Source: Blastococcus sp. CT_GayMR19
GTDB lineage: Bacteria; Actinomycetota; Actinomycetes; Mycobacteriales; Geodermatophilaceae
DNA length: 64,000 nucleotides
NCBI RefSeq assembly: GCF_004570385.1
Contig: NZ_SPQL01000001.1
Coordinates: forward strand, 310,001-374,000
Reading direction: 5' to 3'
How positions within the stretch are numbered: position 1 is the stretch's first letter; each line of letters starts with the position of its first letter. Positions 1 to 64,000 of this stretch are shown one piece after another. The notes below the pieces were generated by a model. The model had not been told where the DNA came from. It saw only the letters and a list, made by a program, of their open reading frames with translations, and made no database searches. The translations under genes and the position numbers were made by a program.

Positions 1-1
1 C

Positions 2-646
2 GCCGGACTGCCGGCAGACAACCTCCTCAACCGCCGAGCGGCCCTGCCCGGCCCGGTCCAGCAGCTGCACCGCCACATCCTCGGGGCCATCGCCTCCACC
101 GGGACCCCGCCCACCATGGCGCAACTGACCGGCTGGGCCGGAGAGCTGAGCATCGAGTTGTCCCCGGCGCTGCGCGCCCTGGCCGACACCGAGCTCGTCT
201 TCACCGACACCGAACTCACGACCGTCACCGGAGGCGTGCCCTTTGCCGCCAACAACGTCTCTGCCCACCGTGTCCACATCGCGGGCGGCCCCGCCGTGGC
301 CGCCAACTGCGCGGTGGACGCCCTCGGCATCCCGGCCATGCTCGGCCGCGACGCCGAGATCCACTCCACCGACCCGCACAACGGCGAGCCGGTCGTGGCC
401 ACCAGCCGGGCAGGGACGTGGCAGTGGCAACCGGAGAGCGCGGTGGTCTTCGTCGGTTCGAACGGGTCCTCCGGTCCGCTCACGCAGTCCTGCTGCCCGG
501 TCATCAACTTCTTCACCGACGAGGACAACGCCCGGGCCTACCAGCGTCAGCACCACCTCGACGGCGACGTGCTGACCATGCCGGAGGCCGCCGAGGCCGG
601 CGCCCTGGTGTTCGGCGAGCTGCTCACCGGGAGAAAACCGGCCTGA
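2..646 (+). CDS. merB: Alkylmercury lyase MerB, 5'-truncated by window edge
   Basis: MerB cleaves the carbon-mercury bond of organomercurials by protonolysis and releases Hg(II) in the cytoplasm. The frame is open to the left edge; an internal ATG lies at 116, but the 38 upstream codons look like the usual MerB winged-helix N-terminus, so the true start is outside the window. Counting from the ATG at 116, Cys65 and Asp68 (NCAVD) and a Cys pair at 126-127 (QSCCPV) match the catalytic Cys/Asp/Cys set of MerB. It is followed 34 bases later by a flavin disulfide reductase on the same strand. Family assignment is firm; the 5' end and promoter are not visible. Confidence 0.9.
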   Translation, partial: AGLPADNLLNRRAALPGPVQQLHRHILGAIASTGTPPTMAQLTGWAGELSIELSPALRALADTELVFTDTELTTVTGGVPFAANNVSAHRVHIAGGPAVAANCAVDALGIPAMLGRDAEIHSTDPHNGEPVVATSRAGTWQWQPESAVVFVGSNGSSGPLTQSCCPVINFFTDEDNARAYQRQHHLDGDVLTMPEAAEAGALVFGELLTGRKPA

Positions 647-680
647 GCCCCTCATCCCGCGACCCAAGCAAGGAGATCCG

Positions 681-2030
681 ATGAGCGAGCACGTCGACGT
701 TGCCGTCATAGGCATGGGGCCCGGTGGCGAGGTCGCGGCCAGCAGACTGCTGGCTGCCGGCCGGCGGGTTGCGGTGATCGAGCGGGAGCTGATCGGCGGT
801 GAATGCGCCTACTGGGCCTGCATTCCATCGAAGACCGTGCTGCGCCCGCCCGAGGCCGCGGGCGAGGTCGACCGCGTCCAGGGGGCAGACGGCGCCCGCC
901 TCGATTGGACCGAGGCGCGTGACTACCGGGACTACATGGCGCGCCACCTCGACGACACCCGGCAGGTCCGCGGCTACGCGAAACAGGGCGCCCTCGTCCT
1001 CAAGGGCGAAGCCCGACTACTCGCACCGGGGCGCCTCGACGTCGCCGGCCGTGAGCTGACCGCCGACCACGTCATCGTGGCCACCGGCTCCGACGCCGCC
1101 GTCCCGCCCATCGACGGCCTCGACACCGTCACGACGTGGACGAACCGGGAGACCTACACAGCCCACGACCTGCCCGCTCGGGCCGTCATCGTCGGCGGCA
1201 GCGCCGTAGGGGTAGAAACCGCTCAGTTCCTGACCCGCTTCGGCGTGCAGGTCACCCCCGTTCAGCGCAGCGAACGACTCCTTCGCCGGGAAGAACCCCG
1301 CGTGGGCGAGCTGGCTCAGAAGTACCTGAAGGAAGCCGGCGTCGATGTTCGTACCGGTGCCGGGCCCACGCGGGCCTACCGGGAAGGCGCCGACGGCGTG
1401 CTCGATTTGGCCGACGGCACCCAGGCACGCGGCGACGTCGTCATCCTGGCGACCGGCCGCACCCCACGCACCGAAGGGCTCGGGCTCGAAGATGCCGGCG
1501 TCACGCTCGGCGAACGAGGCGAGGTCCTGGTCGACGACCGCTGCCGAGCGGCCGACGGCGTCTGGGCGCTCGGCGACGTCACCGCCGTCATGCCCTTCAC
1601 CCACGTTGCCAAGTACCAGGCCCGCATCGTCGCTGAGGCCATCGTTGGCCGGCCGCGTCCGGCTCACTATGGCGGCATCCCCCGTGTCGTCTTCGCCGAC
1701 CCCGAGATCGCCGCTGCTGGGCTCACCCAGGCCCACGCCGACCAGAGAGACCTGAGCACGGCGGCCGCCGAGATCGACCTGGCCCGGACGATTGCCCGCC
1801 CGTGGACGTACGAGAACAACCCCCGAGGGCACCTGGGGCTCCTCGCCGACAAGGACCGCCGCATCCTCATAGGCGCCTGGGCAATAGGCCCTCAAGCCGG
1901 CGAATGGATCCACCAGGCGTCACTGGCGATCCGCACTCACCTCCCGATCGACACGCTGCTCGATCAGGTCGCTCAGTACCCCACCTACAGCGAGGGGTAT
2001 CTCGAAGCGCTGGAGACGCTCGAGGTCTGA
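681..2030 (+). CDS. FAD/NAD(P) disulfide oxidoreductase, MerA/Lpd-like
   Basis: Class I pyridine nucleotide-disulfide oxidoreductase of 449 residues. It has an N-terminal FAD fold (GMGPGGE at 11-17), a redox pair Cys42/Cys47 (ECAYWAC, with four residues between the cysteines as in this superfamily), a second nucleotide-binding GG-x-AVG near 170, an FAD segment ALGDV near 293 and a dimerisation domain. The start is preceded by AAGGAGATCCG. Next to merB the obvious guess is mercuric reductase, but the vicinal Cys pair that MerA carries near its C-terminus is absent: the protein ends ALETLEV without cysteines. It may reduce another disulfide or metal substrate. Family sure, substrate unknown. 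Confidence 0.85.
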   Translation: MSEHVDVAVIGMGPGGEVAASRLLAAGRRVAVIERELIGGECAYWACIPSKTVLRPPEAAGEVDRVQGADGARLDWTEARDYRDYMARHLDDTRQVRGYAKQGALVLKGEARLLAPGRLDVAGRELTADHVIVATGSDAAVPPIDGLDTVTTWTNRETYTAHDLPARAVIVGGSAVGVETAQFLTRFGVQVTPVQRSERLLRREEPRVGELAQKYLKEAGVDVRTGAGPTRAYREGADGVLDLADGTQARGDVVILATGRTPRTEGLGLEDAGVTLGERGEVLVDDRCRAADGVWALGDVTAVMPFTHVAKYQARIVAEAIVGRPRPAHYGGIPRVVFADPEIAAAGLTQAHADQRDLSTAAAEIDLARTIARPWTYENNPRGHLGLLADKDRRILIGAWAIGPQAGEWIHQASLAIRTHLPIDTLLDQVAQYPTYSEGYLEALETLEV

Positions 2031-2080
2031 CCAAGTGCAGGGACTGCCGGAGCGGTGCCGCTTCCCCCGCCGATTCCCCG

Positions 2081-2959
2081 CTACGCGGGTGCCAGAGCGG
2101 ACGCGAGACCGCGCAGTCGGGGCTGGTCGATCGACTCCTGAACGCATCGGGCGAACACCCACAGCCTCAGCCTTGCCTCGTCCAGCTCCAACAGGTCAGC
2201 CATGCGCCGGATGAGGCCGGGTGGGTCAACGGTCAGCCGCTCGATGCAGTTGAGCAGGTGCTGCAGCGCGTCGTAGGTGGGGTCACCCACGTAAGGCTTG
2301 GGGTCGATGACCAGCCACGGCTGGCGCTGCGCCGCCAGCACATTCCCCGCGTGCAGATCCGTACACAGCAGCACCCCGCGGTCTGCGGTGCCCGGCAGGC
2401 TTGTGAACAGCTCCATCCCGGCGCGTGCCAACCCTGGGTCGAGAACCCCCGGGTCCGCCGAGAGCCGCTCCCAGAACTGGTCGGCCCAGGCGTCACACAT
2501 GGCCTGCAGCGACCGGAACGGGAACTCGTCGGGCGATGCACTCCACAACTGCCGCAGCAGGTTGGCGACGACGACGTCCTGCTCAGGCTCGGGGAGGCTC
2601 ACGTCCAGGGTGGTGCCCGGCCGGCAACGCTCGAGCAGCAGCGCGCTCGTCGAGGCCCATACGTACGAGTCGTGCACGAGGACCGCGCCCTGCCCGGCCC
2701 CGGCACGAAGGCCGGCAGCCTCATCGGCGGCCTCCTCGTGACGCCAGCCGACCTTCAGCACCAGATCCCGGCCGGCAGGGTCGCGCGCGGGCGCCACCCA
2801 CGCGGACTGGCCGCCCGGCTGATACGGCTCCCCCAACTCCAGCGACCACCGCGCGACCCTGTGCTCCACGACGTCCGGCAGCGCGGCCACCCACTTTCGG
2901 CGCTCGGATGACACGTCGGCTCGGACGCTCTCGACGAGATTCGCCGGCAGCCGAAGCAT
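2081..2959 (-). CDS. Aminoglycoside/hydroxyurea phosphotransferase-like kinase
   Basis: About 292 residues, resembling the streptomycin 6-kinase / hydroxyurea kinase family (APH(6)-like), which inactivates aminoglycosides by ATP-dependent phosphorylation. The catalytic-loop motif reads CTDLHAGNVL, a variant of the HGDxHxxN kinase loop, followed by VIDPKPYVGDPTYD, the metal-binding segment of these kinases. I place the start at the ATG of MLRLPANLV (2959) because the 19 residues upstream of it in the same frame are charged and unlike the family. It converges on the reductase with only 50 bases between. The substrate cannot be read from sequence; many chromosomal members have no proven antibiotic target. 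Confidence 0.75.
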   Translation of the reverse strand: MLRLPANLVESVRADVSSERRKWVAALPDVVEHRVARWSLELGEPYQPGGQSAWVAPARDPAGRDLVLKVGWRHEEAADEAAGLRAGAGQGAVLVHDSYVWASTSALLLERCRPGTTLDVSLPEPEQDVVVANLLRQLWSASPDEFPFRSLQAMCDAWADQFWERLSADPGVLDPGLARAGMELFTSLPGTADRGVLLCTDLHAGNVLAAQRQPWLVIDPKPYVGDPTYDALQHLLNCIERLTVDPPGLIRRMADLLELDEARLRLWVFARCVQESIDQPRLRGLASALAPA

Positions 2960-3077
2960 CGCCACCCGTTCATCCTCCTGGTCACGCCGACAATCTCGGC
3001 CGATCACCGGCGCCATCCGTAGGTCTCGCCGCGCCCAGGCCTAGCCGCATCGTGTCTTCGCGGGACAGGATGAACCC

Positions 3078-3251
3078 ATGTGGTCGCTTCCCGCAGCGTT
3101 CGCCGCGGTACCGGGCCTGGACCGCTGCGGCTGCTGCGGCGGCGTTTTTCCCAAGGCCCGCGTCACGCATCTGGCCTTGACGCCGGGGGTGTTCATCTGT
3201 CGCGATTGCGCCCGCTTCGCGGCCGAGCGCGGATCGCACCGCCGGTCTTAA
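3078..3251 (+). CDS. Small zinc-ribbon protein (57 aa)
   Basis: A 57-residue frame with Cys17, Cys19 and Cys20 (CGCC) near the start and CRDC at 41-44, so a four-cysteine zinc site is likely. The segment TPGVFICRDC resembles the ClpX-type zinc finger, which in ClpX reads PGVYICDEC, so it may be a stand-alone treble-clef adaptor. It lies between two real genes, reads away from the kinase, and no better frame overlaps it. Nothing in the neighbourhood fixes its partner. Existence is moderately supported by the motif; function is unknown. Confidence 0.5.
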   Translation: MWSLPAAFAAVPGLDRCGCCGGVFPKARVTHLALTPGVFICRDCARFAAERGSHRRS

Positions 3252-3435
3252 CAAGTGCAGGGCCTCTGTTGGGCGGACAACGACAGCCCCCGATCTGCGA
3301 TCAGGGTCGGCGCGCCACTCAAGAGATATGGGTTCGTCAACGTGCGGTCCCACGCCACGCGTGTACGTCTCCTGCGGCTCGTAGCCCTGCCCAAGGTTCG
3401 AGATGACGATTTGGAACCTGATGTGAGGGGTGCGT

Positions 3436-4056
3436 ATGGGGACCGAGGCGCTACGCAAGCGCGGGCTCAGGCTGGCCTGGTTCATCGTCGGCTGGGACGT
3501 AGTCGAAGGAACGGTTGCAGTCACCGCCGGACTGCTTGCCGGATCGATCGCGCTGGTCGGCTTCGGCATCGACTCGGCCATCGAGGTGTTTGCCGCATTG
3601 GTCGTGATCTGGCAACTGCGAAAAGACGGGAAGCAGCGCTACACATTGGCCCTCCGCCTCATCGCGCTGAGCTTCTTCTTGCTGGCCGGCTATGTGATCT
3701 ACAAGTCGGTCTCGGACCTGATCAACGCCAACGAGCCCGATCCCTCCCCGGTGGGGATCATCCTTGCGGCCGTGGCGACGGTGGTCATGATCCCGGTGGC
3801 CATCGCCCAGAAGCGGACCGGCGAGGCTCTCGGCAACCAGGTCCTGGTGGCTCAGTCGAACGAGACGTGGGTCTCGAACTATCTCTCGATCAGCCTGCTG
3901 CTGGGACTTGGGCTCAACGCCCTGTTCGGCTGGTGGTGGGCCGATCCCCTCGTCGCACTGCTGATCTCACTCGTCGCCGTCCGCGAGGGCTGGGAAGCGT
4001 GGCGGGAAGCCCGTGAGAGCAGCGAGGAGGCGACGCGTAAGGAGGCGCGCAAATAG
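3436..4056 (+). CDS. Cation diffusion facilitator-like membrane protein
   Basis: 206-residue membrane protein with about five or six hydrophobic segments. It resembles the transmembrane part of cation efflux (CDF) proteins, which exchange Zn, Cd, Co or Fe for protons. The second helix carries GFGIDSAIEV, where CDF members place the first metal-binding residues. A cytoplasmic CDF C-terminal domain is missing; the tail is only a short charged stretch (EARESSEEATRKEARK). I prefer the ATG at 3436 over the GTG at 3430 because GAGGGG lies at proper distance only from the ATG. In a cadmium/copper neighbourhood a metal-export role is plausible but not shown. Confidence 0.7.
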   Translation: MGTEALRKRGLRLAWFIVGWDVVEGTVAVTAGLLAGSIALVGFGIDSAIEVFAALVVIWQLRKDGKQRYTLALRLIALSFFLLAGYVIYKSVSDLINANEPDPSPVGIILAAVATVVMIPVAIAQKRTGEALGNQVLVAQSNETWVSNYLSISLLLGLGLNALFGWWWADPLVALLISLVAVREGWEAWREARESSEEATRKEARK

Positions 4057-4212
4057 CGGCCCTTGCCACGAGCGCAGGCCGAACTCTGTCCTTACCTGGG
4101 GTCCGCATGCCGAGCCGGTGGCCACGCTCGTCGACGTCATCAGGCGCCCGAACATGAGGTCGCCGATCGGCCGGCCCGCTGAGTTCGGCGTCGTGCCGAG
4201 TCAACCCGCCGA

Positions 4213-5580
4213 TCAGTCGTGCGCGTGCAAGGGCTTGCCGGCGAGGGCGAGGGCGGCCTCGCCGATGGCGTCGTTCTGGGTGGGATGGGCATGCACCAGG
4301 CGCGCGACGTCGTCGGGATAGGCCTCCCAGTTGACCATCATCTGGCCCTCGCCGATGAGCTCGCCGACCCGGGCGCCGAGCATGTGCACCCCGACGATGG
4401 GGCCGTCCTTCTCCCGCACCAGTTTGATGAAGCCGGCCGTCTGCAGCATCTGGCTCTTCGCGTTGCCCGCCAGGTTGTACTCGGTGATCTCGACCCGGTC
4501 GGCGCCGTACTGCTCTCGGGCTTGCGCCTCGGTGAGCCCCACCGATCCGATCTGCGGCTCGCAGTAGGTGACGCGGGGGATGCCGGACTCGATGATCGGT
4601 GCCGGATTCTGCCCGGCGATCTGCTCGGCGACGAAGATGCCGTGCTGGAAGCCGCGGTGCGCCAACTGCAGGCCCGGCACGATGTCGCCGATGGCGTAGA
4701 CGTTGCCGACGCCGGTGTGCAGCCGCTCGTCGGTGAGGACGAAGCCGCGGTCCATCGGGATGCCGTTCTCCGCGTAGCCGAGGTCGGCGGTGGCCGGCCC
4801 GCGACCGATGGCCACAAGGAGCAGATCTGCCTCGAGAGTCTTCCCGTCCTGGGTGGTGACCACGACGCCCTCGTCGGACTGCGTCGCGGCGGCGAACATC
4901 GTGTTGGTGTGGAAGGCGATCCTCCGCTTGCGGAACGCGCGCTCCAGACCCTTGGACAGGGCCTCGTCCTCACCGGGCACCAGGCGGGGCAGGCCCTCGA
5001 CGATGGTCACGTCCGAGCCCAGGGACTTCCAGACCGAGGCGAACTCGACGCCGATCACGCCGCCGCCGAGGACGATCACACTGTCGGGCACGCGGTCTAG
5101 TTCGAGCGCCTGCTCGGAGGTGATGATCCGCCCGCCGATCTCCAGGCCGGGCAGCGACCTGGGATAGGACCCGGTGGCCAGCACGACGTTGGCGCCCCGG
5201 TACTGCGCGCCGTCGACCTCGACGGTGTCCGGGGCGACGAGCCGGCCCCAGCCGCCGATCAGGTCGACCTTGCGGGACGACACCAGGCCCTGCAGCCCCT
5301 TGTACAGGCGGCCGACGACGGAGTCCTTGAAGGCATGGACGGCGGACATGTCGATGCTGCCGAAGGTGCTGACAACACCGAACGTGCCGCTCTCCCGGAT
5401 GGTGTCGGCCACCTCCGCCGAGTGCAGCAGCGCCTTGGTGGGGATGCATCCACGGTGCAGGCAGGTGCCGCCGAGCTTGTCGCCCTCGATGAGCGCGACG
5501 GTCATGCCGAGCTGCGCGCCGCGCAGTGCGGCCGCGTATCCGGCGCTACCTCCGCCGAGGACGACGAGGTCGTGGTCCAC
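4213..5580 (-). CDS. lpdA: Dihydrolipoamide dehydrogenase
   Basis: 455-residue E3-type flavoprotein. It shows FAD-binding GGGSAG (9-14), the redox disulfide Cys40/Cys45 in GGTCLHRGCIPTK, a second GGGVIGVE nucleotide site near 175, and the C-terminal active-site HAHPTQND with a following Glu, all canonical for reoxidation of dihydrolipoamide with NAD+. It lies 63 bases downstream of cadD on the same strand, so it is probably in the same cadmium-induced transcript. Cadmium poisons vicinal dithiols such as lipoamide, which would give a reason for a spare E3 here; that link is inference. No E1 or E2 genes are present nearby. Confidence 0.92.
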   Translation of the reverse strand: MDHDLVVLGGGSAGYAAALRGAQLGMTVALIEGDKLGGTCLHRGCIPTKALLHSAEVADTIRESGTFGVVSTFGSIDMSAVHAFKDSVVGRLYKGLQGLVSSRKVDLIGGWGRLVAPDTVEVDGAQYRGANVVLATGSYPRSLPGLEIGGRIITSEQALELDRVPDSVIVLGGGVIGVEFASVWKSLGSDVTIVEGLPRLVPGEDEALSKGLERAFRKRRIAFHTNTMFAAATQSDEGVVVTTQDGKTLEADLLLVAIGRGPATADLGYAENGIPMDRGFVLTDERLHTGVGNVYAIGDIVPGLQLAHRGFQHGIFVAEQIAGQNPAPIIESGIPRVTYCEPQIGSVGLTEAQAREQYGADRVEITEYNLAGNAKSQMLQTAGFIKLVREKDGPIVGVHMLGARVGELIGEGQMMVNWEAYPDDVARLVHAHPTQNDAIGEAALALAGKPLHAHD

Positions 5581-5643
5581 AGTTCCCCTTTCCGGTGCAA
5601 GTCGATGAGGAGTGTTCCCCCGACTGTCGAGGTCGACGCGGTT

Positions 5644-6249
5644 CTAGAGGCCGAACGCGCCGCCCTCGACGAGGATGGCGATGCCCAGGGCGATGAGGAC
5701 GATCGGGAACAGGATGTGCTCCCAGCGCTCCAGCACCTCGGCGATCGGCTTGCGCGTGGCGACGAAGCGCGCCGCGACGACCAACACCGCCACCAGGGCG
5801 AGGAACACGATCGAGTAGGCGACGATGCCGGCGGTGCCGACGGTGGCGAAGACCGGCACGTACACGCCGATGTTGTCTCCCCCGTTGGCGAACGTGACCG
5901 CGGCGATGGTGAGCACGCTGAGCGACTTGCCACTGACCTTGGCCTCGTCGTCATCGTCGTCGTCATCGCTGCGCCACACCCGCCAGGCCGCGAGCAGGCC
6001 GAGGACCAGCGGAATGAGCCCGAAGTACGGGATCGCCTCCTCCGGCAGGAAGGTGCGCGCGCCCAGGGCGACGAGCACCGCCGCGGCCAGGATGGCGCCG
6101 AAGCCCAGGTACTGGCCGACGAGGATCTTTCGGGTGGTGCCGTGCTGGCCGGCGCCCCGGGCGTAGAACAGCGACAGCACGATGATGTCGTCGATGTTGG
6201 TGACCATGAACAGGCCGATGGCCTGCAGGGTCCACGTGAGAATCTCCAT
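5644..6249 (-). CDS. cadD: Cadmium resistance transporter, CadD family
   Basis: 201-residue integral membrane protein of the CadD family, which confers cadmium resistance by export. It opens with a hydrophobic segment ending in TNIDDIIVL, and a second conserved NGGDNIGVY motif follows the central loop; these paired N-D motifs are typical of CadD/LysE-like transporters. The central cytoplasmic loop is strongly acidic (RSDDDDDDDE), a possible metal-attracting stretch. I start at the ATG of MEILTWTL (6249), since the upstream in-frame extension is not membrane-like. A CmtR-type dyad lies 122 bases upstream (6371-6390). lpdA follows on the same strand. Confidence 0.85.
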   Translation of the reverse strand: MEILTWTLQAIGLFMVTNIDDIIVLSLFYARGAGQHGTTRKILVGQYLGFGAILAAAVLVALGARTFLPEEAIPYFGLIPLVLGLLAAWRVWRSDDDDDDDEAKVSGKSLSVLTIAAVTFANGGDNIGVYVPVFATVGTAGIVAYSIVFLALVAVLVVAARFVATRKPIAEVLERWEHILFPIVLIALGIAILVEGGAFGL

Positions 6250-6370
6250 AACTGCCTTCTGCTCGAGAACCTGCCGCGGACGGCCGGCTGAGTTATCTGG
6301 GTGCCGCCCGCAGTCGGTGAGGGGCGTCAGTCGCGACGTGCGACCCAGGCAGCCCCGCCAACCGACCACG

Positions 6371-6390
6371 GCATCGTCGTTTGACGATGC
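6371..6390. promoter_or_regulatory. CmtR-type operator dyad upstream of cadD
   Basis: Perfect 8-base arms GCATCGTC / GACGATGC around GTTT. The inner architecture is CATCG-N8-CGATG (6372-6389), shared with the dyads at 6547 and 8699 and, with one changed base, at 15274. It lies in the 345-base region between divergent cadD and the methyltransferase, closer to neither start codon than expected for a leaderless promoter, so it may serve cadD. Binding by CmtR is inferred from the recurrence. Confidence 0.65.
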
Positions 6391-6546
6391 TAGCACCCCC
6401 GGACGCTTTTCCGTCCGCGCGGCTCGTGCATGGCGCGCGCGGCGACCCTCACGGGGCCCTGGCGCGGGGTGCCGACTGCCGTCGAAGTGGGCTACCGGCC
6501 AGCCAGGCTGCCGCTCTGCTGGACACGAACCCCTGTGGCTGCTATT

Positions 6547-6564
6547 CATCGTCTACTGGCGATG
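6547..6564. promoter_or_regulatory. CmtR-type operator dyad before methyltransferase gene
   Basis: CATCG-TCTACTGG-CGATG, the same CATCG-N8-CGATG layout as the dyad over the cmtR promoter at 8699. It ends 31 bases before the methyltransferase start. It suggests that the methyltransferase/ligase pair is induced by the same metal signal as cadD. Confidence 0.6.
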
Positions 6565-6594
6565 CCGACGAGCCTAGGCGATGGAGTGATCCGC

Positions 6595-7212
6595 ATGCTC
6601 ATGAACCGCGTGGAGACAATCGTCGTGAACAGCGGTGCCCGGCGTGCGCTGCAGCGGTGGTACGAGACGCCGGCTCTCCTGCGGCTGGGCGGGCAGCTGG
6701 CGCCGGGGGCACGAGCTCTCGAGCTGGGCTGCGGTGCCGGCTACGGCGCCGAGCTCATTCTCGAGCGGTTCGGCGCCGACCGAGTTGACGCAGTCGACCT
6801 GGATCCTGCGATGGTGGACCGGGCGCGGCGCCGGCTGGCCCGGCACGGCGAGCGGGTCCGGCTCGCCACCGGGGATGTCACCGACTTGCGACGCACGCTC
6901 GACGCAGCCGACGGCAGCTACGACGCGGTGTTCGACTTCGGGATCCTGCACCACGTCGAGGACTGGCAGGCGGCAGTCCTCGACGTCGCGCGAGTGCTGC
7001 GCCCTGGAGGCCGCTTCTACTTCGACGAGGTCACCGCCGACGCGCTGGCCACCCGCGGCTACCGATGGCTCTTCGACCACCCCACGCAGAACCGATTCAC
7101 CGCTGCCGAGTTCGTCGCCGAGCTCGAGCGGCAGGGCCTTGCCCTCGGCCGACGATGGCGGACCCGGATACGTGGCCACTATGTCCTCGGCGTGGCCGAC
7201 CGGGTCGCCTGA
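6595..7212 (+). CDS. Class I SAM-dependent methyltransferase
   Basis: 205 residues with a standard SAM fold: motif I ELGCGAGYG (about 43-51), the acidic end of strand 2 in DAVDLDP, a third motif FDFGILHH, and LRPGGRFYFDEV. The acceptor is unknown. I use the ATG at 6595 because GGAG lies at proper distance and the fold begins soon after; upstream in-frame codons run through the CmtR dyad. The next gene, an adenylate-forming ligase, starts 7 bases after the stop, so the two are co-transcribed. A role in modifying a small molecule or lipid during cadmium stress is possible, but only context supports it. Confidence 0.8.
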   Translation: MLMNRVETIVVNSGARRALQRWYETPALLRLGGQLAPGARALELGCGAGYGAELILERFGADRVDAVDLDPAMVDRARRRLARHGERVRLATGDVTDLRRTLDAADGSYDAVFDFGILHHVEDWQAAVLDVARVLRPGGRFYFDEVTADALATRGYRWLFDHPTQNRFTAAEFVAELERQGLALGRRWRTRIRGHYVLGVADRVA

Positions 7213-7219
7213 GGCGGCA

Positions 7220-8656
7220 ATGATGCGTCCCCCGCTCTCCCCGCGACGCACCGCCGCCAGGAACACGTCGGCGGACCCGCACGTCCTGCCCGTGCTGCTG
7301 GACGCAAGGCGCACCTACCGCGCGGGGCCGGCTGCGGTCGCCGAGCGCCAGCGCGCGCGGCTGGCCGATCTGATCGCCTTCACACGCACGCGGTCGCCCT
7401 TCTACCGGCAGCTGTACGCCGGGCTGCCGGAACGCATCGAGGACCCGTCGTTGCTGCCGGTGACGAGCAAGCGCGAGCTGATGGCGCGGTTCGACGAGAT
7501 CGTCACCGATCATCGGGTGACCCGACAGGCGATGGAGGCGTTCGTCGCCGACACCACGCTGATCGGGCAGCCCTTTCTGAACGCCTACACCGTGGCGACC
7601 ACGTCGGGCACCACGGGCATCCGCGGGATGTTCCTCATCGATCAGCAGGCCTTGGTGGTGGCAACCGCAATGGCCGGCCGCATGCTGGCGAGCTGGCTGC
7701 GGCCGCGGGACGCGTTCCGCATCGTCGCCGGCCGCGGCCGCACGGCGATGGTGAGTGCAAGCGGCGGGCACTTCGCCTCGGCCGCCGCAGCGGCCCGGCT
7801 GCGCAACACCCGTCGGGGCGCCCGCACGGTACGGCTGTTTCCCGTGCAGACCCCTCTGACCCAGCTCGTCGCGGAGCTCAACTCCTTCCGTCCGGCCCTG
7901 CTCGCCCCCTACGCCAGCACCGCCGCTCTGCTGGCCAGCGAACAGCAGGCCGGGCGGCTGCACATCAACCCTGTGCTGGTGACCCTGTCCGCCGAGGGGC
8001 TCGCCCCCGACGAACGGCGGAGGATCGCCGACGCGTTCGGAGCGACCGTGGGCAACTCGTATGCCGCAACCGAATGCCCCTTCCTCAGCTTCAGCTGTCG
8101 ACAGGGTTGGCTGCACGTCAACAGCGACTGGGCCATCCTCGAGCCGGTCGACGCCGATCACCGGCCGGTTCCGCCCGGGCGGCAGTCCCACACGGTGCTG
8201 CTAACCAACCTGGCCAACCGGGTGCAGCCGATCCTGCGCTACGACCTCGGCGACAGCGTGCTTACTCGATCTGATCCCTGCGCGTGCGGTAATCCGCTGC
8301 CGGCGATCCAGGTGCAGGGCCGCGCGGCCGACGTCCTCACCTTTCCGGATGCGCACGGCTCATCGGTGACCATCACGCCGCTGACCCTGTCCGCCGTACT
8401 CGACCGGATCCCCGGCGTCGAGCTGGCCCAGATCATGCAGACCGCTCCGACCGGGCTCAGCGTGCGTCTCCGGCCGGCAGCCGGCGCCGACCGCGAACAG
8501 GTATGGCGCAGCCTCGCAACGGAGATCGACAGACTGCTGCGCGCGCACGGACTCGACGTCGCCCTGCACCTCGACGGGGCGCCACCGCAGCCGACGGCCG
8601 GTGGCAAGTACCGGCTGGTCCAGCCGCTGCGGTCGAACGACATCACCGAGAGCTGA
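7220..8656 (+). CDS. PaaK/CapK-like adenylate-forming ligase
   Basis: 478 residues of the AMP-binding superfamily, closest in layout to phenylacetate-CoA ligase/CapK proteins, which activate a carboxylate as an acyl-adenylate. The ATP-binding loop is TTSGTTGIRG (about 116-125). YAATECP is the adenine/aromatic motif, YDLGD the ribose-binding Asp motif, and the zinc-like DPCACGNPLP, GRAADVL and GGKYRLV complete the PaaK pattern. Two ATG codons in tandem (7220, 7223) follow GAGG. It is coupled to the upstream methyltransferase. The acid substrate is unknown; no CoA-pathway genes lie nearby. Confidence 0.75.
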   Translation: MMRPPLSPRRTAARNTSADPHVLPVLLDARRTYRAGPAAVAERQRARLADLIAFTRTRSPFYRQLYAGLPERIEDPSLLPVTSKRELMARFDEIVTDHRVTRQAMEAFVADTTLIGQPFLNAYTVATTSGTTGIRGMFLIDQQALVVATAMAGRMLASWLRPRDAFRIVAGRGRTAMVSASGGHFASAAAAARLRNTRRGARTVRLFPVQTPLTQLVAELNSFRPALLAPYASTAALLASEQQAGRLHINPVLVTLSAEGLAPDERRRIADAFGATVGNSYAATECPFLSFSCRQGWLHVNSDWAILEPVDADHRPVPPGRQSHTVLLTNLANRVQPILRYDLGDSVLTRSDPCACGNPLPAIQVQGRAADVLTFPDAHGSSVTITPLTLSAVLDRIPGVELAQIMQTAPTGLSVRLRPAAGADREQVWRSLATEIDRLLRAHGLDVALHLDGAPPQPTAGGKYRLVQPLRSNDITES

Positions 8657-8698
8657 GGCGGCGGGCGCACGTTGCCCTGGAGCACGCGCACGGCCTAT

Positions 8699-8716
8699 CA
8701 TCGCCTTGTGACGATG
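8699..8716. promoter_or_regulatory. CmtR operator over leaderless cmtR promoter (copy 1)
   Basis: CATCG-CCTTGTGA-CGATG overlaps a -10-like TATCAT (8696-8701) and the GTG start at 8708. The second cmtR promoter (15274-15291) has the same arrangement with the start codon at the same position, so repressor binding would cover both the -10 element and the transcript start. Confidence 0.7.
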
Positions 8717-9115
8717 AAAGCGCATGTCCAGGAGTCCGTGGAGGTCTCGTCCGGCCCCGCGGTCGACGAGGCGCGGGCTCTGTCGCCGGCCGCCTCGCTG
8801 TTCCACAGCCTCTCCGATCCGGCTCGGCTGGCGATCCTGCGCCACCTCGCCGCAGGCGAGCACCGGGTCGTGGACCTCACGGCCCATCTGGGCCTGGCCC
8901 AGTCGACCGTGTCCGCGCATCTCGCCTGTCTCCGCGACTGCGGACTGGTGACGTCCCGGCCGCAGGGCCGCGCGTCGATGTTCTCGCTCGCGACCGAACC
9001 GCACCTGATGGAGCTCCTCGGGGCAGCCGAGCGGCTGCTGACCGAGACCGGCGACGCCGTCGACCTGTGTCCCACCTACGGCTCCGCCGCCCGGCGCCGG
9101 CCTCGGGCGGACTGA
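8708..9115 (+). CDS. cmtR: ArsR-family cadmium/lead sensor CmtR-like (copy 1)
   Basis: 135-residue winged-helix repressor of the ArsR/SmtB family. The recognition helix reads STVSAHLACLRDC, giving Cys74 and Cys78, and a third cysteine, Cys121 (DLCPTYG), lies near the C-terminus. This is the ligand set of mycobacterial CmtR (Cys57, Cys61, Cys102), which senses Cd and Pb. I start at the GTG (8708) rather than the ATG two codons later because TATCAT sits 7 bases upstream and the paralogue at 15282 has its GTG in the same register, which suggests a leaderless start. It is transcribed with, or just after, the ligase. Confidence 0.88.
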   Translation: MTMKAHVQESVEVSSGPAVDEARALSPAASLFHSLSDPARLAILRHLAAGEHRVVDLTAHLGLAQSTVSAHLACLRDCGLVTSRPQGRASMFSLATEPHLMELLGAAERLLTETGDAVDLCPTYGSAARRRPRAD

Positions 9116-9219
9116 CCATGGCGCCCGCCGGCGCGCTGATCCGGACCGGAACCAACCGGTCGATCCCCGGAGTGACGCGCCACGGCGACCCGTCCGCAAG
9201 GGCGGGGTAGGAGCCGCTC

Positions 9220-10002
9220 GTGCCGACTCCCCCCTCGCTGCCTCCCGAGATGCTGCTGCGGTACACCGACCTGCCCGAGGGCCGCGTCCGCACGCGGGTG
9301 CTCGGCCGACGGCGCCCGGACGTCCCGCCGGTCGTGGTCGTGCAGGGCATGGCTGTTTCGGACTACCTGCTGCCGGCCTGTGCCGCCCTCGGCGAGTGGA
9401 CCGAGGTGCACCTGCTCGACCTGCCCGGCTACGCCGGCAGCGGCGAGCCGACGCGCCACCTCGATGTCCGGAGCTATGGAGAAACGGTCGCGCACTGGCT
9501 GGAGGCTGCAGAGCTCGACCGAGCCGTGGTCGTGGGCCACTCGAGCGGCACCCAGGTCGCGGCGTGGGCCGGCGTGCTGTGCCCTCAGCGAGTCGCCGCC
9601 GTCGGCCTGGCGAGCCCGACCATCGACCCGATGGCGCGGTCCCTCCCGAGATTGCTGTTCCGCTGGCGCCTGGACGCTCGAGCGCCGTCACCGGGTCTGG
9701 AGGCCAACCACATCCCGGAGTGGAAGCGTGCGGGGCCGGGCGGGATCGGTCACCTGGTGAAGGTGCATCTCGCCGATCATCTCGAGGATCAGGTCGGGCG
9801 CCTGCCCATGCCGATGCTCGCCATCCGGGCCGCGGACGATCGGCTCAGCAGCGAGAGCTGGGTGCGCGACCTCGCCCGGCTAGCACCGGACGGCGACCAC
9901 GTGAGCGTTCCCGGCGCGCACGCCTTCGTCTGGCTCGATCCCTCCGCGTGGTCGGAGCCGCTGCGTCGGCTCGCCGACCGAGCCGGCTCCGCGCTCCGAT
10001 GA
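9220..10002 (+). CDS. Alpha/beta hydrolase
   Basis: 260 residues with an alpha/beta-hydrolase fold: an oxyanion segment VVVQGMAVSDY, nucleophile elbow VVGHSSGTQ (Ser about 109), a late acid in RAADDRLS and a catalytic His in GAHAFVW. The GTG start follows TAGGAG at 7 bases. It is separated from cmtR by about 100 bases and followed by an unknown gene, so it belongs to the metal-linked metabolic cluster. Substrate unknown; an esterase or lipase acting on the ligase product is only a guess. Confidence 0.75.
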   Translation: MPTPPSLPPEMLLRYTDLPEGRVRTRVLGRRRPDVPPVVVVQGMAVSDYLLPACAALGEWTEVHLLDLPGYAGSGEPTRHLDVRSYGETVAHWLEAAELDRAVVVGHSSGTQVAAWAGVLCPQRVAAVGLASPTIDPMARSLPRLLFRWRLDARAPSPGLEANHIPEWKRAGPGGIGHLVKVHLADHLEDQVGRLPMPMLAIRAADDRLSSESWVRDLARLAPDGDHVSVPGAHAFVWLDPSAWSEPLRRLADRAGSALR

Positions 10003-10060
10003 TTGCGAGCGGCCAGCGGGACGGTGGGGGCCTCCCCCGCGCCGGGCACGGGGTCCTGGA

Positions 10061-11422
10061 GTGACGGACCTGCCGCCGGAGAAGGCGGTCGCGTCCTTCG
10101 ACTCGGCCAGCGCGCTGCTCGCCGCCCTGGCACGGGCACTTCAGGGACGGGACTTCCCGCACCTGGGGCAGTCCCGGCTCAAGGTTCCGCTGGTCCGCGC
10201 CGGCGCCCTGCTTCCCCTCCCCCTGCGACGTCGGGTGTACGCGAAGGCAAGCGGCCGGGAGGGCGTTCCCCCGGACCGGCTGGGCCAAATCGACCTCGAG
10301 CGGGTCGCCGCCTGGATCACCGACCACTATCCCGCCCGGCGCTATCCGGCGGTGCTCATCGGCTCCTCCAACGGCGCGCTGTCCCATCTCGCCGCCGCCG
10401 CCGGCCTGCCCTGGCTACCGCAGACCCTGCTGGTGCCGGTGCGACGTCCGGGGGTGGACCCCCGCGACGTCGGCGCCGCTCTGGAGTTCGGTGCCCGGCA
10501 CGCGCCGCCCCTGCTGGATCGCAACCCCACCATCGAGTTGCACCACATGCACGACCCGAACCAGGACGCGCTCAGCGCCTCCCAGATGGCGTACTTCCGC
10601 ATCAAGTGGCACACGCTGCCCCGGGCGTACGAGCGCTTCCTCGTCGACCGGCTGGAGCCCGGCGCGCCGATCATCGTCGTGCGCGACCGGTCATCGTGGC
10701 CCGTGACGCGCGTGGGACCGCGGCACGTGTTCCAGTACGGGGCGCACGGCGGTATGACCGCCGCGGAGTACGCGGCCGAACCCGGCGCCCCGCCCACCGA
10801 CGAGGTCGCTGCGGAGGCCGAATGGGGTTTCGCCGACGCGCTCGGGGACGACGTCCACACCTGGGCGATCCGCAACGGGCACCCCGTGGTCGACGTGCGC
10901 TACGACCACCCGCAGGACCCTGCCGCCGGAGTCGCGGACGCCTTCCGCGCCTGGCTACAGGAGCGCGGCGAGCCCGCCCAGCGGCTGCTGGTGAGTTCCT
11001 TCATCGTGCACGATCCCTGGCGGACGATCACCACCGCGTCGGTACCGTTCTGGACGTTCTTCCCGGTGCGTCAGGCGGCACAGGACCTCGCGAATTACCT
11101 CGACCGCGCCTCCTACGACGACGTCGACGTCCTCCTGTTCAGCAACGGAGTCCCGTCCCGCGGCCAGGTCGACGCCCGATCGTGGGAACGTCTCGCCCAG
11201 CGCGCACGGCGACGCGGACGACTGCTCGGCGTGGACGCCGACGCGTTCCCGGCAGACTTCGCCGCCTTCGCCCGCTACGGCCCCGCCCTCCGGTCACTGC
11301 CCCCGGCCACCGTCCCGTGGTCGCCGCTGAGCGTGGCCGACCTGCTGGCCGGCCTCGACGCCGCCCCTCAGATCTCGGTGACCCGTTCGGATTCGAGCCC
11401 GCCTTCCGACCCGCAGGCGTGA
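10061..11422 (+). CDS. Unknown protein with GSSNG elbow-like motif
   Basis: 453 residues, no family recognised with certainty. Near residue 98 a segment VLIGSSNGALSHLAAA resembles a nucleophile elbow of a serine hydrolase or a cofactor loop. His-rich ELHHMHDPN follows, and later parts (VSSFIVHDPWRTI, FFPVRQAA) look like a folded cytosolic enzyme. There are no signal peptide or membrane segments. The GTG start is 58 bases after the hydrolase stop. It ends 82 bases before nadE. Base composition is like its neighbours. Its place downstream of a CmtR-type promoter cluster suggests a stress-linked enzyme. Confidence 0.6.
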   Translation: MTDLPPEKAVASFDSASALLAALARALQGRDFPHLGQSRLKVPLVRAGALLPLPLRRRVYAKASGREGVPPDRLGQIDLERVAAWITDHYPARRYPAVLIGSSNGALSHLAAAAGLPWLPQTLLVPVRRPGVDPRDVGAALEFGARHAPPLLDRNPTIELHHMHDPNQDALSASQMAYFRIKWHTLPRAYERFLVDRLEPGAPIIVVRDRSSWPVTRVGPRHVFQYGAHGGMTAAEYAAEPGAPPTDEVAAEAEWGFADALGDDVHTWAIRNGHPVVDVRYDHPQDPAAGVADAFRAWLQERGEPAQRLLVSSFIVHDPWRTITTASVPFWTFFPVRQAAQDLANYLDRASYDDVDVLLFSNGVPSRGQVDARSWERLAQRARRRGRLLGVDADAFPADFAAFARYGPALRSLPPATVPWSPLSVADLLAGLDAAPQISVTRSDSSPPSDPQA

Positions 11423-11504
11423 GAACCCTCCACTCCGCCCCGGCCGCCGGACTGATCGCTGCTCCATGTCGTCTCGACGAACCACTCCTGAAAGGGATCA
11501 CCCC

Positions 11505-12332
11505 ATGACCGATGGCGCCCGGGAAGTACAGCGACGCATAGCCCAGGAACTGGGGGTGCTGTCCGAATTCGACCCCGCCCATGAGGCGGACCGCCGCAGC
11601 CAGTTCCTGGCAGACCTACTGGCAGCCAGCGGCCTCCGCACCCTGGTTGTCGGCATCAGTGGCGGCGTGGACTCCGCGACGGCGGGCATGCTCTGCCGCC
11701 GTGCGGTGCGACGTCGCCCCTCGGGGGCTGCCGCACTGGTGGCGGTGCGCCTGCCCTACGGACGACAGCACGACGAGGTCGACTGCGGAGCGGTCCTCGA
11801 CGCCATCGAGCCCGACCACCTGTTCACCGTCGACATCCGCCCGGCCAGCGATGCCGCCCTGGCCGGGCTGACCGCGGCGGGGCTCCGCTTCCCCTCCGCC
11901 GACAGAGAAGACCACGCGCTGGGCAACATCAAGGCGCGCCAGCGGATGGTCGCCCAGTACGGCATCGCCGCCGCGCTCGACGGCCTGGTGATCGGCACCG
12001 ACCACGCCGCCGAAGCCGTCACCGGCTTCTTCACCAAGTTCGGCGACGGAGGAGTCGACGCCAACCCGCTGGCCGGACTGACGAAGCGCCGGGTGCGCGG
12101 ACTCGCCCGACACCTGGGCGTGCCCGAACACATCGTGGACAAGACGCCGACCGCGGACCTGGAGTCCCTGCGCCCACAGCTGCCCGACGAGGAAGTCCTC
12201 GGCCTCAGCTACGAAGAGATCGACGACTTCCTCGAAGGCCGTCCCGTCCGCCCCGAGACCCAAGCCGAGATCACCCACCGCTACACCGCCACGGCCCACA
12301 AGCGCACCGGGCCGATCACGCCCCCGCGCTGA
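11505..12332 (+). CDS. nadE: Ammonia-dependent NAD(+) synthetase
   Basis: 275 residues, the short NadE form without a glutaminase domain. It adenylates nicotinate adenine dinucleotide and amidates it to NAD+. The PP-loop VVGISGGVDSATAG lies at about 48-61, and DHAAEAVTGFFTKFGDGG and NPLAGLTKRRVR, both strongly conserved in NadE, follow. The ATG at 11505 follows AAAGGGATCACCCC. It is convergent with the lspA operon, with only 9 bases between stops. A copy inside a metal island may support NAD demand of the flavin reductases; that is inference. Confidence 0.92.
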   Translation: MTDGAREVQRRIAQELGVLSEFDPAHEADRRSQFLADLLAASGLRTLVVGISGGVDSATAGMLCRRAVRRRPSGAAALVAVRLPYGRQHDEVDCGAVLDAIEPDHLFTVDIRPASDAALAGLTAAGLRFPSADREDHALGNIKARQRMVAQYGIAAALDGLVIGTDHAAEAVTGFFTKFGDGGVDANPLAGLTKRRVRGLARHLGVPEHIVDKTPTADLESLRPQLPDEEVLGLSYEEIDDFLEGRPVRPETQAEITHRYTATAHKRTGPITPPR

Positions 12333-12341
12333 CGCGGCGGG

Positions 12342-12911
12342 TCAGGCTGCCTCTCGGCCGGAAGGCGAACCCGAGTCCGTTGGCGGCGGGGACTCAACTG
12401 CACCCGAGCGGGCGAGCCGCTTCTCCGCCGCGTCACTACGCCAAGCCGTCAGCGCGAACAACAGTGCGCCGGTGACGATCGCGGTGTCGGCGAGGTTGAA
12501 CGTCGGCCACCAGCCAGTGTGCAGGTAGTCGGTGACCACCCCGTCCGCGGCGCGGTCGGCGAGGTTGGCCACCGCGCCACCCAGGATCAGGGCCAGCGCG
12601 GCGAGCTGGGCTCGGCCGCCGTGATGTGCCGCGCGCCAGGCGAACACCGCCACCGCCGCGGTAATCGTGGCGGTGACGGCGATGACCAGCCAGGCCGGGG
12701 CCTCCGCGCCGACGGAGAACGCGACACCCCGGTTGTAGCCCAGCCGCAGGTCCACCGGCCCGAGCTCCACCCCGGTCGCCGACAGGTCCTTCTGCGCCCA
12801 GGCCTTCGCGGTGAGGTCCACCGCCGCCACTCCCGCCGCGGCCGCCGCCACCCACAGTCGCCGACGGACCGGCCGGACCCGCCCGGGACCGGGGCCCCCG
12901 GCCCCGGTCAC
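12342..12911 (-). CDS. lspA: Signal peptidase II (prolipoprotein signal peptidase)
   Basis: 189-residue membrane aspartyl protease that removes the signal peptide from diacylglyceryl-modified prolipoproteins. It has four hydrophobic segments. The conserved blocks are GYNRGVAFS, then GGAVANLADRA and the catalytic-Asp block FNLADTAIV near 145. The GTG start overlaps the ATPase stop by four bases (GTGA), so it is translationally coupled as the third gene of a cmtR-ATPase-lspA operon. LspA genes next to heavy-metal ATPases are known from other bacteria. It is one of three lipoprotein-maturation enzymes in this window. Confidence 0.92.
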   Translation of the reverse strand: MTGAGGPGPGRVRPVRRRLWVAAAAAGVAAVDLTAKAWAQKDLSATGVELGPVDLRLGYNRGVAFSVGAEAPAWLVIAVTATITAAVAVFAWRAAHHGGRAQLAALALILGGAVANLADRAADGVVTDYLHTGWWPTFNLADTAIVTGALLFALTAWRSDAAEKRLARSGAVESPPPTDSGSPSGREAA

Positions 12912-14872
12912 CGGACGGCGCCGGTCAACTCGACGGGCGCCGGCGCCGGGGCGGCGGACACCGAGGCCAGCGGCTTCGTCCGGCCGGCGCGCACGCCGTT
13001 CGCGATGACGAAGACCTCGGCGACCTCGTGCACCAGCACGACCGCGGCCAGGCCGAGAACGCCGAACAGCGCCAGCGGCATCAGACCGATCACGATGCCC
13101 AACGACAGGCCGACGTTCTGCAGCATGATCCGGCGCGCGCGGCGGGCGTGGCTGAATGCCTCCGGCAGGTGGCGCAGGTCCTCGCCCATGAGCGCCACGT
13201 CGGCGGTCTCGATCGCGACGTCGCTGCCCATCGCCCCCATCGCGATGCCCAGGTCCGCGGTGGCGAGCGCCGGGGCGTCGTTGACGCCGTCACCGACCAT
13301 CGCGGTGCGCCGCTGACCACGCAGCTCGGCGACCAGACGCGCCTTGTCCTCCGGGCGCAGCTCCGCGTGCACCTGCTCGATGCCCACCTCCCGCGCCAGG
13401 GCCGTGGCGGTGGCGGTGTTGTCACCGGTCAGCATGGCCACGGTGTAACCGTCGCGGCGCAGCTGAGCGACGACCTCCGCCGCCTCCGGACGCAGCTCGT
13501 CGCGCACCGCGACCGCACCGACGAGCTGCCCGTCGACCTCGATGAGCACCGCGGTCGCGCCGGCGTGCTGCATCCGCTGCACGTCCCCGGCGAGCACGCC
13601 GGCCTCGATCCAGCCGGGACGGCCCAGCCGCGCCGGGCGGCCGCCCACCCGTCCGACCAGCCCGGCTCCGACGACGGCCTCGACGTCGTCGGCCGGTGTG
13701 ACGCCGGGAACCGCGGCCAGGATCGCCTGGGCGAGGGGGTGCTCGCTGCGGGCCTCCAGTGCGGCGGCGACGTCCAGCACCTGCTCGCGGGGTACCCCCG
13801 GGACGGTGGCGACCTCCACCACCGAGGGCCGGTTGCGGGTCAGCGTGCCGGTCTTGTCCAGCGCAACCCCGCGGATCGCGCCGAGTGCCTCCAGGGCCGC
13901 GCCGCCCTTGACCAGCACGCCCAGGCGGCTCGCGGCGCCCACCGCGGCGACGACGGTGACCGGCACGGAGATGGCCAGCGCGCAGGGAGAGGCTGCCACC
14001 AGCACGACGAGGGCGCGCTCGATCCAGACGAGGGGATCACCGAGCAGGCTGCCGATGCCGGCGATGACCACCGCCGCGATCATCACGCCGGGCACCAGCG
14101 GCTTGGCGATCCGGTCGGCGAGCCGCTGGGCCTCGCCCTTGCGGGACTGCTCGGCCTCCACGATCCGCACGATGCGAGCCAGCGAGTTGTCCTCAGCGGT
14201 CGTGGTGACCCGCACCTCGAGCACACCGGTGCCGTTGATGGACCCAGCGAAGACCTCGTCGCCCGGCCCGGCCTCCACCGGCACCGATTCGCCGGTGATC
14301 GCCGAGACGTCCAGGGCGGTGCGCCCGGTGCCGATGACGCCGTCGGTGGCGATCCGCTCCCCGGGCTTGACCACCATGACGTCGCCGACGCGCAGCTCGC
14401 CGGGGGCCACGACCTGCTCGACACCGTTGCGACGCACGGTCGCCTGCTCCGGCACCAGGGACAGCAGCGCGCGGAGCCCGCGGCGGGTCTTCGCCAGCGA
14501 GTACTCCTCCAGGCCCTCGCTGATCGAGTACAGGAAGGCCAGCATCGCGGCCTCGGCGACCTCGCCGAGCAGCACCGCCCCAACTGCGGCGATCGTCATC
14601 AGCGTGCCGACACCGATCTTGCCCTTAGCCAGCCGGCGCAGCGTCGAGGGGACGAAGGTCCAGGCCCCGACCGCCAGGGCGGCCACCTCGAGGCCGAGCT
14701 GCAAGCCGGGACGGTCGGCGCCTCCGGCGAACAGCGCCCCCACCAGGAGCACACCGGCGACCGCCGCGGCCTGTAGCTCCCGGACCTGCCAGAACCGTTC
14801 GGCCTCGTGCTCCTCGGCCTCCTTGCCGGCCGGGGTCGTCTCGTCGTCGCCGCAGCCGCAGGCGTCGCTCAT
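12908..14872 (-). CDS. Heavy-metal P1B-type ATPase (Cd/Zn/Pb exporter, CtpG-like)
   Basis: 654-residue metal-transporting P-type ATPase. A short Cys-rich N-terminus (ACGCGDDE) replaces a full metal-binding domain. Other landmarks are TGES, the transmembrane metal motif SPCALAIS, the phosphorylation site DKTGTLT, an SEHPLAQA nucleotide-site HP motif, GDGVNDAPAL and an EV-x-EV stretch in the last helix. The SPC rather than CPC motif is as in mycobacterial CtpG, which is controlled by CmtR. The ATG at 14872 has GAGGAG upstream and overlaps the cmtR stop (ATGA). The operon and dyad at 15274 support Cd/Pb induction. Confidence 0.9.
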   Translation of the reverse strand: MSDACGCGDDETTPAGKEAEEHEAERFWQVRELQAAAVAGVLLVGALFAGGADRPGLQLGLEVAALAVGAWTFVPSTLRRLAKGKIGVGTLMTIAAVGAVLLGEVAEAAMLAFLYSISEGLEEYSLAKTRRGLRALLSLVPEQATVRRNGVEQVVAPGELRVGDVMVVKPGERIATDGVIGTGRTALDVSAITGESVPVEAGPGDEVFAGSINGTGVLEVRVTTTAEDNSLARIVRIVEAEQSRKGEAQRLADRIAKPLVPGVMIAAVVIAGIGSLLGDPLVWIERALVVLVAASPCALAISVPVTVVAAVGAASRLGVLVKGGAALEALGAIRGVALDKTGTLTRNRPSVVEVATVPGVPREQVLDVAAALEARSEHPLAQAILAAVPGVTPADDVEAVVGAGLVGRVGGRPARLGRPGWIEAGVLAGDVQRMQHAGATAVLIEVDGQLVGAVAVRDELRPEAAEVVAQLRRDGYTVAMLTGDNTATATALAREVGIEQVHAELRPEDKARLVAELRGQRRTAMVGDGVNDAPALATADLGIAMGAMGSDVAIETADVALMGEDLRHLPEAFSHARRARRIMLQNVGLSLGIVIGLMPLALFGVLGLAAVVLVHEVAEVFVIANGVRAGRTKPLASVSAAPAPAPVELTGAVR

Positions 14873-15282
14873 CGGGTGCTCTCCTCGTCGTGGGTGGTCT
14901 CGGCCGTGGTGGCGGGTCGGGGCTCCGGCCGGGGGTCCCCGAAGCCTGGGCACAGGGCGACCGCGTTGCCGGTGGCGGCGAGCAGCGATTCCGCCGTGGT
15001 GAGCAGGTCCAGCAACTCAGGGTGAGTCAGGGAGTACACCGAGGCGCGGCCTCGGGGACGGAAGTCGACCAGGCCGCAATCCCGCAGGCATGCCAGGTGC
15101 GCCGACACCGTGGACTGCGCCAGGCCGAGCTCCGCAACGAGATCGACCACTCGGGCCTCGCCCTTGGCGAGGCGCCGGAGCAACGCGAGGCGGGTGGAGT
15201 CACCCAGGCCGGAGAACAACGCCGCCGCCGGCGCCAGGGCTGCTCGCGGGGCGGCATCTGCCGGTACCTCAGTGATCGTCAC
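14869..15282 (-). CDS. cmtR: ArsR-family cadmium/lead sensor CmtR-like (copy 2)
   Basis: 137-residue winged-helix repressor closely related to the gene at 8708. Cys65 and Cys69 lie in the recognition helix (HLACLRDC) and Cys111 in ALCPGFG, the CmtR cadmium ligands. The start is the GTG at 15282, inside a dyad shared with the first copy, with a TATCAT -10 element 7 bases upstream on the minus strand. It is the first gene of the operon cmtR-ATPase-lspA, all overlapping by four bases. In the presence of Cd or Pb it should leave its operator and switch on the ATPase. Confidence 0.9.
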   Translation of the reverse strand: MTITEVPADAAPRAALAPAAALFSGLGDSTRLALLRRLAKGEARVVDLVAELGLAQSTVSAHLACLRDCGLVDFRPRGRASVYSLTHPELLDLLTTAESLLAATGNAVALCPGFGDPRPEPRPATTAETTHDEESTR

Positions 15283-15291
15283 CCGACGATG
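15274..15291. promoter_or_regulatory. CmtR operator over leaderless cmtR promoter (copy 2)
   Basis: On the minus strand CATCG-TCGGGTGA-CGATC, preceded by TA to give TATCAT, with the GTG start of cmtR inside the dyad. It matches the dyad at 8699 in spacing, and the aligned start codon is at the same offset. It differs from the other three copies by one base in the second arm. Confidence 0.7.
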
Positions 15292-15504
15292 ATAACGCGA
15301 CACCACGGTGGAACAAGGCAGGCGCACTTCTGTCCGCCGCCTGCAGACGCCCGCCAACTATCCGACCTGCGCTCATGAGTGAAATTGCGGGGGTCCCGGT
15401 GTGTGCTCGCCCAGTCGGCCGGCGCTCCCTGACAAGCCCTGACAATGGCTTAGCTGTAATGGATACGTAGCCGGGGAGGTCCGGCCGGGCCGACGACGTC
15501 TCAC

Positions 15505-16500
15505 TCAGTCGACGCCGCCGTAGGAGTGCAGGCCGGTTGAGACGAGGTTCACGAAGAGGAGGTTGAACACGAGGCTGGCGAATGCCAGCAGGTTGATCCA
15601 GGCCGCCGGCTTACCGCGCCACCCGGTGGTGGTGCGCGCATGCAGGTAGACGGCGTAGAGCACCCAGGAAATGAAGGCCCAGGTCTCCTTGGGATCCCAT
15701 CCCCAGAACCGGCCCCAGGCACTCTCGGCCCAGATAGCCCCGGCGATGACGGCGAAGGTCCAGATCGGAAAGCCGAAGACGGCGGTGCGGTGGGCGACAC
15801 GGTCCAGCACCGCCGCGGCAGGCAGCTTCACGGCGAGGCCGGTCGCCCGCGCGCCTTCCGCTGCGAGCCGCTTGTCGTGGCGCACCCTGACGAGGTAGAG
15901 GGCGCTGGCCACGCCGCTGACCATGAGGATGCCGAAGGAGACGATGGCCGCGGAGACGTGCACCGCGAGCCAGTCCGACCGCAGCGCTGCGATCAGCGGA
16001 CCGGCGGCGGCGTACAGATAGAGACCGATCAGGACGAGCCCGAAGACAGCGAAGCCCAGGACAAAAGCGCCCATGCGGCGCGCCCCGGGGACCCGCGTCG
16101 CGACGACCAAGTAGGCGACGACTCCGATGAGCACCGACGCCGTTCCGAACTCGTACATGTTGCCCCAGGGCACCCGACCCGTGGCCGCGCTGCGGGTGAC
16201 GAGCACCCCGGCGTGGAGCACCGCGCCCAAGGCGGTCAGGGCGAGGCCGGCGAGACCCCACCGGCGCGTCGGCGCGATCCCCTCGTTCGGCGTCGGTAAC
16301 GCCTCACTCGGCCGGAGGTCGTCGCTGCGGGAGGGGGCGCCGACATGCGCCTCCACAGCCGAGGAGCGCCTTTCGGCCCACCGGGTGCCGTGGCGTCCGA
16401 AGGCCAGTTCGGCACTGAACAGCAGCACCGCAATCGAATAGACGGCGATGGTGGCGCTGAACAACGAGTCCGACAGTGCCGACAGCCCATCGGGTGTCAT
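15505..16500 (-). CDS. ccsB: Cytochrome c biogenesis protein CcsB/CcsA (System II)
   Basis: 331-residue membrane protein of the CcmF/CcsA superfamily, the heme-handling half of the System II cytochrome c synthase with ResB. It has about eight hydrophobic segments. The heme-binding WWD block appears as IWAESAWGRFWGWDPKETWAF near 265, and conserved His residues lie in HAGVL, HVSAA and YLHARTTTGW. The ATG at 16500 has a GGAAGGA ribosome site. It is divergent from resB across an intergenic region that carries a BlaI-type dyad (16705). Confidence 0.93.
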   Translation of the reverse strand: MTPDGLSALSDSLFSATIAVYSIAVLLFSAELAFGRHGTRWAERRSSAVEAHVGAPSRSDDLRPSEALPTPNEGIAPTRRWGLAGLALTALGAVLHAGVLVTRSAATGRVPWGNMYEFGTASVLIGVVAYLVVATRVPGARRMGAFVLGFAVFGLVLIGLYLYAAAGPLIAALRSDWLAVHVSAAIVSFGILMVSGVASALYLVRVRHDKRLAAEGARATGLAVKLPAAAVLDRVAHRTAVFGFPIWTFAVIAGAIWAESAWGRFWGWDPKETWAFISWVLYAVYLHARTTTGWRGKPAAWINLLAFASLVFNLLFVNLVSTGLHSYGGVD

Positions 16501-16624
16501 ACCGGGTCCTTCCTGGGCGCCACATGGCGCCGCCGATCGGGTGACCACAAGCAGCTCGGCAGCGAGGGTGGGGCGAGCGGTGCCCTGCCGAACCTGAGAA
16601 CGCCGTCCATCCTCGCAGTTGCTC

Positions 16625-16637
16625 CTATCCCGGATAG
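16625..16637. promoter_or_regulatory. Weak second dyad in ccsB-resB promoter region
   Basis: CTATC-CCG-GATAG, followed by TAGG so that the right side reads GATAGTAGG as in the dyads at 37518 and 44060. It is only partly like the TACTA-N7-TAGTA sites and lies 125 bases upstream of ccsB, so it may be a lower-affinity site for that gene. Confidence 0.35.
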
Positions 16638-16704
16638 TAGGCACCCGGATTCCGCGCTGCTCGTCCCGCGGGCACGACCGGCCCGACGACCCGAGCCTGG
16701 CCTC

Positions 16705-16721
16705 TACTAGGGCACCTAGTA
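16705..16721. promoter_or_regulatory. BlaI-type operator between ccsB and resB
   Basis: TACTAGGGCACCTAGTA, a dyad with perfect 7-base arms around GCA. It fits the TACTA-N7-TAGTA consensus seen at six places in the window, including the promoter of the blaI gene at 38955. It lies in the divergent region between ccsB and resB and could control both. Confidence 0.7.
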
Positions 16722-16820
16722 ACGTGTCCCCAGCATCCCCTCCCTCGGCCGACCCCGCCGCCCGGTCAGGATCAGCAGTAACCAGTCCGCCGACGCCAGG
16801 CGGCGCGTGAAGGAGCCGCC

Positions 16821-16895
16821 GTGAGCACCCACTCGAGGGCCCGGCCGACTCCGACGGTGCCGGTCCGCAGCCAGGCCGGAGCGAGGATGCCGTGA
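16821..16895 (+). CDS. 24-codon upstream ORF coupled to resB
   Basis: GTG start with AAGGAG seven bases upstream; 24 residues rich in Arg and Pro. It ends at a TGA that overlaps the resB GTG start (GTGA). The strong ribosome site and the overlap suggest a leader peptide that couples or tunes resB translation. The peptide has no recognisable motif, so it could also be chance. Conservation of the overlap in related genomes would decide. Confidence 0.4.
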   Translation: MSTHSRARPTPTVPVRSQAGARMP

Positions 16896-18514
16896 CCGAC
16901 GTGCAGACGCGTCGGCCGGCACGGCCGCCGGCCATCCCGTCCCGGGGCCCGCTGCTGAAGCTGGGACACTGGCTGCTGCGCCGCTGGCGGTGGTTGACAA
17001 GCATGCGGACGGCGGTGGTGCTGCTGTTCCTGCTGGCGCTCGCGGCTGTACCGGGCTCGCTGTTCCCGCAGCGGTCGCTGACCCCCAGCGCGGTGGCCCG
17101 GTACTTCCGGGAGAACCCCGACCTGGCGCCCGTCCTCGACTGGCTGGGCATGTTCGACGTCTTCACCAGCCCGTGGTTCTCGGCGGTCTACCTCCTGCTG
17201 TTCGTCTCGCTGATCGGCTGCCTGGTGCCGCGCTGCATCGAGCACCTGCGGGCCGTGCGGGCCGATCCGCCGCCCGTGCCGCGGCACCTGCACCGACTGC
17301 CGGTTCACGCCACCGCCGAGGTGTCGCTGCCCGCGGAGGCCGTGGCCGCGCGAGTCGAGGCCGACCTGCGGGCGGCGCGGTTCCGGGTGTCCCGGCGCAC
17401 CACCGCCGACAGCGTGGAGATCTCGGCCGAGCGTGGCCGGGTGAAGGAGACCGGCAACCTCGTCTTCCACCTCTCGCTGCTGGCGCTGCTGGTCGCGCTG
17501 GCCGGCGGCAAATTGTGGGGTTACGAGGGCAGCATCTTGGTCACCGAGGGAGACGGCTTCTGCAACTCCTTCCAGCAGTACGACCGGTACGTCGCCGGGC
17601 CGTTGGTCGATCCGGACAGCCTGACGCCGCTCTGCTTCGACCTGCAGGACTTCCGCGCCACCTACGAACTCAACGGCACGCCGGCCTCGTTCACCGCCGA
17701 CATCCGGGTGCAGGCCGAACCGGGAGTACCCACGGAGCAGACGACGATCGGCGTCAACGACCCCTTCCGCTCCGACGGCGACCGCCTGTACGTGACCGGG
17801 CACGGCTTCACGCCCCTGTTCACCGTGACGCTGCCGGACGGTCAGGTCTTCGAGGAACTCTCGGCGCCGTTCCTGCCCACAGACAGCACCACGTTCGCCA
17901 GCGAGGGGGTGGTGAAACTCCCCGACCTCGGGGACGGTTCCGGTGACGGCTTCGCCCTGGAGGGCTTCTTCGCCCCGACCGGCCTGGTCCAGGGCGGCGT
18001 CCTGACCTCCGTGGACGCGCGGCCGCTCAACCCGCAGGTCGCCATCATCGGCTACCGCGGCTACCTGGGGCTGGAGAGCGGTGAGCCGCAATCGGTGTTC
18101 ACACTCGATCAGACCCAGATCGACGTGGGGGCGCTGAACCGGATCGGCGAGGGCAACCTGGGCATCGGGGAGAGTGCGACACTCGAGGACGGCACAGTGG
18201 TCCGGTTCGACGGGTTCCGGGAGTTCGCAGCCCTCCAGGTCTCGCACGATCCAGGGCAGGTCGGCGTCCTCATCAGCGCCATCAGCATGCTGCTCGGGCT
18301 CCTGGCGACCCTGCTGGTGCGCCGCGAACGAGTCTTCGCCCGAATCTCAGACACCCAGATGCCCCACGGGGACTCGAGTCGACCGACGACCGTCTCCCTG
18401 GCGGGACTCGCTCGGGGCGGAAACGCCGATGCTCACGAGCGACTCCGCGAACGCTTCGCAGGCCTGCTCGATGACAGCCCGTCCCGGCTGGCGGCCGGCG
18501 CCACCGCGCCATGA
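16892..18514 (+). CDS. resB: Cytochrome c biogenesis protein ResB (System II)
   Basis: 540-residue membrane protein that partners CcsB to deliver heme and ligate it to apocytochrome c. It has three early hydrophobic segments (around 35-60, 95-120, 190-210), the typical RTAVVLLFLLALAAVPGS opening helix, a large extracytoplasmic domain, and a last membrane segment (VGVLISAISMLLGLLATLL) near 480. The start is the GTG at 16892, overlapping the 24-codon upstream ORF. Its stop overlaps the lnt start by four bases. A BlaI-type dyad lies about 170-190 bases upstream. Confidence 0.92.
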   Translation: MTDVQTRRPARPPAIPSRGPLLKLGHWLLRRWRWLTSMRTAVVLLFLLALAAVPGSLFPQRSLTPSAVARYFRENPDLAPVLDWLGMFDVFTSPWFSAVYLLLFVSLIGCLVPRCIEHLRAVRADPPPVPRHLHRLPVHATAEVSLPAEAVAARVEADLRAARFRVSRRTTADSVEISAERGRVKETGNLVFHLSLLALLVALAGGKLWGYEGSILVTEGDGFCNSFQQYDRYVAGPLVDPDSLTPLCFDLQDFRATYELNGTPASFTADIRVQAEPGVPTEQTTIGVNDPFRSDGDRLYVTGHGFTPLFTVTLPDGQVFEELSAPFLPTDSTTFASEGVVKLPDLGDGSGDGFALEGFFAPTGLVQGGVLTSVDARPLNPQVAIIGYRGYLGLESGEPQSVFTLDQTQIDVGALNRIGEGNLGIGESATLEDGTVVRFDGFREFAALQVSHDPGQVGVLISAISMLLGLLATLLVRRERVFARISDTQMPHGDSSRPTTVSLAGLARGGNADAHERLRERFAGLLDDSPSRLAAGATAP

Positions 18515-20055
18515 CCCGGACGGAAGAGACGGCCTCGACTGCCACCCGGCGTAGGGAAGCACCGACGACGGCCCACGGCGGACGTAATCGATGGCTGCCC
18601 GGCTGGCAGCGCCTGCTCGCGGGACTGGCCGCCGGGGCGCTGCTCGCGGGCAGCATGCCACCGCGCACGGCGTGGTACCTGGCGCCGGCCGGTGCCGCCG
18701 CCCTCACCTGGGCGCTGCTCGGTCTGCGGTGGCGGCGGCGGCTGGTCCTGGGCGCAGTGGCCGGGGTGGGCTTCTTCGCGCCGACGCTGTCCTGGCTCAC
18801 CGGCTTCCACCCGGCCGGCTTCGCCGCCGTCCTGGTGCTCGAGGTAGCCCTGTTCGCCGCAGCGATGCTGCTGGTCGATCCCGGCCGGGGGCGCTGGTGG
18901 ACGGTCCCGGCGGCGCTGGTGGCGCTGGAGGCGGTGCGCGCCCGGTTCCCGTTCGGTGGCTTCCCTCTCCCGGGGATGGCCCTGGGGCAGCTCGACGGCC
19001 CCTTCGCGGCGGCCGCGCCCCTCGCGGGCTCGCTCCTAGTGGCCGGGCTCGCCACTGGCGCCGGAGCGGCAGTGACCGGGCTGGTCGTGGCCCGCCGGCG
19101 CGTCCGCGCGCTGGTGCTCGTCGCGGCACTTGCCGCCCTGAGCACCGCCGGCATCGTCGTCGCGCAACCGGGGGGCACATCGACCGGCCAGCTGCGGGCC
19201 GCCGTGGTGCAGGGTGGTGGTCCGCGTGGCATCCCCGCCGTCGAGGCTGATGAGCAGGCGGTCACCGAGCGGCTGTTCGACGTCAGCGACGCCCTGCCCC
19301 CCGACCTCGACCTCGTGCTGTGGCCGGAGAGCAGCGTCGTGGTGACCGGACCGGTGGCCGAGACCGGCGAGGCCGACCGGGTCGCGGCACTCGCCCGGCG
19401 CACCGGCGCCACCGTCGTGGCCGGGGTCACCGAGTCGGAGTCGACGACCTTCCGGAATGCCGCGGTGGCCTGGGGACCGGACGGCCGCATCCTGGATCGT
19501 TACGAGAAGGTGCACCGGGTGCCGTTCGGGGAGTACATCCCGGCCCGCGGCCTGTTCGAACGACTCTCGGACATGACGGCGCTCGTTCCCCGGGACGCCG
19601 TTCCCGGTCGCGGTCCGGGGTTGCTGGACACGGTCGCCGGGCCGCTGGGCGTGGTCATCTCCTATGAGGTCTTCTTCTCCGATCGCGCCCGTGCCGCGGT
19701 CACCGCCGGCGGCCAGGTGCTGCTGGTACCGACCAACGCTGCTTCCTACACCACCGAGGAGGTGCCGGCGACCGAGGTAGCGGCCGCCCGGATGCGGGCC
19801 AAGGAGATGGACCGCGCGGTGCTGCAGGCCGCGCCGACCGGCTACACCGCGATCGTCCTGCCCGACGGCAGCGTCGGCGGGCAGGGAGAGCTCAGCACGC
19901 CGGAGCTGCTCACCGCCACGATCCCGCTGCGTACCGGCCTCACCCCCTATGCCCGCACTGGCGACCTCCCTGTCCTGTTGGTTGTCGCATCGGCTCTCAT
20001 CGCCTTTCCGGTCCTTCGCCGACGGCGCCGGAAGCACCGGGCGGCCGACGCCTGA
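18511..20055 (+). CDS. lnt: Apolipoprotein N-acyltransferase Lnt, Cys-to-Ser variant
   Basis: 514 residues: about seven membrane segments and then a nitrilase-like domain. The catalytic Glu is in LWPESS (about 271) and the Lys in YEKVHRVPFGEYIP (about 332). At the nucleophile position, where Lnt normally has CYE, this protein reads VVISYEVFF, so Ser replaces the catalytic Cys. A similar substitution has been reported, as I recall, for a mycobacterial Lnt paralogue. It may be an altered or inactive acyltransferase. It overlaps resB by four bases, which ties lipoprotein maturation to cytochrome c assembly. The family is sure, the activity is not. Confidence 0.85.
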   Translation: MTRTEETASTATRRREAPTTAHGGRNRWLPGWQRLLAGLAAGALLAGSMPPRTAWYLAPAGAAALTWALLGLRWRRRLVLGAVAGVGFFAPTLSWLTGFHPAGFAAVLVLEVALFAAAMLLVDPGRGRWWTVPAALVALEAVRARFPFGGFPLPGMALGQLDGPFAAAAPLAGSLLVAGLATGAGAAVTGLVVARRRVRALVLVAALAALSTAGIVVAQPGGTSTGQLRAAVVQGGGPRGIPAVEADEQAVTERLFDVSDALPPDLDLVLWPESSVVVTGPVAETGEADRVAALARRTGATVVAGVTESESTTFRNAAVAWGPDGRILDRYEKVHRVPFGEYIPARGLFERLSDMTALVPRDAVPGRGPGLLDTVAGPLGVVISYEVFFSDRARAAVTAGGQVLLVPTNAASYTTEEVPATEVAAARMRAKEMDRAVLQAAPTGYTAIVLPDGSVGGQGELSTPELLTATIPLRTGLTPYARTGDLPVLLVVASALIAFPVLRRRRRKHRAADA

Positions 20056-20181
20056 CGGTGAGTACGTACGTGGAGGGGACCCCTCGGATAGAGTCCAGCT
20101 CTCCGCTCGTCGACGGTCGTACACGTCCGCGGCGACCGGCCAATGCCGACCGCTGTGCCAGGCAGACCGCCGGCTTGTGAA

Positions 20182-20769
20182 TCAGCGGTCGGCGGGACGG
20201 ACGCGCAATCCGGCCAGGGTGACGTCCACGAGCCGGTGCACAGCCGCCTCGGTCGGCAGGCTGCCCGCCGCACTGAGGGCGTGCAGGCAGAAGTGCGCCA
20301 GCTCGTCCGGCGCGACGTCGTCCCGAAGCTGGCCGGCCTCGGCGGCCTCGGTCAGCACGTCCCGGAACAGGTCGACCAGTTGTCGCTGCGCGCGGGTCAC
20401 GTGCTCGCCCCGATGCAGCAGGGCACCTAGTTCCGGCGTGCCATGACGCGCACGGTGGTAGGCGATGAGCGCGTAGCCCTCCACGACGGCCGCCAGCCGC
20501 TGCTGGGCGTCGCCGGGCTGCTTGCGGAACTCTTCGAGGCGCTCGAAATGCGCGGTGACGTGCCGCTCGTGACCGGCGGCCAGGATCGCCTCGACGTCGG
20601 GGAAGTACTTGTACAGCGTCGCCCGCCCGATGCCGGTGGCCTCGGCAATCTGCGACATCGTCACCGACAGCAGCCCGTGCTCGGACACCAGCGCCCAGGT
20701 GGTGTCCAGGATCGCCTCGTGGACCGTGCGGCGATGCCCTTCGATTGTCTCGCTCCACAACTTCGGCAC
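20182..20769 (-). CDS. TetR-family transcriptional regulator
   Basis: 195 residues. An N-terminal helix-turn-helix (VTMSQIAEATGIGRATLYKYFPDVEAIL, about 37-64) is followed by an all-helical ligand domain. The GTG start at 20769 gives the typical opening PKLWSETIEGHRR; upstream in-frame codons run into the promoter region. It is divergent from two membrane-protein genes (20886, 21122), and an inverted repeat (20811-20843) lies between them, so these are its likely targets. Ligand unknown. It converges on lnt with about 125 bases between. Confidence 0.88.
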   Translation of the reverse strand: MPKLWSETIEGHRRTVHEAILDTTWALVSEHGLLSVTMSQIAEATGIGRATLYKYFPDVEAILAAGHERHVTAHFERLEEFRKQPGDAQQRLAAVVEGYALIAYHRARHGTPELGALLHRGEHVTRAQRQLVDLFRDVLTEAAEAGQLRDDVAPDELAHFCLHALSAAGSLPTEAAVHRLVDVTLAGLRVRPADR

Positions 20770-20810
20770 GCCCGAAGCATACGTTGCGACGCTACCCTGA
20801 CGGTGTGCTT

Positions 20811-20843
20811 TGATGCTGGACACAGTGTCTCGATGAAGCATCA
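20811..20843. promoter_or_regulatory. Nested inverted repeats between TetR gene and membrane genes
   Basis: Outer arms TGATGCT (20811-20817) and AGCATCA (20837-20843) enclose an inner palindrome GACAC-A-GTGTC (20819-20829). The position in the divergent promoter region fits a TetR operator. Which of the two repeats is bound cannot be told. Confidence 0.5.
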
Positions 20844-20885
20844 GGGTGCTGTCACTGCCGCGCGTGACCGACGGAGGACACGGAA

Positions 20886-21125
20886 ATGACCGATCCGAAC
20901 CCTGCGCCAGACCTCGACCGTGATCTCGATGGCGGAACGCCGCCGGGCATGCCGCGCTGGGTGAAGGTTTCGGCCATCGTCGTCGGCGTCCTGATCCTGG
21001 TGTTCCTGGTCCTGCAGCTGACCGGGATCGCGGGCGACCACGGACCCGGGCGGCACTCGTCCGCCGGCCTCACGCCGCCGGCCGGCGTCACCGAGTCAGC
21101 AGTGTCCGTGGATGCGCTGGCATGA
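20886..21125 (+). CDS. Small single-span membrane protein
   Basis: 79 residues: an acidic, proline-rich N-terminus, one membrane segment (VSAIVVGVLILVFLVLQLTGI, about 28-49; an extracytoplasmic tail follows) and a tail with GDHGPGRHSS. No family recognised. ATG preceded by ACGGAGGACACGGAA. It overlaps the next gene by four bases (ATGA) and forms a two-gene unit with it, divergent from the TetR gene. Similar short proteins precede DUF2269-like membrane proteins in actinobacteria, from memory. Function unknown. Confidence 0.7.
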   Translation: MTDPNPAPDLDRDLDGGTPPGMPRWVKVSAIVVGVLILVFLVLQLTGIAGDHGPGRHSSAGLTPPAGVTESAVSVDALA

Positions 21126-21655
21126 CCTTGTCCCCGCGCCTCCGCAAGGCGGTCCTCACCACGCACATCGCTTCCTCGGCCGGCTGGCTCGGGGCCGTCG
21201 TCGCCTACATCGGACTCGATGTCACGGCGTCGACGAGTGAGAACGTGCAACTGGTCCGTGCCGCCTACGCCGCGATGGAGGTCATCGCCTTCGCCGCCCT
21301 CGTCCCGCTGGCGCTCGCCTCGGTCGTCATCGGCGTGGTCAACGCACTGGGCACGTCCTGGGGCCTGTTCCGCCACTACTGGGTCCTGGTCAAGCTGCTA
21401 CTGACGCTCGTCGCCACGGCCGTCCTCCTGCTGAAGACACCGACGATCACCTCGCTGGCGGACGCCGCAGGCACTGCCGGCGACCCGCGCACGCTGCCCG
21501 ACACGCTGGCCCATTCGATCGGCGGGCTTCTTGTCCTGCTCGTGATCACCGTCCTGTCGGTCTACAAGCCTCGAGGTCTGACGCGGTACGGGTGGCGCCG
21601 ACAGCAGAGCCTGCGGATCAGTGAGCGGGAGAAAGGTGCGGCGGTGGCCTCCTAG
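21122..21655 (+). CDS. Four-span membrane protein, DUF2269-like
   Basis: 177 residues with four hydrophobic segments and a short basic tail (YGWRRQQSLRISEREK). The first segment follows RLRKAVLTTHIASSAGWLG, whose His sits at the membrane edge; a second His occurs in LFRHYWVLVK. Histidines placed this way are seen in heme- or copper-related membrane proteins, but no function is established. Probably controlled by the divergent TetR regulator. It converges on nuoN with 33 bases between. Confidence 0.7.
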   Translation: MTLSPRLRKAVLTTHIASSAGWLGAVVAYIGLDVTASTSENVQLVRAAYAAMEVIAFAALVPLALASVVIGVVNALGTSWGLFRHYWVLVKLLLTLVATAVLLLKTPTITSLADAAGTAGDPRTLPDTLAHSIGGLLVLLVITVLSVYKPRGLTRYGWRRQQSLRISEREKGAAVAS

Positions 21656-21688
21656 CCAGCCGGGTGGCGCGGGCCCGGCGCGCTCCAC

Positions 21689-23158
21689 TCATCCGGGCAC
21701 GACGACGGCGAGCCACAGACCTGACCCCGCGCCGAGGAGCACGGAAGCAATAGCAGCGACGTGCAAGGTGACGACAGGAGCCGTGCGGACCGCGCGCCCA
21801 ACCGTCACGGTGCTAGCCCCGCCGTCGGTGCCTCCGCCAGCCGGCACGTCCCGGGTCGCCGCCGCCGGCGCTATCCAGCGCAGGTAGTAGAAGAGGCTGG
21901 CGACGGTGTTGACCGCGGCCAGCACGACCAGCCAGGCAAGCCCGCCGTCCCAGGTGGCGGTGAAAACCGCCAGCTTGCCGACGAAGACCGCCGTGGGCGG
22001 GGTTCCGACAAGGCCGAGCAGGCACACGACGAGGCTGACGACTACCCACCGGTTCCGGCCGGCGGCCGCAGCCCAGTCGGAGATCGACCGGGCCTCGGGA
22101 AAGGCCGCCACGGCCGCGAAGGCGCCGAGGTTGGTGATCGCGTAGCCGGCGAGGTAGATGGCCAGGGCCGGAAGAGCCAGGTCAGTGCGGCCCGCGACGG
22201 CGACCACCATGAACAGGTAGCCGACCTGGCTCACCGTGGAGTACGCCAGCAGTCGGGACACGTCGGTCTGGTTGAAGGCGGCCAGGTTGCCCAGGGTCAT
22301 GCTCAGCGCGGCGATCACCGCCACCAGCAGTGGCACGTCCAACGGGACCCCGCCGAACGGCTCGGCGAGCAGCCGGAAGGCTGCCGCCACGGCGCCGATC
22401 TTCGGGATCGTGGTGATGTAGGCGGCCATCGCCGGCGTGGTTCCTGCCGTGACGTCCGGAACCCAGAAGTGAACGGGCACGGCGCCCGCCTTGAACCCGA
22501 CGCCGGCGAGGACGCCGATGACGCCGACGGCCAGCAGCGCGGCCGGCGCCTCGGGGAGGAGCGTGGCGAGCTCCGGGTAGCCGGTGGTGCCGGTGGCCAG
22601 CACGAGGGAGGTGACCCCGACCATCATCAGCACACCGACGAAGGCCCCCATGAGGTAGTACTTCAGCGTGGCCTCGGTGCCCGACGCGTCCTTGGCGAAC
22701 CCGGCGAGGGCGTAGAGCGGGATGCTCGCCAACAGGTAGGCGGCGACCAGGAGCAGCAGGTCGCCACTGGCCGCGAGCGCGATGGTGCCCAGCGCGCCGA
22801 GGAGCATGAGGACATACGCCTCGGTCTCCCGGGGATGTCCCGCGAGCGAGGACGACGCCAGGAAGACGGCAACCGCGGCCGACAGCGCGACGACGATCCG
22901 GACGATCCCGGTGGTGCCGTCGATGACCCAGGTCTCCTCGAACACCCGCGTCGGCGGATCGCTGAAAACTACGGCCGCGGCGGCCGCGCTCGCCAGACAG
23001 GCGACGATGACCACGGCCCGGACCCGCCACTGGCGGTGCTGCGGGGTCCACAGGCCTAGCAGCAGGCCGCCGCCCGCACCGAGGAGCAGCAGCAGCTCCG
23101 GAAGGAGTGCCAGCGCCTCCTCCCCCGCGCCGGTCATCCCGCCCATCGGGTCGTTCAC
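21689..23158 (-). CDS. nuoN: Complex I-type antiporter subunit NuoN
   Basis: 489 residues with about 14 hydrophobic segments of the Mrp-antiporter/NuoLMN family. Conserved Lys and Glu/His positions typical of proton channels are visible, e.g. SDVTAGTTPAMAAYITTIPKIGA-like VPDVTAG and the LLAYSTVSQVGYL block. It is the last gene of the nuoA-...-N series and its GTG start overlaps the nuoM stop (GTGA). In ordinary complex I it pumps protons in the membrane arm; here no complete peripheral arm is encoded nearby. Confidence 0.9.
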   Translation of the reverse strand: MNDPMGGMTGAGEEALALLPELLLLLGAGGGLLLGLWTPQHRQWRVRAVVIVACLASAAAAAVVFSDPPTRVFEETWVIDGTTGIVRIVVALSAAVAVFLASSSLAGHPRETEAYVLMLLGALGTIALAASGDLLLLVAAYLLASIPLYALAGFAKDASGTEATLKYYLMGAFVGVLMMVGVTSLVLATGTTGYPELATLLPEAPAALLAVGVIGVLAGVGFKAGAVPVHFWVPDVTAGTTPAMAAYITTIPKIGAVAAAFRLLAEPFGGVPLDVPLLVAVIAALSMTLGNLAAFNQTDVSRLLAYSTVSQVGYLFMVVAVAGRTDLALPALAIYLAGYAITNLGAFAAVAAFPEARSISDWAAAAGRNRWVVVSLVVCLLGLVGTPPTAVFVGKLAVFTATWDGGLAWLVVLAAVNTVASLFYYLRWIAPAAATRDVPAGGGTDGGASTVTVGRAVRTAPVVTLHVAAIASVLLGAGSGLWLAVVVPG

Positions 23159-24777
23159 CGGGCCACCAGCTGCGCCACCGCCGCGGCGGCCGGCTCGATG
23201 ACGTCCAGGAGCGCCCGCGGGAACAGTCCCAGCAGCACGGCCAGCGCGAGGAGCGGGACGACGGCGGCCAGTTCGGCCCCGTGCACGTCACGCATGCCGG
23301 TGGCCGTGCGGGGCCGCACGGCGGTCGCCGTCGCGCCGTCCTGGGTCGGGGAGGACGACGGCGCCGCGGCTGCTGCCTGGTCGTCGGGACTGCTGCCGTC
23401 CGGGAGCGACGGGACGGCAGTGGGGCCGGTGAGCAGGCGCTGCAGCGCCACGAGGAACAGCCCGGCGGTGACCAGGATGCCCGTCACGGCCAGGACGGTG
23501 GCCACCGGCGCCGCCTGCAGGGCCCCGGTGAAGATCTGGAACTCGGCGATGAAACTGGCGAAGCCCGGCAGGCCGAGGGAGCCGAAGGCGGCCACCGCGA
23601 GCAGTGCGGCGAACACCGGCGCCGGCCGGGCGAGCCCGCCCCAGTGGTCGAAGGCGTAGGTCTGCCCGCGGGACCACAGCACCCCGCTGAGCAGGAAGAG
23701 TGCGCCGGTCAGCAGGCCGTGGCTGACCATTTGGTACAGCGCGCCGACCGTGGCGATGGTGCGGGCCTCCTCGTCCGCCTGCCCGACCAGGCCGGCAGCC
23801 CCGAGCCCGAGGAGGACGTAGCCCATGTGGTTCACCGAGGTGTAGGCGATCATGCGCTTCACGTCGGTCTGCGCCAGGGCGACGAAGGCCCCCCACAGCA
23901 CGCTGATGGTCCCGACCACCACCACGACCATGGCCCACCGCTGCCAGGCGTCGGGCAGGATCGGCATCGCGATGCGGACGAAACCGTAGGTGCCGAGCTT
24001 CAGCAGGATCCCGGCCAGGATGGCCGATCCCGCGGCCGGTGCGTCTGTGTGTGCGTCGGGCAGCCACGTGTGGAACGGGAACAGCGGCGTCTTGACCGCC
24101 AGACCCAGCCCGATCGCGAGCAGCACGAGACCGCCGGCCAGCGGGGAGTCGGTCAGCGGGGGGTTCTCGGCGAGCGCGACCATGTCGAAGGTCCGCTCCT
24201 CGCTGCCGAGGAACAGCCCGATGAAACCGACCAGCAGGGCCAGCGACCCGAGGAAGGTGTAGAGGAAGAACTTCAGGGCGCTGCGTCGAGCATTGCCGTG
24301 GCCCCAGCCGGCGATGACGAAGTACATCCCGACGATCGTCAGGTCGAAGAAGACGAAGAACAGGATCAGGTCCAGCGCCGCGAAGGTGCCCAGGCAGGCC
24401 GTCTGCAGGAAGAGGAACAGCGCGGCCTGCGTGCGCGGCCGGTCCGGCTCGCGCAGCGACCAGACGGCACAGGCCAGGAACAGCACACCCGTCAGCGCCA
24501 GGAGCGGCAGGGACAGCCCGTCGACGCCGATGTGGTACCCGGCGTCCACCGTCGGGATCCACTGGAGGTCCACCTCGTAGGCGAGGTTCCCGACCACACC
24601 GGTGGCACCCCGACCCGGGTCGTACCGCCACCACATCCAGGCCACCAGAGCCAGGTCGGCGGCCGAGGCCGCGATCCACACCCAGATGGCCGCGCGGCCG
24701 GCCAGCGCCGGAACCGCGAGCAGCAGGGCGGCAGCAGCGAGCGGGAGCAGGACGACGACGGTGAGCAGCACGGTCAC
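23155..24777 (-). CDS. nuoM: Complex I-type antiporter subunit NuoM
   Basis: 540 residues, about 14 membrane segments. NuoM signatures are GVDGLSLPLL near 70, FFVFFDLTIVGMYF, the channel Lys in AVKTPLFPFHTWLPDAHTDAP (about 220), and MIAYTSVNHMGY. An insertion rich in Ser, Asp and Ala near 450 separates the last helices. The GTG start (24777) overlaps the nuoL stop by four bases. The sequence is well conserved, which argues for proton translocation rather than decay. Confidence 0.92.
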   Translation of the reverse strand: MTVLLTVVVLLPLAAAALLLAVPALAGRAAIWVWIAASAADLALVAWMWWRYDPGRGATGVVGNLAYEVDLQWIPTVDAGYHIGVDGLSLPLLALTGVLFLACAVWSLREPDRPRTQAALFLFLQTACLGTFAALDLILFFVFFDLTIVGMYFVIAGWGHGNARRSALKFFLYTFLGSLALLVGFIGLFLGSEERTFDMVALAENPPLTDSPLAGGLVLLAIGLGLAVKTPLFPFHTWLPDAHTDAPAAGSAILAGILLKLGTYGFVRIAMPILPDAWQRWAMVVVVVGTISVLWGAFVALAQTDVKRMIAYTSVNHMGYVLLGLGAAGLVGQADEEARTIATVGALYQMVSHGLLTGALFLLSGVLWSRGQTYAFDHWGGLARPAPVFAALLAVAAFGSLGLPGFASFIAEFQIFTGALQAAPVATVLAVTGILVTAGLFLVALQRLLTGPTAVPSLPDGSSPDDQAAAAAPSSSPTQDGATATAVRPRTATGMRDVHGAELAAVVPLLALAVLLGLFPRALLDVIEPAAAAVAQLVAR

Positions 24778-26645
24778 CTCACGATCAGGAGGAAGGCGAG
24801 CAGCACGCCGACGCCGGCGACCGCCTGGACGTAGTACTGGTGCAGCAGCCCGGTCTGCGGTCGGCGGGCGGCCGCACCTGCCCGCCGGCAGGCGCGGGCG
24901 GTGCCCCGGACGGCGCCGTCGATCACGCCTGTGTCGGCCCGCGCGGAGGCGGCAGCGGCCCGGGTGACCGCCCGTGCGACGCCCCGCACCGCGCCGTCGA
25001 TGGCGCGGTCGTCCAGGGCAGCGGCCACCCGGGCCACCGCCATTGCCGGCGCCGGGGACAGCAGTCGCCGCAGGCCGACCCAGGTCCCGAGCGGGCCCCG
25101 TTCGAGAGCCCGGACCACACCGGGCCGCGCCCGGACCACGACGACCGAGACCACGAGCGCGGCCACCGCGAGGACCCCGCCCAGCAGGAGGCCGCCCAGG
25201 TCCACGGGTTGCGCCTCGACACCGAGCACGTCCTCCAGCGCACCCGCCACCGCGGGCACCGCCAGCGCGCCAAGGCCGGCGGCCGCGATCGCGAACACCA
25301 CAGCGGTGGCGGTGGCCGGCACCGGGACCCGCCGCGTGCCAGGTTCCTCGTCGTCCAGCGGCTCGTCGCCCGTGGGCGCGGCGAGGACGACAGCGATGAT
25401 CTTGGCGGCGTACACCGCCGAGATCACCGCGGCCGCCAGACCGAGCACGCGCAGCGGTGCGCTGTCGGCCTCGGCGAGGATGCCCTCCTTGGTCGCCCAC
25501 AGGGACAGCGGGGGAATCCCGGCCAGCGCCAGCGCAGCCACGGTGGCCGCGGCGCCGATGCCCGGATAGCGCCGCGCCGCGCCACGCAGCCCGGGCAGCT
25601 GCTTGGTGCCCAGCGCCGTCAGCCATGACCCGGCGGCGACGAAGAGACCGGCCTTGACCGCCGCGTGGGCGACCAGCTGGCCCGTCCCACCTGCGGTCGC
25701 ACCGATCCCGGCAGCGAGGACGACGAAGCCGATCTGGGCGGCGGTGCTGGCGGCGAGGAGCTGCTTGAGGTCCCGCTGCGCCACGGCGACCGCGCCGAGC
25801 ACGAGCGCGGTGAGCGCGCCCGCCCAGGCGGCGGCGGTGGCCGCCCAGCCGGTGGCCGCGAGCAGCGGCTGCGTGCGCAGGAGCAGATATCCACCGGCCG
25901 CGACCATGGTCGCCGAGTGGAGCAGCGCGCTCACCGGGCTCGGCCCGGACATGGCGCCGGAGATCCATGCGGAGAAGGGCATCTGCGCGGACTTGCCCAG
26001 CGCCGCGACCAGCACGCCGGCCGCGGCCAGGTCCAGCCAGCCGCCGTCCGCGGTCGCGAGGTCCTCGAGGACGAGCCCGCCCGTCCCGGCGAGCGCGGCA
26101 CCGGCCGCGACGTAGAGCCCGAGGTCGCCGGCGCGCGTGGTGAGGAACGCCCGGGTCCCGTCGTTCAGCTTGCCCGGGTCCTGCCACCGGTACCCGATCA
26201 GCGCATACGACGTCGCGCCCATCACCTCCCACGCCAGCAGCAGCGCCGGGAACGTGGTGGCGGTGACCGTGGCCAGCATCGCCGCGATGAAGAGCAGGAA
26301 GTAGCCGAAGAAGCGGGCACGCGCCGCCTCCGGGGGCAGGTCGACGACGGCGAACACGGTGGTCAACAGCGCCACGGAGGCGACCAGGACCACGAGAACG
26401 GCGGACAGCCCGTCGACGGCCGCCCCGAGCTCGCCGCCCGGGATGATCCCCAGGAACGGCGCCGACAGTCGAGGTCGGTCACCGGCGACCAGCGCCGCCA
26501 GCGCGAGGGCACCGACGGTGGCCAGCACGGCGGCGGGCCCGGCGACGCGATCGGCCCGCCGGCCCGTTCCGAGCAGCAGGACTCCGAGCACGGCCGGCAG
26601 GAGGACGAGGGCGCCCAGCGCCGTCGTTCCCAGGGACCCGCTCAT
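24774..26645 (-). CDS. nuoL: Complex I-type antiporter subunit NuoL
   Basis: 623 residues. The N-terminal antiporter core shows LLLAWEVMGATSYALIG, the PFSAWISGAMSGPSPVSALLHSATM-type block that carries the channel residues, and LLAASTAAQIGF. The C-terminal part, which in complex I forms the lateral helix HL, is present but Arg/Ala-rich (positions about 510-600), and ends with one more hydrophobic stretch. The ATG start overlaps the nuoK stop (ATGA). No peripheral-arm genes follow. Confidence 0.9.
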   Translation of the reverse strand: MSGSLGTTALGALVLLPAVLGVLLLGTGRRADRVAGPAAVLATVGALALAALVAGDRPRLSAPFLGIIPGGELGAAVDGLSAVLVVLVASVALLTTVFAVVDLPPEAARARFFGYFLLFIAAMLATVTATTFPALLLAWEVMGATSYALIGYRWQDPGKLNDGTRAFLTTRAGDLGLYVAAGAALAGTGGLVLEDLATADGGWLDLAAAGVLVAALGKSAQMPFSAWISGAMSGPSPVSALLHSATMVAAGGYLLLRTQPLLAATGWAATAAAWAGALTALVLGAVAVAQRDLKQLLAASTAAQIGFVVLAAGIGATAGGTGQLVAHAAVKAGLFVAAGSWLTALGTKQLPGLRGAARRYPGIGAAATVAALALAGIPPLSLWATKEGILAEADSAPLRVLGLAAAVISAVYAAKIIAVVLAAPTGDEPLDDEEPGTRRVPVPATATAVVFAIAAAGLGALAVPAVAGALEDVLGVEAQPVDLGGLLLGGVLAVAALVVSVVVVRARPGVVRALERGPLGTWVGLRRLLSPAPAMAVARVAAALDDRAIDGAVRGVARAVTRAAAASARADTGVIDGAVRGTARACRRAGAAARRPQTGLLHQYYVQAVAGVGVLLAFLLIVR

Positions 26646-26959
26646 CCGCGCAGGTCCGTAGCCATGTCGACCATGTCGACCTGCCGCGCCCGGTAGATGG
26701 CCACCGTCACGGCAAAGCCCATGGCCATCTCCACCGCCATGACGACCAGGGCCACGACGACGAGCATCTGCGCATCCGGCAGCTCCGGGGCGATGAAGTA
26801 CCAGGCCGCTCCGCCGGCCAGCAGGACGCCGTTGAGGACCAGCTCGAGGCCCATCATCACCATCACGATCGACTGCTGGGACAGCGCGCCGAACAGCCCG
26901 ACGCCGATCAGGCCGGCGGCGACGGTGAGCACGATCTGCAGCACCAGTTCGGCGGTCAC
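26642..26959 (-). CDS. nuoK: Complex I-type subunit NuoK
   Basis: 105 residues, three membrane segments, the usual NuoK length. The conserved Glu in the second helix is present (VMMGLELVLNGVLL, Glu about 38) and the third helix has the second conserved Glu (VMAVEMAMGFAV, about 76). It overlaps nuoL and nuoJ by four bases at each end, so the set is translationally coupled. Confidence 0.92.
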   Translation of the reverse strand: MTAELVLQIVLTVAAGLIGVGLFGALSQQSIVMVMMGLELVLNGVLLAGGAAWYFIAPELPDAQMLVVVALVVMAVEMAMGFAVTVAIYRARQVDMVDMATDLRG

Positions 26960-27537
26960 CGCGGCAGCCCGCCAGGAATCGGGTCGTCCGGCCGCTTCGC
27001 GGCGAGGTCCGCGCCGAAGCGGTCGTAGCGCCCGCGCGCGGTGGCGAGCACCGTGCCGGCGAGGATGGTCGCGAACAGCCCGATGCCGATCATCAGCATG
27101 ACCAGCATGTGGCTGCCCATGATCGCCTCGCCGAGCTGACGGGTGCTGTCTTCCGGCCGCTCGGTACGCCCGATCGGCCAGTCCACCGTCCAGATCCCCA
27201 CGACCAGGACGACGAACGCCACGGCGCCGGTGAGGGCCGAGCCGCGGGCGTTGTGCACCATCGTCATCGGCATCAAGCCGGCCGGGTTCATCATGAACAT
27301 GATCATGAAGACGGCCATGATGGCCATCTCGATCGTCATCATCAGCGCCGTTACCACGGCCAGGTAGACGAGGTCGAAGGCCAGCAGGACGCCGGCCACC
27401 GCCAGGAACGAGGCGAGGAGGGCGAAGGTCGCCCGGGCCATCGAGTCGACCACGAAGACCGCGATCCCCCCGGCCACCGACAGCACACCGAGCACGACCA
27501 CGGCCGCGATCGTCCAGCCCGACAGGTCGGTCAGCAC
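26956..27537 (-). CDS. nuoJ: Complex I-type subunit NuoJ
   Basis: 193 residues with five hydrophobic segments. The third helix, where NuoJ has its pi-bulge and conserved acidic residues, reads DLVYLAVVTALMMTIEMAIMAVFM, unusually rich in Met. I choose the GTG at 27537 because GGAGGAGG lies 6 bases upstream and the longer in-frame extension is nuoH read in another frame. It is the fourth gene of the block and overlaps nuoK. Confidence 0.88.
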   Translation of the reverse strand: MLTDLSGWTIAAVVVLGVLSVAGGIAVFVVDSMARATFALLASFLAVAGVLLAFDLVYLAVVTALMMTIEMAIMAVFMIMFMMNPAGLMPMTMVHNARGSALTGAVAFVVLVVGIWTVDWPIGRTERPEDSTRQLGEAIMGSHMLVMLMIGIGLFATILAGTVLATARGRYDRFGADLAAKRPDDPIPGGLPR

Positions 27538-27554
27538 GTCCGTCCTCCTCCCGA

Positions 27555-28502
27555 TCAGACCGCGTAGAAGCCGGACAGCAGCAGCACCGCCACCACCAGG
27601 GCCTGCACCAGCGTCACCGGGATCAGCACCGTCCAGGCCACTTCGACCACCCGATCGGGACGCAGCACCGGCAACCGCCGGCCCGCCCAGACCAGGGCGA
27701 CGACGACGGCGACCGTCTTCAGCAGCTGCCACACCGGGCCGGGCAGCCACGGCCCGGAGCCTCCGCCGAGGAACAGCGCCACCGCCATGGCCGCAGTGGC
27801 GCCGAGGAAGATCACCCGGCCCGCCTCCACCAGCAGCCGGTCGACGCCGGAGAGCTCCGAGGTGACGCCGCCGGCGATGTCCGCTCCGGTCGGTGCGCCG
27901 AACGGCCCCCAGAACGCGAAGGCCGCGGCACTGGCGAGGAACACCACGAACGCGACCGGCATCGACACGACGAACCACAGACCGGCCTGCGCCGACAGGA
28001 TGTCCGCCGTCCGTAGGGAGCCCGCCCCCACCCCCACGGTGATCAGGGAGAACATCAGCGGCAGCTCGTAGGCCAGGCCCTGCGCGAGGAACCGGTACCC
28101 CCCGGTCAGCGCGTGGATTGCATTCGGGCCCCAGCCGACCAGCCAGACGGCCGCCCACAACAGCGCCTCCATGGCGTTGAACCACACGAGGTCCGCACTG
28201 CTCGACCACAGGGTCCGGCCACCGATCGGGACGACGGCCATGGACAGCACCGCCAGCACCGGCACAGCAGCAATGCCCGACCGCCACAACAGCCGGTCCG
28301 GGGCGAGCGTCGTCCGCCGCTGCTCGGTCAGGAGGCGAACGCTGGAGCGCACCGGCTCGAGAACCGCCGCCCCTCCCCCGCCCGAGAGCACGACCCGGTC
28401 CACCGCCGCCACCAGCCACCCCAGCCCCAGCGCCACGCCGGTGACCAGCAGGGCCGCGGGCAGCACCCCCCAGGCCGCCGCCGCGGTCTCCGCCTCAGGC
28501 AC
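27555..28502 (-). CDS. nuoH: Complex I-type subunit NuoH
   Basis: 315 residues, about eight membrane segments. NuoH normally forms the quinone-entry chamber with NuoB and NuoD. Recognisable parts are PDRLLWRSGIAAVP, GPNAIHALTGGYRFLAQGLAYELPLMFSL and FWGPFGAPTG. In canonical NuoH the first cytoplasmic loop carries a run of Glu/Arg for quinone coupling (for example YELP); YELP is retained here. It overlaps the upstream fusion gene by 8 bases and lies 17 bases from nuoJ. Confidence 0.88.
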   Translation of the reverse strand: MPEAETAAAAWGVLPAALLVTGVALGLGWLVAAVDRVVLSGGGGAAVLEPVRSSVRLLTEQRRTTLAPDRLLWRSGIAAVPVLAVLSMAVVPIGGRTLWSSSADLVWFNAMEALLWAAVWLVGWGPNAIHALTGGYRFLAQGLAYELPLMFSLITVGVGAGSLRTADILSAQAGLWFVVSMPVAFVVFLASAAAFAFWGPFGAPTGADIAGGVTSELSGVDRLLVEAGRVIFLGATAAMAVALFLGGGSGPWLPGPVWQLLKTVAVVVALVWAGRRLPVLRPDRVVEVAWTVLIPVTLVQALVVAVLLLSGFYAV

Positions 28503-29721
28503 GGGCCTCCTCCGGCTCCGTGTTGGCTGCCGACCGGTCGAGTGCGACGCTGGCGACGATCAGGCGGGCGGTCCCCAGCTCGGTCCCCTCCAGCACCGCG
28601 GCGACCTCGTCAAGCGACGCCGGCGACGCCGGCACGTGCCCGTCGGCGCCCAAGGCCACGTCGCACCACCTGCGTACCCGGTCGAGGACGTCGCCGTCCC
28701 CTGCGCTCCCGCGTTCCGAGGGCAGGTGTCCCGCGCCGCGGACGGTCCATGCCAGCGCCCGCGAGCGACGCACTCGCCGCGCCACGCGCGCGGCCCGGCG
28801 CCGGGCCGTCGCGAGCTCGCTCTGGCCCGTGGAGGCAAGACCATCGCGGGCGCACCGGGCATCGCGTGCGGCGGTCGGCCACCCGGCGACGAGGAGAAGC
28901 GAGGCGAGCTGGTCGAGCGCCGCCCGTTGCGGATGCACGTCCGCCGGAGGAGAGCTCCCGTCGTCAGTGGCGTCCACCCAGGACAGACCGGCACCGGTCA
29001 GGACGTCGCCCTGGAGGTCAGCCCGCAGGAGGAGGCCTGTGGGCCACCCCGGAAGGACGGGTCCGATCGACACCCGAAGGACGTCCAGTGCCAGCCCGTC
29101 CCGATCCGGTGCGGTCTCCGCCATGGGCAGTCCGGCGACTTCGCCGCCGTGATGCATGTGATGACCCGCATGCCCCCCGCCGCCCATGGCGGTGTGGTCC
29201 ATGCCCTCCTGTCTGGAGTGGTCCATCCCCTCGTGGCCCGAGTGGTCCATGCCCGCCATGCCAGCGCGGTCCATGCCCTCGTGGCCCGAGTGATCCATGC
29301 CCTCGTGACGCGAGTGCTCCATGCCCTCGTGAGTCGAGTCGTCCGTGCCCTCCGGCGAGTGACCAGCACCGGCGCGAGCCGGAAGGGCACCATCGACGTG
29401 CTCTTTGGGCGTCGCGGCGCCGAGCGCGTGAAGCGTCTCCTCCAGTCGGTGGTGCAGGTCGGTGGTGGCGCGAAGGTCGACCCGGTGCCGGGGCTGAGCA
29501 ACTTGGGACCACAGGACGTCGATGGCCAGAGCGAGTTGTGGGCCCGGCGTGCCGAGCACGAGGAGGACGTCGGTGTCGGCCGGCGACATCGCCAGCGGCC
29601 AGCCCCGGCGGTCGAGCTCTGCCTCCACCGCCCACCTGCGCTCGACGGTGCCCGGCGCATCGACGATGAGGACGCGGGGTCGGGCGAGTGCCCAGGCCCG
29701 GAGTCGGCGACTCAGGTCCAT
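28495..29721 (-). CDS. Degenerate NuoB-NuoD-like fusion with His/Met-rich repeat
   Basis: 408 residues in three parts. Residues 1-110 resemble NuoB: SPADTDVLLVLGTPGPQLA and VLWSQVAQPRHRV align with the SPRQADLMVVAGT and LYDQMLEPKWV blocks, but none of the four cysteines of cluster N2 is present. Residues 130-195 hold six 8-residue repeats (type HSGHEGMD) plus HHMHHGG, a likely soft-metal or copper-binding region. Residues 200-408 resemble NuoD (VSIGPVLPGWPTGLLLR, LLLVAGWPTAARDA, LAWTVRGAGHL), yet the quinone His of NuoD is replaced. It overlaps nuoA (10 bases) and nuoH (8 bases). I read it as a repurposed connector; the homology is by eye. Confidence 0.65.
   Translation of the reverse strand: MDLSRRLRAWALARPRVLIVDAPGTVERRWAVEAELDRRGWPLAMSPADTDVLLVLGTPGPQLALAIDVLWSQVAQPRHRVDLRATTDLHHRLEETLHALGAATPKEHVDGALPARAGAGHSPEGTDDSTHEGMEHSRHEGMDHSGHEGMDRAGMAGMDHSGHEGMDHSRQEGMDHTAMGGGGHAGHHMHHGGEVAGLPMAETAPDRDGLALDVLRVSIGPVLPGWPTGLLLRADLQGDVLTGAGLSWVDATDDGSSPPADVHPQRAALDQLASLLLVAGWPTAARDARCARDGLASTGQSELATARRRAARVARRVRRSRALAWTVRGAGHLPSERGSAGDGDVLDRVRRWCDVALGADGHVPASPASLDEVAAVLEGTELGTARLIVASVALDRSAANTEPEEARA
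29191..29334 (-). repeat. 24-bp tandem repeat coding HxxHEGMD units
   Basis: Six consecutive 24-base units, each coding eight residues of the type THEGMEHS, RHEGMDHS, GHEGMDRA, GMAGMDHS, GHEGMDHS, RQEGMDHT. The units differ at several codons, so the array is not freshly duplicated. It lies inside the NuoB-NuoD-like gene and supplies many His and Met residues. Confidence 0.85.
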
Positions 29722-30053
29722 CGCAGGGCGCCTTCCCGCCAGACGTAGACCACGCCGACGAGCAGGACGGCCAGGAAGCCGAACATCTCGACGACGGCCC
29801 CGACGCCCATGTCGGCGAGCACCACGGCCCACGGGTACATGAAGATCATCTCCATGTCGAAGGCGAGGAAGAGAATGGTGATCGCGTACCAGCGCGCGTG
29901 ATACCGGGAGGCCGCATGCTGCTGCGGCAGCATGCCCGACTCGAACGGCATGACGTCCGTCGCGCGGCGGGCGATGGCCATCAACGACGACGCACCGTAG
30001 AGAGTGGCCACGAGAGCGCCGACCAGCGCGAAGAGGGACAGGACGGCGAGCAC
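29712..30053 (-). CDS. nuoA: Complex I-type subunit NuoA
   Basis: About 113 residues, three membrane segments. The conserved loop of NuoA is present as PFESGMLPQQHAASRYHARWY, with Ser in place of the usual Cys of YECG, then ILFLAFDMEMIFMYPWA with its conserved acidic residues. I start at the GTG at 30053, 6 bases after GAGAGGA; GTG at 30059 is an alternative. It is the first subunit gene of the block and lies 134 bases downstream of copA on the same strand, so co-transcription with the copper operon is possible. Confidence 0.85.
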   Translation of the reverse strand: MLAVLSLFALVGALVATLYGASSLMAIARRATDVMPFESGMLPQQHAASRYHARWYAITILFLAFDMEMIFMYPWAVVLADMGVGAVVEMFGFLAVLLVGVVYVWREGALRWT

Positions 30054-30187
30054 GGCCACTCCTCTCGCTCGTATCGACCGGTCTGCTCTCGGCTGAACAG
30101 CAAGGCTTATCCGCACGATCGCACGGACGTCTCACACGCTAGGGCCTGCAGCTGCCGCTCACCGCCCCGAGGCCGGGACCGGAGAGA

Positions 30188-32557
30188 TCAGCCCTGGGCT
30201 GTGATACCTGTCAGCGCACCGGGGACGCGCGTGCCGTCCGGACGGTGACCGGCCCCCGCTCCCCCATCGGTCCGGTTCGAGGCAAGGGCCTTGAACCGGC
30301 GCAGCCGCAGGCTGTTGGAGACGACGAACACCGACGAGAACGCCATCGCAGCCCCGGCCAGCAGGGGATTGAGCAGGCCTGCAGCGGCGAGCGGCAGCGC
30401 CGCGACGTTGTAGGCGAAGGCCCAGAAGAGGTTGCCCTTGATCGTGCTCAAGGTCTTCCGGGACAGCCGGATCGCGTCGGCCGCGGCCCGCAGGTCGCCA
30501 CGGACCAGCGTCAGATCACTCGCTTCGATCGCCGCGTCGGTTCCGGTGCCCATGGCGAGACCGAGGTCGGCCTGCGCGAGGGCGGCGGCGTCGTTCACGC
30601 CGTCACCCACCATGGCGACGACCTTGCCCTCGCCCTGGAGCCGCTTGACCACGTCGACCTTCTCCTGCGGCAGCACCTCGGCGATGACCTCCGTGATGCC
30701 CACCTGAGCGGCCACCGACCGGGCCACGGTCTCGTTGTCGCCGGTCAGCAGCACCGGCGTGAGACCGAGGTCGCGCAGCTGGCGGACGGCCTCGGCCGAC
30801 GTCTCCTTGATCGCGTCGGCCACGACGAGGACGCCGCGGGCCGCGCCGTCCCAGCCGGCCACGACCGCCGTCCTGCCCTCTGCCTCAGCGGCGGCCTTGG
30901 CGCGCTCGAGCTCCGCGGGCAGCTGCTGGGACCACTCGGCGAACAGCCGGGACCGGCCGACGATCACGGCGTGACCCTCGACGATCCCCTGGACGCCGAG
31001 CCCCCCGACGTTGCTGAATCCTTCGACCGGTGGCAAGGCGCCCGTGCGCTCGGTGGCCCCCTTGGCGATCGCCTGGGCGATGGGGTGTTCGGAGGCGTCC
31101 TCGAGCGCACCGGCCAGCCGCAGCAGCCGGTCGGCGTCCTCGCCGGACGCCGGGACGACGTCGAGCAGGGTCATGCGGCCGGTGGTGACGGTGCCGGTCT
31201 TGTCCAGGACGACGGTGTCGACCTTGCGGGTGGACTCCAGGACCTCCGGGCCCTTGATGATGATGCCGAGCTGCGCGCCGCGGCCGGTGCCGACCATCAG
31301 CGCGGTCGGCGTGGCCAGGCCGAGGGCGCACGGGCAGGCGATGATCAGGACGGCGACCGTGGCGGTGAAGGCCGCCGTGATCCCGGCCCCCGCGCCGAGC
31401 CAGAAGCCCAGGGTGGCGACGGCCAGGGCGATGACGATGGGCACGAAGATGCCCGACACCCGGTCGGCGAGCCGCTGGACCTCGGCCTTGCCGTTCTGTG
31501 CTTCCTCCACCAGCCGCGCCATCTGCGCGAGCTGGGTGTCGGAGCCGATGCGGGTCGCGCGGACGACGATGCGGCCGCCGGCGTTCATGGTGGCGCCGAC
31601 CACGCCGTCACCGGGTCCGACCTCCACCGGGACGGACTCGCCCGTGAGCATCGAGGCGTCGACGGCCGAGGAGCCCTCGGTGATCACGCCGTCGGTGGCG
31701 ATCTTCTCTCCCGGTCGGACGACGAACAGGTCACCGACGGCCAGTTGGTCGACGGCGATCCGCTCCTCGCGCCCGCCGCGCAGGACGGAGACCTCCTTGG
31801 CACCCAGTTCCAGCAGCGCCCGCAGCGCCGCCCCTGCGCGCCGCTTGGAGCGCGCCTCGAAGTACCGGCCGGCGAGGATCGCCGTGGTCACGCCGGCGGC
31901 CACCTCGAGGTAGATGTTCGCCGCGCCGTCGGTCGCGCTGATGGTCAGCTCGAACGGGTGCGTCATGCCCGGCATGCCGGCGGTACCGAAGAACAGCGCG
32001 TACAGCGACCACCCGAAGGCGGCCAGGGTGCCCATCGAGATGAGCGTGTCCATGGTGGAGGCGCCGTGGCGCAGGTTCGTCCACGCGGCCTTGTGGAAGG
32101 GGTAGGCACCCCAGACCACGACCGGGGCGGCGAGCGTGAGAGAAAGCCACTGCCAGTAGGTGAACTGCAGCGCCGGGATCATCGCCATCGCGATGACGGG
32201 CACCGTGAGCGCGGTGGAGACCAGGAGGCGCTGGCGCAGCGGGGCGACGGGATCCCGCCCGTCGGGCTCCCCGCCTTCCACACCGGTCGTCTCCGCGCGC
32301 GGCGGCTCGGGCAGCCGGGCGGTGTAGCCGGCCTTCTCCACGGCGGCCACCAGGTCATCGGGCGTGACGCCGTCGGCGAAGGTCACCTTGGCCTTCTCGG
32401 TGGCGTAGTTGACCGTGGCGGTGACGCCGTCGAGCTTGTTGAGCCGCTTCTCGATCCGCATGGCGCACGACGCGCAGGTCATGCCGCCGATCGTGAGCTC
32501 GACCTGGTCACCGCCGGCCGGGGTCGGCGATGTCGTGCTGTTCGTCGCGGAGCTCAC
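30188..32557 (-). CDS. copA: Copper-exporting P1B-type ATPase CopA
   Basis: 789-residue Cu(I) ATPase of the cytoplasmic membrane. It has one N-terminal heavy-metal-associated domain with GMTCASC (about 25-31), eight predicted membrane segments, TGES, the transmembrane copper site [11 protein letters not shown], the phosphorylation site [15 protein letters not shown], and [10 protein letters not shown]. It is preceded on the same strand by copZ and a 60-residue His/Met-tailed membrane protein and by csoR, and followed by the nuo-like block. Regulation by CsoR at the 33542 site is likely. Confidence 0.96.
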
Positions 32558-32607
32558 TGGTTCTCCCTGTCAGAAATTGCTGTGGTGCGTCGGCCGGGGA
32601 CACCCGG

Positions 32608-32790
32608 TCAGCTGCCGGTGTCGCCGCTCATGTCCATGCCGTCGTGGCCGGGGTCGTCCTGCGCCGGCGATTCGGTCTGGTCAGCCGCCGGTCCGACGGG
32701 TCCCACGGAGCTCCCGATGCCTAGGGCCGCGGCGAAGACGACGACCAGACCCACCAGGTAGCCGCCGACCTTGGCAGCAGTGCCGTTCAC
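32608..32790 (-). CDS. Small membrane protein with His/Met-rich tail
   Basis: 60 residues. One membrane helix (VGGYLVGLVVVFAAALGIG, about 7-25) is followed by an extracytoplasmic tail ending GHDGMDMSGD, a short metal-binding-type stretch. The GTG start (32790) follows GGAGGAG, a strong ribosome site. It sits between copZ and copA. Small proteins of this kind are common in actinobacterial copper operons but lack a proven function; a copper relay to CopA is a guess. Confidence 0.75.
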   Translation of the reverse strand: MNGTAAKVGGYLVGLVVVFAAALGIGSSVGPVGPAADQTESPAQDDPGHDGMDMSGDTGS

Positions 32791-32851
32791 GTTTGCTCCT
32801 CCGGGATCGCGGTGCCAGGACGGCGGTCCGGTGTCCCGGACCGCCGGTCCG

Positions 32852-33112
32852 TCACTTGCAGCCGCAACCGCAGCCGGACGAGGTCGCCGACGCCGGCTCC
32901 TCGACCGGCGCCGCGACCTCGTAGCCGGCCTCCTCCACAGCGGCCCGCACGGCGGCGTCGTCGATGTCGGCATCGCTGGTGACGGTGAGGCCGCCGCTGG
33001 CCAGGTCGACGTCGACGCCCGTGACACCAGGCACCTGCGTGACCTCCTCGGTCACCGAGTTGACGCAGTGCCCGCAGGTCATGCCGACGACGGTGTACGT
33101 GGTGGTGCTCAT
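32852..33112 (-). CDS. copZ: Copper chaperone CopZ-like
   Basis: 86 residues. A single heavy-metal-associated fold has the copper-binding GMTCGHC at 10-16, and a C-terminal tail ends GCGCGCK with three extra cysteines, which is unusual for CopZ. It should carry Cu(I) to CopA in the cytoplasm. It lies between csoR and copA on the same strand and follows csoR by about 93 bases. Confidence 0.92.
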   Translation of the reverse strand: MSTTTYTVVGMTCGHCVNSVTEEVTQVPGVTGVDVDLASGGLTVTSDADIDDAAVRAAVEEAGYEVAAPVEEPASATSSGCGCGCK

Positions 33113-33205
33113 CAGGGTGTTCCTCTCGGATCTCTTGTCGTTCTTGCGCCTTGTTCTCGTAGCCGGGACCGGTTGGGTCCCGCTGGTCCTCGACGACGCA
33201 GTGGC

Positions 33206-33511
33206 TCAGGAGCGGACGAGACGGGCGATGGCCTCGGATGCCTCGCGCAGCTTCTGCTCGGCCTCCGGCCCACCCGCGGCGGCCGCTCCGACTACGCAGT
33301 GGCTCATGTGCTCCTCGAGCAGGCCGAGAGCGACGGACTGCAGCGCCTTCGTCATGGCCGAGACTTGCGTGAGGATGTCGATGCAGTACTTCTCGTCCTC
33401 AACCATGCGCTGCAGACCGCGGGCCTGACCCTCGATACGACGAAGCCGCTTGAGGTAGTCGTCCTTGCGGTGGATGTAGCCGTGCGGACCCGCCGACTCC
33501 GTGGTGCTCAT
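33206..33511 (-). CDS. csoR: Copper-sensing repressor CsoR
   Basis: 101-residue all-helical repressor (DUF156). The Cu(I) ligands Cys-His-Cys are visible as YCIDIL (Cys about 43), then EEHMSHC (His about 68, Cys about 72), as in mycobacterial CsoR. RLRRIEGQARGL is the signature N-terminal helix. The start is preceded by a TACCC-N5-GGGTA dyad at 33542, a typical CsoR operator, 31 bases upstream. It heads the copper operon and is divergent from the Csp-like store. Confidence 0.94.
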   Translation of the reverse strand: MSTTESAGPHGYIHRKDDYLKRLRRIEGQARGLQRMVEDEKYCIDILTQVSAMTKALQSVALGLLEEHMSHCVVGAAAAGGPEAEQKLREASEAIARLVRS

Positions 33512-33541
33512 ATCGCCGCTCTCCGCCTCCTGAGAAGCCGA

Positions 33542-33556
33542 TACCCGGTAGGGGTA
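33542..33556. promoter_or_regulatory. CsoR operator upstream of csoR
   Basis: TACCC-GGTAG-GGGTA, with outer bases giving GATACCC...GGGGTACC. CsoR sites are G-tract dyads of this kind. It lies in the 268-base region between csoR and the Csp gene, next to the csoR start. Confidence 0.7.
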
Positions 33557-33688
33557 CCGACTGCCACGACGTTACGACAGCTTTTCGGCGGTTGCAAGTC
33601 CCCTCGGGCCCGACGGGTGGCAACTGCGCGGCCGCACCGGGCAGGGAAGCGACGTCAAAGTCGTGTCGTCGACCCGATCTCGCTGCCA

Positions 33689-33712
33689 TTACCCGCGCGG
33701 GCGTACGGGTAA
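33689..33712. promoter_or_regulatory. Long-spaced TTACCC/GGGTAA dyad upstream of Csp gene
   Basis: TTACCC (33689-33694) and GGGTAA (33707-33712) are separated by 12 bases. It is 68 bases upstream of the Csp-like start. The arms resemble those at 33542, but the spacing differs, so CsoR binding here is only a possibility. Confidence 0.35.
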
Positions 33713-33779
33713 GCGACCGTTGTCGGCGCCTTCCGGTTGGCGTCTGCCGCCCGCGCCGGCATCGAGAGGAGTGACCGTC

Positions 33780-34187
33780 ATGAGCGTTGCCGGCCAGATG
33801 CTGGAGGCCTACCCGAAGGATCTCGGCGGGGTCGACCGCCAGAAGCTGCAGGAATGCATCGACGCGTGCTTCGAGTGCGCCCAGGCCTGCACGGCCTGCG
33901 CCGACGCCTGCCTCAGCGAGGACATGGTGGCCGAATTGACCACGTGCATTCGGACGAACCTCGACTGCGCCGACGTCTGTGACACCACGGGCCGGGTCCT
34001 CTCCCGGCACACCGGTTACGACGCCAACCTCACCCGCGCCGTCCTGGAGGCCTGCGCCGCCGCCTGCAAGGCCTGCGGCGACGAATGCGCCCGGCACGCC
34101 GAGATGCACGAGCACTGCCGGGTGTGCGCCGACTCCTGCCGCCGCTGCGAAGCGGCCTGCAGGGACCTGATCAGCTCCCTCGGCTGA
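33780..34187 (+). CDS. Four-helix-bundle copper storage protein (Csp-like)
   Basis: 135 residues, about 20 cysteines in helical CxxxC and CxxC repeats (CIDACFECAQACTACADAC, CADVC, CAAACKACGDEC, CRVCADSCRRCEAAC) and His residues at the opening. This is the pattern of Csp copper storage proteins, which line a four-helix bundle with cysteines to hold many Cu(I) ions. There is no signal peptide, so it is the cytosolic type. The ATG at 33780 follows GAGAGGAG. It is divergent from csoR, so copper is likely its inducer. Confidence 0.9.
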   Translation: MSVAGQMLEAYPKDLGGVDRQKLQECIDACFECAQACTACADACLSEDMVAELTTCIRTNLDCADVCDTTGRVLSRHTGYDANLTRAVLEACAAACKACGDECARHAEMHEHCRVCADSCRRCEAACRDLISSLG

Positions 34188-34256
34188 ACAGGGAACGGAA
34201 CCGCGCAAGGACGACGTCGCGGCGCGTGGCGCTTTCCGGGCTGGCGATCGGCGAAG

Positions 34257-34294
34257 GGGGTGGTGCTGCCCGCTCGCACCGGCAGCACCACCCC
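34257..34294. terminator. Bidirectional hairpin between Csp gene and DUF305 gene
   Basis: A perfect 14-base stem, GGGGTGGTGCTGCC against GGCAGCACCACCCC, with a 10-base loop. It lies between two convergent genes, so it can end transcription from both sides. It lacks a long T-run, as is common at high GC. Confidence 0.85.
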
Positions 34295-34301
34295 TTCCGG
34301 C

Positions 34302-34910
34302 TCAGCCGCCGAGCTCGGTCAGCAGCGCCTCCATCTCCTCGATCTCGGCGCTCTGCGACTCGACGATCTGCTCGGCGAGCGCGATGGCGTCTGCGTTCTG
34401 ACCGTCAGCGATCTCGGTTTCCGCCATGTCGACCGCGCCGCGGTGGTGCTCGGTCATCACCTCCAGCCACATGCGGTCGAACTCCGCGCCCGAGGCCGCC
34501 TCGAGACCCGACATGTCCATGCCCATGCCGCCGTCCATGCCGCCCCCCATGTGCATGCCGCCGGACTCCTCGGCGGAGGTCGGCTGATCCCAGTCCTCGA
34601 GCCAGCTGGTCATCGTCTGGATCTCGGGATCCTGGGCGGCCTCGATCCGGTCGGCCAGGTCCAGCACGCGCGGGTCCTGGGCGCGGCCATCGGCCATCTG
34701 GGCCATCTCGAGCGCGCCCTCGTGGTGGACGATCATTCCCTGGGCGAAGGTGACGTCGGCGTCGTTGAACTCCGCCGACTGGCTGGCTGAGCTTCCGGCG
34801 TTGGTGTCATTCATGTCCATCGAACTGCCGCCGGAGCAGCCGGTCAGGACGACGGCGCCGGCGATGAGTCCGCCGGCGAGGCGGACGAGTCGAGCGTTGG
34901 TGCTGGTCAC
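34302..34910 (-). CDS. DUF305 (CopM-like) lipoprotein
   Basis: 202 residues. A lipoprotein signal (VVLTGCSGG) is followed by a Met/Asp linker and two DUF305 halves; each half has an HH motif (MIVHHEGA and MTEHHRGA), as in copper-binding DUF305/CopM proteins. The middle linker is rich in Met (GGMHMGGGMDGGMGMDM). It is exposed outside the membrane. GTG start follows AGGAGACATGCA. The family is associated with copper handling; the exact role here is not known. Confidence 0.88.
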   Translation of the reverse strand: MTSTNARLVRLAGGLIAGAVVLTGCSGGSSMDMNDTNAGSSASQSAEFNDADVTFAQGMIVHHEGALEMAQMADGRAQDPRVLDLADRIEAAQDPEIQTMTSWLEDWDQPTSAEESGGMHMGGGMDGGMGMDMSGLEAASGAEFDRMWLEVMTEHHRGAVDMAETEIADGQNADAIALAEQIVESQSAEIEEMEALLTELGG

Positions 34911-34997
34911 TGCATGTCTCCTGTCAGGATGGGGTTCTCAGGGCGTGCCGTCTGACCCCATCCAGCGCAGCCGCTGGTGGGGTCCGGAGCGGTCGGC

Positions 34998-35438
34998 CTA
35001 GATCCGCAGGAGACAGAGAGCGGAGAGGTCAGGTGGTCGAGGAAGCCTCGCCCACCCCCCGAACAAGCTGAGATGCGAGGCGACGCCCCGAAGAACCGGA
35101 GCCGCCACGATCCCGATGAGACTCACGGCGGCGAGCAGGACCAGCCCGGCGTACAGGATCCCCAGACACAGGGACCAGAGGTGCGCTGCGACGCCGTGAC
35201 CCGGGCTCGGCTGGCCGGCCGTCTCACCCGCTTCCACGGACGACGTCACCTGCTGGAGTTCACCGCCCGCGTCCATCGATCCGGAGGGCGATTCAGCGGC
35301 GAGGGGATCTTCCACGCCGTGCTGAGCGACCGCCACCTCGGCGTGACGGAGACCTGCATCCGCGGCGATGTACTGGGCTCCGTGCATGGAGAAGATGGCC
35401 GCCAGCAGCAACAGGACCCACAGACGACGCATTGGCAT
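34998..35438 (-). CDS. DUF6153-like small membrane protein
   Basis: 146 residues. An N-terminal helix (RRLWVLLLLAAIFSMHGAQYI) and a second helix (HLWSLCLGILYAGLVLLAAVSLIGIV, about 90-115), with HAEVAVAQHGVED between. The C-terminus is basic and hydrophobic. From memory it looks like DUF6153, a family common near actinobacterial copper genes. The ATG at 35438 is 28 bases from the BlaI-type dyad at 35466, so the gene is likely in that regulon. Confidence 0.65.
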   Translation of the reverse strand: MPMRRLWVLLLLAAIFSMHGAQYIAADAGLRHAEVAVAQHGVEDPLAAESPSGSMDAGGELQQVTSSVEAGETAGQPSPGHGVAAHLWSLCLGILYAGLVLLAAVSLIGIVAAPVLRGVASHLSLFGGWARLPRPPDLSALCLLRI

Positions 35439-35465
35439 GTCCACCCCATCCCGCCGATCAGCAGC

Positions 35466-35482
35466 ACTACCCACGGTAGTAG
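35466..35482. promoter_or_regulatory. BlaI-type operator upstream of DUF6153-like gene
   Basis: CACTACCCACGGTAGTA; inner arms ACTACC / GGTAGT are perfect around CAC. It matches TACTA-N7-TAGTA with one changed base and sits directly upstream of the gene start at 35438. Confidence 0.6.
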
Positions 35483-35557
35483 CACCTGTCCACCGTCAAG
35501 TCTTGGATCAGGTGACTCGCCCCGTACCGGGAGAGCCGACCATCGGCCGCCCGCTCG

Positions 35558-35938
35558 TCAGCCCTCGTCGACGGGCTTGCGGGAGAGGTCGATCAACTGT
35601 CTGAGGCAATGCTCCCGGAGGGGCTCGGGAAACCCGTCCGCCAGACGATAGAAGACGACGCGGCCGTCCTTCCTGCTCGTCACGAACCCGGCCGTCCGCA
35701 GCAGTCGGAGCGCGTAGCTCACGGAGTCCTCAGTGGCCTCCAACGCCAGGGCCATGTCGCCGACGCACAGTTCCTCCACGACATCCAGGGCGTACAGCAC
35801 CCGTGCCCGCGTGGGGTCGGCCAGCAGACTGAGCACGCTGGTCAGCCGCGCCGCATCCTCTCGACTGGGGAGCCGCCCCCGGGCACTCGCCACCCGGTCC
35901 GGGTCGACCGGGTGCGCATGGGGGGCTCCTCCGGTCAC
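35558..35938 (-). CDS. ArsR/SmtB-family regulator with ELCVGD motif
   Basis: 126 residues, winged-helix repressor. Residues 56-61 read ELCVGD (Cys58), the alpha3 metal-box of CadC/ArsR-type sensors (ELCVCDL in CadC) with one Cys kept. The C-terminal helix has PLREHCLRQL with His and Cys. It is not a CmtR: the CLRDC and late CP motifs are absent. It lies upstream of the redoxin gene, transcribed toward the DUF6153-like gene. Possible Zn, Cd or As sensor; metal cannot be chosen. GTG start with no strong ribosome site; leaderless start is possible. Confidence 0.75.
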   Translation of the reverse strand: MTGGAPHAHPVDPDRVASARGRLPSREDAARLTSVLSLLADPTRARVLYALDVVEELCVGDMALALEATEDSVSYALRLLRTAGFVTSRKDGRVVFYRLADGFPEPLREHCLRQLIDLSRKPVDEG

Positions 35939-36002
35939 CCGTGCAGATTAGGCCGCCCAGCGTCAGGTGCAGCGACCCGCGGGTCCACCAGGAGAGCCGC
36001 AT

Positions 36003-36581
36003 TCACGAGGTGAGTGTCTCGATCAGCTGCTGAAGCTCCTGGGCGTCGAGTTCGCCGACAGACCTGGCCACGATGCGTCCGCCCTCATCGATGGCGAGGG
36101 TGACCGGCAAGCCGCGCACGCCGAGAGCCGAGAGCAGCTCACCGTCGGGGTCGAGGACATGGGGGTAGCCGATCCCCAGGTCGGAGACGAGGGACGCAGC
36201 ACCTTCGGGGCTGTCCTGGGTGTCCACCCCGAGGAATCGGACATCTTGGCCGTATCGGACGAAGGCCTCCTGCAGGAGGGGCATCTCCTCGCGGCACGGC
36301 AGGCACCACGTGGCCCAGAGGTTCACCAGCGTTGGCCGTCCCGTCAATCGGTCCAGCGAGACGTCCGGACCTGGGCCGAGGCAGGCCAGCGTCAACGGAG
36401 GGAGCGCGTCGGCGCCCGCCGGCACGACCTCGTCGGGCAGCTCCTCGCAGCGCGGCGCCGTCGCTGCCGGCATCACGCCGCGGTCGGCAGTCGACGTCGA
36501 CCCGATCTCGTCAGGCGCGCCGGTGGCACAACCGGCCAGCAGGGCGAGGGCGAGCAGGCCGCCGAGTGGCGGCCGCGCCAT
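36003..36581 (-). CDS. TlpA/ResA-like thioredoxin lipoprotein
   Basis: 192 residues. A lipobox LLAGC (about 14-18) marks an exported lipoprotein. The thioredoxin fold has the CXXC site WATWCLPC (about 94-97) and the cis-Pro region GLPVTLAID. Family members keep heme-binding cysteines of apocytochrome c reduced, or reduce other extracytoplasmic disulfides. It overlaps the upstream propeller gene by one base (TGATG), so both come from the promoter with the BlaI-type dyad at 37518. Confidence 0.9.
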   Translation of the reverse strand: MARPPLGGLLALALLAGCATGAPDEIGSTSTADRGVMPAATAPRCEELPDEVVPAGADALPPLTLACLGPGPDVSLDRLTGRPTLVNLWATWCLPCREEMPLLQEAFVRYGQDVRFLGVDTQDSPEGAASLVSDLGIGYPHVLDPDGELLSALGVRGLPVTLAIDEGGRIVARSVGELDAQELQQLIETLTS

Positions 36582-37486
36582 CAGTCGCCTCGATAGAGGT
36601 CGCGGAAGCTGGACCCGCCGTCGCCGGACGACACGATCGCGCCCCCCACGGCGACGTAGACGTTGTCGCCGTCCACGCCCAGCGCCTCGGGTGCGCCCCC
36701 GATCCGCCCTCGCTCCTCCCAGGTGCGTCCACCGTCGGTGCTGGCGTGCACAGTGCCGTCGGGTGCGACGCCAACGACAACGGTGGCGTCGGGTGCCCAG
36801 GCGACCAGCTGGAGCAGCGGAGCACCTGGAATCAGCGTGACGGTCTCCCCGCCGTCCTCACTGAGTGCGGGGCCCTGCTCGGTGGTCAACAGCAGGCGCT
36901 GGGGCTCCGAGGGGTCGACCGCGAGATCGGCAATGCTCGCGGCGCCGCGGTCGGTCCAGTCGGTCTTGTCCTCGCTGACCAGGAGCCGGCCACCGCTGTA
37001 TCCGTAGATGACGCCCCGAGCGGCGTCGAGCGCGTGGAAGTCGGCTTCCCCCTCGAGGGAAAGCGTGGTCCAGGTCTCGCCGCCGTCGGTGGTCTCGATC
37101 AAGCCGAGGTTGCTGGGGCCGGACTGTCCTTCGCCGGGGTGGCCGCTGGCCAGGTAATGCTCCGGCCCGACGACGGTGAAGCCCATGAAGTCCTGGACGC
37201 GGTCGGCTATGCGGGTCAGCCGTCCGTCGGCAGACACTCGAACGAGGCCGTGGTGCGTGCCGGCGTAGAGCTCGCCGTCTGCCGGATCCACCGCCAGCCC
37301 GTGGACATGCTCGAGTGTGACCTCGCCGTCGGCGGTGGCCGCCGGAGCCTCGCTGGAGCAGCCGGCGATCGTCAGCACGCCGGCGACACCGGCGGCGACC
37401 AGGACGTACTGGCCCCCACGACGTCGGGCGCCGTCTGCCGTGTGCACCGGCCGCGTTGTGCGGCGAGCGAATGGGGCGGTCAGCAT
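36581..37486 (-). CDS. BNR-repeat beta-propeller lipoprotein
   Basis: 301 residues, exported lipoprotein (lipobox IAGCSSE about 41-47) with a seven-bladed propeller pattern: repeated VDP, GLVRVSADG, TTDGGETW, SEDGGE and STDGGRTW blades. This resembles the F510_1955 glycosylhydrolase family often seen in actinobacterial copper clusters. Despite the name I see no catalytic signature that shows sugar cleavage. It is the first gene of a pair with the redoxin. The BlaI-type dyad at 37518 is 32 bases upstream. Confidence 0.8.
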   Translation of the reverse strand: MLTAPFARRTTRPVHTADGARRRGGQYVLVAAGVAGVLTIAGCSSEAPAATADGEVTLEHVHGLAVDPADGELYAGTHHGLVRVSADGRLTRIADRVQDFMGFTVVGPEHYLASGHPGEGQSGPSNLGLIETTDGGETWTTLSLEGEADFHALDAARGVIYGYSGGRLLVSEDKTDWTDRGAASIADLAVDPSEPQRLLLTTEQGPALSEDGGETVTLIPGAPLLQLVAWAPDATVVVGVAPDGTVHASTDGGRTWEERGRIGGAPEALGVDGDNVYVAVGGAIVSSGDGGSSFRDLYRGD

Positions 37487-37517
37487 GAACTCTCCAGAAA
37501 GGGGTCGTCGGGCGAAT

Positions 37518-37534
37518 TACTAGCGCCGATAGTA
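37518..37534. promoter_or_regulatory. BlaI-type operator before propeller-redoxin operon
   Basis: TACTAGCGCCGATAGTA fits the TACTA-N7-TAGTA layout exactly in the outer five bases on both sides. It is 32 bases upstream of the propeller gene. The downstream end of the M56 gene is nearby, so the promoter is compact. Confidence 0.7.
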
Positions 37535-37553
37535 GTAGACCCCGGCGACCCGG

Positions 37554-38504
37554 TTAGGCCCAGCCGGGCACCACGCACAGGCCGCTCGATACGGCGGATA
37601 CGAGAGGCCACGCAGCCAGAGCCACGGGGCCGAGCACCGTCGCCAGCGCGGCTGCCCCTACAAGGACGTGATAGGACACGGGCACCGGCGGAATCGGCGC
37701 CAGCAGGCGCGTGACGCGGACGGTGGTCGAGCCTTCGGCGGCGCCCAGCGCGGGCCTGGGCGCCCTCATACCCGCCAGGGTGACCATCGCGGAGGCGACA
37801 TGGAGAGGATCGACCCGCCGGGCAGCAGCGTCGTCGGCGAGCAGTTCGACCAGTCGTTCGATCTGAACTCGTGCGTGCACGACCAGCGGCAGGCCGGGGA
37901 GCGCCCGTTCAACGATCCGTGCCGCCGTCACGGCCAAATGGTGGCGAGCGCGCAGGTGTTCGCGCTCGTGCGCGAGAACTCCGGTCAGTTCGTCGGGGGT
38001 CAACGCCTGCAAGGCTGCACTTGTCAGCACGACGGCCCGGTCTCGGCCAGGAACACAGAACGCGGCTGCCCGGTCGGAGTCGAGCACCAGCACCCCGAGG
38101 GAGTGCTCCGCTCGGGCACCCAGAGCGATCGAGTGGCGTAGATCCCGCCTCGCCCTGCGGTCGCGCAACACGGTGCGGAATGCGACGACGGTCAGGCGAA
38201 CCGGGAGCACGACAGCGAGCACGGCGCCGACCAGCACGGCCGGGAGCCGATCCGGTGAGCCGTAGACGCCGGCGATCGTCGTCGCACACGCATGGAGGAT
38301 CGCGGCCAGCCCCCCGCCGACCGCCGTGACCGGCACCAGCAGGGTCAGACCGGCGAGGACGGAGGTGCCCACCAGCCCCACGGTGGCCGCCTGCCACGTG
38401 AAGATCGCCAGACGGGGGGCGCGGCTCGCCCATGCGGCGCCGGCGACCTTGGGCGTCAGCGTCGCAAGAACTGCGGCAAAAGCAAGCAGGACGGCGGTGG
38501 TCAC
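37554..38504 (-). CDS. M56-family (BlaR1-like) membrane metalloprotease
   Basis: 316 residues with four to five membrane segments. The zinc site VLAHEREHLRARHH (HExxH, about 177) marks M56, the family of BlaR1/MecR1. The extracellular penicillin-binding sensor domain of BlaR1 is missing; the C-terminus is short. In the BlaR/BlaI logic the protease leads to removal of the repressor, which is encoded just upstream (GTGA overlap). No beta-lactamase gene is present, so the signal it reads is something else, possibly copper or thiol stress. Confidence 0.88.
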   Translation of the reverse strand: MTTAVLLAFAAVLATLTPKVAGAAWASRAPRLAIFTWQAATVGLVGTSVLAGLTLLVPVTAVGGGLAAILHACATTIAGVYGSPDRLPAVLVGAVLAVVLPVRLTVVAFRTVLRDRRARRDLRHSIALGARAEHSLGVLVLDSDRAAAFCVPGRDRAVVLTSAALQALTPDELTGVLAHEREHLRARHHLAVTAARIVERALPGLPLVVHARVQIERLVELLADDAAARRVDPLHVASAMVTLAGMRAPRPALGAAEGSTTVRVTRLLAPIPPVPVSYHVLVGAAALATVLGPVALAAWPLVSAVSSGLCVVPGWA

Positions 38505-38872
38505 TGGTCGTTGGTCGGAGGTCGGGCGGCCTCGACCGCGGACTTCAGCGTGGCGACTGAGTCCGGGTCCAGATCGGCCACGAAGTGCATGAGCACCGCA
38601 TCACGGTCGCCGGCTTCGCCCAGGATCTCCTGAAGCAGCGCGGCACGGTGCTCGGCGGAGGAGCGCGTGGGCGTGTACAGCCAGGCGCGGTTGTGCATGT
38701 GCCGTTGCACGTGACCCTTGCCGTGCAAGTTGTCCATCACCGTCATCACGGTGGTGTAGGCCAGCGGCCGGGACCTGGTGAGCTCCACGAGCACCTCCCG
38801 GACAGTCGTCGGTTCGGTGCGCTGCCACAGACACCTCATGACGGCTGCTTCTAGTTCGCCGAACGGTTGCAT
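38501..38872 (-). CDS. blaI: BlaI/MecI/CopY-family repressor
   Basis: 123-residue winged-helix repressor: LEAAVMRCLWQ opening, TVREVL, SRPLAYTTVMTVMDNLHGKGHVQR recognition region and a dimerisation tail. I start at the ATG at 38872 (MQPFGELE) since it has GAGGA upstream and matches the family length; the longer frame runs into promoter DNA. A TACTA-N7-TAGTG dyad lies upstream (38955). It is coupled to the M56 protease. It is the best candidate to bind all six dyads of this type in the window. Confidence 0.9.
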   Translation of the reverse strand: MQPFGELEAAVMRCLWQRTEPTTVREVLVELTRSRPLAYTTVMTVMDNLHGKGHVQRHMHNRAWLYTPTRSSAEHRAALLQEILGEAGDRDAVLMHFVADLDPDSVATLKSAVEAARPPTNDQ

Positions 38873-38954
38873 GCGCGTCCTCGGTCGGTGCGTGGGGCTG
38901 ACAGTTGAGCTGCCGGCGCGTCCATTCCGCTGCGAGCGGTGTTCCACGGGATAG

Positions 38955-38971
38955 TACTAGGACGCTTAGTG
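38955..38971. promoter_or_regulatory. BlaI-type operator upstream of blaI
   Basis: TACTAGGACGCTTAGTG; the overlapping TAGTACTA (38952-38959) extends the symmetry. It is 83 bases upstream of the blaI start and also faces the methyltransferase end. It suggests autoregulation. Confidence 0.7.
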
Positions 38972-38992
38972 GAGGGCATGAGCCCATTCCAG

Positions 38993-39649
38993 TCACCGAT
39001 GTGGGCGGTGGGCGCCGAGACGGGTGACGAGGCCGAGCTTGGAGCGCGTGAGTTCGTCAATCACCAATCCCGCGCTCGCGACGACCGCCTCCGGTCGACG
39101 CAGTAAGTGATCGGCCGCCAGTCGAACGAACAGGGGATCGAGCAGTCGCTGCACGGCCCGCACCATCGAGTGAGGGCTGGCAACGTGATCGAGCAGGACC
39201 AATCGGCCGCCCGGCCGGAGGACGCGGGCCATCTCGGCGACCGCGGTGGCCTCGTCGGGGATGCTGCACAGCGTCAGGGTCGCCAGCACCGTATCGAAGC
39301 TGGCCTCGGGAAAGGGCAGCTGCTGAGCATCGGCGACCTGAAGGTCGATTGGTCGCCGCAACGCGATCGCGCGCCGCCGGGCGCGCTCGAGCATGGCCGA
39401 GCTGAGATCAATGCCGGTCAGCTTTACGTCCGCCGCGTAGTGGGAAAGGTTGCGGCCGGTGCCGACGCCGACTTCCAGAACGTGCCCTCGGGCCCGCCGA
39501 CAGGCCCACTGCCGGCCGCCTGCAAAGAGCAGGCGTTCGGCGACGGCGATGATCTTGTCGTAATGCCGTGCCTGCTTGTCGTAAACGGCGCGGACCCGAT
39601 CGGTGTCCGCGGTCCCGGGATCCGGCGATGACTGTCGTGGCACGGTCAT
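38993..39649 (-). CDS. UbiE-like SAM-dependent methyltransferase
   Basis: 218 residues, class I methyltransferase: VLEVGVGTGRNL (motif I, about 57-68), GIDLSSAM, VADAQQLPFPEASFD and LRPGGRLVLLDHV. The form resembles UbiE/MenG-like C-methyltransferases and phospholipid N-methyltransferases. It overlaps the histidine kinase by four bases and is the fourth gene of lgt-regulator-kinase-methyltransferase. A lipid acceptor fits the lgt context, but this is inference. Confidence 0.8.
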   Translation of the reverse strand: MTVPRQSSPDPGTADTDRVRAVYDKQARHYDKIIAVAERLLFAGGRQWACRRARGHVLEVGVGTGRNLSHYAADVKLTGIDLSSAMLERARRRAIALRRPIDLQVADAQQLPFPEASFDTVLATLTLCSIPDEATAVAEMARVLRPGGRLVLLDHVASPHSMVRAVQRLLDPLFVRLAADHLLRRPEAVVASAGLVIDELTRSKLGLVTRLGAHRPHR

Positions 39650-41094
39650 TCGCTGGCGGACGTGGGCGTGCGGCTGCCCATGCGCCTCGTGGCGGACGGG
39701 GATGGTGCGCCAACGGCTGCGGAGGCGGAGGCGGAGGCGGAAGCGTCCGCAGCGGGCAGCGTGATCGTGATGATCGCGCCCCCATCCGGGGCGTTGCTCG
39801 CCGCAACGTTACCTGCGTGGGCCTCGGCGAGGGCGGCGACGACCGCGAGCCCGATCCCCGAGCCGTCGGCGCGGGCACTCCCCCGGAAGTACCGGTCAAA
39901 GACGCGAGGGATCTCGGGGTCCGGAATGCCCGGCCCGTCATCGCGGATGCGTAACTCGACCTGGCCGTCCCCGGTGGTGGTTGTGCTGAGCATGACTCGT
40001 CCACCCGCGGGGACGTATTTCACCGCGTTGGTGAGCAGGTTGGTGACGACCTGAGCGAGCCTGGTCCGATCCCCGCACACGGGCGCGGCATCCAGCCGCA
40101 GGCCGAGGACCAGATCGGCTTGAGCGAAGCGTGGCTGGAACGACGACGCCACCGTGCGGACGACGTCGGCGAGATCCAACCGGTCGCGTTGCAGGGAGAA
40201 GGACACCGCTTCGGCGCTGGTGAGCGTTTCCAGGTCGGCAACGAGGCGGCCGAGACGCAGCGTCTCTTCATGCAGCGAGCCAATCAGCGAGGGCGTCAGC
40301 TCGAGGACACCGTCCTGAATCGCCTCGAGCTGGCTGCGCAGGATAGCCAACGGGGTCCGTAGTTCGTGGGCGACATCGGCGGTGAACGACTGCCGCAGCG
40401 TCTCCTGTCGTTCGGCGGACTCGATGAGCTCGTTGAATGCTCGGCCCAGCTCCGCGACCTCGTCGCTTCCGGTCACGGCCGCTCGCCGCGTGCGGTCTCC
40501 ACCGCGGAGGTCTCGGGCGGCGGCGGTCAACTCAGCCACCGGCCGGGTGACCCGTCGGGCGAGAAGCACGCCGAACACCGAGGCCAGCAGGGCCACGGCG
40601 AGGCCACCGGCGAGCAACGTCTGGTTCACCGAGGTGCGGAACTGTTGATCGGCGACGGGGACGCTGCCTTCAGGGAGCGCCACCTGCAACGTGCCGCGCA
40701 GTTGACCGTCGATGGTGAGGGGCACGGAGACTGGTTCGGCCAGCACTCCCGTCTGCATCATGGCCCGATGCATCTGGGCCATCTCGGCCGGGGCGCTGCC
40801 GCCCATCGGCCAGATCAGTTCCCCGGCCGGGTCGAGCAGGCGGACCTCGGCACCCGCCATCCCCACAGCCGGAGCCAACCGGTCCAATCGGTCGGTGTCC
40901 CACCGCCCGGCGGCCTCGTACACGGCGCTGACCGCGGCGGCCAGCTGTTGGCTCCGCGCGGACCGCTGCTGATCGAGATAGGAGTCGAACCGGCTGCTGA
41001 AGGCCAGGTTGACCAGGAGCGCGGTGAGCAGCGCGGCGCCGATCGCGATCGCCGCAAAGCCCAGGCTCAGGCGCTGCCCCAGAGGCCTAGTCAT
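39646..41094 (-). CDS. Sensor histidine kinase
   Basis: 482 residues: first membrane helix (about 9-30), extracytoplasmic sensor segment with PMGGSAPAEMAQMHRAMMQ, rich in Met and His, second helix (about 165-190), HAMP, HisKA with FTADVAHELRTPL (phospho-His), and HATPase_c with NLLTNAVKY, RDDGPGIP and GSGIGLAVV. The Met/His-rich sensor suggests metal sensing such as copper. The C-terminus is a run of Ala/Ser repeats (GCG-GAG type DNA repeat). The ATG at 41094 overlaps the regulator gene by 8 bases. Confidence 0.9.
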   Translation of the reverse strand: MTRPLGQRLSLGFAAIAIGAALLTALLVNLAFSSRFDSYLDQQRSARSQQLAAAVSAVYEAAGRWDTDRLDRLAPAVGMAGAEVRLLDPAGELIWPMGGSAPAEMAQMHRAMMQTGVLAEPVSVPLTIDGQLRGTLQVALPEGSVPVADQQFRTSVNQTLLAGGLAVALLASVFGVLLARRVTRPVAELTAAARDLRGGDRTRRAAVTGSDEVAELGRAFNELIESAERQETLRQSFTADVAHELRTPLAILRSQLEAIQDGVLELTPSLIGSLHEETLRLGRLVADLETLTSAEAVSFSLQRDRLDLADVVRTVASSFQPRFAQADLVLGLRLDAAPVCGDRTRLAQVVTNLLTNAVKYVPAGGRVMLSTTTTGDGQVELRIRDDGPGIPDPEIPRVFDRYFRGSARADGSGIGLAVVAALAEAHAGNVAASNAPDGGAIITITLPAADASASASASAAVGAPSPSATRRMGSRTPTSASE

Positions 41095-41824
41095 CGGCGG
41101 GCGGCCCGAACTTGTAGCCGATGCTGGGGACCGTGACCACGAATGTCGGCTGGCGTGGGTCATCACCCAGCTTGCGTCGCAGGTTCTTGACGTGCGCGTC
41201 GACGGTCCGTTCGTAGCCCTCGTAGTCGTGCCCCTGCACGCGCGTGACCAGTTCGTACCTCGTCCACGCTCGACCGGGGCGCGACGCCAAGGTGACCAAC
41301 AGGTCGAACTCGCTGCGGGTCAACTCGAGCTGTGCTCCGTCGAGTGACACTTCGCGACGCTCGCCATCGATGATCAGCCGCCCGGCCGCATAGGTGGGAG
41401 CCCGCTCGGCCAGCCCTCCGCCGGCTCGGCGCAGCACCGCCTCGACGCGGGCGACCAGTTCCCGTGGGCTGAACGGCTTGGTGACGTAGTCGTCGGCGCC
41501 CAGACGTAGCCCGGCGACCCTGTCCCCCTCGCTGGCGCGGGCGGTCAGCATGATGACCGGGAGATCGCTGGAGCGGCGGAGCAGCCGCAGCAGCTCCTCC
41601 CCCGGCACGTCCGGCAGGCCCAGGTCGAGGATCAACAGGTCCGGTCGCAACCGCTCGGCGGCGCGCAATGCCGCGATTCCGTTGTCGGCCAGCACCACGT
41701 GGTAGCCCTCGCGCCGCAGGTAGGCGCCCACCAGCTCGCGGATCTTCGGCTCGTCATCGACGACGAGGACCGTTCCCACCGGCCGACTATGGTCGGGCTG
41801 ATCGATGGAGGCCGAGTCGGACAT
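41087..41824 (-). CDS. OmpR/PhoB-family response regulator
   Basis: 245 residues. The receiver domain has DDEP (about 23-26), phosphoacceptor Asp in LILDLGLPD (about 66), LTARAS and the KPF switch region. The C-terminal winged helix is of OmpR type (SEFDLLVTLASRPGRAWTRYELV ... TVDAHVKNLRRKLG). It sits between lgt and the kinase, 8 bases from the lgt stop. Targets are not visible. Confidence 0.93.
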   Translation of the reverse strand: MSDSASIDQPDHSRPVGTVLVVDDEPKIRELVGAYLRREGYHVVLADNGIAALRAAERLRPDLLILDLGLPDVPGEELLRLLRRSSDLPVIMLTARASEGDRVAGLRLGADDYVTKPFSPRELVARVEAVLRRAGGGLAERAPTYAAGRLIIDGERREVSLDGAQLELTRSEFDLLVTLASRPGRAWTRYELVTRVQGHDYEGYERTVDAHVKNLRRKLGDDPRQPTFVVTVPSIGYKFGPPADD

Positions 41825-41832
41825 GCCCGGTC

Positions 41833-42597
41833 TCAACTGGCGGCGGTCGCGGGCAGGGCGGACCCGCGGAAGCTGGTCAGCTTCCCTTTCCCCAAGAGCC
41901 CGATTCCGATGGCCACCAGAATCAGGGACCACAGCTGCGGCTGGGTCAGTCCGAACATCACCTCCTGGTTGATGCGCACTTCCTCGACGAGGAAACGCGC
42001 GGCTCCACTGAGGATCGCGTAGACGCCGAAGAGGCTCAGCGGCGTCCATCTCCTGCGCATGACCCAGAGCAGGCCGCCGACCGCGATCGCGACGACTGCC
42101 TCGTAGAGCGCAGTCGGGTGGACGGGAACGAGGGTCGGCATGGTGCCGTTCGGAAAGGCCATCGCCCAGGGGAGATCGGACGGTGTGCCGTAGGTCCCGT
42201 CACCCGACAGGAAGCATCCGATGCGCCCAATGGCGTAGGCGAACGACAGCGGAGCAGCGGTGAGCCCGGCAAGTTGGCCGAGTGGGAGCTGGTGGCGCCG
42301 GGCCAGCAGGACGACGGTGAGAACCCCGGCGACAAGTCCTCCGTACCAGGTGAAGCCTGATGTGCCGAACGAGTGCGGTGTCAGGTTGTCGCGGTGCTCG
42401 GCCAGGTAGTACAGCTTTCCGCCGGCGAATCCCGTGAAAGTGGCGGTAAAGACGATCGACCAGGCGCGGTCGGGGTCCCAGCCGAGCCGGCGGAATTCCC
42501 GGGCCAACAGGTATGCGGCGATCAGCGCTGCGGCGGCCTTGCTGGCCCCGTAGCTGTTGATCGGGAACCCGAAGACCTCCAAGAGGATGGGCCTCAC
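41833..42597 (-). CDS. lgt: Prolipoprotein diacylglyceryl transferase
   Basis: 254 residues, about seven membrane segments. Lgt moves diacylglycerol from phosphatidylglycerol to the lipobox Cys of prolipoproteins. Conserved blocks are FTWYGGLVAG, FAYAIGRIGCFLSGDGTYG (the HGGRIGNF region in other Lgt proteins; here Cys replaces Asn) and VHPTALYE. The GTG start follows GAGAGG at distance. It opens the operon lgt-regulator-kinase-methyltransferase. It is the second of three lipoprotein-maturation enzymes in the window. Confidence 0.9.
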   Translation of the reverse strand: MRPILLEVFGFPINSYGASKAAAALIAAYLLAREFRRLGWDPDRAWSIVFTATFTGFAGGKLYYLAEHRDNLTPHSFGTSGFTWYGGLVAGVLTVVLLARRHQLPLGQLAGLTAAPLSFAYAIGRIGCFLSGDGTYGTPSDLPWAMAFPNGTMPTLVPVHPTALYEAVVAIAVGGLLWVMRRRWTPLSLFGVYAILSGAARFLVEEVRINQEVMFGLTQPQLWSLILVAIGIGLLGKGKLTSFRGSALPATAAS

Positions 42598-42742
42598 GGA
42601 AGTAATGCCTCTCTACACGTAGGTGGTGGGGAACCGGCTGAACCGCTACGCCCGTCCCCCTCAGAGGCTCGAAGGGCCGGCGGCCTGGAAGTGCGGGCGC
42701 AGAGGCCTGTAGATGGCGCCGGGTGCCCGGCGACGGGCCCAG

Positions 42743-43051
42743 TCACGGGTTGCCGGGGTCGCTCTGCCCGTCCGGCGCGTCGCCCATGTGGCCCATGCCC
42801 TCGTCGGACATGTCGCCCATGCCGTCCATCATCGAGCGCATCTGCTCCTGCATCTGCGGGTCGGACATCCTCTCGGACATGAAGGCCTTCATCCGGTCGA
42901 TGTGGGCAGGGTCGTCCATCATCGAACCCATGTCGGATCCGGCCGGGCCCGCGCCGGCATCGGCGCCCGCATAGGCCAACGCAGGGACGCCAACCACGGT
43001 GGCACCGGCAATGACGCCGGCTGCGACGGCCACGATCGATCGCTTGCTCAT
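42743..43051 (-). CDS. Secreted Met-rich protein
   Basis: 102 residues: signal peptide (IVAVAAGVIAGATVVGVPALAYA, to about 28), then an extracytoplasmic domain in which Met makes up about a fifth of residues (SDMGSMMDDPAHIDRMKAF, RMSDPQMQEQMRSMMDGMGDM). It fits a Cu(I)/Ag-binding periplasmic-type protein. The N-terminal part has ALAYAGADAGAGP. No named family recognised. It lies between lgt and a region without a gene. Confidence 0.75.
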   Translation of the reverse strand: MSKRSIVAVAAGVIAGATVVGVPALAYAGADAGAGPAGSDMGSMMDDPAHIDRMKAFMSERMSDPQMQEQMRSMMDGMGDMSDEGMGHMGDAPDGQSDPGNP

Positions 43052-43579
43052 GGGGTTACTCCTCAGTAGCCGTTAGACGCCGAATCGGCGATCTGACTCC
43101 AGGTTGCCCGCGGGCTGTGAAGGATCCGTGCGCACACCGTGCGATCCCGACGCAATCACCGGTCGACTTCCTGCCTTTCGGGCAGGGACAAGACCGCCGT
43201 TCACCCCTCGGTCACGCGACTGCTGCCCAGTACGCGGTGCCGGTGCTTCACTCGTCGCGGATGCGAGACGGACAGCTCCCACCGCGCCGCGTCGTGAACG
43301 GCCAAGCACCGAGTGATCGCACGGCGCGGGCCTCGGCGGGGCGGAGGCCGGCCAGCGCGCGGCGCAGCTTGCGCGTCAGCCTGCGTTCCTTGGGTCGCAT
43401 CATCACCAGTCCCGAGCGGGGCGAGGGCGGGGAGCGCTGCGGGCAACGGTGGGCGGCGAACCCCAGGCTGGGTCTCTGGCCCCGTTGGATGCTCGCGCGC
43501 TTATGTGTTGGCCACTCCCGCCGGCACCCCGACGGCCACTGGGTGCGCTGTGGATTCGCCACAAGGACCTTTTCGGGCC
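43052..43579. other. 528-base region without a supported gene
   Basis: Only short overlapping frames with Arg/Pro-rich, low-quality translations are found. A TACT-CCTC-AGTA dyad overlaps the Met-rich gene leader at about 43056. I see no RNA gene, repeat or terminator. It may be decayed sequence. Confidence 0.4.
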
Positions 43580-43807
43580 TCAGATCGGTCGGGTTGCGCG
43601 GGAAGGCAGCGGCAGCCCAGCGCGTCGATGCGTCAACTCCCGTCGCGCATGCTGCAACGCACGGTCCAGCTCGGCATGGCTGACACCGGGCGGCGAAGCC
43701 GCTGCTCCTCTACAGCGCCCGTGGCGCCGCATCGGTCGAAGGCAGAACAGGTAGGTCCATCCCAGCGCAGCGAACAGGGCGACGGCCGGGAGCAGCCACT
43801 CGGTCAC
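43580..43807 (-). CDS. Small membrane protein of the Met-rich pair
   Basis: 75 residues, one membrane helix (LLPAVALFAALGWTYLFCL, about 5-22), then a basic C-terminal tail with LDRALQHARREL. GTG start overlaps the stop of the upstream gene (43804) by four bases, so it is translated with it. No family recognised. The pair is downstream of the BlaI-type dyad at 44060. Confidence 0.6.
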   Translation of the reverse strand: MTEWLLPAVALFAALGWTYLFCLRPMRRHGRCRGAAASPPGVSHAELDRALQHARRELTHRRAGLPLPSRATRPI

Positions 43808-44019
43808 GGTGCAGCGGTCGCAGCAGTGTGTTCGCTACCGGCTTCGGCCCGCCCGGTGCGGAGCTGATCGATCTCCGTGCGGAGCCGGGCGAGTTCTGCC
43901 TGCTTAGCCGCCACTTCGTCCACCGGGGCGGGCTTACTCCGGCCCATCATCATCCACATCATCAGGCCCATGCCGACCGGGCAGGCCAGCAGGGCGAGCA
44001 CGTAGAGCAACTGGGACAT
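43804..44019 (-). CDS. Small membrane protein with Met-rich helix and coiled coil
   Basis: 71 residues. The helix LLYVLALLACPVGMGLMMWMMM contains several Met and one Cys, followed by a short coiled-coil-like stretch (VDEVAAKQAELARLRTEIDQLR). The ATG at 44019 has GGAGGTCCG upstream, a strong site. The BlaI-type dyad lies 41 bases upstream. Actinobacterial proteins of this kind sit near copper genes; function unknown. Confidence 0.7.
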   Translation of the reverse strand: MSQLLYVLALLACPVGMGLMMWMMMGRSKPAPVDEVAAKQAELARLRTEIDQLRTGRAEAGSEHTAATAAP

Positions 44020-44059
44020 CGGACCTCCATCGGTGCTGTAGTGCGCGGATACACGCACC

Positions 44060-44076
44060 TACTATGAGAGATAGTA
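44060..44076. promoter_or_regulatory. BlaI-type operator in divergent promoter region
   Basis: TACTATGAGAGATAGTA; arms CTACTAT / ATAGTAG are perfect over 7 bases. It lies between the minus-strand small membrane pair and the plus-strand CcdA-like operon, so it could control both. Confidence 0.75.
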
Positions 44077-44217
44077 GTATCGTCCCCCTCGCGCCGCAAC
44101 GCTCAACTGGCACCGCCCTCCGATGCCGATGCCGTACGACGCCACCCAGGCACGGGGCCCGCATCAGATCGGCGATACCCGACGCCGCTCTCGACTCGAC
44201 ATCTCCAGGAGTCACGC

Positions 44218-45162
44218 ATGCAGGACCTTCTGCTGTCCACGACAGTGTTCGCCTCATTCATCGGAGGCGTCCTTGCACTGCTGGCCCCGTGCTGTGCGTC
44301 GGTCATGCTGCCGGCGTACTTCGCCTCCAGTTTCCGCCGTCGCTCCCGACTGCTGCTCATGACGGTTGTGTTCGCCGCCGGCGTGGGAACAGTCATCCTG
44401 CCGATCGCTCTGGGGGCGTCGGCGGTCAGCCGGCTGCTCAACGAGCAGCACACGATCGTGTTCTCCATCGGCGGAGGGCTCATGATCCTGGCCGGGCTCG
44501 CCATGCTGAGCGGCTGGCAGCTCGCCCTCCCGATGCCCTCGATGCGCACGCGCGGCGGTGGGGGTACCGGCTCGGTGTACAGCCTGGGCGCCTTCTCGGG
44601 AGCCGCGAGCGCCTGCTGCGCCCCGGTCCTTGCCGGCGTGGCGGCGGTCTCGGGAGCCGTCGCCTCCTTTCCCGCTGCGCTTGCTGTCGGCGTCGCGTAC
44701 GTCTTCGGGATGGTCGCGCCCCTCGCCGCGATTGCCCTGCTCTGGGACCGCCAAAACTGGGGGCGTAGCCGTCTGCTTGCCAGCCGCATGGTGCATCTGC
44801 GGATCGGTCGAGCACGGCGGACCGTGCTGCTGTCCACATTGCTGTCGTCCGGGCTGATGGTCCTCATGGGCGCGCTGACGATCGTTTTCGCACTGCTGGG
44901 GCAGTCCATGTCGCCCGACGGGTGGCAGGTCCGCCTGACCGCCGCCCTCGGGCACTGGGCTGCCCTCGCGCAAGACGGATTGGCGTTCATCCCCGGCTGG
45001 CTCTCGACGCTGTTGATCTTCGGCGCCCTGACGGCCATCGCCGTCCGCGCCGCCCGCAGCAGCCGTCCGCCGGCGACCACGCGCTCCGCTCCCGCCTCCG
45101 ACAACCACTCCCCTGTCCCACACTTCGACCCCATCAGCACCGACCAGGAGAAGATCCGATGA
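44218..45162 (+). CDS. CcdA/DsbD-type membrane thiol transporter (variant)
   Basis: 314 residues, about seven membrane segments. Two CC motifs, APCCASVMLP (about 24-25) and ASACCAPVLAG (about 136-137), take the place of the single membrane cysteines of CcdA, which carries electrons from cytoplasmic thioredoxin outward. A long hydrophilic C-terminal tail follows. The stop overlaps the next gene start (ATGA). It is the first gene of a redox operon controlled probably by the dyad at 44060. Confidence 0.78.
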   Translation: MQDLLLSTTVFASFIGGVLALLAPCCASVMLPAYFASSFRRRSRLLLMTVVFAAGVGTVILPIALGASAVSRLLNEQHTIVFSIGGGLMILAGLAMLSGWQLALPMPSMRTRGGGGTGSVYSLGAFSGAASACCAPVLAGVAAVSGAVASFPAALAVGVAYVFGMVAPLAAIALLWDRQNWGRSRLLASRMVHLRIGRARRTVLLSTLLSSGLMVLMGALTIVFALLGQSMSPDGWQVRLTAALGHWAALAQDGLAFIPGWLSTLLIFGALTAIAVRAARSSRPPATTRSAPASDNHSPVPHFDPISTDQEKIR

Positions 45163-45863
45163 GCCGAACTGGCCGCTCCTCAACCGCCGCTGGGCGGCCG
45201 CGCACGCGGGACACCAAGGCTGTTGAGCTCGCCCGCAAAGATCAGCGCCGTCGCGGGGTGACGACCTGGATCTTGGCCGGCTTGGCCGTGGCCCTCGTCG
45301 TCGGTGGCCTGTACGCCGTCTTCCGCGACGGCAGAGGACCGAGCTCCTCGACGGCGACATCCGAGCGCTTCCAGGTCGGATCGCCCGGACCCGGTGATCC
45401 TGCCCCGGACTTCACCCTCCCGGCGACGGACGGGCAAGACGTCGCCCTCGACGACCTGCGCGGGGAGAACGTGCTGCTGTACCTGCACGAAGGACTGGGC
45501 TGCCAGCCGTGTTGGGACCAGATCCGGGACATGGAGCAGGACCCCGCCCAGCTGGCTGCGGCAGGAATCGACCGTCTGGTCAGCATCACCAGCGCGCCGC
45601 GGGACCTGCTGGCTCAGAAGATGCGGGACGACGGCCTGCAATCCGTGGCTCTCGCCGATCCCACCCTCGCAGTCATCCGGGCGTACGAGGCGAACAAGTA
45701 CGGGATGATGGGCGACAGCCGGGCGGGGCACACCTTCATCCTGGTCAACGGGGACGGCCAGATCGTCTGGCGGGCCGACTACGGCGGCGCCCCCAACTAC
45801 ACGATGTACGTGCCGGTGGAGGACGTCCTCGCCGACTTGCAGGGCAACCGGCTCGACTCATGA
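45159..45863 (+). CDS. Membrane-anchored redoxin (AhpC/TSA type)
   Basis: 234 residues. A basic cytoplasmic N-terminus, one anchor helix (TTWILAGLAVALVVGGLYAVF, about 34-54) and an extracytoplasmic thioredoxin-fold domain starting PGDPAPDFTLPATDG. The site is GLGCQPCWDQI, a CXXC (about 108-111). It resembles peroxiredoxin-like thiol proteins that accept electrons from CcdA. It overlaps both neighbours by four bases. Confidence 0.85.
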   Translation: MSRTGRSSTAAGRPRTRDTKAVELARKDQRRRGVTTWILAGLAVALVVGGLYAVFRDGRGPSSSTATSERFQVGSPGPGDPAPDFTLPATDGQDVALDDLRGENVLLYLHEGLGCQPCWDQIRDMEQDPAQLAAAGIDRLVSITSAPRDLLAQKMRDDGLQSVALADPTLAVIRAYEANKYGMMGDSRAGHTFILVNGDGQIVWRADYGGAPNYTMYVPVEDVLADLQGNRLDS

Positions 45864-46141
45864 CCGCCATCACCCTGTTGACCCAGAGATCCTGCGCGTA
45901 CTGCGAGCAGGCCAAGGCCACACTGAACCAACTCCGCCGCGAACATGTCTTCGAAGCAGTCGAGGTCAGCCTGGAGACCGACGAGGGCCGGGAACTCGGC
46001 GCCCGACACGGCGTCCTGTTCGCCCCAGGGGTGTTGGTCGACGGACAACTGTTCTCTTTCGGGCGGCTGTCCGAGCGCAAGCTGAGGCGGGAACTTCAGC
46101 GCCGCCATGCTGCTGCCGCGTCCCCCGGCCCCAGCGCCTGA
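45860..46141 (+). CDS. Glutaredoxin-like thioredoxin-fold protein
   Basis: 93 residues of glutaredoxin length. The active site is RSCAYC near the N-terminus (Cys 11 and 14). The cis-Pro region is FAPGVLVDGQLFSFG. It is cytosolic (no signal). It is the third overlapping gene with the CcdA-like and redoxin genes. It may reduce the membrane thiol carrier from the cytoplasmic side. No mycothiol-specific motif is certain. Confidence 0.82.
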   Translation: MTAITLLTQRSCAYCEQAKATLNQLRREHVFEAVEVSLETDEGRELGARHGVLFAPGVLVDGQLFSFGRLSERKLRRELQRRHAAAASPGPSA

Positions 46142-46244
46142 GTGCTGTGCTGATCACGGTCGGACAAATCACGCCCACGATGCCCTCGTCCGGCCCAGGA
46201 CGACCCGGGCCGGCCCGCGGAAGAGGGTGACACGCCTTGTATCT

Positions 46245-46261
46245 TACTAAGGTGCTTAGTG
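46245..46261. promoter_or_regulatory. BlaI-type operator before TlpA-CcdA operon
   Basis: TACTAAGGTGCTTAGTG; inner arms ACTAAG / CTTAGT are perfect around GTG. It is in the 325-base region between the glutaredoxin-like gene and the TlpA-like gene, which holds no other supported gene. The distance to the start (46467) is about 206 bases. Confidence 0.65.
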
Positions 46262-46466
46262 GACGCGGCGCCCCGCGGTCGCGAGTCGCCCTCCAGGGCT
46301 CGCCGCGCCCATCCAAGCCACGACCGGCACCCGAGCCATCCAGACGCCCATGACAACCGTGGCCAGACGATTGCTCGGCAATGACGGGAAGGGTGGCATC
46401 GCCTCGAGTGGCGGCAGAGCATCGCGAGCCGGTCATGTGCTGAACGAACGCGGAAGGCCGATCTAA

Positions 46467-47060
46467 GTGACCCCCACCCTGAGTCGACGAGCAGTTCTGG
46501 CGGTCGCGACGGTGGCCGCTTCCGCGGTGCTGCTGGGTTGCTCGACCGACGTCGACCAGACGACGCCCCGCCAGCAGTACGAGTTCACCGGCGCTACACC
46601 GGTGGCCACCGTGGTCGAGGAAGCAGTCCGTGCCCCCGCTCCCAGCTTCGACGGCGAACTGCTGGACGGAACCCCGTTCGAATCCTCCTCACTTGACGGC
46701 GACGTCGCGGTGATCAACTTTTGGGGCTCCTGGTGCGCTCCGTGCCGGGTGGAGACGCCCGAGTTCCAGGCCGTCTACGTCGACGTCGCCGACCAGGGCG
46801 TTCAGTTCCTGGGCATCGACGTCAAAGACGAACGTCAACTGGCCATAGCCTTCGTCGACAGCGTTGGCGCGACCTATCCGTCCCTGTTCGATCCGCGTGG
46901 AGAAGTAGCGCTGGCCTTCCGCGGCTTCCCGGCCAACGTGGTCCCCTCCACCATCTTGCTGGACCGGCAGGGCCGAGTCGCCGCCGTCTATGCCGGCGCC
47001 GTCCGCGGCGAGGACCTCCGCACGGCCGTCGCTCTACTGCTTGACGAAGGAGCGGCGTGA
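46467..47060 (+). CDS. resA: TlpA/ResA-like thioredoxin lipoprotein
   Basis: 197 residues. Lipobox LLGCSTD (about 22-28), a linker, then the thioredoxin domain with CXXC in WGSWCAPC (about 92-95) and cis-Pro in VVPSTILLD. It keeps apocytochrome c cysteines reduced or reduces other envelope disulfides. The GTG start follows GGAAGG. It overlaps ccdA by four bases. With ccsB and resB the window thus has all four System II parts. Confidence 0.9.
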   Translation: MTPTLSRRAVLAVATVAASAVLLGCSTDVDQTTPRQQYEFTGATPVATVVEEAVRAPAPSFDGELLDGTPFESSSLDGDVAVINFWGSWCAPCRVETPEFQAVYVDVADQGVQFLGIDVKDERQLAIAFVDSVGATYPSLFDPRGEVALAFRGFPANVVPSTILLDRQGRVAAVYAGAVRGEDLRTAVALLLDEGAA

Positions 47061-47932
47061 GCGACCTCGGAGCCACCTTCGCCGGCATCGTCACCGACGG
47101 GTCACTTCTGCTGGCGATGGCCGTGGCCGCGCTGGTGGGACTGATCAGCTTCGCCTCTCCCTGCTGCCTGCCCCTGATCCCCGGATACGTCAGTTACGTG
47201 GCGGGACTGGCAGGCTCCGACCTCGCCACTGAGAATCCGTCCACACGGCAGGCCTCCGACCCCGTTGACGAAGCGGCGTCACCGACTGGCGGGTCCAGGG
47301 CACCGGATACGGCGACGGCACCAACCGCGACGATCGTGGTGCCCAGCCGCCGCAGGCTGCTGGCGGGCTCGCTGCTGTTCATCGCCGGTTTCAGCGTCGT
47401 CTTCATCTCCTTCGGCGCCCTGTTCGGTGGCCTCGGTCGGCTGCTGTTCGAGTGGGCACCGACGCTGACGCGCGTGGCCGGCGTGATCACCATCGTCATG
47501 GGGTTGTCGTTCTTCGGAGCGTTGACCTGGTTCCAGCGCGAACGCCGCATCCACCGCCGCCCGCCCGCCGGTCTGGCCGGCGCGCCCGTACTGGGCGTCG
47601 TCTTCGGCCTGGGCTGGACACCGTGCCTGGGCCCGACCCTGGCCGCCGTCAACACCCTCGCCTATACCGAAGCCTCGGCCCTACGCGGCGCCATCCTCGG
47701 CTTTGCTTATTGCGTGGGCTTGGGGGTCCCATTCGTGCTCGTCGCTTTGGGCACCCGGCGCGCGCTGCGCTTCTCCGCCCTCGCCCGCCGCCACGCCCAG
47801 ACGGTCACGCGCATCGGCGGAGCGGTGCTGATCGTGCTGGGGATCCTGCTGCTGACCGGTTGGTGGGACGGACTGATGATCTGGCTGCGGGCCTGGCTCG
47901 GTGCAACCGGGCTCGGAACGTCCTCGCTTTGA
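47057..47932 (+). CDS. ccdA: Cytochrome c biogenesis protein CcdA
   Basis: 291 residues. Six hydrophobic segments, with CcdA cysteines in SFASPCCLPLIPGYVSYVAG (about 34-36) and GLGWTPCLGPTLA (about 191). An inserted hydrophilic loop (about 58-90, rich in Ser, Thr, Asp) lies between the first and second helices. It moves electrons from thioredoxin to ResA. GTG start overlaps the resA stop. Confidence 0.93.
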   Translation: MSDLGATFAGIVTDGSLLLAMAVAALVGLISFASPCCLPLIPGYVSYVAGLAGSDLATENPSTRQASDPVDEAASPTGGSRAPDTATAPTATIVVPSRRRLLAGSLLFIAGFSVVFISFGALFGGLGRLLFEWAPTLTRVAGVITIVMGLSFFGALTWFQRERRIHRRPPAGLAGAPVLGVVFGLGWTPCLGPTLAAVNTLAYTEASALRGAILGFAYCVGLGVPFVLVALGTRRALRFSALARRHAQTVTRIGGAVLIVLGILLLTGWWDGLMIWLRAWLGATGLGTSSL

Positions 47933-48015
47933 TCCCGGTCACGACCTCCGGCGGCGACGGGATAGCGGCCGCATCCCGACGCGCTCGGCTCTCTCCGACT
48001 GGGTGGGTGGGGCCG

Positions 48016-49935
48016 GTGCGGACCACCCGGCTCCTCGTGGTGCTGGCCGTCGCGACGGTTGCCCTGCTCGCGTTTCCAGCCCCAGCCCAGGCTCACGCCT
48101 TCCTGCTCTTCACAACCCCGACGGCGAACAGTGCAGTCGTCGAATCGCCGGCGTCGGTCGACCTCGTGTTCAACGAGCGGGTGACAGCGGGGGCAGACGC
48201 CGTGGTCCTCGTCGACTCGGGCGGACGCGCCACGTCGACGGGGCCGGTTAAGACAGCCCGCGACGGCGGGGTGGTGACCGCGCAGGTGCCGAAGGCTCTG
48301 CCTCCGGGCGAGGTCACGGTCCGCTGGCGCGTAACCGGCGAGGACGGTGACCTGGTGGAGGGCGAGTTCCGGTTCGCGATCGGCGCGGCACCACCCGCGT
48401 CGAGCGCGAACGAGGGTGGACCCGGGGTGTCGTGGGTACCGGCTGGGCTGCGGTGGATGTTGTTCACCGGTCTGGCGCTGGCCCTGGGCGGGCTCGTCGC
48501 GCGGCGAGGCACGGCGGTGCCGTTGGCGAAGAACCCCGAGCTCCGCGCCGTCCGCTCCTTGCTGGTCTTCGGCGCCCTGGCCGGCCTCGCCGCCACGGTC
48601 GGCCTCGCCGCGCCACTGATCGCCGAGGTCGGGACCGATCTGTGGCAAGCGCAGCCCGGGCAGCTGCTCCTGACCGAGGCGGCAGGCTTCAGCGCCGCCG
48701 CGCTTCTGCTGTGGCGGCGACGGCATGCCTGGGCCGCGGCCGCACTCACCGCGGTGGTCATCGCCGAGGGCCTGCGCTCACACGCAGACGTCGCCGAGCC
48801 GGTCTGGGGAGCGCTGTTGACCAGTGTCCACCTGGCGGCCGCCGCCGTCTGGGTCGGCGCGCTCGTGCACACGGTGCGCACCGCCGTCGCCTGGCGCGGC
48901 CACCGTGCCGCCGTCCGCTGGGTCATCACGGAGTACGCCGGCACGGCGCTGTGGCTCTTCCTCGTCGTCGCAGCCACCGGCACAGCGGCCGCCTTGTTGC
49001 TCGTACCCGTGGACACGCTGTTCACGACCGACTACGGGCGGATCCTCATGATCAAGGTGGTGCTCGTACTCATCGCGGTCCTACTGGCCGGCACAGCCCG
49101 CCTGTACCTCAAGGGCGACGACGCTCGCCTCGGCAGGGTCCGGATGTTGGCTCGCACGGAGGCCGCCGTCCTTGCGGCTGCCCTTGCCGCGGCCGCAGTA
49201 CTGGTGTCAGCCCCTCTGCCCAGCGCCGACGCATTGGCGGCACCACCACCCGCCGCGGACGGCCCCGAACTGCCCCTAGGCACGCTGGCCGGTCAGATCG
49301 GCGTCAACCTCACCGCGAGTCAGGGCCAGCTCGTCATTCGCCTGGCCACACCTCGCTGGGGCAACTACTACGCACCCGAACCCGGCCAGCAGCAGGACTT
49401 CGAGCTGTCCGGAGCCCTGTCCCCCGTCGGGGGCGCCGCTGACGACCTGACCTTCCGGCCCTGCGGTCGAGGCTGCTTCGTTGCGGGCGCCGCGCTCCGG
49501 GACGGTGAGAACCTGGTGACGCTTCGCGCCGAAGCCCCCGGCTGGCGCGGGGGCGACGTCGCGCTGATCGTGCCCTGGCCGGTGACTTCTGCAGCCGATG
49601 CGCTGGCCGACACGGCTGCCCGGATGGAGCAGGTCGACAACCTCACCGTCTACGAGACCGTCACCAGCGATGGGACCGCCGAACTGCCGCCCCCAACCGC
49701 GCTACCGCTCAGTGGGCCAACCTTCCTTGGCACCGAACCCTATGGAGCCGGCGTCGCCCCGATCGTTGTCCGCTCCGATGGCGAGGGCGCGGTCCGGCTG
49801 TATCTCGCGTTCCCAGCCGAGGCTCGTACCGCCGAACTCCTGCTCGACGTTGAGGGACGCATCGTCGAGGAGACGCTGACCGACCCCAAGCACGTGATTC
49901 TGCGGAGATTCACATATCCGGAAGTCACTGAGTGA
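48016..49935 (+). CDS. CopC-CopD fusion copper protein
   Basis: 639 residues. Signal peptide to about 30 (AQA), so the mature protein starts with His, the copper ligand of CopC (HAFLLF). The CopC domain ends near 125; the DGH motif of other CopC proteins is DGD here. Then CopD: eight membrane segments (about 145-400) with LRSHADVA and VHLAAAAVWVGALVH. A C-terminal extracytoplasmic domain (about 430-639) has CGRGC. GTG at 48016 has GGTGGGG upstream; an overlapping TTG at 47929 is a possible earlier start. Copper uptake or binding at the membrane is likely. Confidence 0.85.
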   Translation: MRTTRLLVVLAVATVALLAFPAPAQAHAFLLFTTPTANSAVVESPASVDLVFNERVTAGADAVVLVDSGGRATSTGPVKTARDGGVVTAQVPKALPPGEVTVRWRVTGEDGDLVEGEFRFAIGAAPPASSANEGGPGVSWVPAGLRWMLFTGLALALGGLVARRGTAVPLAKNPELRAVRSLLVFGALAGLAATVGLAAPLIAEVGTDLWQAQPGQLLLTEAAGFSAAALLLWRRRHAWAAAALTAVVIAEGLRSHADVAEPVWGALLTSVHLAAAAVWVGALVHTVRTAVAWRGHRAAVRWVITEYAGTALWLFLVVAATGTAAALLLVPVDTLFTTDYGRILMIKVVLVLIAVLLAGTARLYLKGDDARLGRVRMLARTEAAVLAAALAAAAVLVSAPLPSADALAAPPPAADGPELPLGTLAGQIGVNLTASQGQLVIRLATPRWGNYYAPEPGQQQDFELSGALSPVGGAADDLTFRPCGRGCFVAGAALRDGENLVTLRAEAPGWRGGDVALIVPWPVTSAADALADTAARMEQVDNLTVYETVTSDGTAELPPPTALPLSGPTFLGTEPYGAGVAPIVVRSDGEGAVRLYLAFPAEARTAELLLDVEGRIVEETLTDPKHVILRRFTYPEVTE

Positions 49936-50023
49936 GTCCCAAACAGCCGTACCCGGCAGTCCACCGTGGAATCCGGCTCGCCTGGCCCGGCCGGGAGGTG
50001 ACGCTTCTACTCGCACATCTCGC

Positions 50024-50635
50024 TCATGATCGCCGCTCCTCAGTAGGGCTCGCCTCGATGGGACGCCCTACCGTCAGCGCCTGGCGCATGGCCGGATCCA
50101 GAGCCCGGAACGCGGCGTCCGGCTGTGCCCCCACCGCGTCTAGCACGCTACTGAAGAAGCAGCGTGCCGCCGCCGCGAGCACGACGTCGAGGATCTCGGC
50201 GTCCTCCACGCCGAGGGCGCGCAGCTCGGTCAGGTCGTTCTCGGTCATGTCGGCAGCACCGGCCGCGACCTTGTCCGCGAGCGCCATGACGGCGAGCTCG
50301 ACGGGTGTCAGTCCCGCCGCCTGCGGGTCCATCACAATGCCCGGGATGGAGTCGGCGCCGACGAACTTCTCGGCCAGGACCTGCCCGTGGCCCAGGGAGC
50401 AGTAGCTCGAACGCAGCCGGAGGGCCGCAGCGATCGTGGCCAACTCGTATCGGCGTAGGTCCATTGATTCCTTGATCGCGCCGTTGAGTTCGTTCCAGGC
50501 GGCGAGGACGGCCGGCCGGTTCGCGAAGACCCGTGTGTAGTTGGCGACGTAGCCCATGGCCGCGCGATCCCGGTCATAGGCCGCGCCCGCGTCTCCAGTT
50601 GCATCGCTCACGTCGGGGGTGGTGATCCAACTCAT
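50024..50635 (-). CDS. Carboxymuconolactone decarboxylase-family protein (AhpD-like)
   Basis: 203 residues, all-helical. The site reads RSSYCSLGHGQVL: one Cys and a His five residues on, a variant of the CXXC-x3-H of AhpD. The segment ELATIAAALRLRSSYC is the usual CMD core. The N-terminal half resembles the peroxidase-related CMD branch. It converges with the CopC-CopD gene. A role against peroxides or nitrosative stress is plausible; the lost Cys makes peroxidase activity uncertain. Confidence 0.8.
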   Translation of the reverse strand: MSWITTPDVSDATGDAGAAYDRDRAAMGYVANYTRVFANRPAVLAAWNELNGAIKESMDLRRYELATIAAALRLRSSYCSLGHGQVLAEKFVGADSIPGIVMDPQAAGLTPVELAVMALADKVAAGAADMTENDLTELRALGVEDAEILDVVLAAAARCFFSSVLDAVGAQPDAAFRALDPAMRQALTVGRPIEASPTEERRS

Positions 50636-50956
50636 CGGCCGAACGTAGTCCGAGGAACATTCGGCACAGTCCGCGGTGGTCGGGCCCTCGGCACGACCGG
50701 CCCGATGTCATTTCTGCGTCCTCTACTGGCCGCAGACACACCTCTGCGATGCCAAGGACGCCAAGCGTCGTCGGCGATTCCTGCGCCGAACCCACCACGC
50801 CAGCCTGTACGACGCCGGTGAAGGATCGCCGGGACAGGCACCAGCCGGCCCTTGTTGCGACGGAACCCGGGAGCATGAGGTGACAAGTCCGCGCGACGAG
50901 CGCACCTCGGCGGTATCCAGCTCCAGTAGCGCGGCCGCCCGCTCGGCCGGCACGTC
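50636..50956 (-). pseudogene. Probable remnant downstream of broken small gene
   Basis: Directly after the TAA at 50957, in the same frame, translation resumes with DVPAERAAALLELDTAEVR, which continues the coiled-coil protein of 50957-51166 smoothly. After that the frame turns into Arg-rich, unlike sequence. I read it as a gene split by a nonsense change (GAA to TAA would do it) and then truncated. No other gene is supported in this stretch. Confidence 0.45.
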
Positions 50957-51166
50957 TTAGGCGAGCAACGTGCGCAGCGTCTCGCCCTGCGCCGCCGTCG
51001 CCGCCAAGGCCTGCTCGGCCTCGCTTCGCGCCTCCGGGGCCACCAGCGCCTCCGCCGTCGCCTCCTCGACCCGACGGTCGTGCTCATCGCGCGCGGCGTC
51101 CAGCGCCCGTCGTCGCTCCCGCGCCTTCGCCAGCGCCGCCGCCTGCCGACTCACTGTTCTGGCCAC
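50957..51166 (-). CDS. Small coiled-coil protein, probably truncated
   Basis: 69 residues, ARTVSRQAAALAKARERRRA then long heptad-like stretches rich in Ala, Glu, Arg. There are no membrane or metal motifs. Its stop is followed in frame by a natural-looking continuation, so the intact form was longer. It is divergent from the relaxase gene, a place where accessory mobilisation proteins are often found. Function unknown. Confidence 0.55.
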   Translation of the reverse strand: MARTVSRQAAALAKARERRRALDAARDEHDRRVEEATAEALVAPEARSEAEQALAATAAQGETLRTLLA

Positions 51167-51385
51167 CGCTTCCTCCGCTCGTCCAGCTGACCTACCGCCG
51201 GATCGTCACACGGCCTCATGACACGGCTCTCGACCCGAGCGTCACCCCCACCAGCCCGGCACCGCAGCAGGCGTCACCCCACCCCCTCCGACCTGACACA
51301 CCTCATGCATCACGGCCGGAACCGCCCCTTATCGATGCCCGCGGTGCCGGAGCGTGGCAGAGGTGTTCGCGACTGTCGGGTCGTG

Positions 51386-54300
51386 ATGACGCTGCACAAG
51401 CTCACTGCGGGGGACGGATACACGTATCTGACCCGCCAGGTGGCTGCGCACGACGCCACGACCCGCGGGTTCGACACGCTTGGCGCGTACTACAGCGAGA
51501 AGGGCGAGGCTCCGGGCGTCTGGATGGGACGCGGGCTTGCCGCCGTGCCCGATTTTCCGGTGGGTGATCGGGTCACCGAGGAGCAGATGGTCGCGCTGTT
51601 CGGGGAGGGGCGACACCCGAACGCGGACCAGATCGAGCGCGACGCGCAGCTGGCCGGGAGGACCCGGCAGCAGGTCGATCAGGCCAGCCGCCTGGGCGCG
51701 CCCTACCGCATTCACGAGCAGGCCAACATGTTCCACCGCCGCTCGGCAGGGGCGTTCCGCGACCACAACACCGCGCTGGGCCTGCCCGCCGACACCCCCG
51801 TACCGGCCGAGGAACGAGCCCGCATCCGCACCGAGCTGGCCTCGGCGATGTTCGCCGAGACCTACGGCCGTCCCCCGGCCGACGCCCGTGAGCTGTCCGG
51901 TCATCTGGCCCGCATCTCCCGGCAGGCCACCACCGCGGTCGCCGGGTACGACCTGACGTTCAGCCCGGTCAAGAGCGTCTCCACGCTGTGGGCGATCGCC
52001 CCGCGAGAGGTCGCAGCCGTCATCGAGCAGGCGCACGCCGACGCGGTGGCAGACACCCTGACCTGGTTGGAGGACCACGCCGCCTACAGCCGCACGGGCC
52101 GCAACGGAGTGGCGCAGGTAGAGGTGCGCGGGCTGATCGCGGCGGCGTTCACCCACCGCGACTCGCGCGCCGGCGACCCGGATCTGCACACCCACGTGGC
52201 CGTCAGCAACAAGGTGCAGACCCGCGACGGGCGGTGGCTTGCGCTGGACGGTCGACTGCTCTACAAGAACAACGTCACCGCCTCCGAGCGGTACAACACC
52301 CGCCTTCAGGCCCTGCTCAGCGAGCGGCTCGGCGTCCGCTTCGCAGACCGCCCCGGCGCCGATTCGAACAAGCGACCGGTGCGAGAAATCGTGGGCGTCG
52401 ACGGCGAGCTCCCCCGGCTCTGGTCGTCGCGGCGAGCGTCGATCGATACCCGCCGCGCGGCGCTGTCGGCAGAGTTCCAGGCCGACCACGGGCGGCCGCC
52501 AACGCCGAAAGAGGCCGTGTCGCTCGCGCAGCGGGCCAACCTGGAGACGCGGCAGCGCAAACACCAGCCCCGCTCCTACGCCGAGCAGCGCGCCGCCTGG
52601 CGCACCGAGGCGCTGGCGGTGCTGGGCGGGGAGAGCGGCCTGCGCAATTACCTCCGCGAGGCACTCGCCCCCCGCCGAGGACCCCAGGCGAAGCGGCCTA
52701 CGCGCAGGTGGGTCTACCAGACCGCTCAGCACGTGCTGTCGGCGGTGCAGAGCTCGCGCGCGACATGGCAGGTGAACCACGTCCGCGCCGAGGCCGAGCG
52801 GCAGGCCCGTGCCGCCGCGATCCGGCTGACCGACCTCGACCGGGCCGTCGACGCCGTCGTCGACAGAGCGCTGTCCCTGTCGACGCCGATGGGCAGCCGC
52901 GAACCGGTGACCGAGCCCCCGGCGCTGCGCCGCTCGGACGGCAGCTCCGTCTACACCGTGGCCGGCTCGACGCTGTACACGTCGACCGAGATCCTCGCCG
53001 CCGAGCGCGCCATCCTCGCCGCGGCCGGACGCCGCGACGGACGCGTGGTGTCGGCCGCGGCCGTCGACATCGCGCTGCTGGAGTCCACCGCCAATCGCGT
53101 CGCCCTCAACCCCGGCCAGGTGCAGCTGGTCCGCGAGCTGGCCACCTCCGGCACCCGGGTGCAACTGGCACTGGCCCCGGCAGGTACCGGCAAGACCACC
53201 GCCCTGCGTGCGCTGTCCGCGGCGTGGCGAGCCGACGGCGGGAACGTCGTCGGCCTCGCTCCCTCGGCAGCGGCGGCCGCGGTGCTGGGTGAGGAAGTCG
53301 GCACCGACACCGACACCCTCGCCAAGCTGATCCACGCACTCGCCACCGGCAACGCCGTCCCGCCGTGGGTCGAGCGCATCGGCCCGGACAGCCTCGTGAT
53401 CATCGACGAAGCCGGCATGGCCAGCACTCCCGACCTGGCCCGAGCGATCGCGTTCGTCACCGAGGCCGGCGGGTCGGTCCGGCTGATCGGCGACGACCAG
53501 CAGCTCGCCGCGATCGGCGCCGGCGGAGTACTGCGCGACATCGTCGCCACCCACGCTGCTGTCACCCTCTCGCAGGTCCTGCGCTTCACCGACCCCGACA
53601 GCGGCGCCCCCGACCACGCTGAAGGCGCAGCGTCCCTGGCGCTGCGCGACGGCGACCCGGCCGCCCTTGCCTACTACATCGATCACGGACGGGTGCACGT
53701 CGGCGACTTGGCTACCGTCACCGACGACGCCTACACCGCCTGGTTGGCCGACCGAGCTGTCGGCCGCGACGCCATTATGCTGGCGCCCACCCGCCAGCTG
53801 GTCGCCGAACTGAACACCCGCGGCCGCCGCGACCGCCTCGCCCAGCAGAACGGCCCGGTCGGACCCCAGGTCACCCTCGCCGACGCCTCGCAGGCCTCCG
53901 CCGGCGATGCGGTCATCACACGCCGCAACGAGCGCACCCTTCCGATCAGCGCCACCGACTGGGTCAAGAACGGCGACCGGTTCACGGTCACCGCCGTCCG
54001 CGACACCGGCGCCCTCGACGTCGTCCACAAGCGCACCGGACGGCGCCTCACGCTGCCTGCCGACTACGTCACCGACCACGTCAGCCTCGGCTACGCCACC
54101 ACCGTGCACGGCGCGCAAGGTCTCACCGCCGACACCTGCTACACCGTCGCCACCGGCGAGGAGTCCCGCCAGCTGCTCTACGTCGCCTTGACGCGCGGCC
54201 GGCACGCCAACCACCTTTTCCTCACCACCGCCGGCGACGGCGACCCGCACAGCGTGATCACCCGCGACGCGCTGCTGCCGCCCACCGCCGTCGACGTCCT

Positions 54301-56989
54301 GACTCGTGTGCTCGCTCGCGACGGCGCCCCGACCTCGGCCACCAGCCAGGCCCGCGCGCTGGCCGATCCCGCCGCTCTCCTCGCTTGCGCGGCAGATCGG
54401 TACTACGACGCGCTCAACACCGCCGCGGAGGACCGTCTCGGCCTGGAGGCGCTCGAGGCCATCGACGCCGCCGCCGACGCCGCGGTGCCGGGCCTGACCA
54501 CGCAGGCTGCCTACCCCGTCCTGCGCGCGCACCTGGCGCTGTGCGCCGTTGCCGGTCGCGATCCCGCCGGCGTCCTCCGGCAGGCACTGGCCTCGGATCG
54601 ACGTCTGGACGACGCCCACGATGTGGCCGCGGTCCTGGACTGGCGTATCGACCCCACCGGGCGCCACTCAGCCGGAACGGGCCCCCTTCCGTGGCTGCCC
54701 GCCCTTCCGAAGACTCTCGGCGACGACCTCGAGTGGGGGCCCTACCTCGCCAACTCCGCCGACCAGGTCAGGTCACCGGCCGCCGATGTCGCCGCCCGCG
54801 CACGCACCTGGACCCCGACCAGCTCCCCCGCGTGGGCGCTTCCGCTCATCGACCGCGATCCCGAGCTGGTCGCCGACCTCGCCGTCTGGCGCACCGCCCA
54901 CGGCGTTGACGACGCCGACCGCCGTCCCACCGGCCCGGCGTTGCCTCGCGCCGCGGACGCCCCAACCCAGCGGGCGCTTGACGACCGCGTCACGCGGCTG
55001 CTTGGCGATGGACGCACGCTGACCGCACGTTGGGCACCGGTTGTCGACAGCATCGACCCACGCATCGCCGGCGATCCCTACTGGCCGGTCCTGGCCGAGC
55101 GGCTCGCCGCCGCCGACCGCGCCGGCATCGACATCACCGCTCTCATCCACGCCGTCGCCAACGAACGTCCCCTGCCGGACGAGCAGCCCGCCGCCGCGCT
55201 GTGGTGGCGACTGTGCCGGCACCTCTCCCCCGCCGCAGTAACCGCCACCGGTTCCTCCGCCTCCGAGACGCTGCGCCCGGAGTGGACCCCGGTCTTGGCC
55301 GACGTCGCCGGCCCTGCAGCCGCTGAGCGTGTGGTCGCCGACCCCGCCTGGCCCGCGCTGGTTGCCGCCGTCACCTCTGCCCGCCACGCCGGCTGGCAGC
55401 CCGACCAGGTGCTGTCCACGGCCTATGACCTGCTGCGTGCCGGTCACGCGGACGACGACCGACTGCGCCCAGATGAGCTGGCCACTGCCCTGGTATGGCG
55501 CGTCGACGTGCTCACCGACCCGGCGTCCGCCGCACGCGGCCGCGCGCAGGCGCCGCCGAGCGACCTCGAACAACTGCCCTCTGCCGACGGAATTGCCGAC
55601 GACGACTGGCTGACCAGTCTTGTCGAACCCGACGACACCGAACTTCTCCATGAGGGCTTGGACGGCGACGACCCGGCCGCTGCCGAGCACCTCGCCTCTC
55701 CAGGACTCGATAGCCGAGCCGACGACGCTGGCCGTCGACCCGCATCCCACCGGCCCGACGAGGGAGTTCGCGTTGACCGGCACCGTCTTCTGGAGCTCAA
55801 CCAGCAGGCCGCCGACTTCTTCACCGACCGTTACCGCGTCTCCTGGGCCCCGGCCTACCTCACTGGCCGGCTCGGCACCGACCTCACCGAGGACGCCCGG
55901 TTCACCGTCGGCCACGCCCCCGACAGCTGGACCGCGCTGACAAGCCACTTGCGCCGTCTCGGCGCCACCGACGCCGAGATCGTCGCCGCCGGCCTCGGCA
56001 GCTACGCCTCAAACGGCCGGGTCATCGACCGCTTCCGGGACCGGCTCGTCTTCGCCATCCGCGACGGCGATGAGATCCACGGCTGGATCGGCCGCCGCAA
56101 CCCCGACCACGACCAGGACGGGGACCACGCCGTCCCCAAGTACCTCAACACCGCCGAGACCGACCTGTTCACCAAGGGCAGCGAGCTGTACGGCCTGACC
56201 GAAGGAGCCGCTGAACTGGCCGCCGGCGCCGTCCCGGTCATCGTCGAGGGCCCCGTCGACGCGCTGGCAGTCAACCTCGCCGGCGACGGCAACTACGTCG
56301 GCATCGCCCCACTCGGCACCGCCTTCACCGACGCGCAGGCCGAGGCGCTACGCCCATTCCTCGGCGACGGACGGTCCGGAATCATCGTCGCGACGGATGC
56401 TGACCGGGCCGGACAACAGGCCGCCCAGCGCATCTTCTGGCAGCTCATCGCCCATGGCGACGATCCCCGCCACCTCGCCATGCCGACCGGCAAGGACCCC
56501 GCCGAGCTGCTACAGACGGCCGGCGCCGCCGCTCTGCGTCGGACCCTCACCGCCTCCGGCAGCCTGGCCGCCGTGCTCATCGACGCCCGCGTCGCCGTCT
56601 ACGCCGACCGGTTGGACACCGTCGAAGGCCGGGTGCACGCCGCGCGCCGCGCCGCCGAGGTCATCGCCGCCGTCCCGTCGAAGAGTTGGCCGGCGCATCT
56701 CACTCGAGTGGTGGCCCGCACCGGCATCGCGCCCGACATAGCGCTGTCGGAAGTCTTCGACGCAGCTCAGGCTCGGACGGAGGATGCTCACGTGCCGACA
56801 CAGACGGTGTCGCCCGGTCAGCTGCCCGAGCCGGCCACTGACCCGGGGATGGAGTCCCCCGGCCCCGTGATGTCCGCAACGGAGACAGGGCCGGAGACGC
56901 TGGCCAGTGCGCAGGCAGCTCAGCGGGCTGCATCCGCCGGCCGACACCCTCGCCTCCCAGCTCGGCCGCGGCCACCTCAACGGTTGTGA
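51386..56989 (+). CDS. MobF-type relaxase-helicase-primase (TraA/TrwC-like)
   Basis: 1867 residues. The N-terminal TrwC relaxase opens HKLTAGDGYTYLTRQVAAHD, has tyrosines around 32-33 (AYYSEKG) and the three-His metal site DPDLHTHV near 266. A RecD/UvrD-like helicase has Walker A APAGTGKTTA (about 596), Walker B VIIDEAGM (about 671) and YVALTRGRH. The last 400 residues look like a DnaG catalytic core (from about 1466) with TOPRIM residues VIVEGPVDAL (about 1617) and ATDADRAG (about 1668). ATG at 51386 (GTG at 51383 possible). It cuts and leads oriT DNA in conjugation. Primase identity is inferred by motif. Confidence 0.92.
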   Translation: MTLHKLTAGDGYTYLTRQVAAHDATTRGFDTLGAYYSEKGEAPGVWMGRGLAAVPDFPVGDRVTEEQMVALFGEGRHPNADQIERDAQLAGRTRQQVDQASRLGAPYRIHEQANMFHRRSAGAFRDHNTALGLPADTPVPAEERARIRTELASAMFAETYGRPPADARELSGHLARISRQATTAVAGYDLTFSPVKSVSTLWAIAPREVAAVIEQAHADAVADTLTWLEDHAAYSRTGRNGVAQVEVRGLIAAAFTHRDSRAGDPDLHTHVAVSNKVQTRDGRWLALDGRLLYKNNVTASERYNTRLQALLSERLGVRFADRPGADSNKRPVREIVGVDGELPRLWSSRRASIDTRRAALSAEFQADHGRPPTPKEAVSLAQRANLETRQRKHQPRSYAEQRAAWRTEALAVLGGESGLRNYLREALAPRRGPQAKRPTRRWVYQTAQHVLSAVQSSRATWQVNHVRAEAERQARAAAIRLTDLDRAVDAVVDRALSLSTPMGSREPVTEPPALRRSDGSSVYTVAGSTLYTSTEILAAERAILAAAGRRDGRVVSAAAVDIALLESTANRVALNPGQVQLVRELATSGTRVQLALAPAGTGKTTALRALSAAWRADGGNVVGLAPSAAAAAVLGEEVGTDTDTLAKLIHALATGNAVPPWVERIGPDSLVIIDEAGMASTPDLARAIAFVTEAGGSVRLIGDDQQLAAIGAGGVLRDIVATHAAVTLSQVLRFTDPDSGAPDHAEGAASLALRDGDPAALAYYIDHGRVHVGDLATVTDDAYTAWLADRAVGRDAIMLAPTRQLVAELNTRGRRDRLAQQNGPVGPQVTLADASQASAGDAVITRRNERTLPISATDWVKNGDRFTVTAVRDTGALDVVHKRTGRRLTLPADYVTDHVSLGYATTVHGAQGLTADTCYTVATGEESRQLLYVALTRGRHANHLFLTTAGDGDPHSVITRDALLPPTAVDVLTRVLARDGAPTSATSQARALADPAALLACAADRYYDALNTAAEDRLGLEALEAIDAAADAAVPGLTTQAAYPVLRAHLALCAVAGRDPAGVLRQALASDRRLDDAHDVAAVLDWRIDPTGRHSAGTGPLPWLPALPKTLGDDLEWGPYLANSADQVRSPAADVAARARTWTPTSSPAWALPLIDRDPELVADLAVWRTAHGVDDADRRPTGPALPRAADAPTQRALDDRVTRLLGDGRTLTARWAPVVDSIDPRIAGDPYWPVLAERLAAADRAGIDITALIHAVANERPLPDEQPAAALWWRLCRHLSPAAVTATGSSASETLRPEWTPVLADVAGPAAAERVVADPAWPALVAAVTSARHAGWQPDQVLSTAYDLLRAGHADDDRLRPDELATALVWRVDVLTDPASAARGRAQAPPSDLEQLPSADGIADDDWLTSLVEPDDTELLHEGLDGDDPAAAEHLASPGLDSRADDAGRRPASHRPDEGVRVDRHRLLELNQQAADFFTDRYRVSWAPAYLTGRLGTDLTEDARFTVGHAPDSWTALTSHLRRLGATDAEIVAAGLGSYASNGRVIDRFRDRLVFAIRDGDEIHGWIGRRNPDHDQDGDHAVPKYLNTAETDLFTKGSELYGLTEGAAELAAGAVPVIVEGPVDALAVNLAGDGNYVGIAPLGTAFTDAQAEALRPFLGDGRSGIIVATDADRAGQQAAQRIFWQLIAHGDDPRHLAMPTGKDPAELLQTAGAAALRRTLTASGSLAAVLIDARVAVYADRLDTVEGRVHAARRAAEVIAAVPSKSWPAHLTRVVARTGIAPDIALSEVFDAAQARTEDAHVPTQTVSPGQLPEPATDPGMESPGPVMSATETGPETLASAQAAQRAASAGRHPRLPARPRPPQRL

Positions 56990-57226
56990 CGCCGTGGGCA
57001 GCTCGACGTCTCCACCAGCGGCACCAACTACGCCGACACGCACCTCTGACTGCCGGCGTAGCCATCGGCTTTAGTACCCGTCATCCCAGCGGGGTCTGAG
57101 TTAGCGGTCAGCCGACCTCAGGTGCCGGCATCACAGCAAGCCGCCGCCTTGCTTCCCCCACCCTCTCGCTCGGCGCGGGCCCGCCACCTGCGATAGACAA
57201 AGACCCTCACGTTCCGGAGGTTATGA

Positions 57227-58081
57227 ATGGCGCGACGCGTTTTCATCAGTCACGCAGCCAGCGACAAGCCACTGGCGGGCTTGGTGGAACGACTGCTGAT
57301 CATGAGTGGGGTCCCGCGGGACCGTGTCTTCTATTCCTCCGACCGCGCCACCGGAGTGCCTGCGGGGCGGGGATCACGCGAAGTCTTAAAGGCGATGCTC
57401 CGCGACGACCCCTTCGTCATCGAGGTGATCAGCACGACCTTCATGACGCGGCCGATGTGTCTCATGGAACTGGGTGCCGCCTGGGTCATGGAGGTGCCTA
57501 CCTTTCCAATCGTCGTGCCGCCACTGTCGCGAGCTGAGGTCATCGCTCAGATCGGCGACGTCCACCTGCCCCGCTTGGGATCTGAGGACGAACTTGACGA
57601 GCTTTTCGATGAGCTACACGGCCGGCTTCTACAGCACCTCGAAGTGACCGCGCAGGCGTCGGTGTGGAACCCAGCGGTAAGAGACTTCCGGCGCGACCTG
57701 CCCCAGGCACTAGCCGCCCTCGACTCCGCAACGTCCCAGACGGCTCAACCAGACACCATCGGGGACGCACCCTCAAGCTCGGTCCCCGCCCAGGACGATC
57801 AGCAGCGCCTGTCTCCAGATCTAGTGGCTCACAAGATCACCAAGCAGGCCGGCGCCTACAGCACTGATGTACTGGGCGAGTTGACCAACGAGTCCGGCCG
57901 GGACTTCCAGATAGTGCTGTTGTCCGCGACGCTCTACAACGCCACCGGCGGCATCGTCGGAACCGCCAACGGCTCAATCAACGGCCTTCCCGGCGGGCAG
58001 ACCAAGACCTTCCGCCTGTCCAGCGCCGGACGAGTCGACGGGATCGCCACGATGCGCCTGCAGACCGACGGTCAAATGTGA
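57227..58081 (+). CDS. TIR-domain protein with C-terminal FxLYD-like domain
   Basis: 284 residues. Residues 1-130 form a TIR-like fold: RRVFISHAASDKPLAGLVERLL, YSSDR, and CLMELGAAWVM with Glu81 at the place of the NADase catalytic Glu. Residues about 195-284 (VLGELTNESGRDF, VLLSATLYNATGGIVG) resemble the FxLYD domain, usually extracytoplasmic. A Ser/Asp/Gln-rich linker joins them. No signal peptide is seen. GGAGG lies 7 bases before the ATG. Many bacterial TIR proteins are antiphage NADases; this pairing looks unusual to me. It sits inside the conjugation module as cargo. Confidence 0.75.
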   Translation: MARRVFISHAASDKPLAGLVERLLIMSGVPRDRVFYSSDRATGVPAGRGSREVLKAMLRDDPFVIEVISTTFMTRPMCLMELGAAWVMEVPTFPIVVPPLSRAEVIAQIGDVHLPRLGSEDELDELFDELHGRLLQHLEVTAQASVWNPAVRDFRRDLPQALAALDSATSQTAQPDTIGDAPSSSVPAQDDQQRLSPDLVAHKITKQAGAYSTDVLGELTNESGRDFQIVLLSATLYNATGGIVGTANGSINGLPGGQTKTFRLSSAGRVDGIATMRLQTDGQM

Positions 58082-58170
58082 CCTTCTCGACCCCACCCCA
58101 GCGCCCGGACAGCAGCTCTAGGAGGTGAGCTCCGCAGGAGTCAACTCTGCCGACACCTTGAACCTAGTGC

Positions 58171-59007
58171 TCAGCCCGGGCGGGAGCCTCTCACGTCTCT
58201 TGCTATCTCGACCAACCCATGGGTGTACTCGCCCACGGCTCGGAGGAGGGCGCGCATCCGCTGGTCGAGGGCTCCCCATGGCCGCTGCAGCACACCCGTG
58301 ATCGGGTGGGGTACCGCTTCGGCGCCCTCAACGTCCACCTCAAGCACGAGATTGAGATCAAGCTGTTCGCGGCTCAAGGGCTCATCCGTCAACGCGCGAA
58401 AAGTCGCAATGACGCCGTCGCCACGCAGCGGACCGACACGCCCCTGAAAATCCGCGACGTAGGCCAGGTCCACCCGCGCACTCCCCCATGCGGCGTAGTG
58501 GGTGGTCAGGTGGAGCGCGCGGTGTCGGTCAAGTCGCGCAAGGTCGTGAAGGATCCGCAAGCAGTTCCAGTCAGGCGCCTCGGCGTTGTAAGGCTGGATG
58601 TGCTCGAGAGCCTGTCTGATCTCTGGCGCGAGGCCTGCTAGGCGACGCGCGTTGTTCCGCCAGTTGACCGGTGTGAGGGTGATGGGCCACTCAAGCAATG
58701 TCGCGTTCGGCGGCGGACTCTGGCCTGAGTCGATGATTGCGACGGCATATAGGCAGTTGTCCAGTGCGGCACGGAGGTTGTACAGAAACTCGCCAAAGGT
58801 GAGCGATAGCTCTGCGGGAAGCGGCTTTCGACGTTCGACACGAATCTGGCCGTTGCCCTGTGAGTCGACTGCCATAACCAAGCGATCTGGCTCGTCAGCG
58901 AGATGATCGGCCCAGATGTTTCCGAATGCACTGTAGCGCTCATGGGCCCTCTCGAGCCGCGAGCGGTAGTGCGCTATTTCTGCGGGCTCATCGCGTGAAG
59001 CGGACAA
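58171..59007 (-). CDS. Unknown protein of the TIR-adjacent pair
   Basis: 278 residues, soluble, no signal or membrane segment. RRKPLPAELSLTFGEFLYNLRAALDNCLYAVAI and ALEHIQPYN with DLARLDRHRALHL suggest a mostly helical enzyme-like fold; I do not recognise a family. A HEPN-type RNase would need an RxxxxH motif, and RLDRHRALH only loosely fits. It overlaps the 134-residue gene upstream by 20 bases (58988-59007) and converges with the TIR gene. Lower GC than neighbours suggests transfer. Confidence 0.65.
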   Translation of the reverse strand: MSASRDEPAEIAHYRSRLERAHERYSAFGNIWADHLADEPDRLVMAVDSQGNGQIRVERRKPLPAELSLTFGEFLYNLRAALDNCLYAVAIIDSGQSPPPNATLLEWPITLTPVNWRNNARRLAGLAPEIRQALEHIQPYNAEAPDWNCLRILHDLARLDRHRALHLTTHYAAWGSARVDLAYVADFQGRVGPLRGDGVIATFRALTDEPLSREQLDLNLVLEVDVEGAEAVPHPITGVLQRPWGALDQRMRALLRAVGEYTHGLVEIARDVRGSRPG

Positions 59008-59392
59008 GAAAATCTTCTGCTAGGGCCTGCCACCCCGACGCGGGCACGCCGCCATCAATGCTCTCAGCGATGACGTCCTCGTCGATCTCCTCACCCGCCC
59101 ACTGCGGGCGAGCATAAACGGCCACCTCCGCCCCCGAGGTGTCCCAATAGAGGTTGAATGTCTGCTTATTCTGAGTGGCGCGCGTCATAGCCCAGACACC
59201 ATCCAATCCATTGCGGATGTCGGTGTTGACTTGCGAGAACCGCTCTCTATACGCCCACCCTCGCCAGGCGCCCTCGAAAGCAAGGTCCACTCGCCACTTC
59301 TCGAAGGGCAGCATGCTCCGGTCGCACAGCAGTAGCCCGAGAGCCATACCTTCCGAGACCGCGTTGCGCTGCCGCGACGGGCTGATCTTCAT
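58988..59392 (-). CDS. Unknown protein, first gene of the TIR-adjacent pair
   Basis: 134 residues with aromatic-rich segments (WRVDLAFEGAWRGWAYRERF, NLYWDTSGAEVAVYARPQW), no membrane or signal segment. No family recognised. It precedes the 278-residue gene and overlaps it by 20 bases, so they are one unit. Codon use looks less GC-biased than in the conjugation genes. Its small size and place next to a TIR gene make it a candidate part of a defence cargo. Confidence 0.6.
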   Translation of the reverse strand: MKISPSRQRNAVSEGMALGLLLCDRSMLPFEKWRVDLAFEGAWRGWAYRERFSQVNTDIRNGLDGVWAMTRATQNKQTFNLYWDTSGAEVAVYARPQWAGEEIDEDVIAESIDGGVPASGWQALAEDFLVRFTR

Positions 59393-59525
59393 GAGTCGTC
59401 ACGCTAGCGACCACCACCGACAGCTTGGGGACGCATGTGCCAGGCGTGTGAACCTCGAGACTCCGCGCCAGACCTGGCCTCCGTCCGCCCATGCCCTCGC
59501 GGTGAGCTGCTGGCGCCTGCCCTCG

Positions 59526-60008
59526 TCATCGAGGGGAGGCATCGAGGAAGGCGGTGTAGCGGCTTCCGGCGGGCCAGTCCTGGTGCCGGCCGGTGCGGCA
59601 GGTGCTCTCCCCGAGCCGCTGGGCCATGCGGTCGCAGAACGTCGGGAAGGCGTAGCGGTTCCATTCCTCCGTCAGCTGGGGACTTGCTGCCGTCTCTGAT
59701 TCCCACCGCAGCACTGCCAGGACAGGCAGCTCCCGCGCGATGTGTGCGTGAAGGCGCCAGCAGGCCGGCACCATCTGCGCGGGCCGCCATGCGTACTCGT
59801 GGTTGATCCATGCGACGACGTCGTCACACCAGATCCAGACCGCCGTGCTGAGCTCGCCACTGCAGGCTGCCGGCTCCCAGGGGCGCTCCAGGTCGGCCAC
59901 GGCGCCGGCCTGTGCCACTCGCCCGCGGTCGCCTCGACGCGCGTTCTGCAAGAGTTCGAGCGCGCGCAGCACCGCGAGGGGTGGCGGTGGGAACGGCAGG
60001 ACGATCAC
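59526..60008 (-). CDS. Conjugation-module protein of unknown function
   Basis: 160 residues, with WIWCDDVVAWINHEYAWRPAQMVPACWRLHAHIARELPVL in the middle and an acidic-aromatic end. The GTG start overlaps the stop of the coupling-protein gene by four bases, so it is in the transfer operon. From memory, similar proteins (DUF4913-like) follow TraG/VirD4 genes in actinobacterial mobile elements. Function unknown. Confidence 0.65.
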   Translation of the reverse strand: MIVLPFPPPPLAVLRALELLQNARRGDRGRVAQAGAVADLERPWEPAACSGELSTAVWIWCDDVVAWINHEYAWRPAQMVPACWRLHAHIARELPVLAVLRWESETAASPQLTEEWNRYAFPTFCDRMAQRLGESTCRTGRHQDWPAGSRYTAFLDASPR

Positions 60009-61540
60009 CGGGACGACGCCTCGGGCTGTGGTGCGGTCGGCGGGTCGGCCCAGTCGACGTCCCGGCTGGGGACCAGCCGGTAATCGCGGGCATAGGCCAG
60101 CGCGGCAGCCGTGCGCTGCTGGACATCGACGGTGTCGGCGCGGGCACGGCTGACACGCGCGCGGGCGGCGTCGAGCTCGGTCGCGAGCTGCTGACCGTCC
60201 TTGCCGTCGAGGCAGCGCCGCAACCTGGCGATGATCGGCGGCGCGGTGCCTGCGACGACGAGAGCGTGCCGCTCGGGGATGCGACGGATGTCTCCGGGGC
60301 GCAACACGCGCACGTCCTCACCCGATCGGGACGTGCCGATGCCGCCTGGCCCGTCCGTGACGGTCCGCCGGCTGATTCGTACGTCGTCGAGCAGGTCGGA
60401 CAGTTCCCGGTAGAAGTGGACGTCCTTGCCCCCGCCGAAGATGACGAGGTTGTTGGTGAGCCCGAACAGCGAGCGGGCCTCGTCCTCGCCGTAGGAGACG
60501 ACCATCTGTTTCCAGGTCTGGGCGGCGTAGATGAACGAGAGACCGAGCGCGCGTTCGTTCGCCATCCGCACCCGCAGGGTAGGCAGCGGCGTGGTGGACG
60601 GCAGTTCGTCGAGGCAGGCCAGGAAGCACGGAGTCAGGCGCCCGTGCGGCGAGGTGGTAGCGACGTGCAGGGCGGTGTCGAGGACGTGTTCGGCGACTGC
60701 GGTCATCAGCGGTGCCGCCGAGGCGTAGGGGTCCTCCCGGCCGAGTAGGTACACCGTTCCCTGCCGGGCGATCAGGTCAGCCAGGTCGGTCGCAGTCTGT
60801 CCGCGCGAGGGCACGCAGCGAGCCCTGATGTCCGGCTGGAAGAACAGCGCCATCGCTTGCTGGACCGTGGTCACCGTGTTGCCGACGGTGTCCGGGCTGC
60901 CGTGCAACGCGCCGATCAACAGCCCGTCCCAGAACCGAGCCGCGTGCGGATGCTGCTGCAGGATCTCGGCGGGCTGCTCGGCGGCGACCGGGTTGGCGAC
61001 CCATTCCAGGACGTGCTCCAGGGTGCGGCCGGTGAGTGCCGCCGCGTGCAGGAATCCCTGCAGCACCTTGGCGGTCTCCGCGGCGTAGAACCGGGCGGCG
61101 TTGTCCTGCCGGCCGCCGGTGACCGCGCCGGCGACGGTCCCGGCGGCGAAGGCCTTGGCTCGTCGTTCGGCGGTCCGGGGATCGACGCAGCCGGCGATCG
61201 GGTCCCACACCAGCTCAGGCAGCCCGGGCGCGGCGCCGAACGGGTCCAGCACCGCGATGGGGCGCGGCGGATCGCCGGGGTGCGGTGGCTGCTGGCGTCG
61301 TCCGACGGTCAGCAGCAGGTCGTCGACCTTGGTGAGCGTGGCCAGCCCGGCGCCGCGGTGGGCCAGCAGGGTGGGAGCCAGCAGGTCGAGGGTTTTGCCG
61401 GACCCCTGCTCGCCGTAGACGCCGGTGGTGCGGTCGTACCGGCACCACAGCTCCACCCCGTGAGGAACTCTGGACCGGCCGAGCCGCCAGCCGATGTCGG
61501 TCGGGTCGAACGCTGGCCTGAGCATGCGGTCAGCGCGCAC
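60005..61540 (-). CDS. VirD4/TraG-type coupling ATPase
   Basis: 511 residues. Walker A is VYGEQGSGKT (about 41-50), Walker B-like FLACLDELPSTTPLP about 315, and the TraG-type tail FSFIYAAQTWKQM and NNLVIFGGGKDV follow. The type IV coupling protein brings the relaxase-DNA complex to the secretion channel. No strong N-terminal membrane helices are seen, as in some actinobacterial forms. GTG 61540 overlaps the upstream gene; ATG 61525 is a shorter choice. Confidence 0.9.
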   Translation of the reverse strand: MRADRMLRPAFDPTDIGWRLGRSRVPHGVELWCRYDRTTGVYGEQGSGKTLDLLAPTLLAHRGAGLATLTKVDDLLLTVGRRQQPPHPGDPPRPIAVLDPFGAAPGLPELVWDPIAGCVDPRTAERRAKAFAAGTVAGAVTGGRQDNAARFYAAETAKVLQGFLHAAALTGRTLEHVLEWVANPVAAEQPAEILQQHPHAARFWDGLLIGALHGSPDTVGNTVTTVQQAMALFFQPDIRARCVPSRGQTATDLADLIARQGTVYLLGREDPYASAAPLMTAVAEHVLDTALHVATTSPHGRLTPCFLACLDELPSTTPLPTLRVRMANERALGLSFIYAAQTWKQMVVSYGEDEARSLFGLTNNLVIFGGGKDVHFYRELSDLLDDVRISRRTVTDGPGGIGTSRSGEDVRVLRPGDIRRIPERHALVVAGTAPPIIARLRRCLDGKDGQQLATELDAARARVSRARADTVDVQQRTAAALAYARDYRLVPSRDVDWADPPTAPQPEASSR

Positions 61541-62822
61541 GGCCCGGACCGAATCGGGCTCGGGTCGCCTGTGGCTGTTCGTGGGACCGCTGGCGGGCCG
61601 CGCTCAGCGCCAGCGGAGTCTGCGGGTTGTCTAGCACCTCCCGATTCGCGGCCCACGCGCGCTGCGGGAACGCAGCCGTCGCACGTACAGCCGGGTCGGC
61701 TGCCTGGTCCGCGACCGCCAGGGAGAGCAGCCGGGCGTTGTGCAGCGCGCCGACGACGGGGCGCAGGTCATCGGCGTGCGCACGGACCATTCCGCCCGGC
61801 TGGTAGCCGCGCAGGAACGCGGCCACGCGCTCCTCCCGCGGTGGCATGTCGCGGGCGTAGCCGATCAGGGCTCCGCTGTCAGCCCAGTGTCGGACGGTGC
61901 GGTACAGCAGCTGACTTGCGAAGGTCGGCAGGTGCTGGACGCCTGCCGCGACCGATCCCCGGAGGGACGCCGTCCAGGCCGTCGGGTCGGGACCGGCAGC
62001 GCTGAGGACGGCGTGAAGCCGGCCGGCCGCGGTCACGCCATGTGGCGCGTGCTCGTGGTGCCGGCGGCTGCCGTCGTCGTACGGCCGAAGTGCGCCTCGC
62101 ACGGCGCGCCAGGCGTCCGAGGCCCTTGGCCGCCCGGCAGCCGGCGCGTCGGCCGGGCCGAGGCGCTCCGCCGCGGAGCTGAGCGTCTGTGCCGCGATCG
62201 TGTAGGCCAAGACCTCGACGACAGACGGTGGATCACTGGCTCGGGCGGTCGCCCGAAGCAGGACGCCGACGGTATCGGAGACCACGAGCGCGGCGTCAAC
62301 CGACGCATCATCCGCCGGGCCGGGTACTGGCCGGTCGAGGAGGACGGTGTCGGCCCGGAACGGCGGGTCCAGGGCGGCCGCCTGCAGCATGAGGACGGCC
62401 TGGTGTTGAGTCTCGGTCAGCCACTCCGCTGCCGGGCCGTCCGGCAGCCCGGGGGCGATGATCTCGGTCAGCGGCGTGATGGTTTCGGCCACCGCTGTGG
62501 CGGCTGCCCAGCGGCTGGCCACGGTGGCGTCGGGGTGGAGGACGGCGAGGGTGTCGGCAGCGGCGGCCGCCAACCGGGTCAACGCCGACTCGGTCGCTGG
62601 AGCGCGAACGCCGAGCTCTGTGCAGGCGGCAGCCAGGGCGGCGACCTGCTGTTCGCGGCGATCGCCGGCGAAAGGCGATACGCCGTCGCGGCGCAGGTGG
62701 GCCAGCGCCCGACCCAGGTGACCCAGCGCGGTGCCTGCATCGGCGCGCGCGGCTGCGCTGTCATCCGTGGCCCGCGCTGTGTCGGCGAGGGCGTCGAGCA
62801 GCTGCCCGAGCGAGGTGGCCAT
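61530..62822 (-). CDS. Unknown helical protein of the conjugation module
   Basis: 430 residues, Ala-rich and almost entirely helical; no signal peptide. Segments such as SLRGSVAAGVQHLPTFASQLL and the end DNPQTPLALSAARQRSHEQ are seen. No domain recognised. It shares the A of TGATG with the upstream gene and overlaps the coupling gene by 11 bases. A structural or mobilisation role is likely from position only. Confidence 0.65.
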   Translation of the reverse strand: MATSLGQLLDALADTARATDDSAAARADAGTALGHLGRALAHLRRDGVSPFAGDRREQQVAALAAACTELGVRAPATESALTRLAAAAADTLAVLHPDATVASRWAAATAVAETITPLTEIIAPGLPDGPAAEWLTETQHQAVLMLQAAALDPPFRADTVLLDRPVPGPADDASVDAALVVSDTVGVLLRATARASDPPSVVEVLAYTIAAQTLSSAAERLGPADAPAAGRPRASDAWRAVRGALRPYDDGSRRHHEHAPHGVTAAGRLHAVLSAAGPDPTAWTASLRGSVAAGVQHLPTFASQLLYRTVRHWADSGALIGYARDMPPREERVAAFLRGYQPGGMVRAHADDLRPVVGALHNARLLSLAVADQAADPAVRATAAFPQRAWAANREVLDNPQTPLALSAARQRSHEQPQATRARFGPGRAR

Positions 62823-63130
62823 CAGCGTGGCGCACGCAGCGCTCGGTGGCCGTGCTGGGCGGCAGCGAGGACGTCGGGGTGCACGAAATCAGCGGCGGGC
62901 AGGTTGCCGAGGATGCGCAGCGCCTGCTCGACGAGCCGGTCGGGGTCGGTGGCGTCGGCGGTCGCGGGCACTGGGCCGCTGGGCGCGCGCAAGGCGGTGG
63001 CGGCGGCGAGGCAGTGCAGCTGCACTGTCGGACCCGCCTGGTCGTTGCGGGAAGCGGCGGCGAACAGTGCCGCAGCCTCGGCGCGGGCGGCCAGCAGATC
63101 GGAGTTCAGGCCGTCGTCGGTCGAGGTCAT
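62822..63130 (-). CDS. Small helical protein of the conjugation module
   Basis: 102 residues, TSTDDGLNSDLLAARAEAAAL with helices and no membrane segment. ATG at 63130 overlaps the stop of the upstream membrane gene (ATGA). No family recognised. Length and place suggest an accessory protein of the transfer operon. Confidence 0.65.
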   Translation of the reverse strand: MTSTDDGLNSDLLAARAEAAALFAAASRNDQAGPTVQLHCLAAATALRAPSGPVPATADATDPDRLVEQALRILGNLPAADFVHPDVLAAAQHGHRALRAPR

Positions 63131-63747
63131 CGAGGGGTCTCCTTCACGGTGTGGACGGGTGGTGCCTGGGTCGACGGTGCTGGGACGGTCGATTGGGACG
63201 TGGTGCTCTGGACGGATCTGTGGGTAAAACTGCGGATCGCATCGCCGCCTGTGGACAGGAGGCGATGAAGGCGTCCTCGGCTGCCTCTGGACGGGTAGCG
63301 GTCCGGGCGGATGACCGCTCGCCCGGCGCGGAGCTGGCGCGTCCCAAGGGCTCGCTCGGCCTCCCTGCGGGTGGCCATGCCGCCGCGGGCGTCGCTCGGG
63401 CGCCGGTGGCGAGCGACCAGGACAGCGGCAATGACCGCGGTTGTCAGCAGGAGGACCTCGGCGGCGGCAACACACGCGTAAACCGGGATGGGCCCGGCGA
63501 CCTGACGCAGTCGGTCGGGCGGCAGGCCGCGGCCGGGGTCGCCGTTCAGTAGCCCGCCGAGGACGTGGGTGATCGTCTCGGTGCCCTGCGGCCACACCCA
63601 GCCACCGCCCCACAAGACCGAGGCGAGTCCGAGACCGACCAGGGCCGCCAGCGCGACAGCGATCAGGGCGCCGCCGGCCGCGGCGAAGGCCAGTTCCCAT
63701 CCCCGGGCGATCGGCTGCGGATCGCGACGCCGGAACGGCGCGGTCAC
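63127..63747 (-). CDS. Two-span membrane protein of the conjugation module
   Basis: 206 residues from the GTG at 63747 (VTAPFRRRDP). Two hydrophobic segments (about 17-45, and 85-112 in PVYACVAAAEVLLLTTAVIAAVLVA) are followed by a basic, Arg-rich cytoplasmic tail. It resembles small conjugal-transfer membrane proteins found before coupling genes in actinobacterial elements. The start is uncertain; an ATG at 63819 would overlap the peptidase end. Confidence 0.6.
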   Translation of the reverse strand: MTAPFRRRDPQPIARGWELAFAAAGGALIAVALAALVGLGLASVLWGGGWVWPQGTETITHVLGGLLNGDPGRGLPPDRLRQVAGPIPVYACVAAAEVLLLTTAVIAAVLVARHRRPSDARGGMATRREAERALGTRQLRAGRAVIRPDRYPSRGSRGRLHRLLSTGGDAIRSFTHRSVQSTTSQSTVPAPSTQAPPVHTVKETPR

Positions 63748-63802
63748 GCGCCGGCCCTGGGCCGGTGGTGGATGCCCACGTCCTGGCTCCTCTCTCTGCC
63801 GG

Positions 63803-64000
63803 TCAGCCGGCGGTGGCACTGGCGTGCAGGTTGACGCCGTGGTCGGCCAGCCAGGGCACGGGATCGACGGAAGCGCCGTCCAGGCGGACCTCGAAGTGCA
63901 GGTGGACGCCGGTGCTGTTGCCGGTAGACCCCTGGAAACCGAGCAACGACCCGGCGCTGACGGGCTGGCCGGCGGTGACGGTGTAGGACGACAGGTGCGC
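63803..64000 (-). CDS. M23-family peptidase, C-terminal part (runs off right edge)
   Basis: 65 codons at the end of a longer gene that starts beyond the window. The sequence AGSLLGFQGSTGNSTGVHLHFEVR carries the HLHFE zinc-site motif of M23 (lysostaphin-type) peptidases and the VDPVPWLADHGVNL end. In conjugative elements such proteins cut the cell wall so the channel can cross it. It is on the same strand as, and 55 bases from, the membrane gene. Confidence 0.85.
   Translation of the reverse strand, partial: AHLSSYTVTAGQPVSAGSLLGFQGSTGNSTGVHLHFEVRLDGASVDPVPWLADHGVNLHASATAG

Follow-up and report, generated by a model that had tools for sequence, protein, structure and literature searches.

The locus considered here, in Blastococcus sp. 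CT_GayMR19, raises the question of what a set of complex I membrane subunits is doing behind copper genes, and without its redox arm. The window, the whole 64 kb stretch of DNA that was analysed (64,000 nucleotides), carries on its minus strand a cassette of the order nuoA'-BD'-nuoH'-J'-K'-L'-M'-N' (21689-30053), located 3' of csoR-copZ-copA. The answer proposed is a stripped-down second complex I that probably moves copper ions, not electrons, a reading adopted because the redox parts have been lost, rows of methionines resembling those of known copper transporters are present and the neighbours are often copper-resistance genes. The features concerned are:

34302-34910, minus strand: DUF305 protein (Pfam DUF305, E 2e-48)
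33777-34187, plus strand: Cys-rich DUF326 protein (Pfam DUF326, E 7e-14)
33542-33556, no strand assigned: putative CsoR operator, type 2 (TACCC-N5-GGGTA), lying 31 bp ahead of csoR
33206-33511, minus strand: csoR, copper-sensing repressor (Pfam Trns_repr_metal, E 6e-30)
32852-33112, minus strand: copZ, copper chaperone (Pfam HMA, E 8e-17)
32608-32787, minus strand: small predicted membrane protein with Met/His at its C-terminus (open reading frame with no Pfam match; start codon picked by eye)
30188-32557, minus strand: copA, heavy-metal (Cu) P-type ATPase (Pfam E1-E2_ATPase, Hydrolase and HMA)
29712-30053, minus strand: nuoA' (Pfam Oxidored_q4, E 5e-28)
28495-29721, minus strand: BD', a NuoB-like/NuoD-like fusion of 408 aa (NuoB and NuoD chains matched by family profile)
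29143-29361, minus strand: Met/His-rich joint of BD', with MDHSGHEGM-type repeats, predicted from its sequence to bind copper
27555-28502, minus strand: nuoH' (Pfam NADHdh, E 1e-40)
26956-27537, minus strand: nuoJ' (Pfam Oxidored_q3, E 5e-11)
27292-27342, minus strand: stretch encoding the NuoJ' TM3 methionine ladder, MMxxEMxxMxxxMxxxM (pattern match)
26642-26959, minus strand: nuoK' (Pfam Oxidored_q2, E 2e-13)
24774-26645, minus strand: nuoL' (Pfam Proton_antipo_M, E 3e-44)
23155-24777, minus strand: nuoM' (Pfam Proton_antipo_M, E 3e-65)
21689-23158, minus strand: nuoN' (Pfam Proton_antipo_M, E 7e-45)

The start given for nuoA' yields 113 aa, as in several relatives, while residue numbers follow the longest open reading frame (134 aa, from 30116); those of NuoJ' likewise follow the longest frame (start 27561, 201 aa). 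The initial annotation had described seven membrane subunits in canonical order, following csoR-copZ-copA on the same strand, and Pfam agrees on both counts, assigning the seven open reading frames to NuoA, H, J, K, L, M and N and identifying the copper genes. NuoC, E, F, G and I are found neither in the open reading frame list nor by Pfam among the genes of the window block, and their canonical forms have no blastp match in the 21 cassette loci screened. The same genome contains a separate canonical nuoA-N operon of 14 open reading frames on another contig. This answers the check for a second, complete operon proposed at the outset, and the first finding named there as refuting, the missing subunits elsewhere with no other nuo operon, does not apply.

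The copper linkage of the cassette is well supported. A CsoR-family gene lies within 10 kb of 20 of the 35 cassettes in one sample (0.45 expected), and within the same distance of 15 of the 49 in another (0.58 expected). Among these 15 are a CsoR piece interrupted by an internal stop (G453) and some members of a lower-scoring CsoR subgroup (~80 bits) whose ability to sense copper is uncertain. By contrast, none was found within 10 kb of canonical NuoD genes (0/28), a control that leaves out the weaker NuoD-like G087 and G119 (115 bits), neither of which shares a contig with a CsoR-family match. The remaining sampled cassettes (15/35 and 34/49) lack a CsoR-family neighbour at this distance; contig breaks may account for some of them. 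The putative operator ahead of the window csoR is the only TACCC-N5-GGGTA match in the 64 kb (0 in 100 shuffles), and has the same form as the S. lividans CsoR operators (PMC3902906). CsoR-type boxes, again putative operators, lie ~17 bp (L062) and ~24 bp (L085) upstream of nuoA', and boxes ahead of nuoA' or of a csoR/nuoA' region occur in L062, L085, L066, L070 and L090; the exact box is absent from 45/54 cassette loci, and inverted repeats in two promoter stretches were rejected as CsoR boxes. Copper-type genes are nearby in 13/18 plasmid regions, and an annotated copper gene is missing from the other 5/18 (L091, L092, L093, L097, L099). Two further neighbours recur: the DUF326 protein has a blastp homologue at L062 and L072, and resembles copper storage proteins, and DUF305 is a repeated cassette neighbour (L061, L070, L073, L077, L078, L080, L081, L084, L085, L090).

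Among the membrane subunits, NuoJ' carries a methionine ladder in TM3, present in 53/53 aligned rows, the window included (M74, M75, M79, M82, M86, M90, M91, M99, M101, H103, M152), and lacking from the 5 canonical NuoJ rows except for a single Met at column 99, where the alignment is loose. Columns of methionine gain number 17/382 in NuoA/J/K versus 0/1802 in NuoH/L/M/N (Fisher p 1e-13, a guide only, because the rows are related; the comparison used just 5 canonical rows). In NuoK' the gains are M33 and M74 (53/53), M35 (48) and M78 (50), and in NuoA' they are M90 and M93 (50/50) together with H73 (49/50; 134-aa frame); the gained methionines of both subunits adjoin conserved glutamates (in E. 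coli numbering, E36 and E72 of NuoK and E81 of NuoA). On an ideal-helix projection M75, M79, M82, M86 and M90 span at most 80 degrees, while M74 and M91 face elsewhere; an AlphaFold2 model of NuoJ' from a shallow alignment is of low confidence (pLDDT 54). The 51-base ladder pattern has a single match in the window (0 in 100 shuffles), and its 11 matches in viral contigs include none with a blastp match to a cassette membrane subunit. In complex I the small subunits form the E-channel, which links the quinone site to the proton channels. CusA, a proton-driven RND pump, and CTR1, a trimeric importer, have folds unrelated to those of the cassette. The likeness lies in their routes for Cu(I), with the methionine ladder of CusA (PMC7558416) and the MxxxM motif of CTR1 (PMC12731240) as precedents.

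For the proton-channel subunits, the loss of Lys/Glu residues that had been named at the outset as refuting was looked for, with a mixed outcome: the channel residues are kept in NuoL' and in NuoM' (TM5 Glu being Asp in 38/51), and the TM5 Glu of NuoN' (E133) is lost in 50/50 rows, with K217 of NuoN' being Glu in 7/50. The favoured reading, to which a probability of roughly 0.6 is given on the sequence evidence, is that of a complex I acting as a secondary copper exporter beside the ATP-driven CopA. Transport, direction and coupling are here what we infer: BD' would dock on NuoH', at the usual place of the Q-module, and would collect Cu(I) from the cytoplasm or from CopZ; Cu(I) would then run along the NuoJ' TM3 ladder, with the methionines of NuoK' and NuoA', and its passage would be coupled to proton flow via NuoL', NuoM' (and the altered NuoN'), such that the proton gradient would push Cu(I) out. 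That CopA in the same operon already exports Cu(I) was counted against the exporter reading. Slightly better than an even bet is the fuller proposal, in which the membrane arm would have become a proton-driven exporter of Cu(I) (Ag(I)), the E-channel a Met-lined metal path and the quinone module a copper-loading domain, with plasmids spreading copper tolerance across phyla.

The same intact channel residues of NuoL' and NuoM', together with the CsoR-type operators and the position of the ladder on the E-channel-gating helix of complex I (NuoJ TM3), could instead suit a copper-gated ion antiporter, in which Cu(I) at BD' and the ladder would toggle proton (or sodium) flow through NuoL', NuoM' and NuoN' during copper stress, without copper being transported. 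However, some ten methionines over the whole helix and the following loop, plus those in two neighbouring subunits, exceed the needs of a sensor site, and this alternative is considered unlikely. An importer or metallation device, providing the envelope or cuproenzymes with copper, would fit the multicopper oxidases or cupredoxins found near some cassettes, and methionine motifs are likewise found lining importers, CTR1 among them (PMC12731240); but the CsoR and CueR genes (the latter near L094 and L095) and the CopA/Cus/Cop neighbours indicate excess copper, and BD' is expected by homology to lie on the cytoplasmic side, which makes import decidedly improbable.

The exporter reading gives BD' the role of a copper-loading domain, and its degenerate character as a NuoB-NuoD fusion, correctly recognized in the initial annotation, emerges from a family profile. 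Pfam finds no match in the window BD' alone, but a 22-row BD'-family profile does match PDB chains: those of NuoB over profile 29-84 (best E 1e-11) and, with E 3e-11, those of NuoD or of the large subunit of hydrogenases, where the score comes from a C-terminal stretch (~271-390), with the N-terminal 171-250 weak alone. Pfam on ten BD' relatives returns NuoB/NuoD families, the heavy-metal-binding domain (HMBD) and weak sub-threshold matches. The two halves are joined by a Met/His-rich or Met-containing stretch, or by HMBD; among 45 BD' proteins (leaving out L021-L026, L087, L090, L093 and L099, which are truncated at a contig end, split, interrupted, remnants or incompletely annotated) the joints fall into overlapping classes: 13 have HMBD, 23 have 12 or more His/Met within 40 aa and 14 have the short GxGM(M/T)GG motif, and 5/45 belong to none of the three. 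In Rubrobacter-type relatives HMBD (PF19335) plus a Met/His stretch replaces the window-type joint, and Pfam confirms HMBD in 4/4 HMBD-type BD' scanned. Phylum-search (f19) matches covering only the profile part around the Met/His joint were suspected of being low-complexity, and their neighbourhoods turned out to be real cassettes. BD' is fast-evolving (dN/dS 0.59 versus the nearest relative), and its AlphaFold2 model from a shallow alignment is of low confidence (pLDDT 49).

Since this metal-binding stretch sits where the redox module was, a proton pump might be driven, at BD'/NuoH', by Cu(I)/Cu(II) chemistry in place of quinone chemistry. Against this, the cluster-N2 tandem CC of NuoB is absent (0/45 BD' proteins), as is the NuoD quinone-site His pattern GPxHPxxHG from the 22 aligned BD' (GP is kept; the aligned NdhH chain has GPHHPSMHG), the acidic quinone loop of NuoH' is partly lost, and no electron donor or acceptor subunit was found in the cassette at the loci screened; such a pump is very improbable. 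The initial idea of an ion-translocating module that is not NADH-coupled and is connected with copper is supported by the conserved cassette, copper genes, CsoR-type operators, metal-binding stretches and ladder; its suggestion of a copper-dependent donor as electron source does not survive these losses, and copper looks like a transported ion or ligand, not an electron donor.

No earlier description of the cassette was found in the open-access literature, and it differs from each related system. With respiratory complex I it shares the seven membrane subunits in order, the NuoL/M channel residues, the NuoK and NuoA glutamates and, by profile, the NuoB-like and NuoD-like parts; it lacks NuoC/E/F/G/I, the N2 cysteine pair, the NuoD quinone motif and the NuoN TM5 Glu, and adds the NuoJ/K/A methionines, the metal-binding joint and the copper-gene neighbourhood. 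Mrp Na+/H+ antiporters and DAB CO2-uptake systems also contain complex I membrane subunits without a redox arm, Mrp having MrpA/D-type subunits and no NuoH, NuoA, NuoB or NuoD. Unlike these, the cassette has NuoA, NuoH and BD', and NuoM' is nearer complex I NuoM (E 6e-72) than MrpA (E 4e-37), and groups with NuoM in a tree built without Mrp rows. Ehr complexes and group 4 membrane hydrogenases contain NuoD relatives, and Ehr has also lost catalytic cysteines; to our knowledge both keep other subunits and have no copper link, whereas the cassette has NuoA, with B and D fused around a metal-binding joint. The NiFe-binding cysteine pairs carried by the NuoD-like subunit of group 4 NiFe hydrogenases are not found in BD', which has 2 cysteines in the window protein and none in L069, L072 and L074. 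HMBD, a domain of copper ATPases and RND adaptors, also occurs in BD' of the Rubrobacter/alphaproteobacterial branch, where, in contrast to HMBD elsewhere, it joins NuoB-like and NuoD-like parts; through this domain, tblastn with an HMBD-type BD' also matched proteins of both these groups. The window cassette proteins contain no P1B ATPase, RND, CTR or CopD domain, their Pfam matches being to complex I families only.

The cassette recurs across Actinomycetota and is also carried by actinobacterial and proteobacterial plasmids, forming one clade over two phyla in a tree of 40 of the 50 cassettes having NuoH, L, M and N (ten near-identical rows omitted). Three weaker matches, L058, L059 and L060 (E 4e-4 to 7e-4), turned out to be canonical complex I and were used as canonical rows; they are excluded from cassette counts. 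Two further matches, G164 and G185, were of like strength. Judged from dN/dS of 0.05-0.27 for the membrane subunits (versus L013, L020 and L014), the cassette evolves under purifying selection, and the reading as a decaying, non-functional complex I remnant, which the missing redox subunits and the broken copies L087 and L093 might suggest, is rejected because of dN/dS well below 1 and the conservation of a ladder and a clade so widely shared.

How complex I links chemistry at one end to distant proton movement is a long-standing question. If the exporter reading is true, the cassette would present the coupling element (NuoJ TM3 and the NuoK/NuoA glutamates) with another driver, making coupling testable without electron transfer. 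It would also represent a new, plasmid-borne class in copper homeostasis, and would account for the stray 'NADH-quinone oxidoreductase subunits' annotated beside copper genes.

Relatives of NuoA, H, J, K, L, M and N occupy window 21689-30053 (minus strand) in canonical order, with ends touching or overlapping, and upstream of nuoA' on the same strand lie csoR, copZ, a small Met/His-containing membrane ORF and copA, the cassette coming after copA in the csoR-copZ-copA unit (primes mark cassette versions of complex I subunits). ORF and Pfam assignments bear out the initial annotation, which had placed seven membrane subunits in this order after csoR-copZ-copA on one strand. Two further features of the window are:

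28495-29721, minus strand: BD' gene (fused NuoB-like and NuoD-like protein), 408 residues, between nuoA' and nuoH'
15505-18514: ResB/CcsB-like cytochrome c biogenesis ORFs, recognized by eye, a few kb from the cassette

The separate nuo operon that the initial annotation had proposed to look for is present on another contig as a run of 14 ordered ORFs (Pfam identified NuoB, NuoD and three antiporter subunits; the remaining names come from gene order, ORF length and blastp matches with other nuo loci), and the cassette is therefore an extra block, distinct from the cell's complex I. A third contig holds two more antiporter-type matches. In blastp comparisons with the canonical set of the same genome, the cassette subunits show 31-39% identity (A 32%, H 31%, K 32%, L 33%, M 39%, N 34%), and NuoJ' has no match at E 1e-4.

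The window BD' alone gives no Pfam match. A profile of 22 BD' relatives aligns with NuoB chains over positions 29-84 (best E 1e-11). It also matches NuoD or hydrogenase large-subunit chains at E 3e-11, a score that comes from a stretch at about 271-390, with the stretch at about 171-250 weak alone. The tandem cysteines of cluster N2 are found in 0/45 BD', and only the GP of the NuoD quinone motif (GPHHPSMHG in the aligned chain) is kept in 22 aligned rows; the profile matches uphold the earlier view of NuoB and NuoD as a degenerate fusion. Among 53 NuoH' rows (E. coli numbering), E218 is lacking or substituted throughout, E216 gives way to A, D, T, L or V in at least 51 (Asp in 16), and Arg replaces E241 in 52; E220 (as D or E) and E228 are retained in all 53, and E157 (31/53) and D213 (22/53) are kept in part. 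Because the N2 cysteines, the quinone motif and some NuoH' acids are gone and others are kept, the redox site is dismantled and the acidic route partly preserved.

The joint of BD' is of a metal-binding type. An HMBD (PF19335, E 3e-13 to 2e-27) lies ahead of the NuoD-like parts (E 2e-10 to 2e-19) in all four Rubrobacter-type BD' scanned with Pfam, preceded in three of them by a sub-threshold NuoB-like part. Three overlapping joint classes were distinguished among 45 BD', namely an HMBD motif (13), at least 12 His/Met per 40 residues (23) and a short GxGM(M/T)GG motif (14), and five proteins fall outside all three cut-offs (L017, L019 and L027, each with a His/Met maximum of 11; L084, with 9; and L064, with a His-rich stretch). 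Locus L093 (Pseudarthrobacter defluvii plasmid, 7542-9362) has an IS3-family transposase gene within the BD' region, a natural interruption with the other subunit genes annotated whole. L087 (Xanthobacter autotrophicus pXAUT01, 12615-13306) is a remnant with only nuoA' and a short BD' piece, near a bilirubin oxidase gene. In L021-L025 (Blastococcus and one unverified draft) the contigs stop within the BD' Met/His repeats, parting the BD' gene from nuoA' and the upstream genes.

All 53 NuoJ' rows (window included; 16 Geodermatophilaceae) carry MMxxEMxxMxxxMxxxM...M.M.H in the third transmembrane helix and following loop, where canonical NuoJ (n=5) has VY/IY, I or V, L, and V/G/T; E. coli Tyr59, kept in 5/5 canonical rows, is Met in 53/53 cassettes. 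In the 201-residue window protein, M75, 79, 82, 86 and 90 share one face of an ideal helix, and M74 and M91 lie off it. Columns of Met gain (Met in at least 90% of cassettes and at most 1/5 canonical rows) number 2 in A, 11 in J, 4 in K and none in H, L, M or N, or 17/382 in A/J/K vs 0/1802 in H/L/M/N (Fisher p 1e-13, a guide only as the rows are related). Mean Met content is likewise raised over canonical in J (9.0 vs 3.0%), K (9.2 vs 4.3%) and A (5.7 vs 2.7%), and lies below canonical in H, L, M and N. The gained NuoK' residues (E. coli 30, 32, 69, 73) lie beside the kept K E36 (53/53) and E72 (51 E, 2 D), and those of NuoA' (82, 85) just past A E81 (50/50). In complex I, these sites belong to the E-channel region, which connects the quinone site with the proton channels. 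A 'methionine ladder' is the proposed Cu(I) path of CusA (PMC7558416), and an MxxxM motif is used by CTR1 (PMC12731240).

Channel residues are kept in NuoL' (e.g. L K229, 52/52) and NuoM' (e.g. M K234 and E407, each 50/51, the exceptions being a gap or Asp), and both subunits are expected to remain proton-conducting. In NuoN' one of the channel Lys/Glu residues whose loss the initial annotation had weighed is gone and the subunit is altered, with E133 replaced by L, V or F in 50/50. Besides this general TM5 Glu loss, Glu replaces the TM7 Lys at the E. coli K217 column in 7/50. In comparison with Geodermatophilus aquaeductus (L013), dN/dS lies at 0.05-0.27 in the membrane subunits and at 0.59 in BD'; the corresponding values against L020 and L014 are 0.12-0.25 and 0.30-0.36.

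In the phylum sample, which excludes the window's own genome, 20/35 cassettes have a CsoR-family (PF02583) gene within 10 kb, where gene number and genome size predict 0.45. In the family sample, which includes that genome, the count is 15/49 (0.58 expected), among them a few from a lower-scoring subgroup and one broken piece; near canonical NuoD there were none for 28 genes in 22 genomes searched (0.35 expected). PF02583 also includes sensors of other ligands. Among 18 plasmid regions picked for spread from the matching records, 13 (including the remnant L087) are flanked, within the stretch covered, by genes annotated as copper-type (heavy-metal P-type ATPase, CsoR, CueR, Cus-type RND, CopB/C/D, multicopper oxidase or cupredoxin), and five have none (L091, L092, L093, L097 and the unannotated L099). 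TACCC-N5-GGGTA, the CsoR type-2 operator form tested in Streptomyces lividans (PMC3902906), has a single match in the window, 31 bp upstream of csoR (0/100 shuffles). Fifteen such boxes lie in 9/54 cassette loci (1.1 expected by base shuffling), the exact box being absent from the other 45 and from five canonical loci. Because boxes precede nuoA' (about 17 and 24 bp ahead in L062 and L085), fall between csoR and nuoA' (L070, L090) or precede csoR-nuoA' (L066), in several lineages the cassette itself appears to be targeted by CsoR. An ArsR-family gene, rather than CsoR, directly precedes nuoA' in four loci of family f40 (L063, L065, L067, L069), which may be controlled by a different sensor, and CueR is near the cassette on two alphaproteobacterial plasmids.

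The conserved cassette, the lost redox chemistry, the metal-binding-type joint, the Met ladder at the E-channel subunits and the linkage to copper genes and operators are all evident at the sequence level, and some role in handling Cu(I) or Ag(I) is very probable for the complex. In the favored mechanism (probability roughly 0.6), BD' would pick up Cu(I) at the cytoplasmic side and pass it to a NuoH'/J'/K'/A' path, with export powered by proton entry via L' and M'. The direction of transport is the weakest step, resting on the CsoR/CueR linkage and copper-export neighbors. The main rival, an antiporter gated by copper, is considered unlikely.

A search for related loci returned 15, all labeled Geodermatophilus, Blastococcus or Modestobacter save one unverified record. 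The BD' profile matched 27/396 Actinomycetota genomes; from the 26 besides the window's own, 24 loci were compared, of which 21 show the A-BD'-H-J-K-L-M-N order to the extent of the contig, with no blastp match to C/E/F/G/I, and three are canonical complex I. By tblastn, BD' or NuoJ' also matched plasmids of actinobacteria (Rubrobacter, Curtobacterium, Mycobacterium, Rhodococcus, Gordonia, Arthrobacter, Pseudonocardia, Ornithinimicrobium, Pseudarthrobacter) and of Sulfitobacter, Paracoccus, Roseovarius, Roseivivax, Thioclava, Nitratireductor, Acuticoccus and Halomonas/Vreelandella. The NuoJ' ladder, searched as a 51-base DNA pattern, matched 45/112 Geodermatophilaceae and 35/396 Actinomycetota genomes (0 in both for the reversed pattern), recovering 21/22 genomes with BD'-known cassettes (missing G253, a 3.9 kb contig) and adding 14 Actinomycetota genomes known from the pattern match alone. 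Two pattern matches each in G195, G400, G408, G421 and G453 probably reflect two cassettes per genome. Eleven viral contigs (L100-L110) also match the DNA pattern, none with a blastp match to cassette subunits.

In a quick H-L-M-N concatenated tree (40 cassettes, five canonical; LG+G4), all cassettes fall on one side (SH-aLRT 100), and 18 NuoM' form one clade (97) inside NuoM rows in a tree that takes canonical L and N for its outgroup. A single cassette clade is supported by the tree, with its few (five) canonical rows, together with the common BD' fusion and ladder. Alphaproteobacterial cassettes adjoin family f19 (which includes Rubrobacter), and those of Halomonas, Acuticoccus and Roseivivax adjoin other actinobacterial families; this branching of proteobacterial beside actinobacterial cassettes suggests transfer between phyla.

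Public annotations name the products 'NADH-quinone oxidoreductase subunit', 'complex I subunit 1 family protein', 'proton-conducting transporter membrane subunit' and 'heavy metal-binding domain-containing protein', and no description of the cassette was found among the best-ranked matches in open-access full text. The cassette, with its predicted function, is by descent a member of the complex I superfamily; the redox features that define complex I are missing from it, as are the domains of known copper transporter families.
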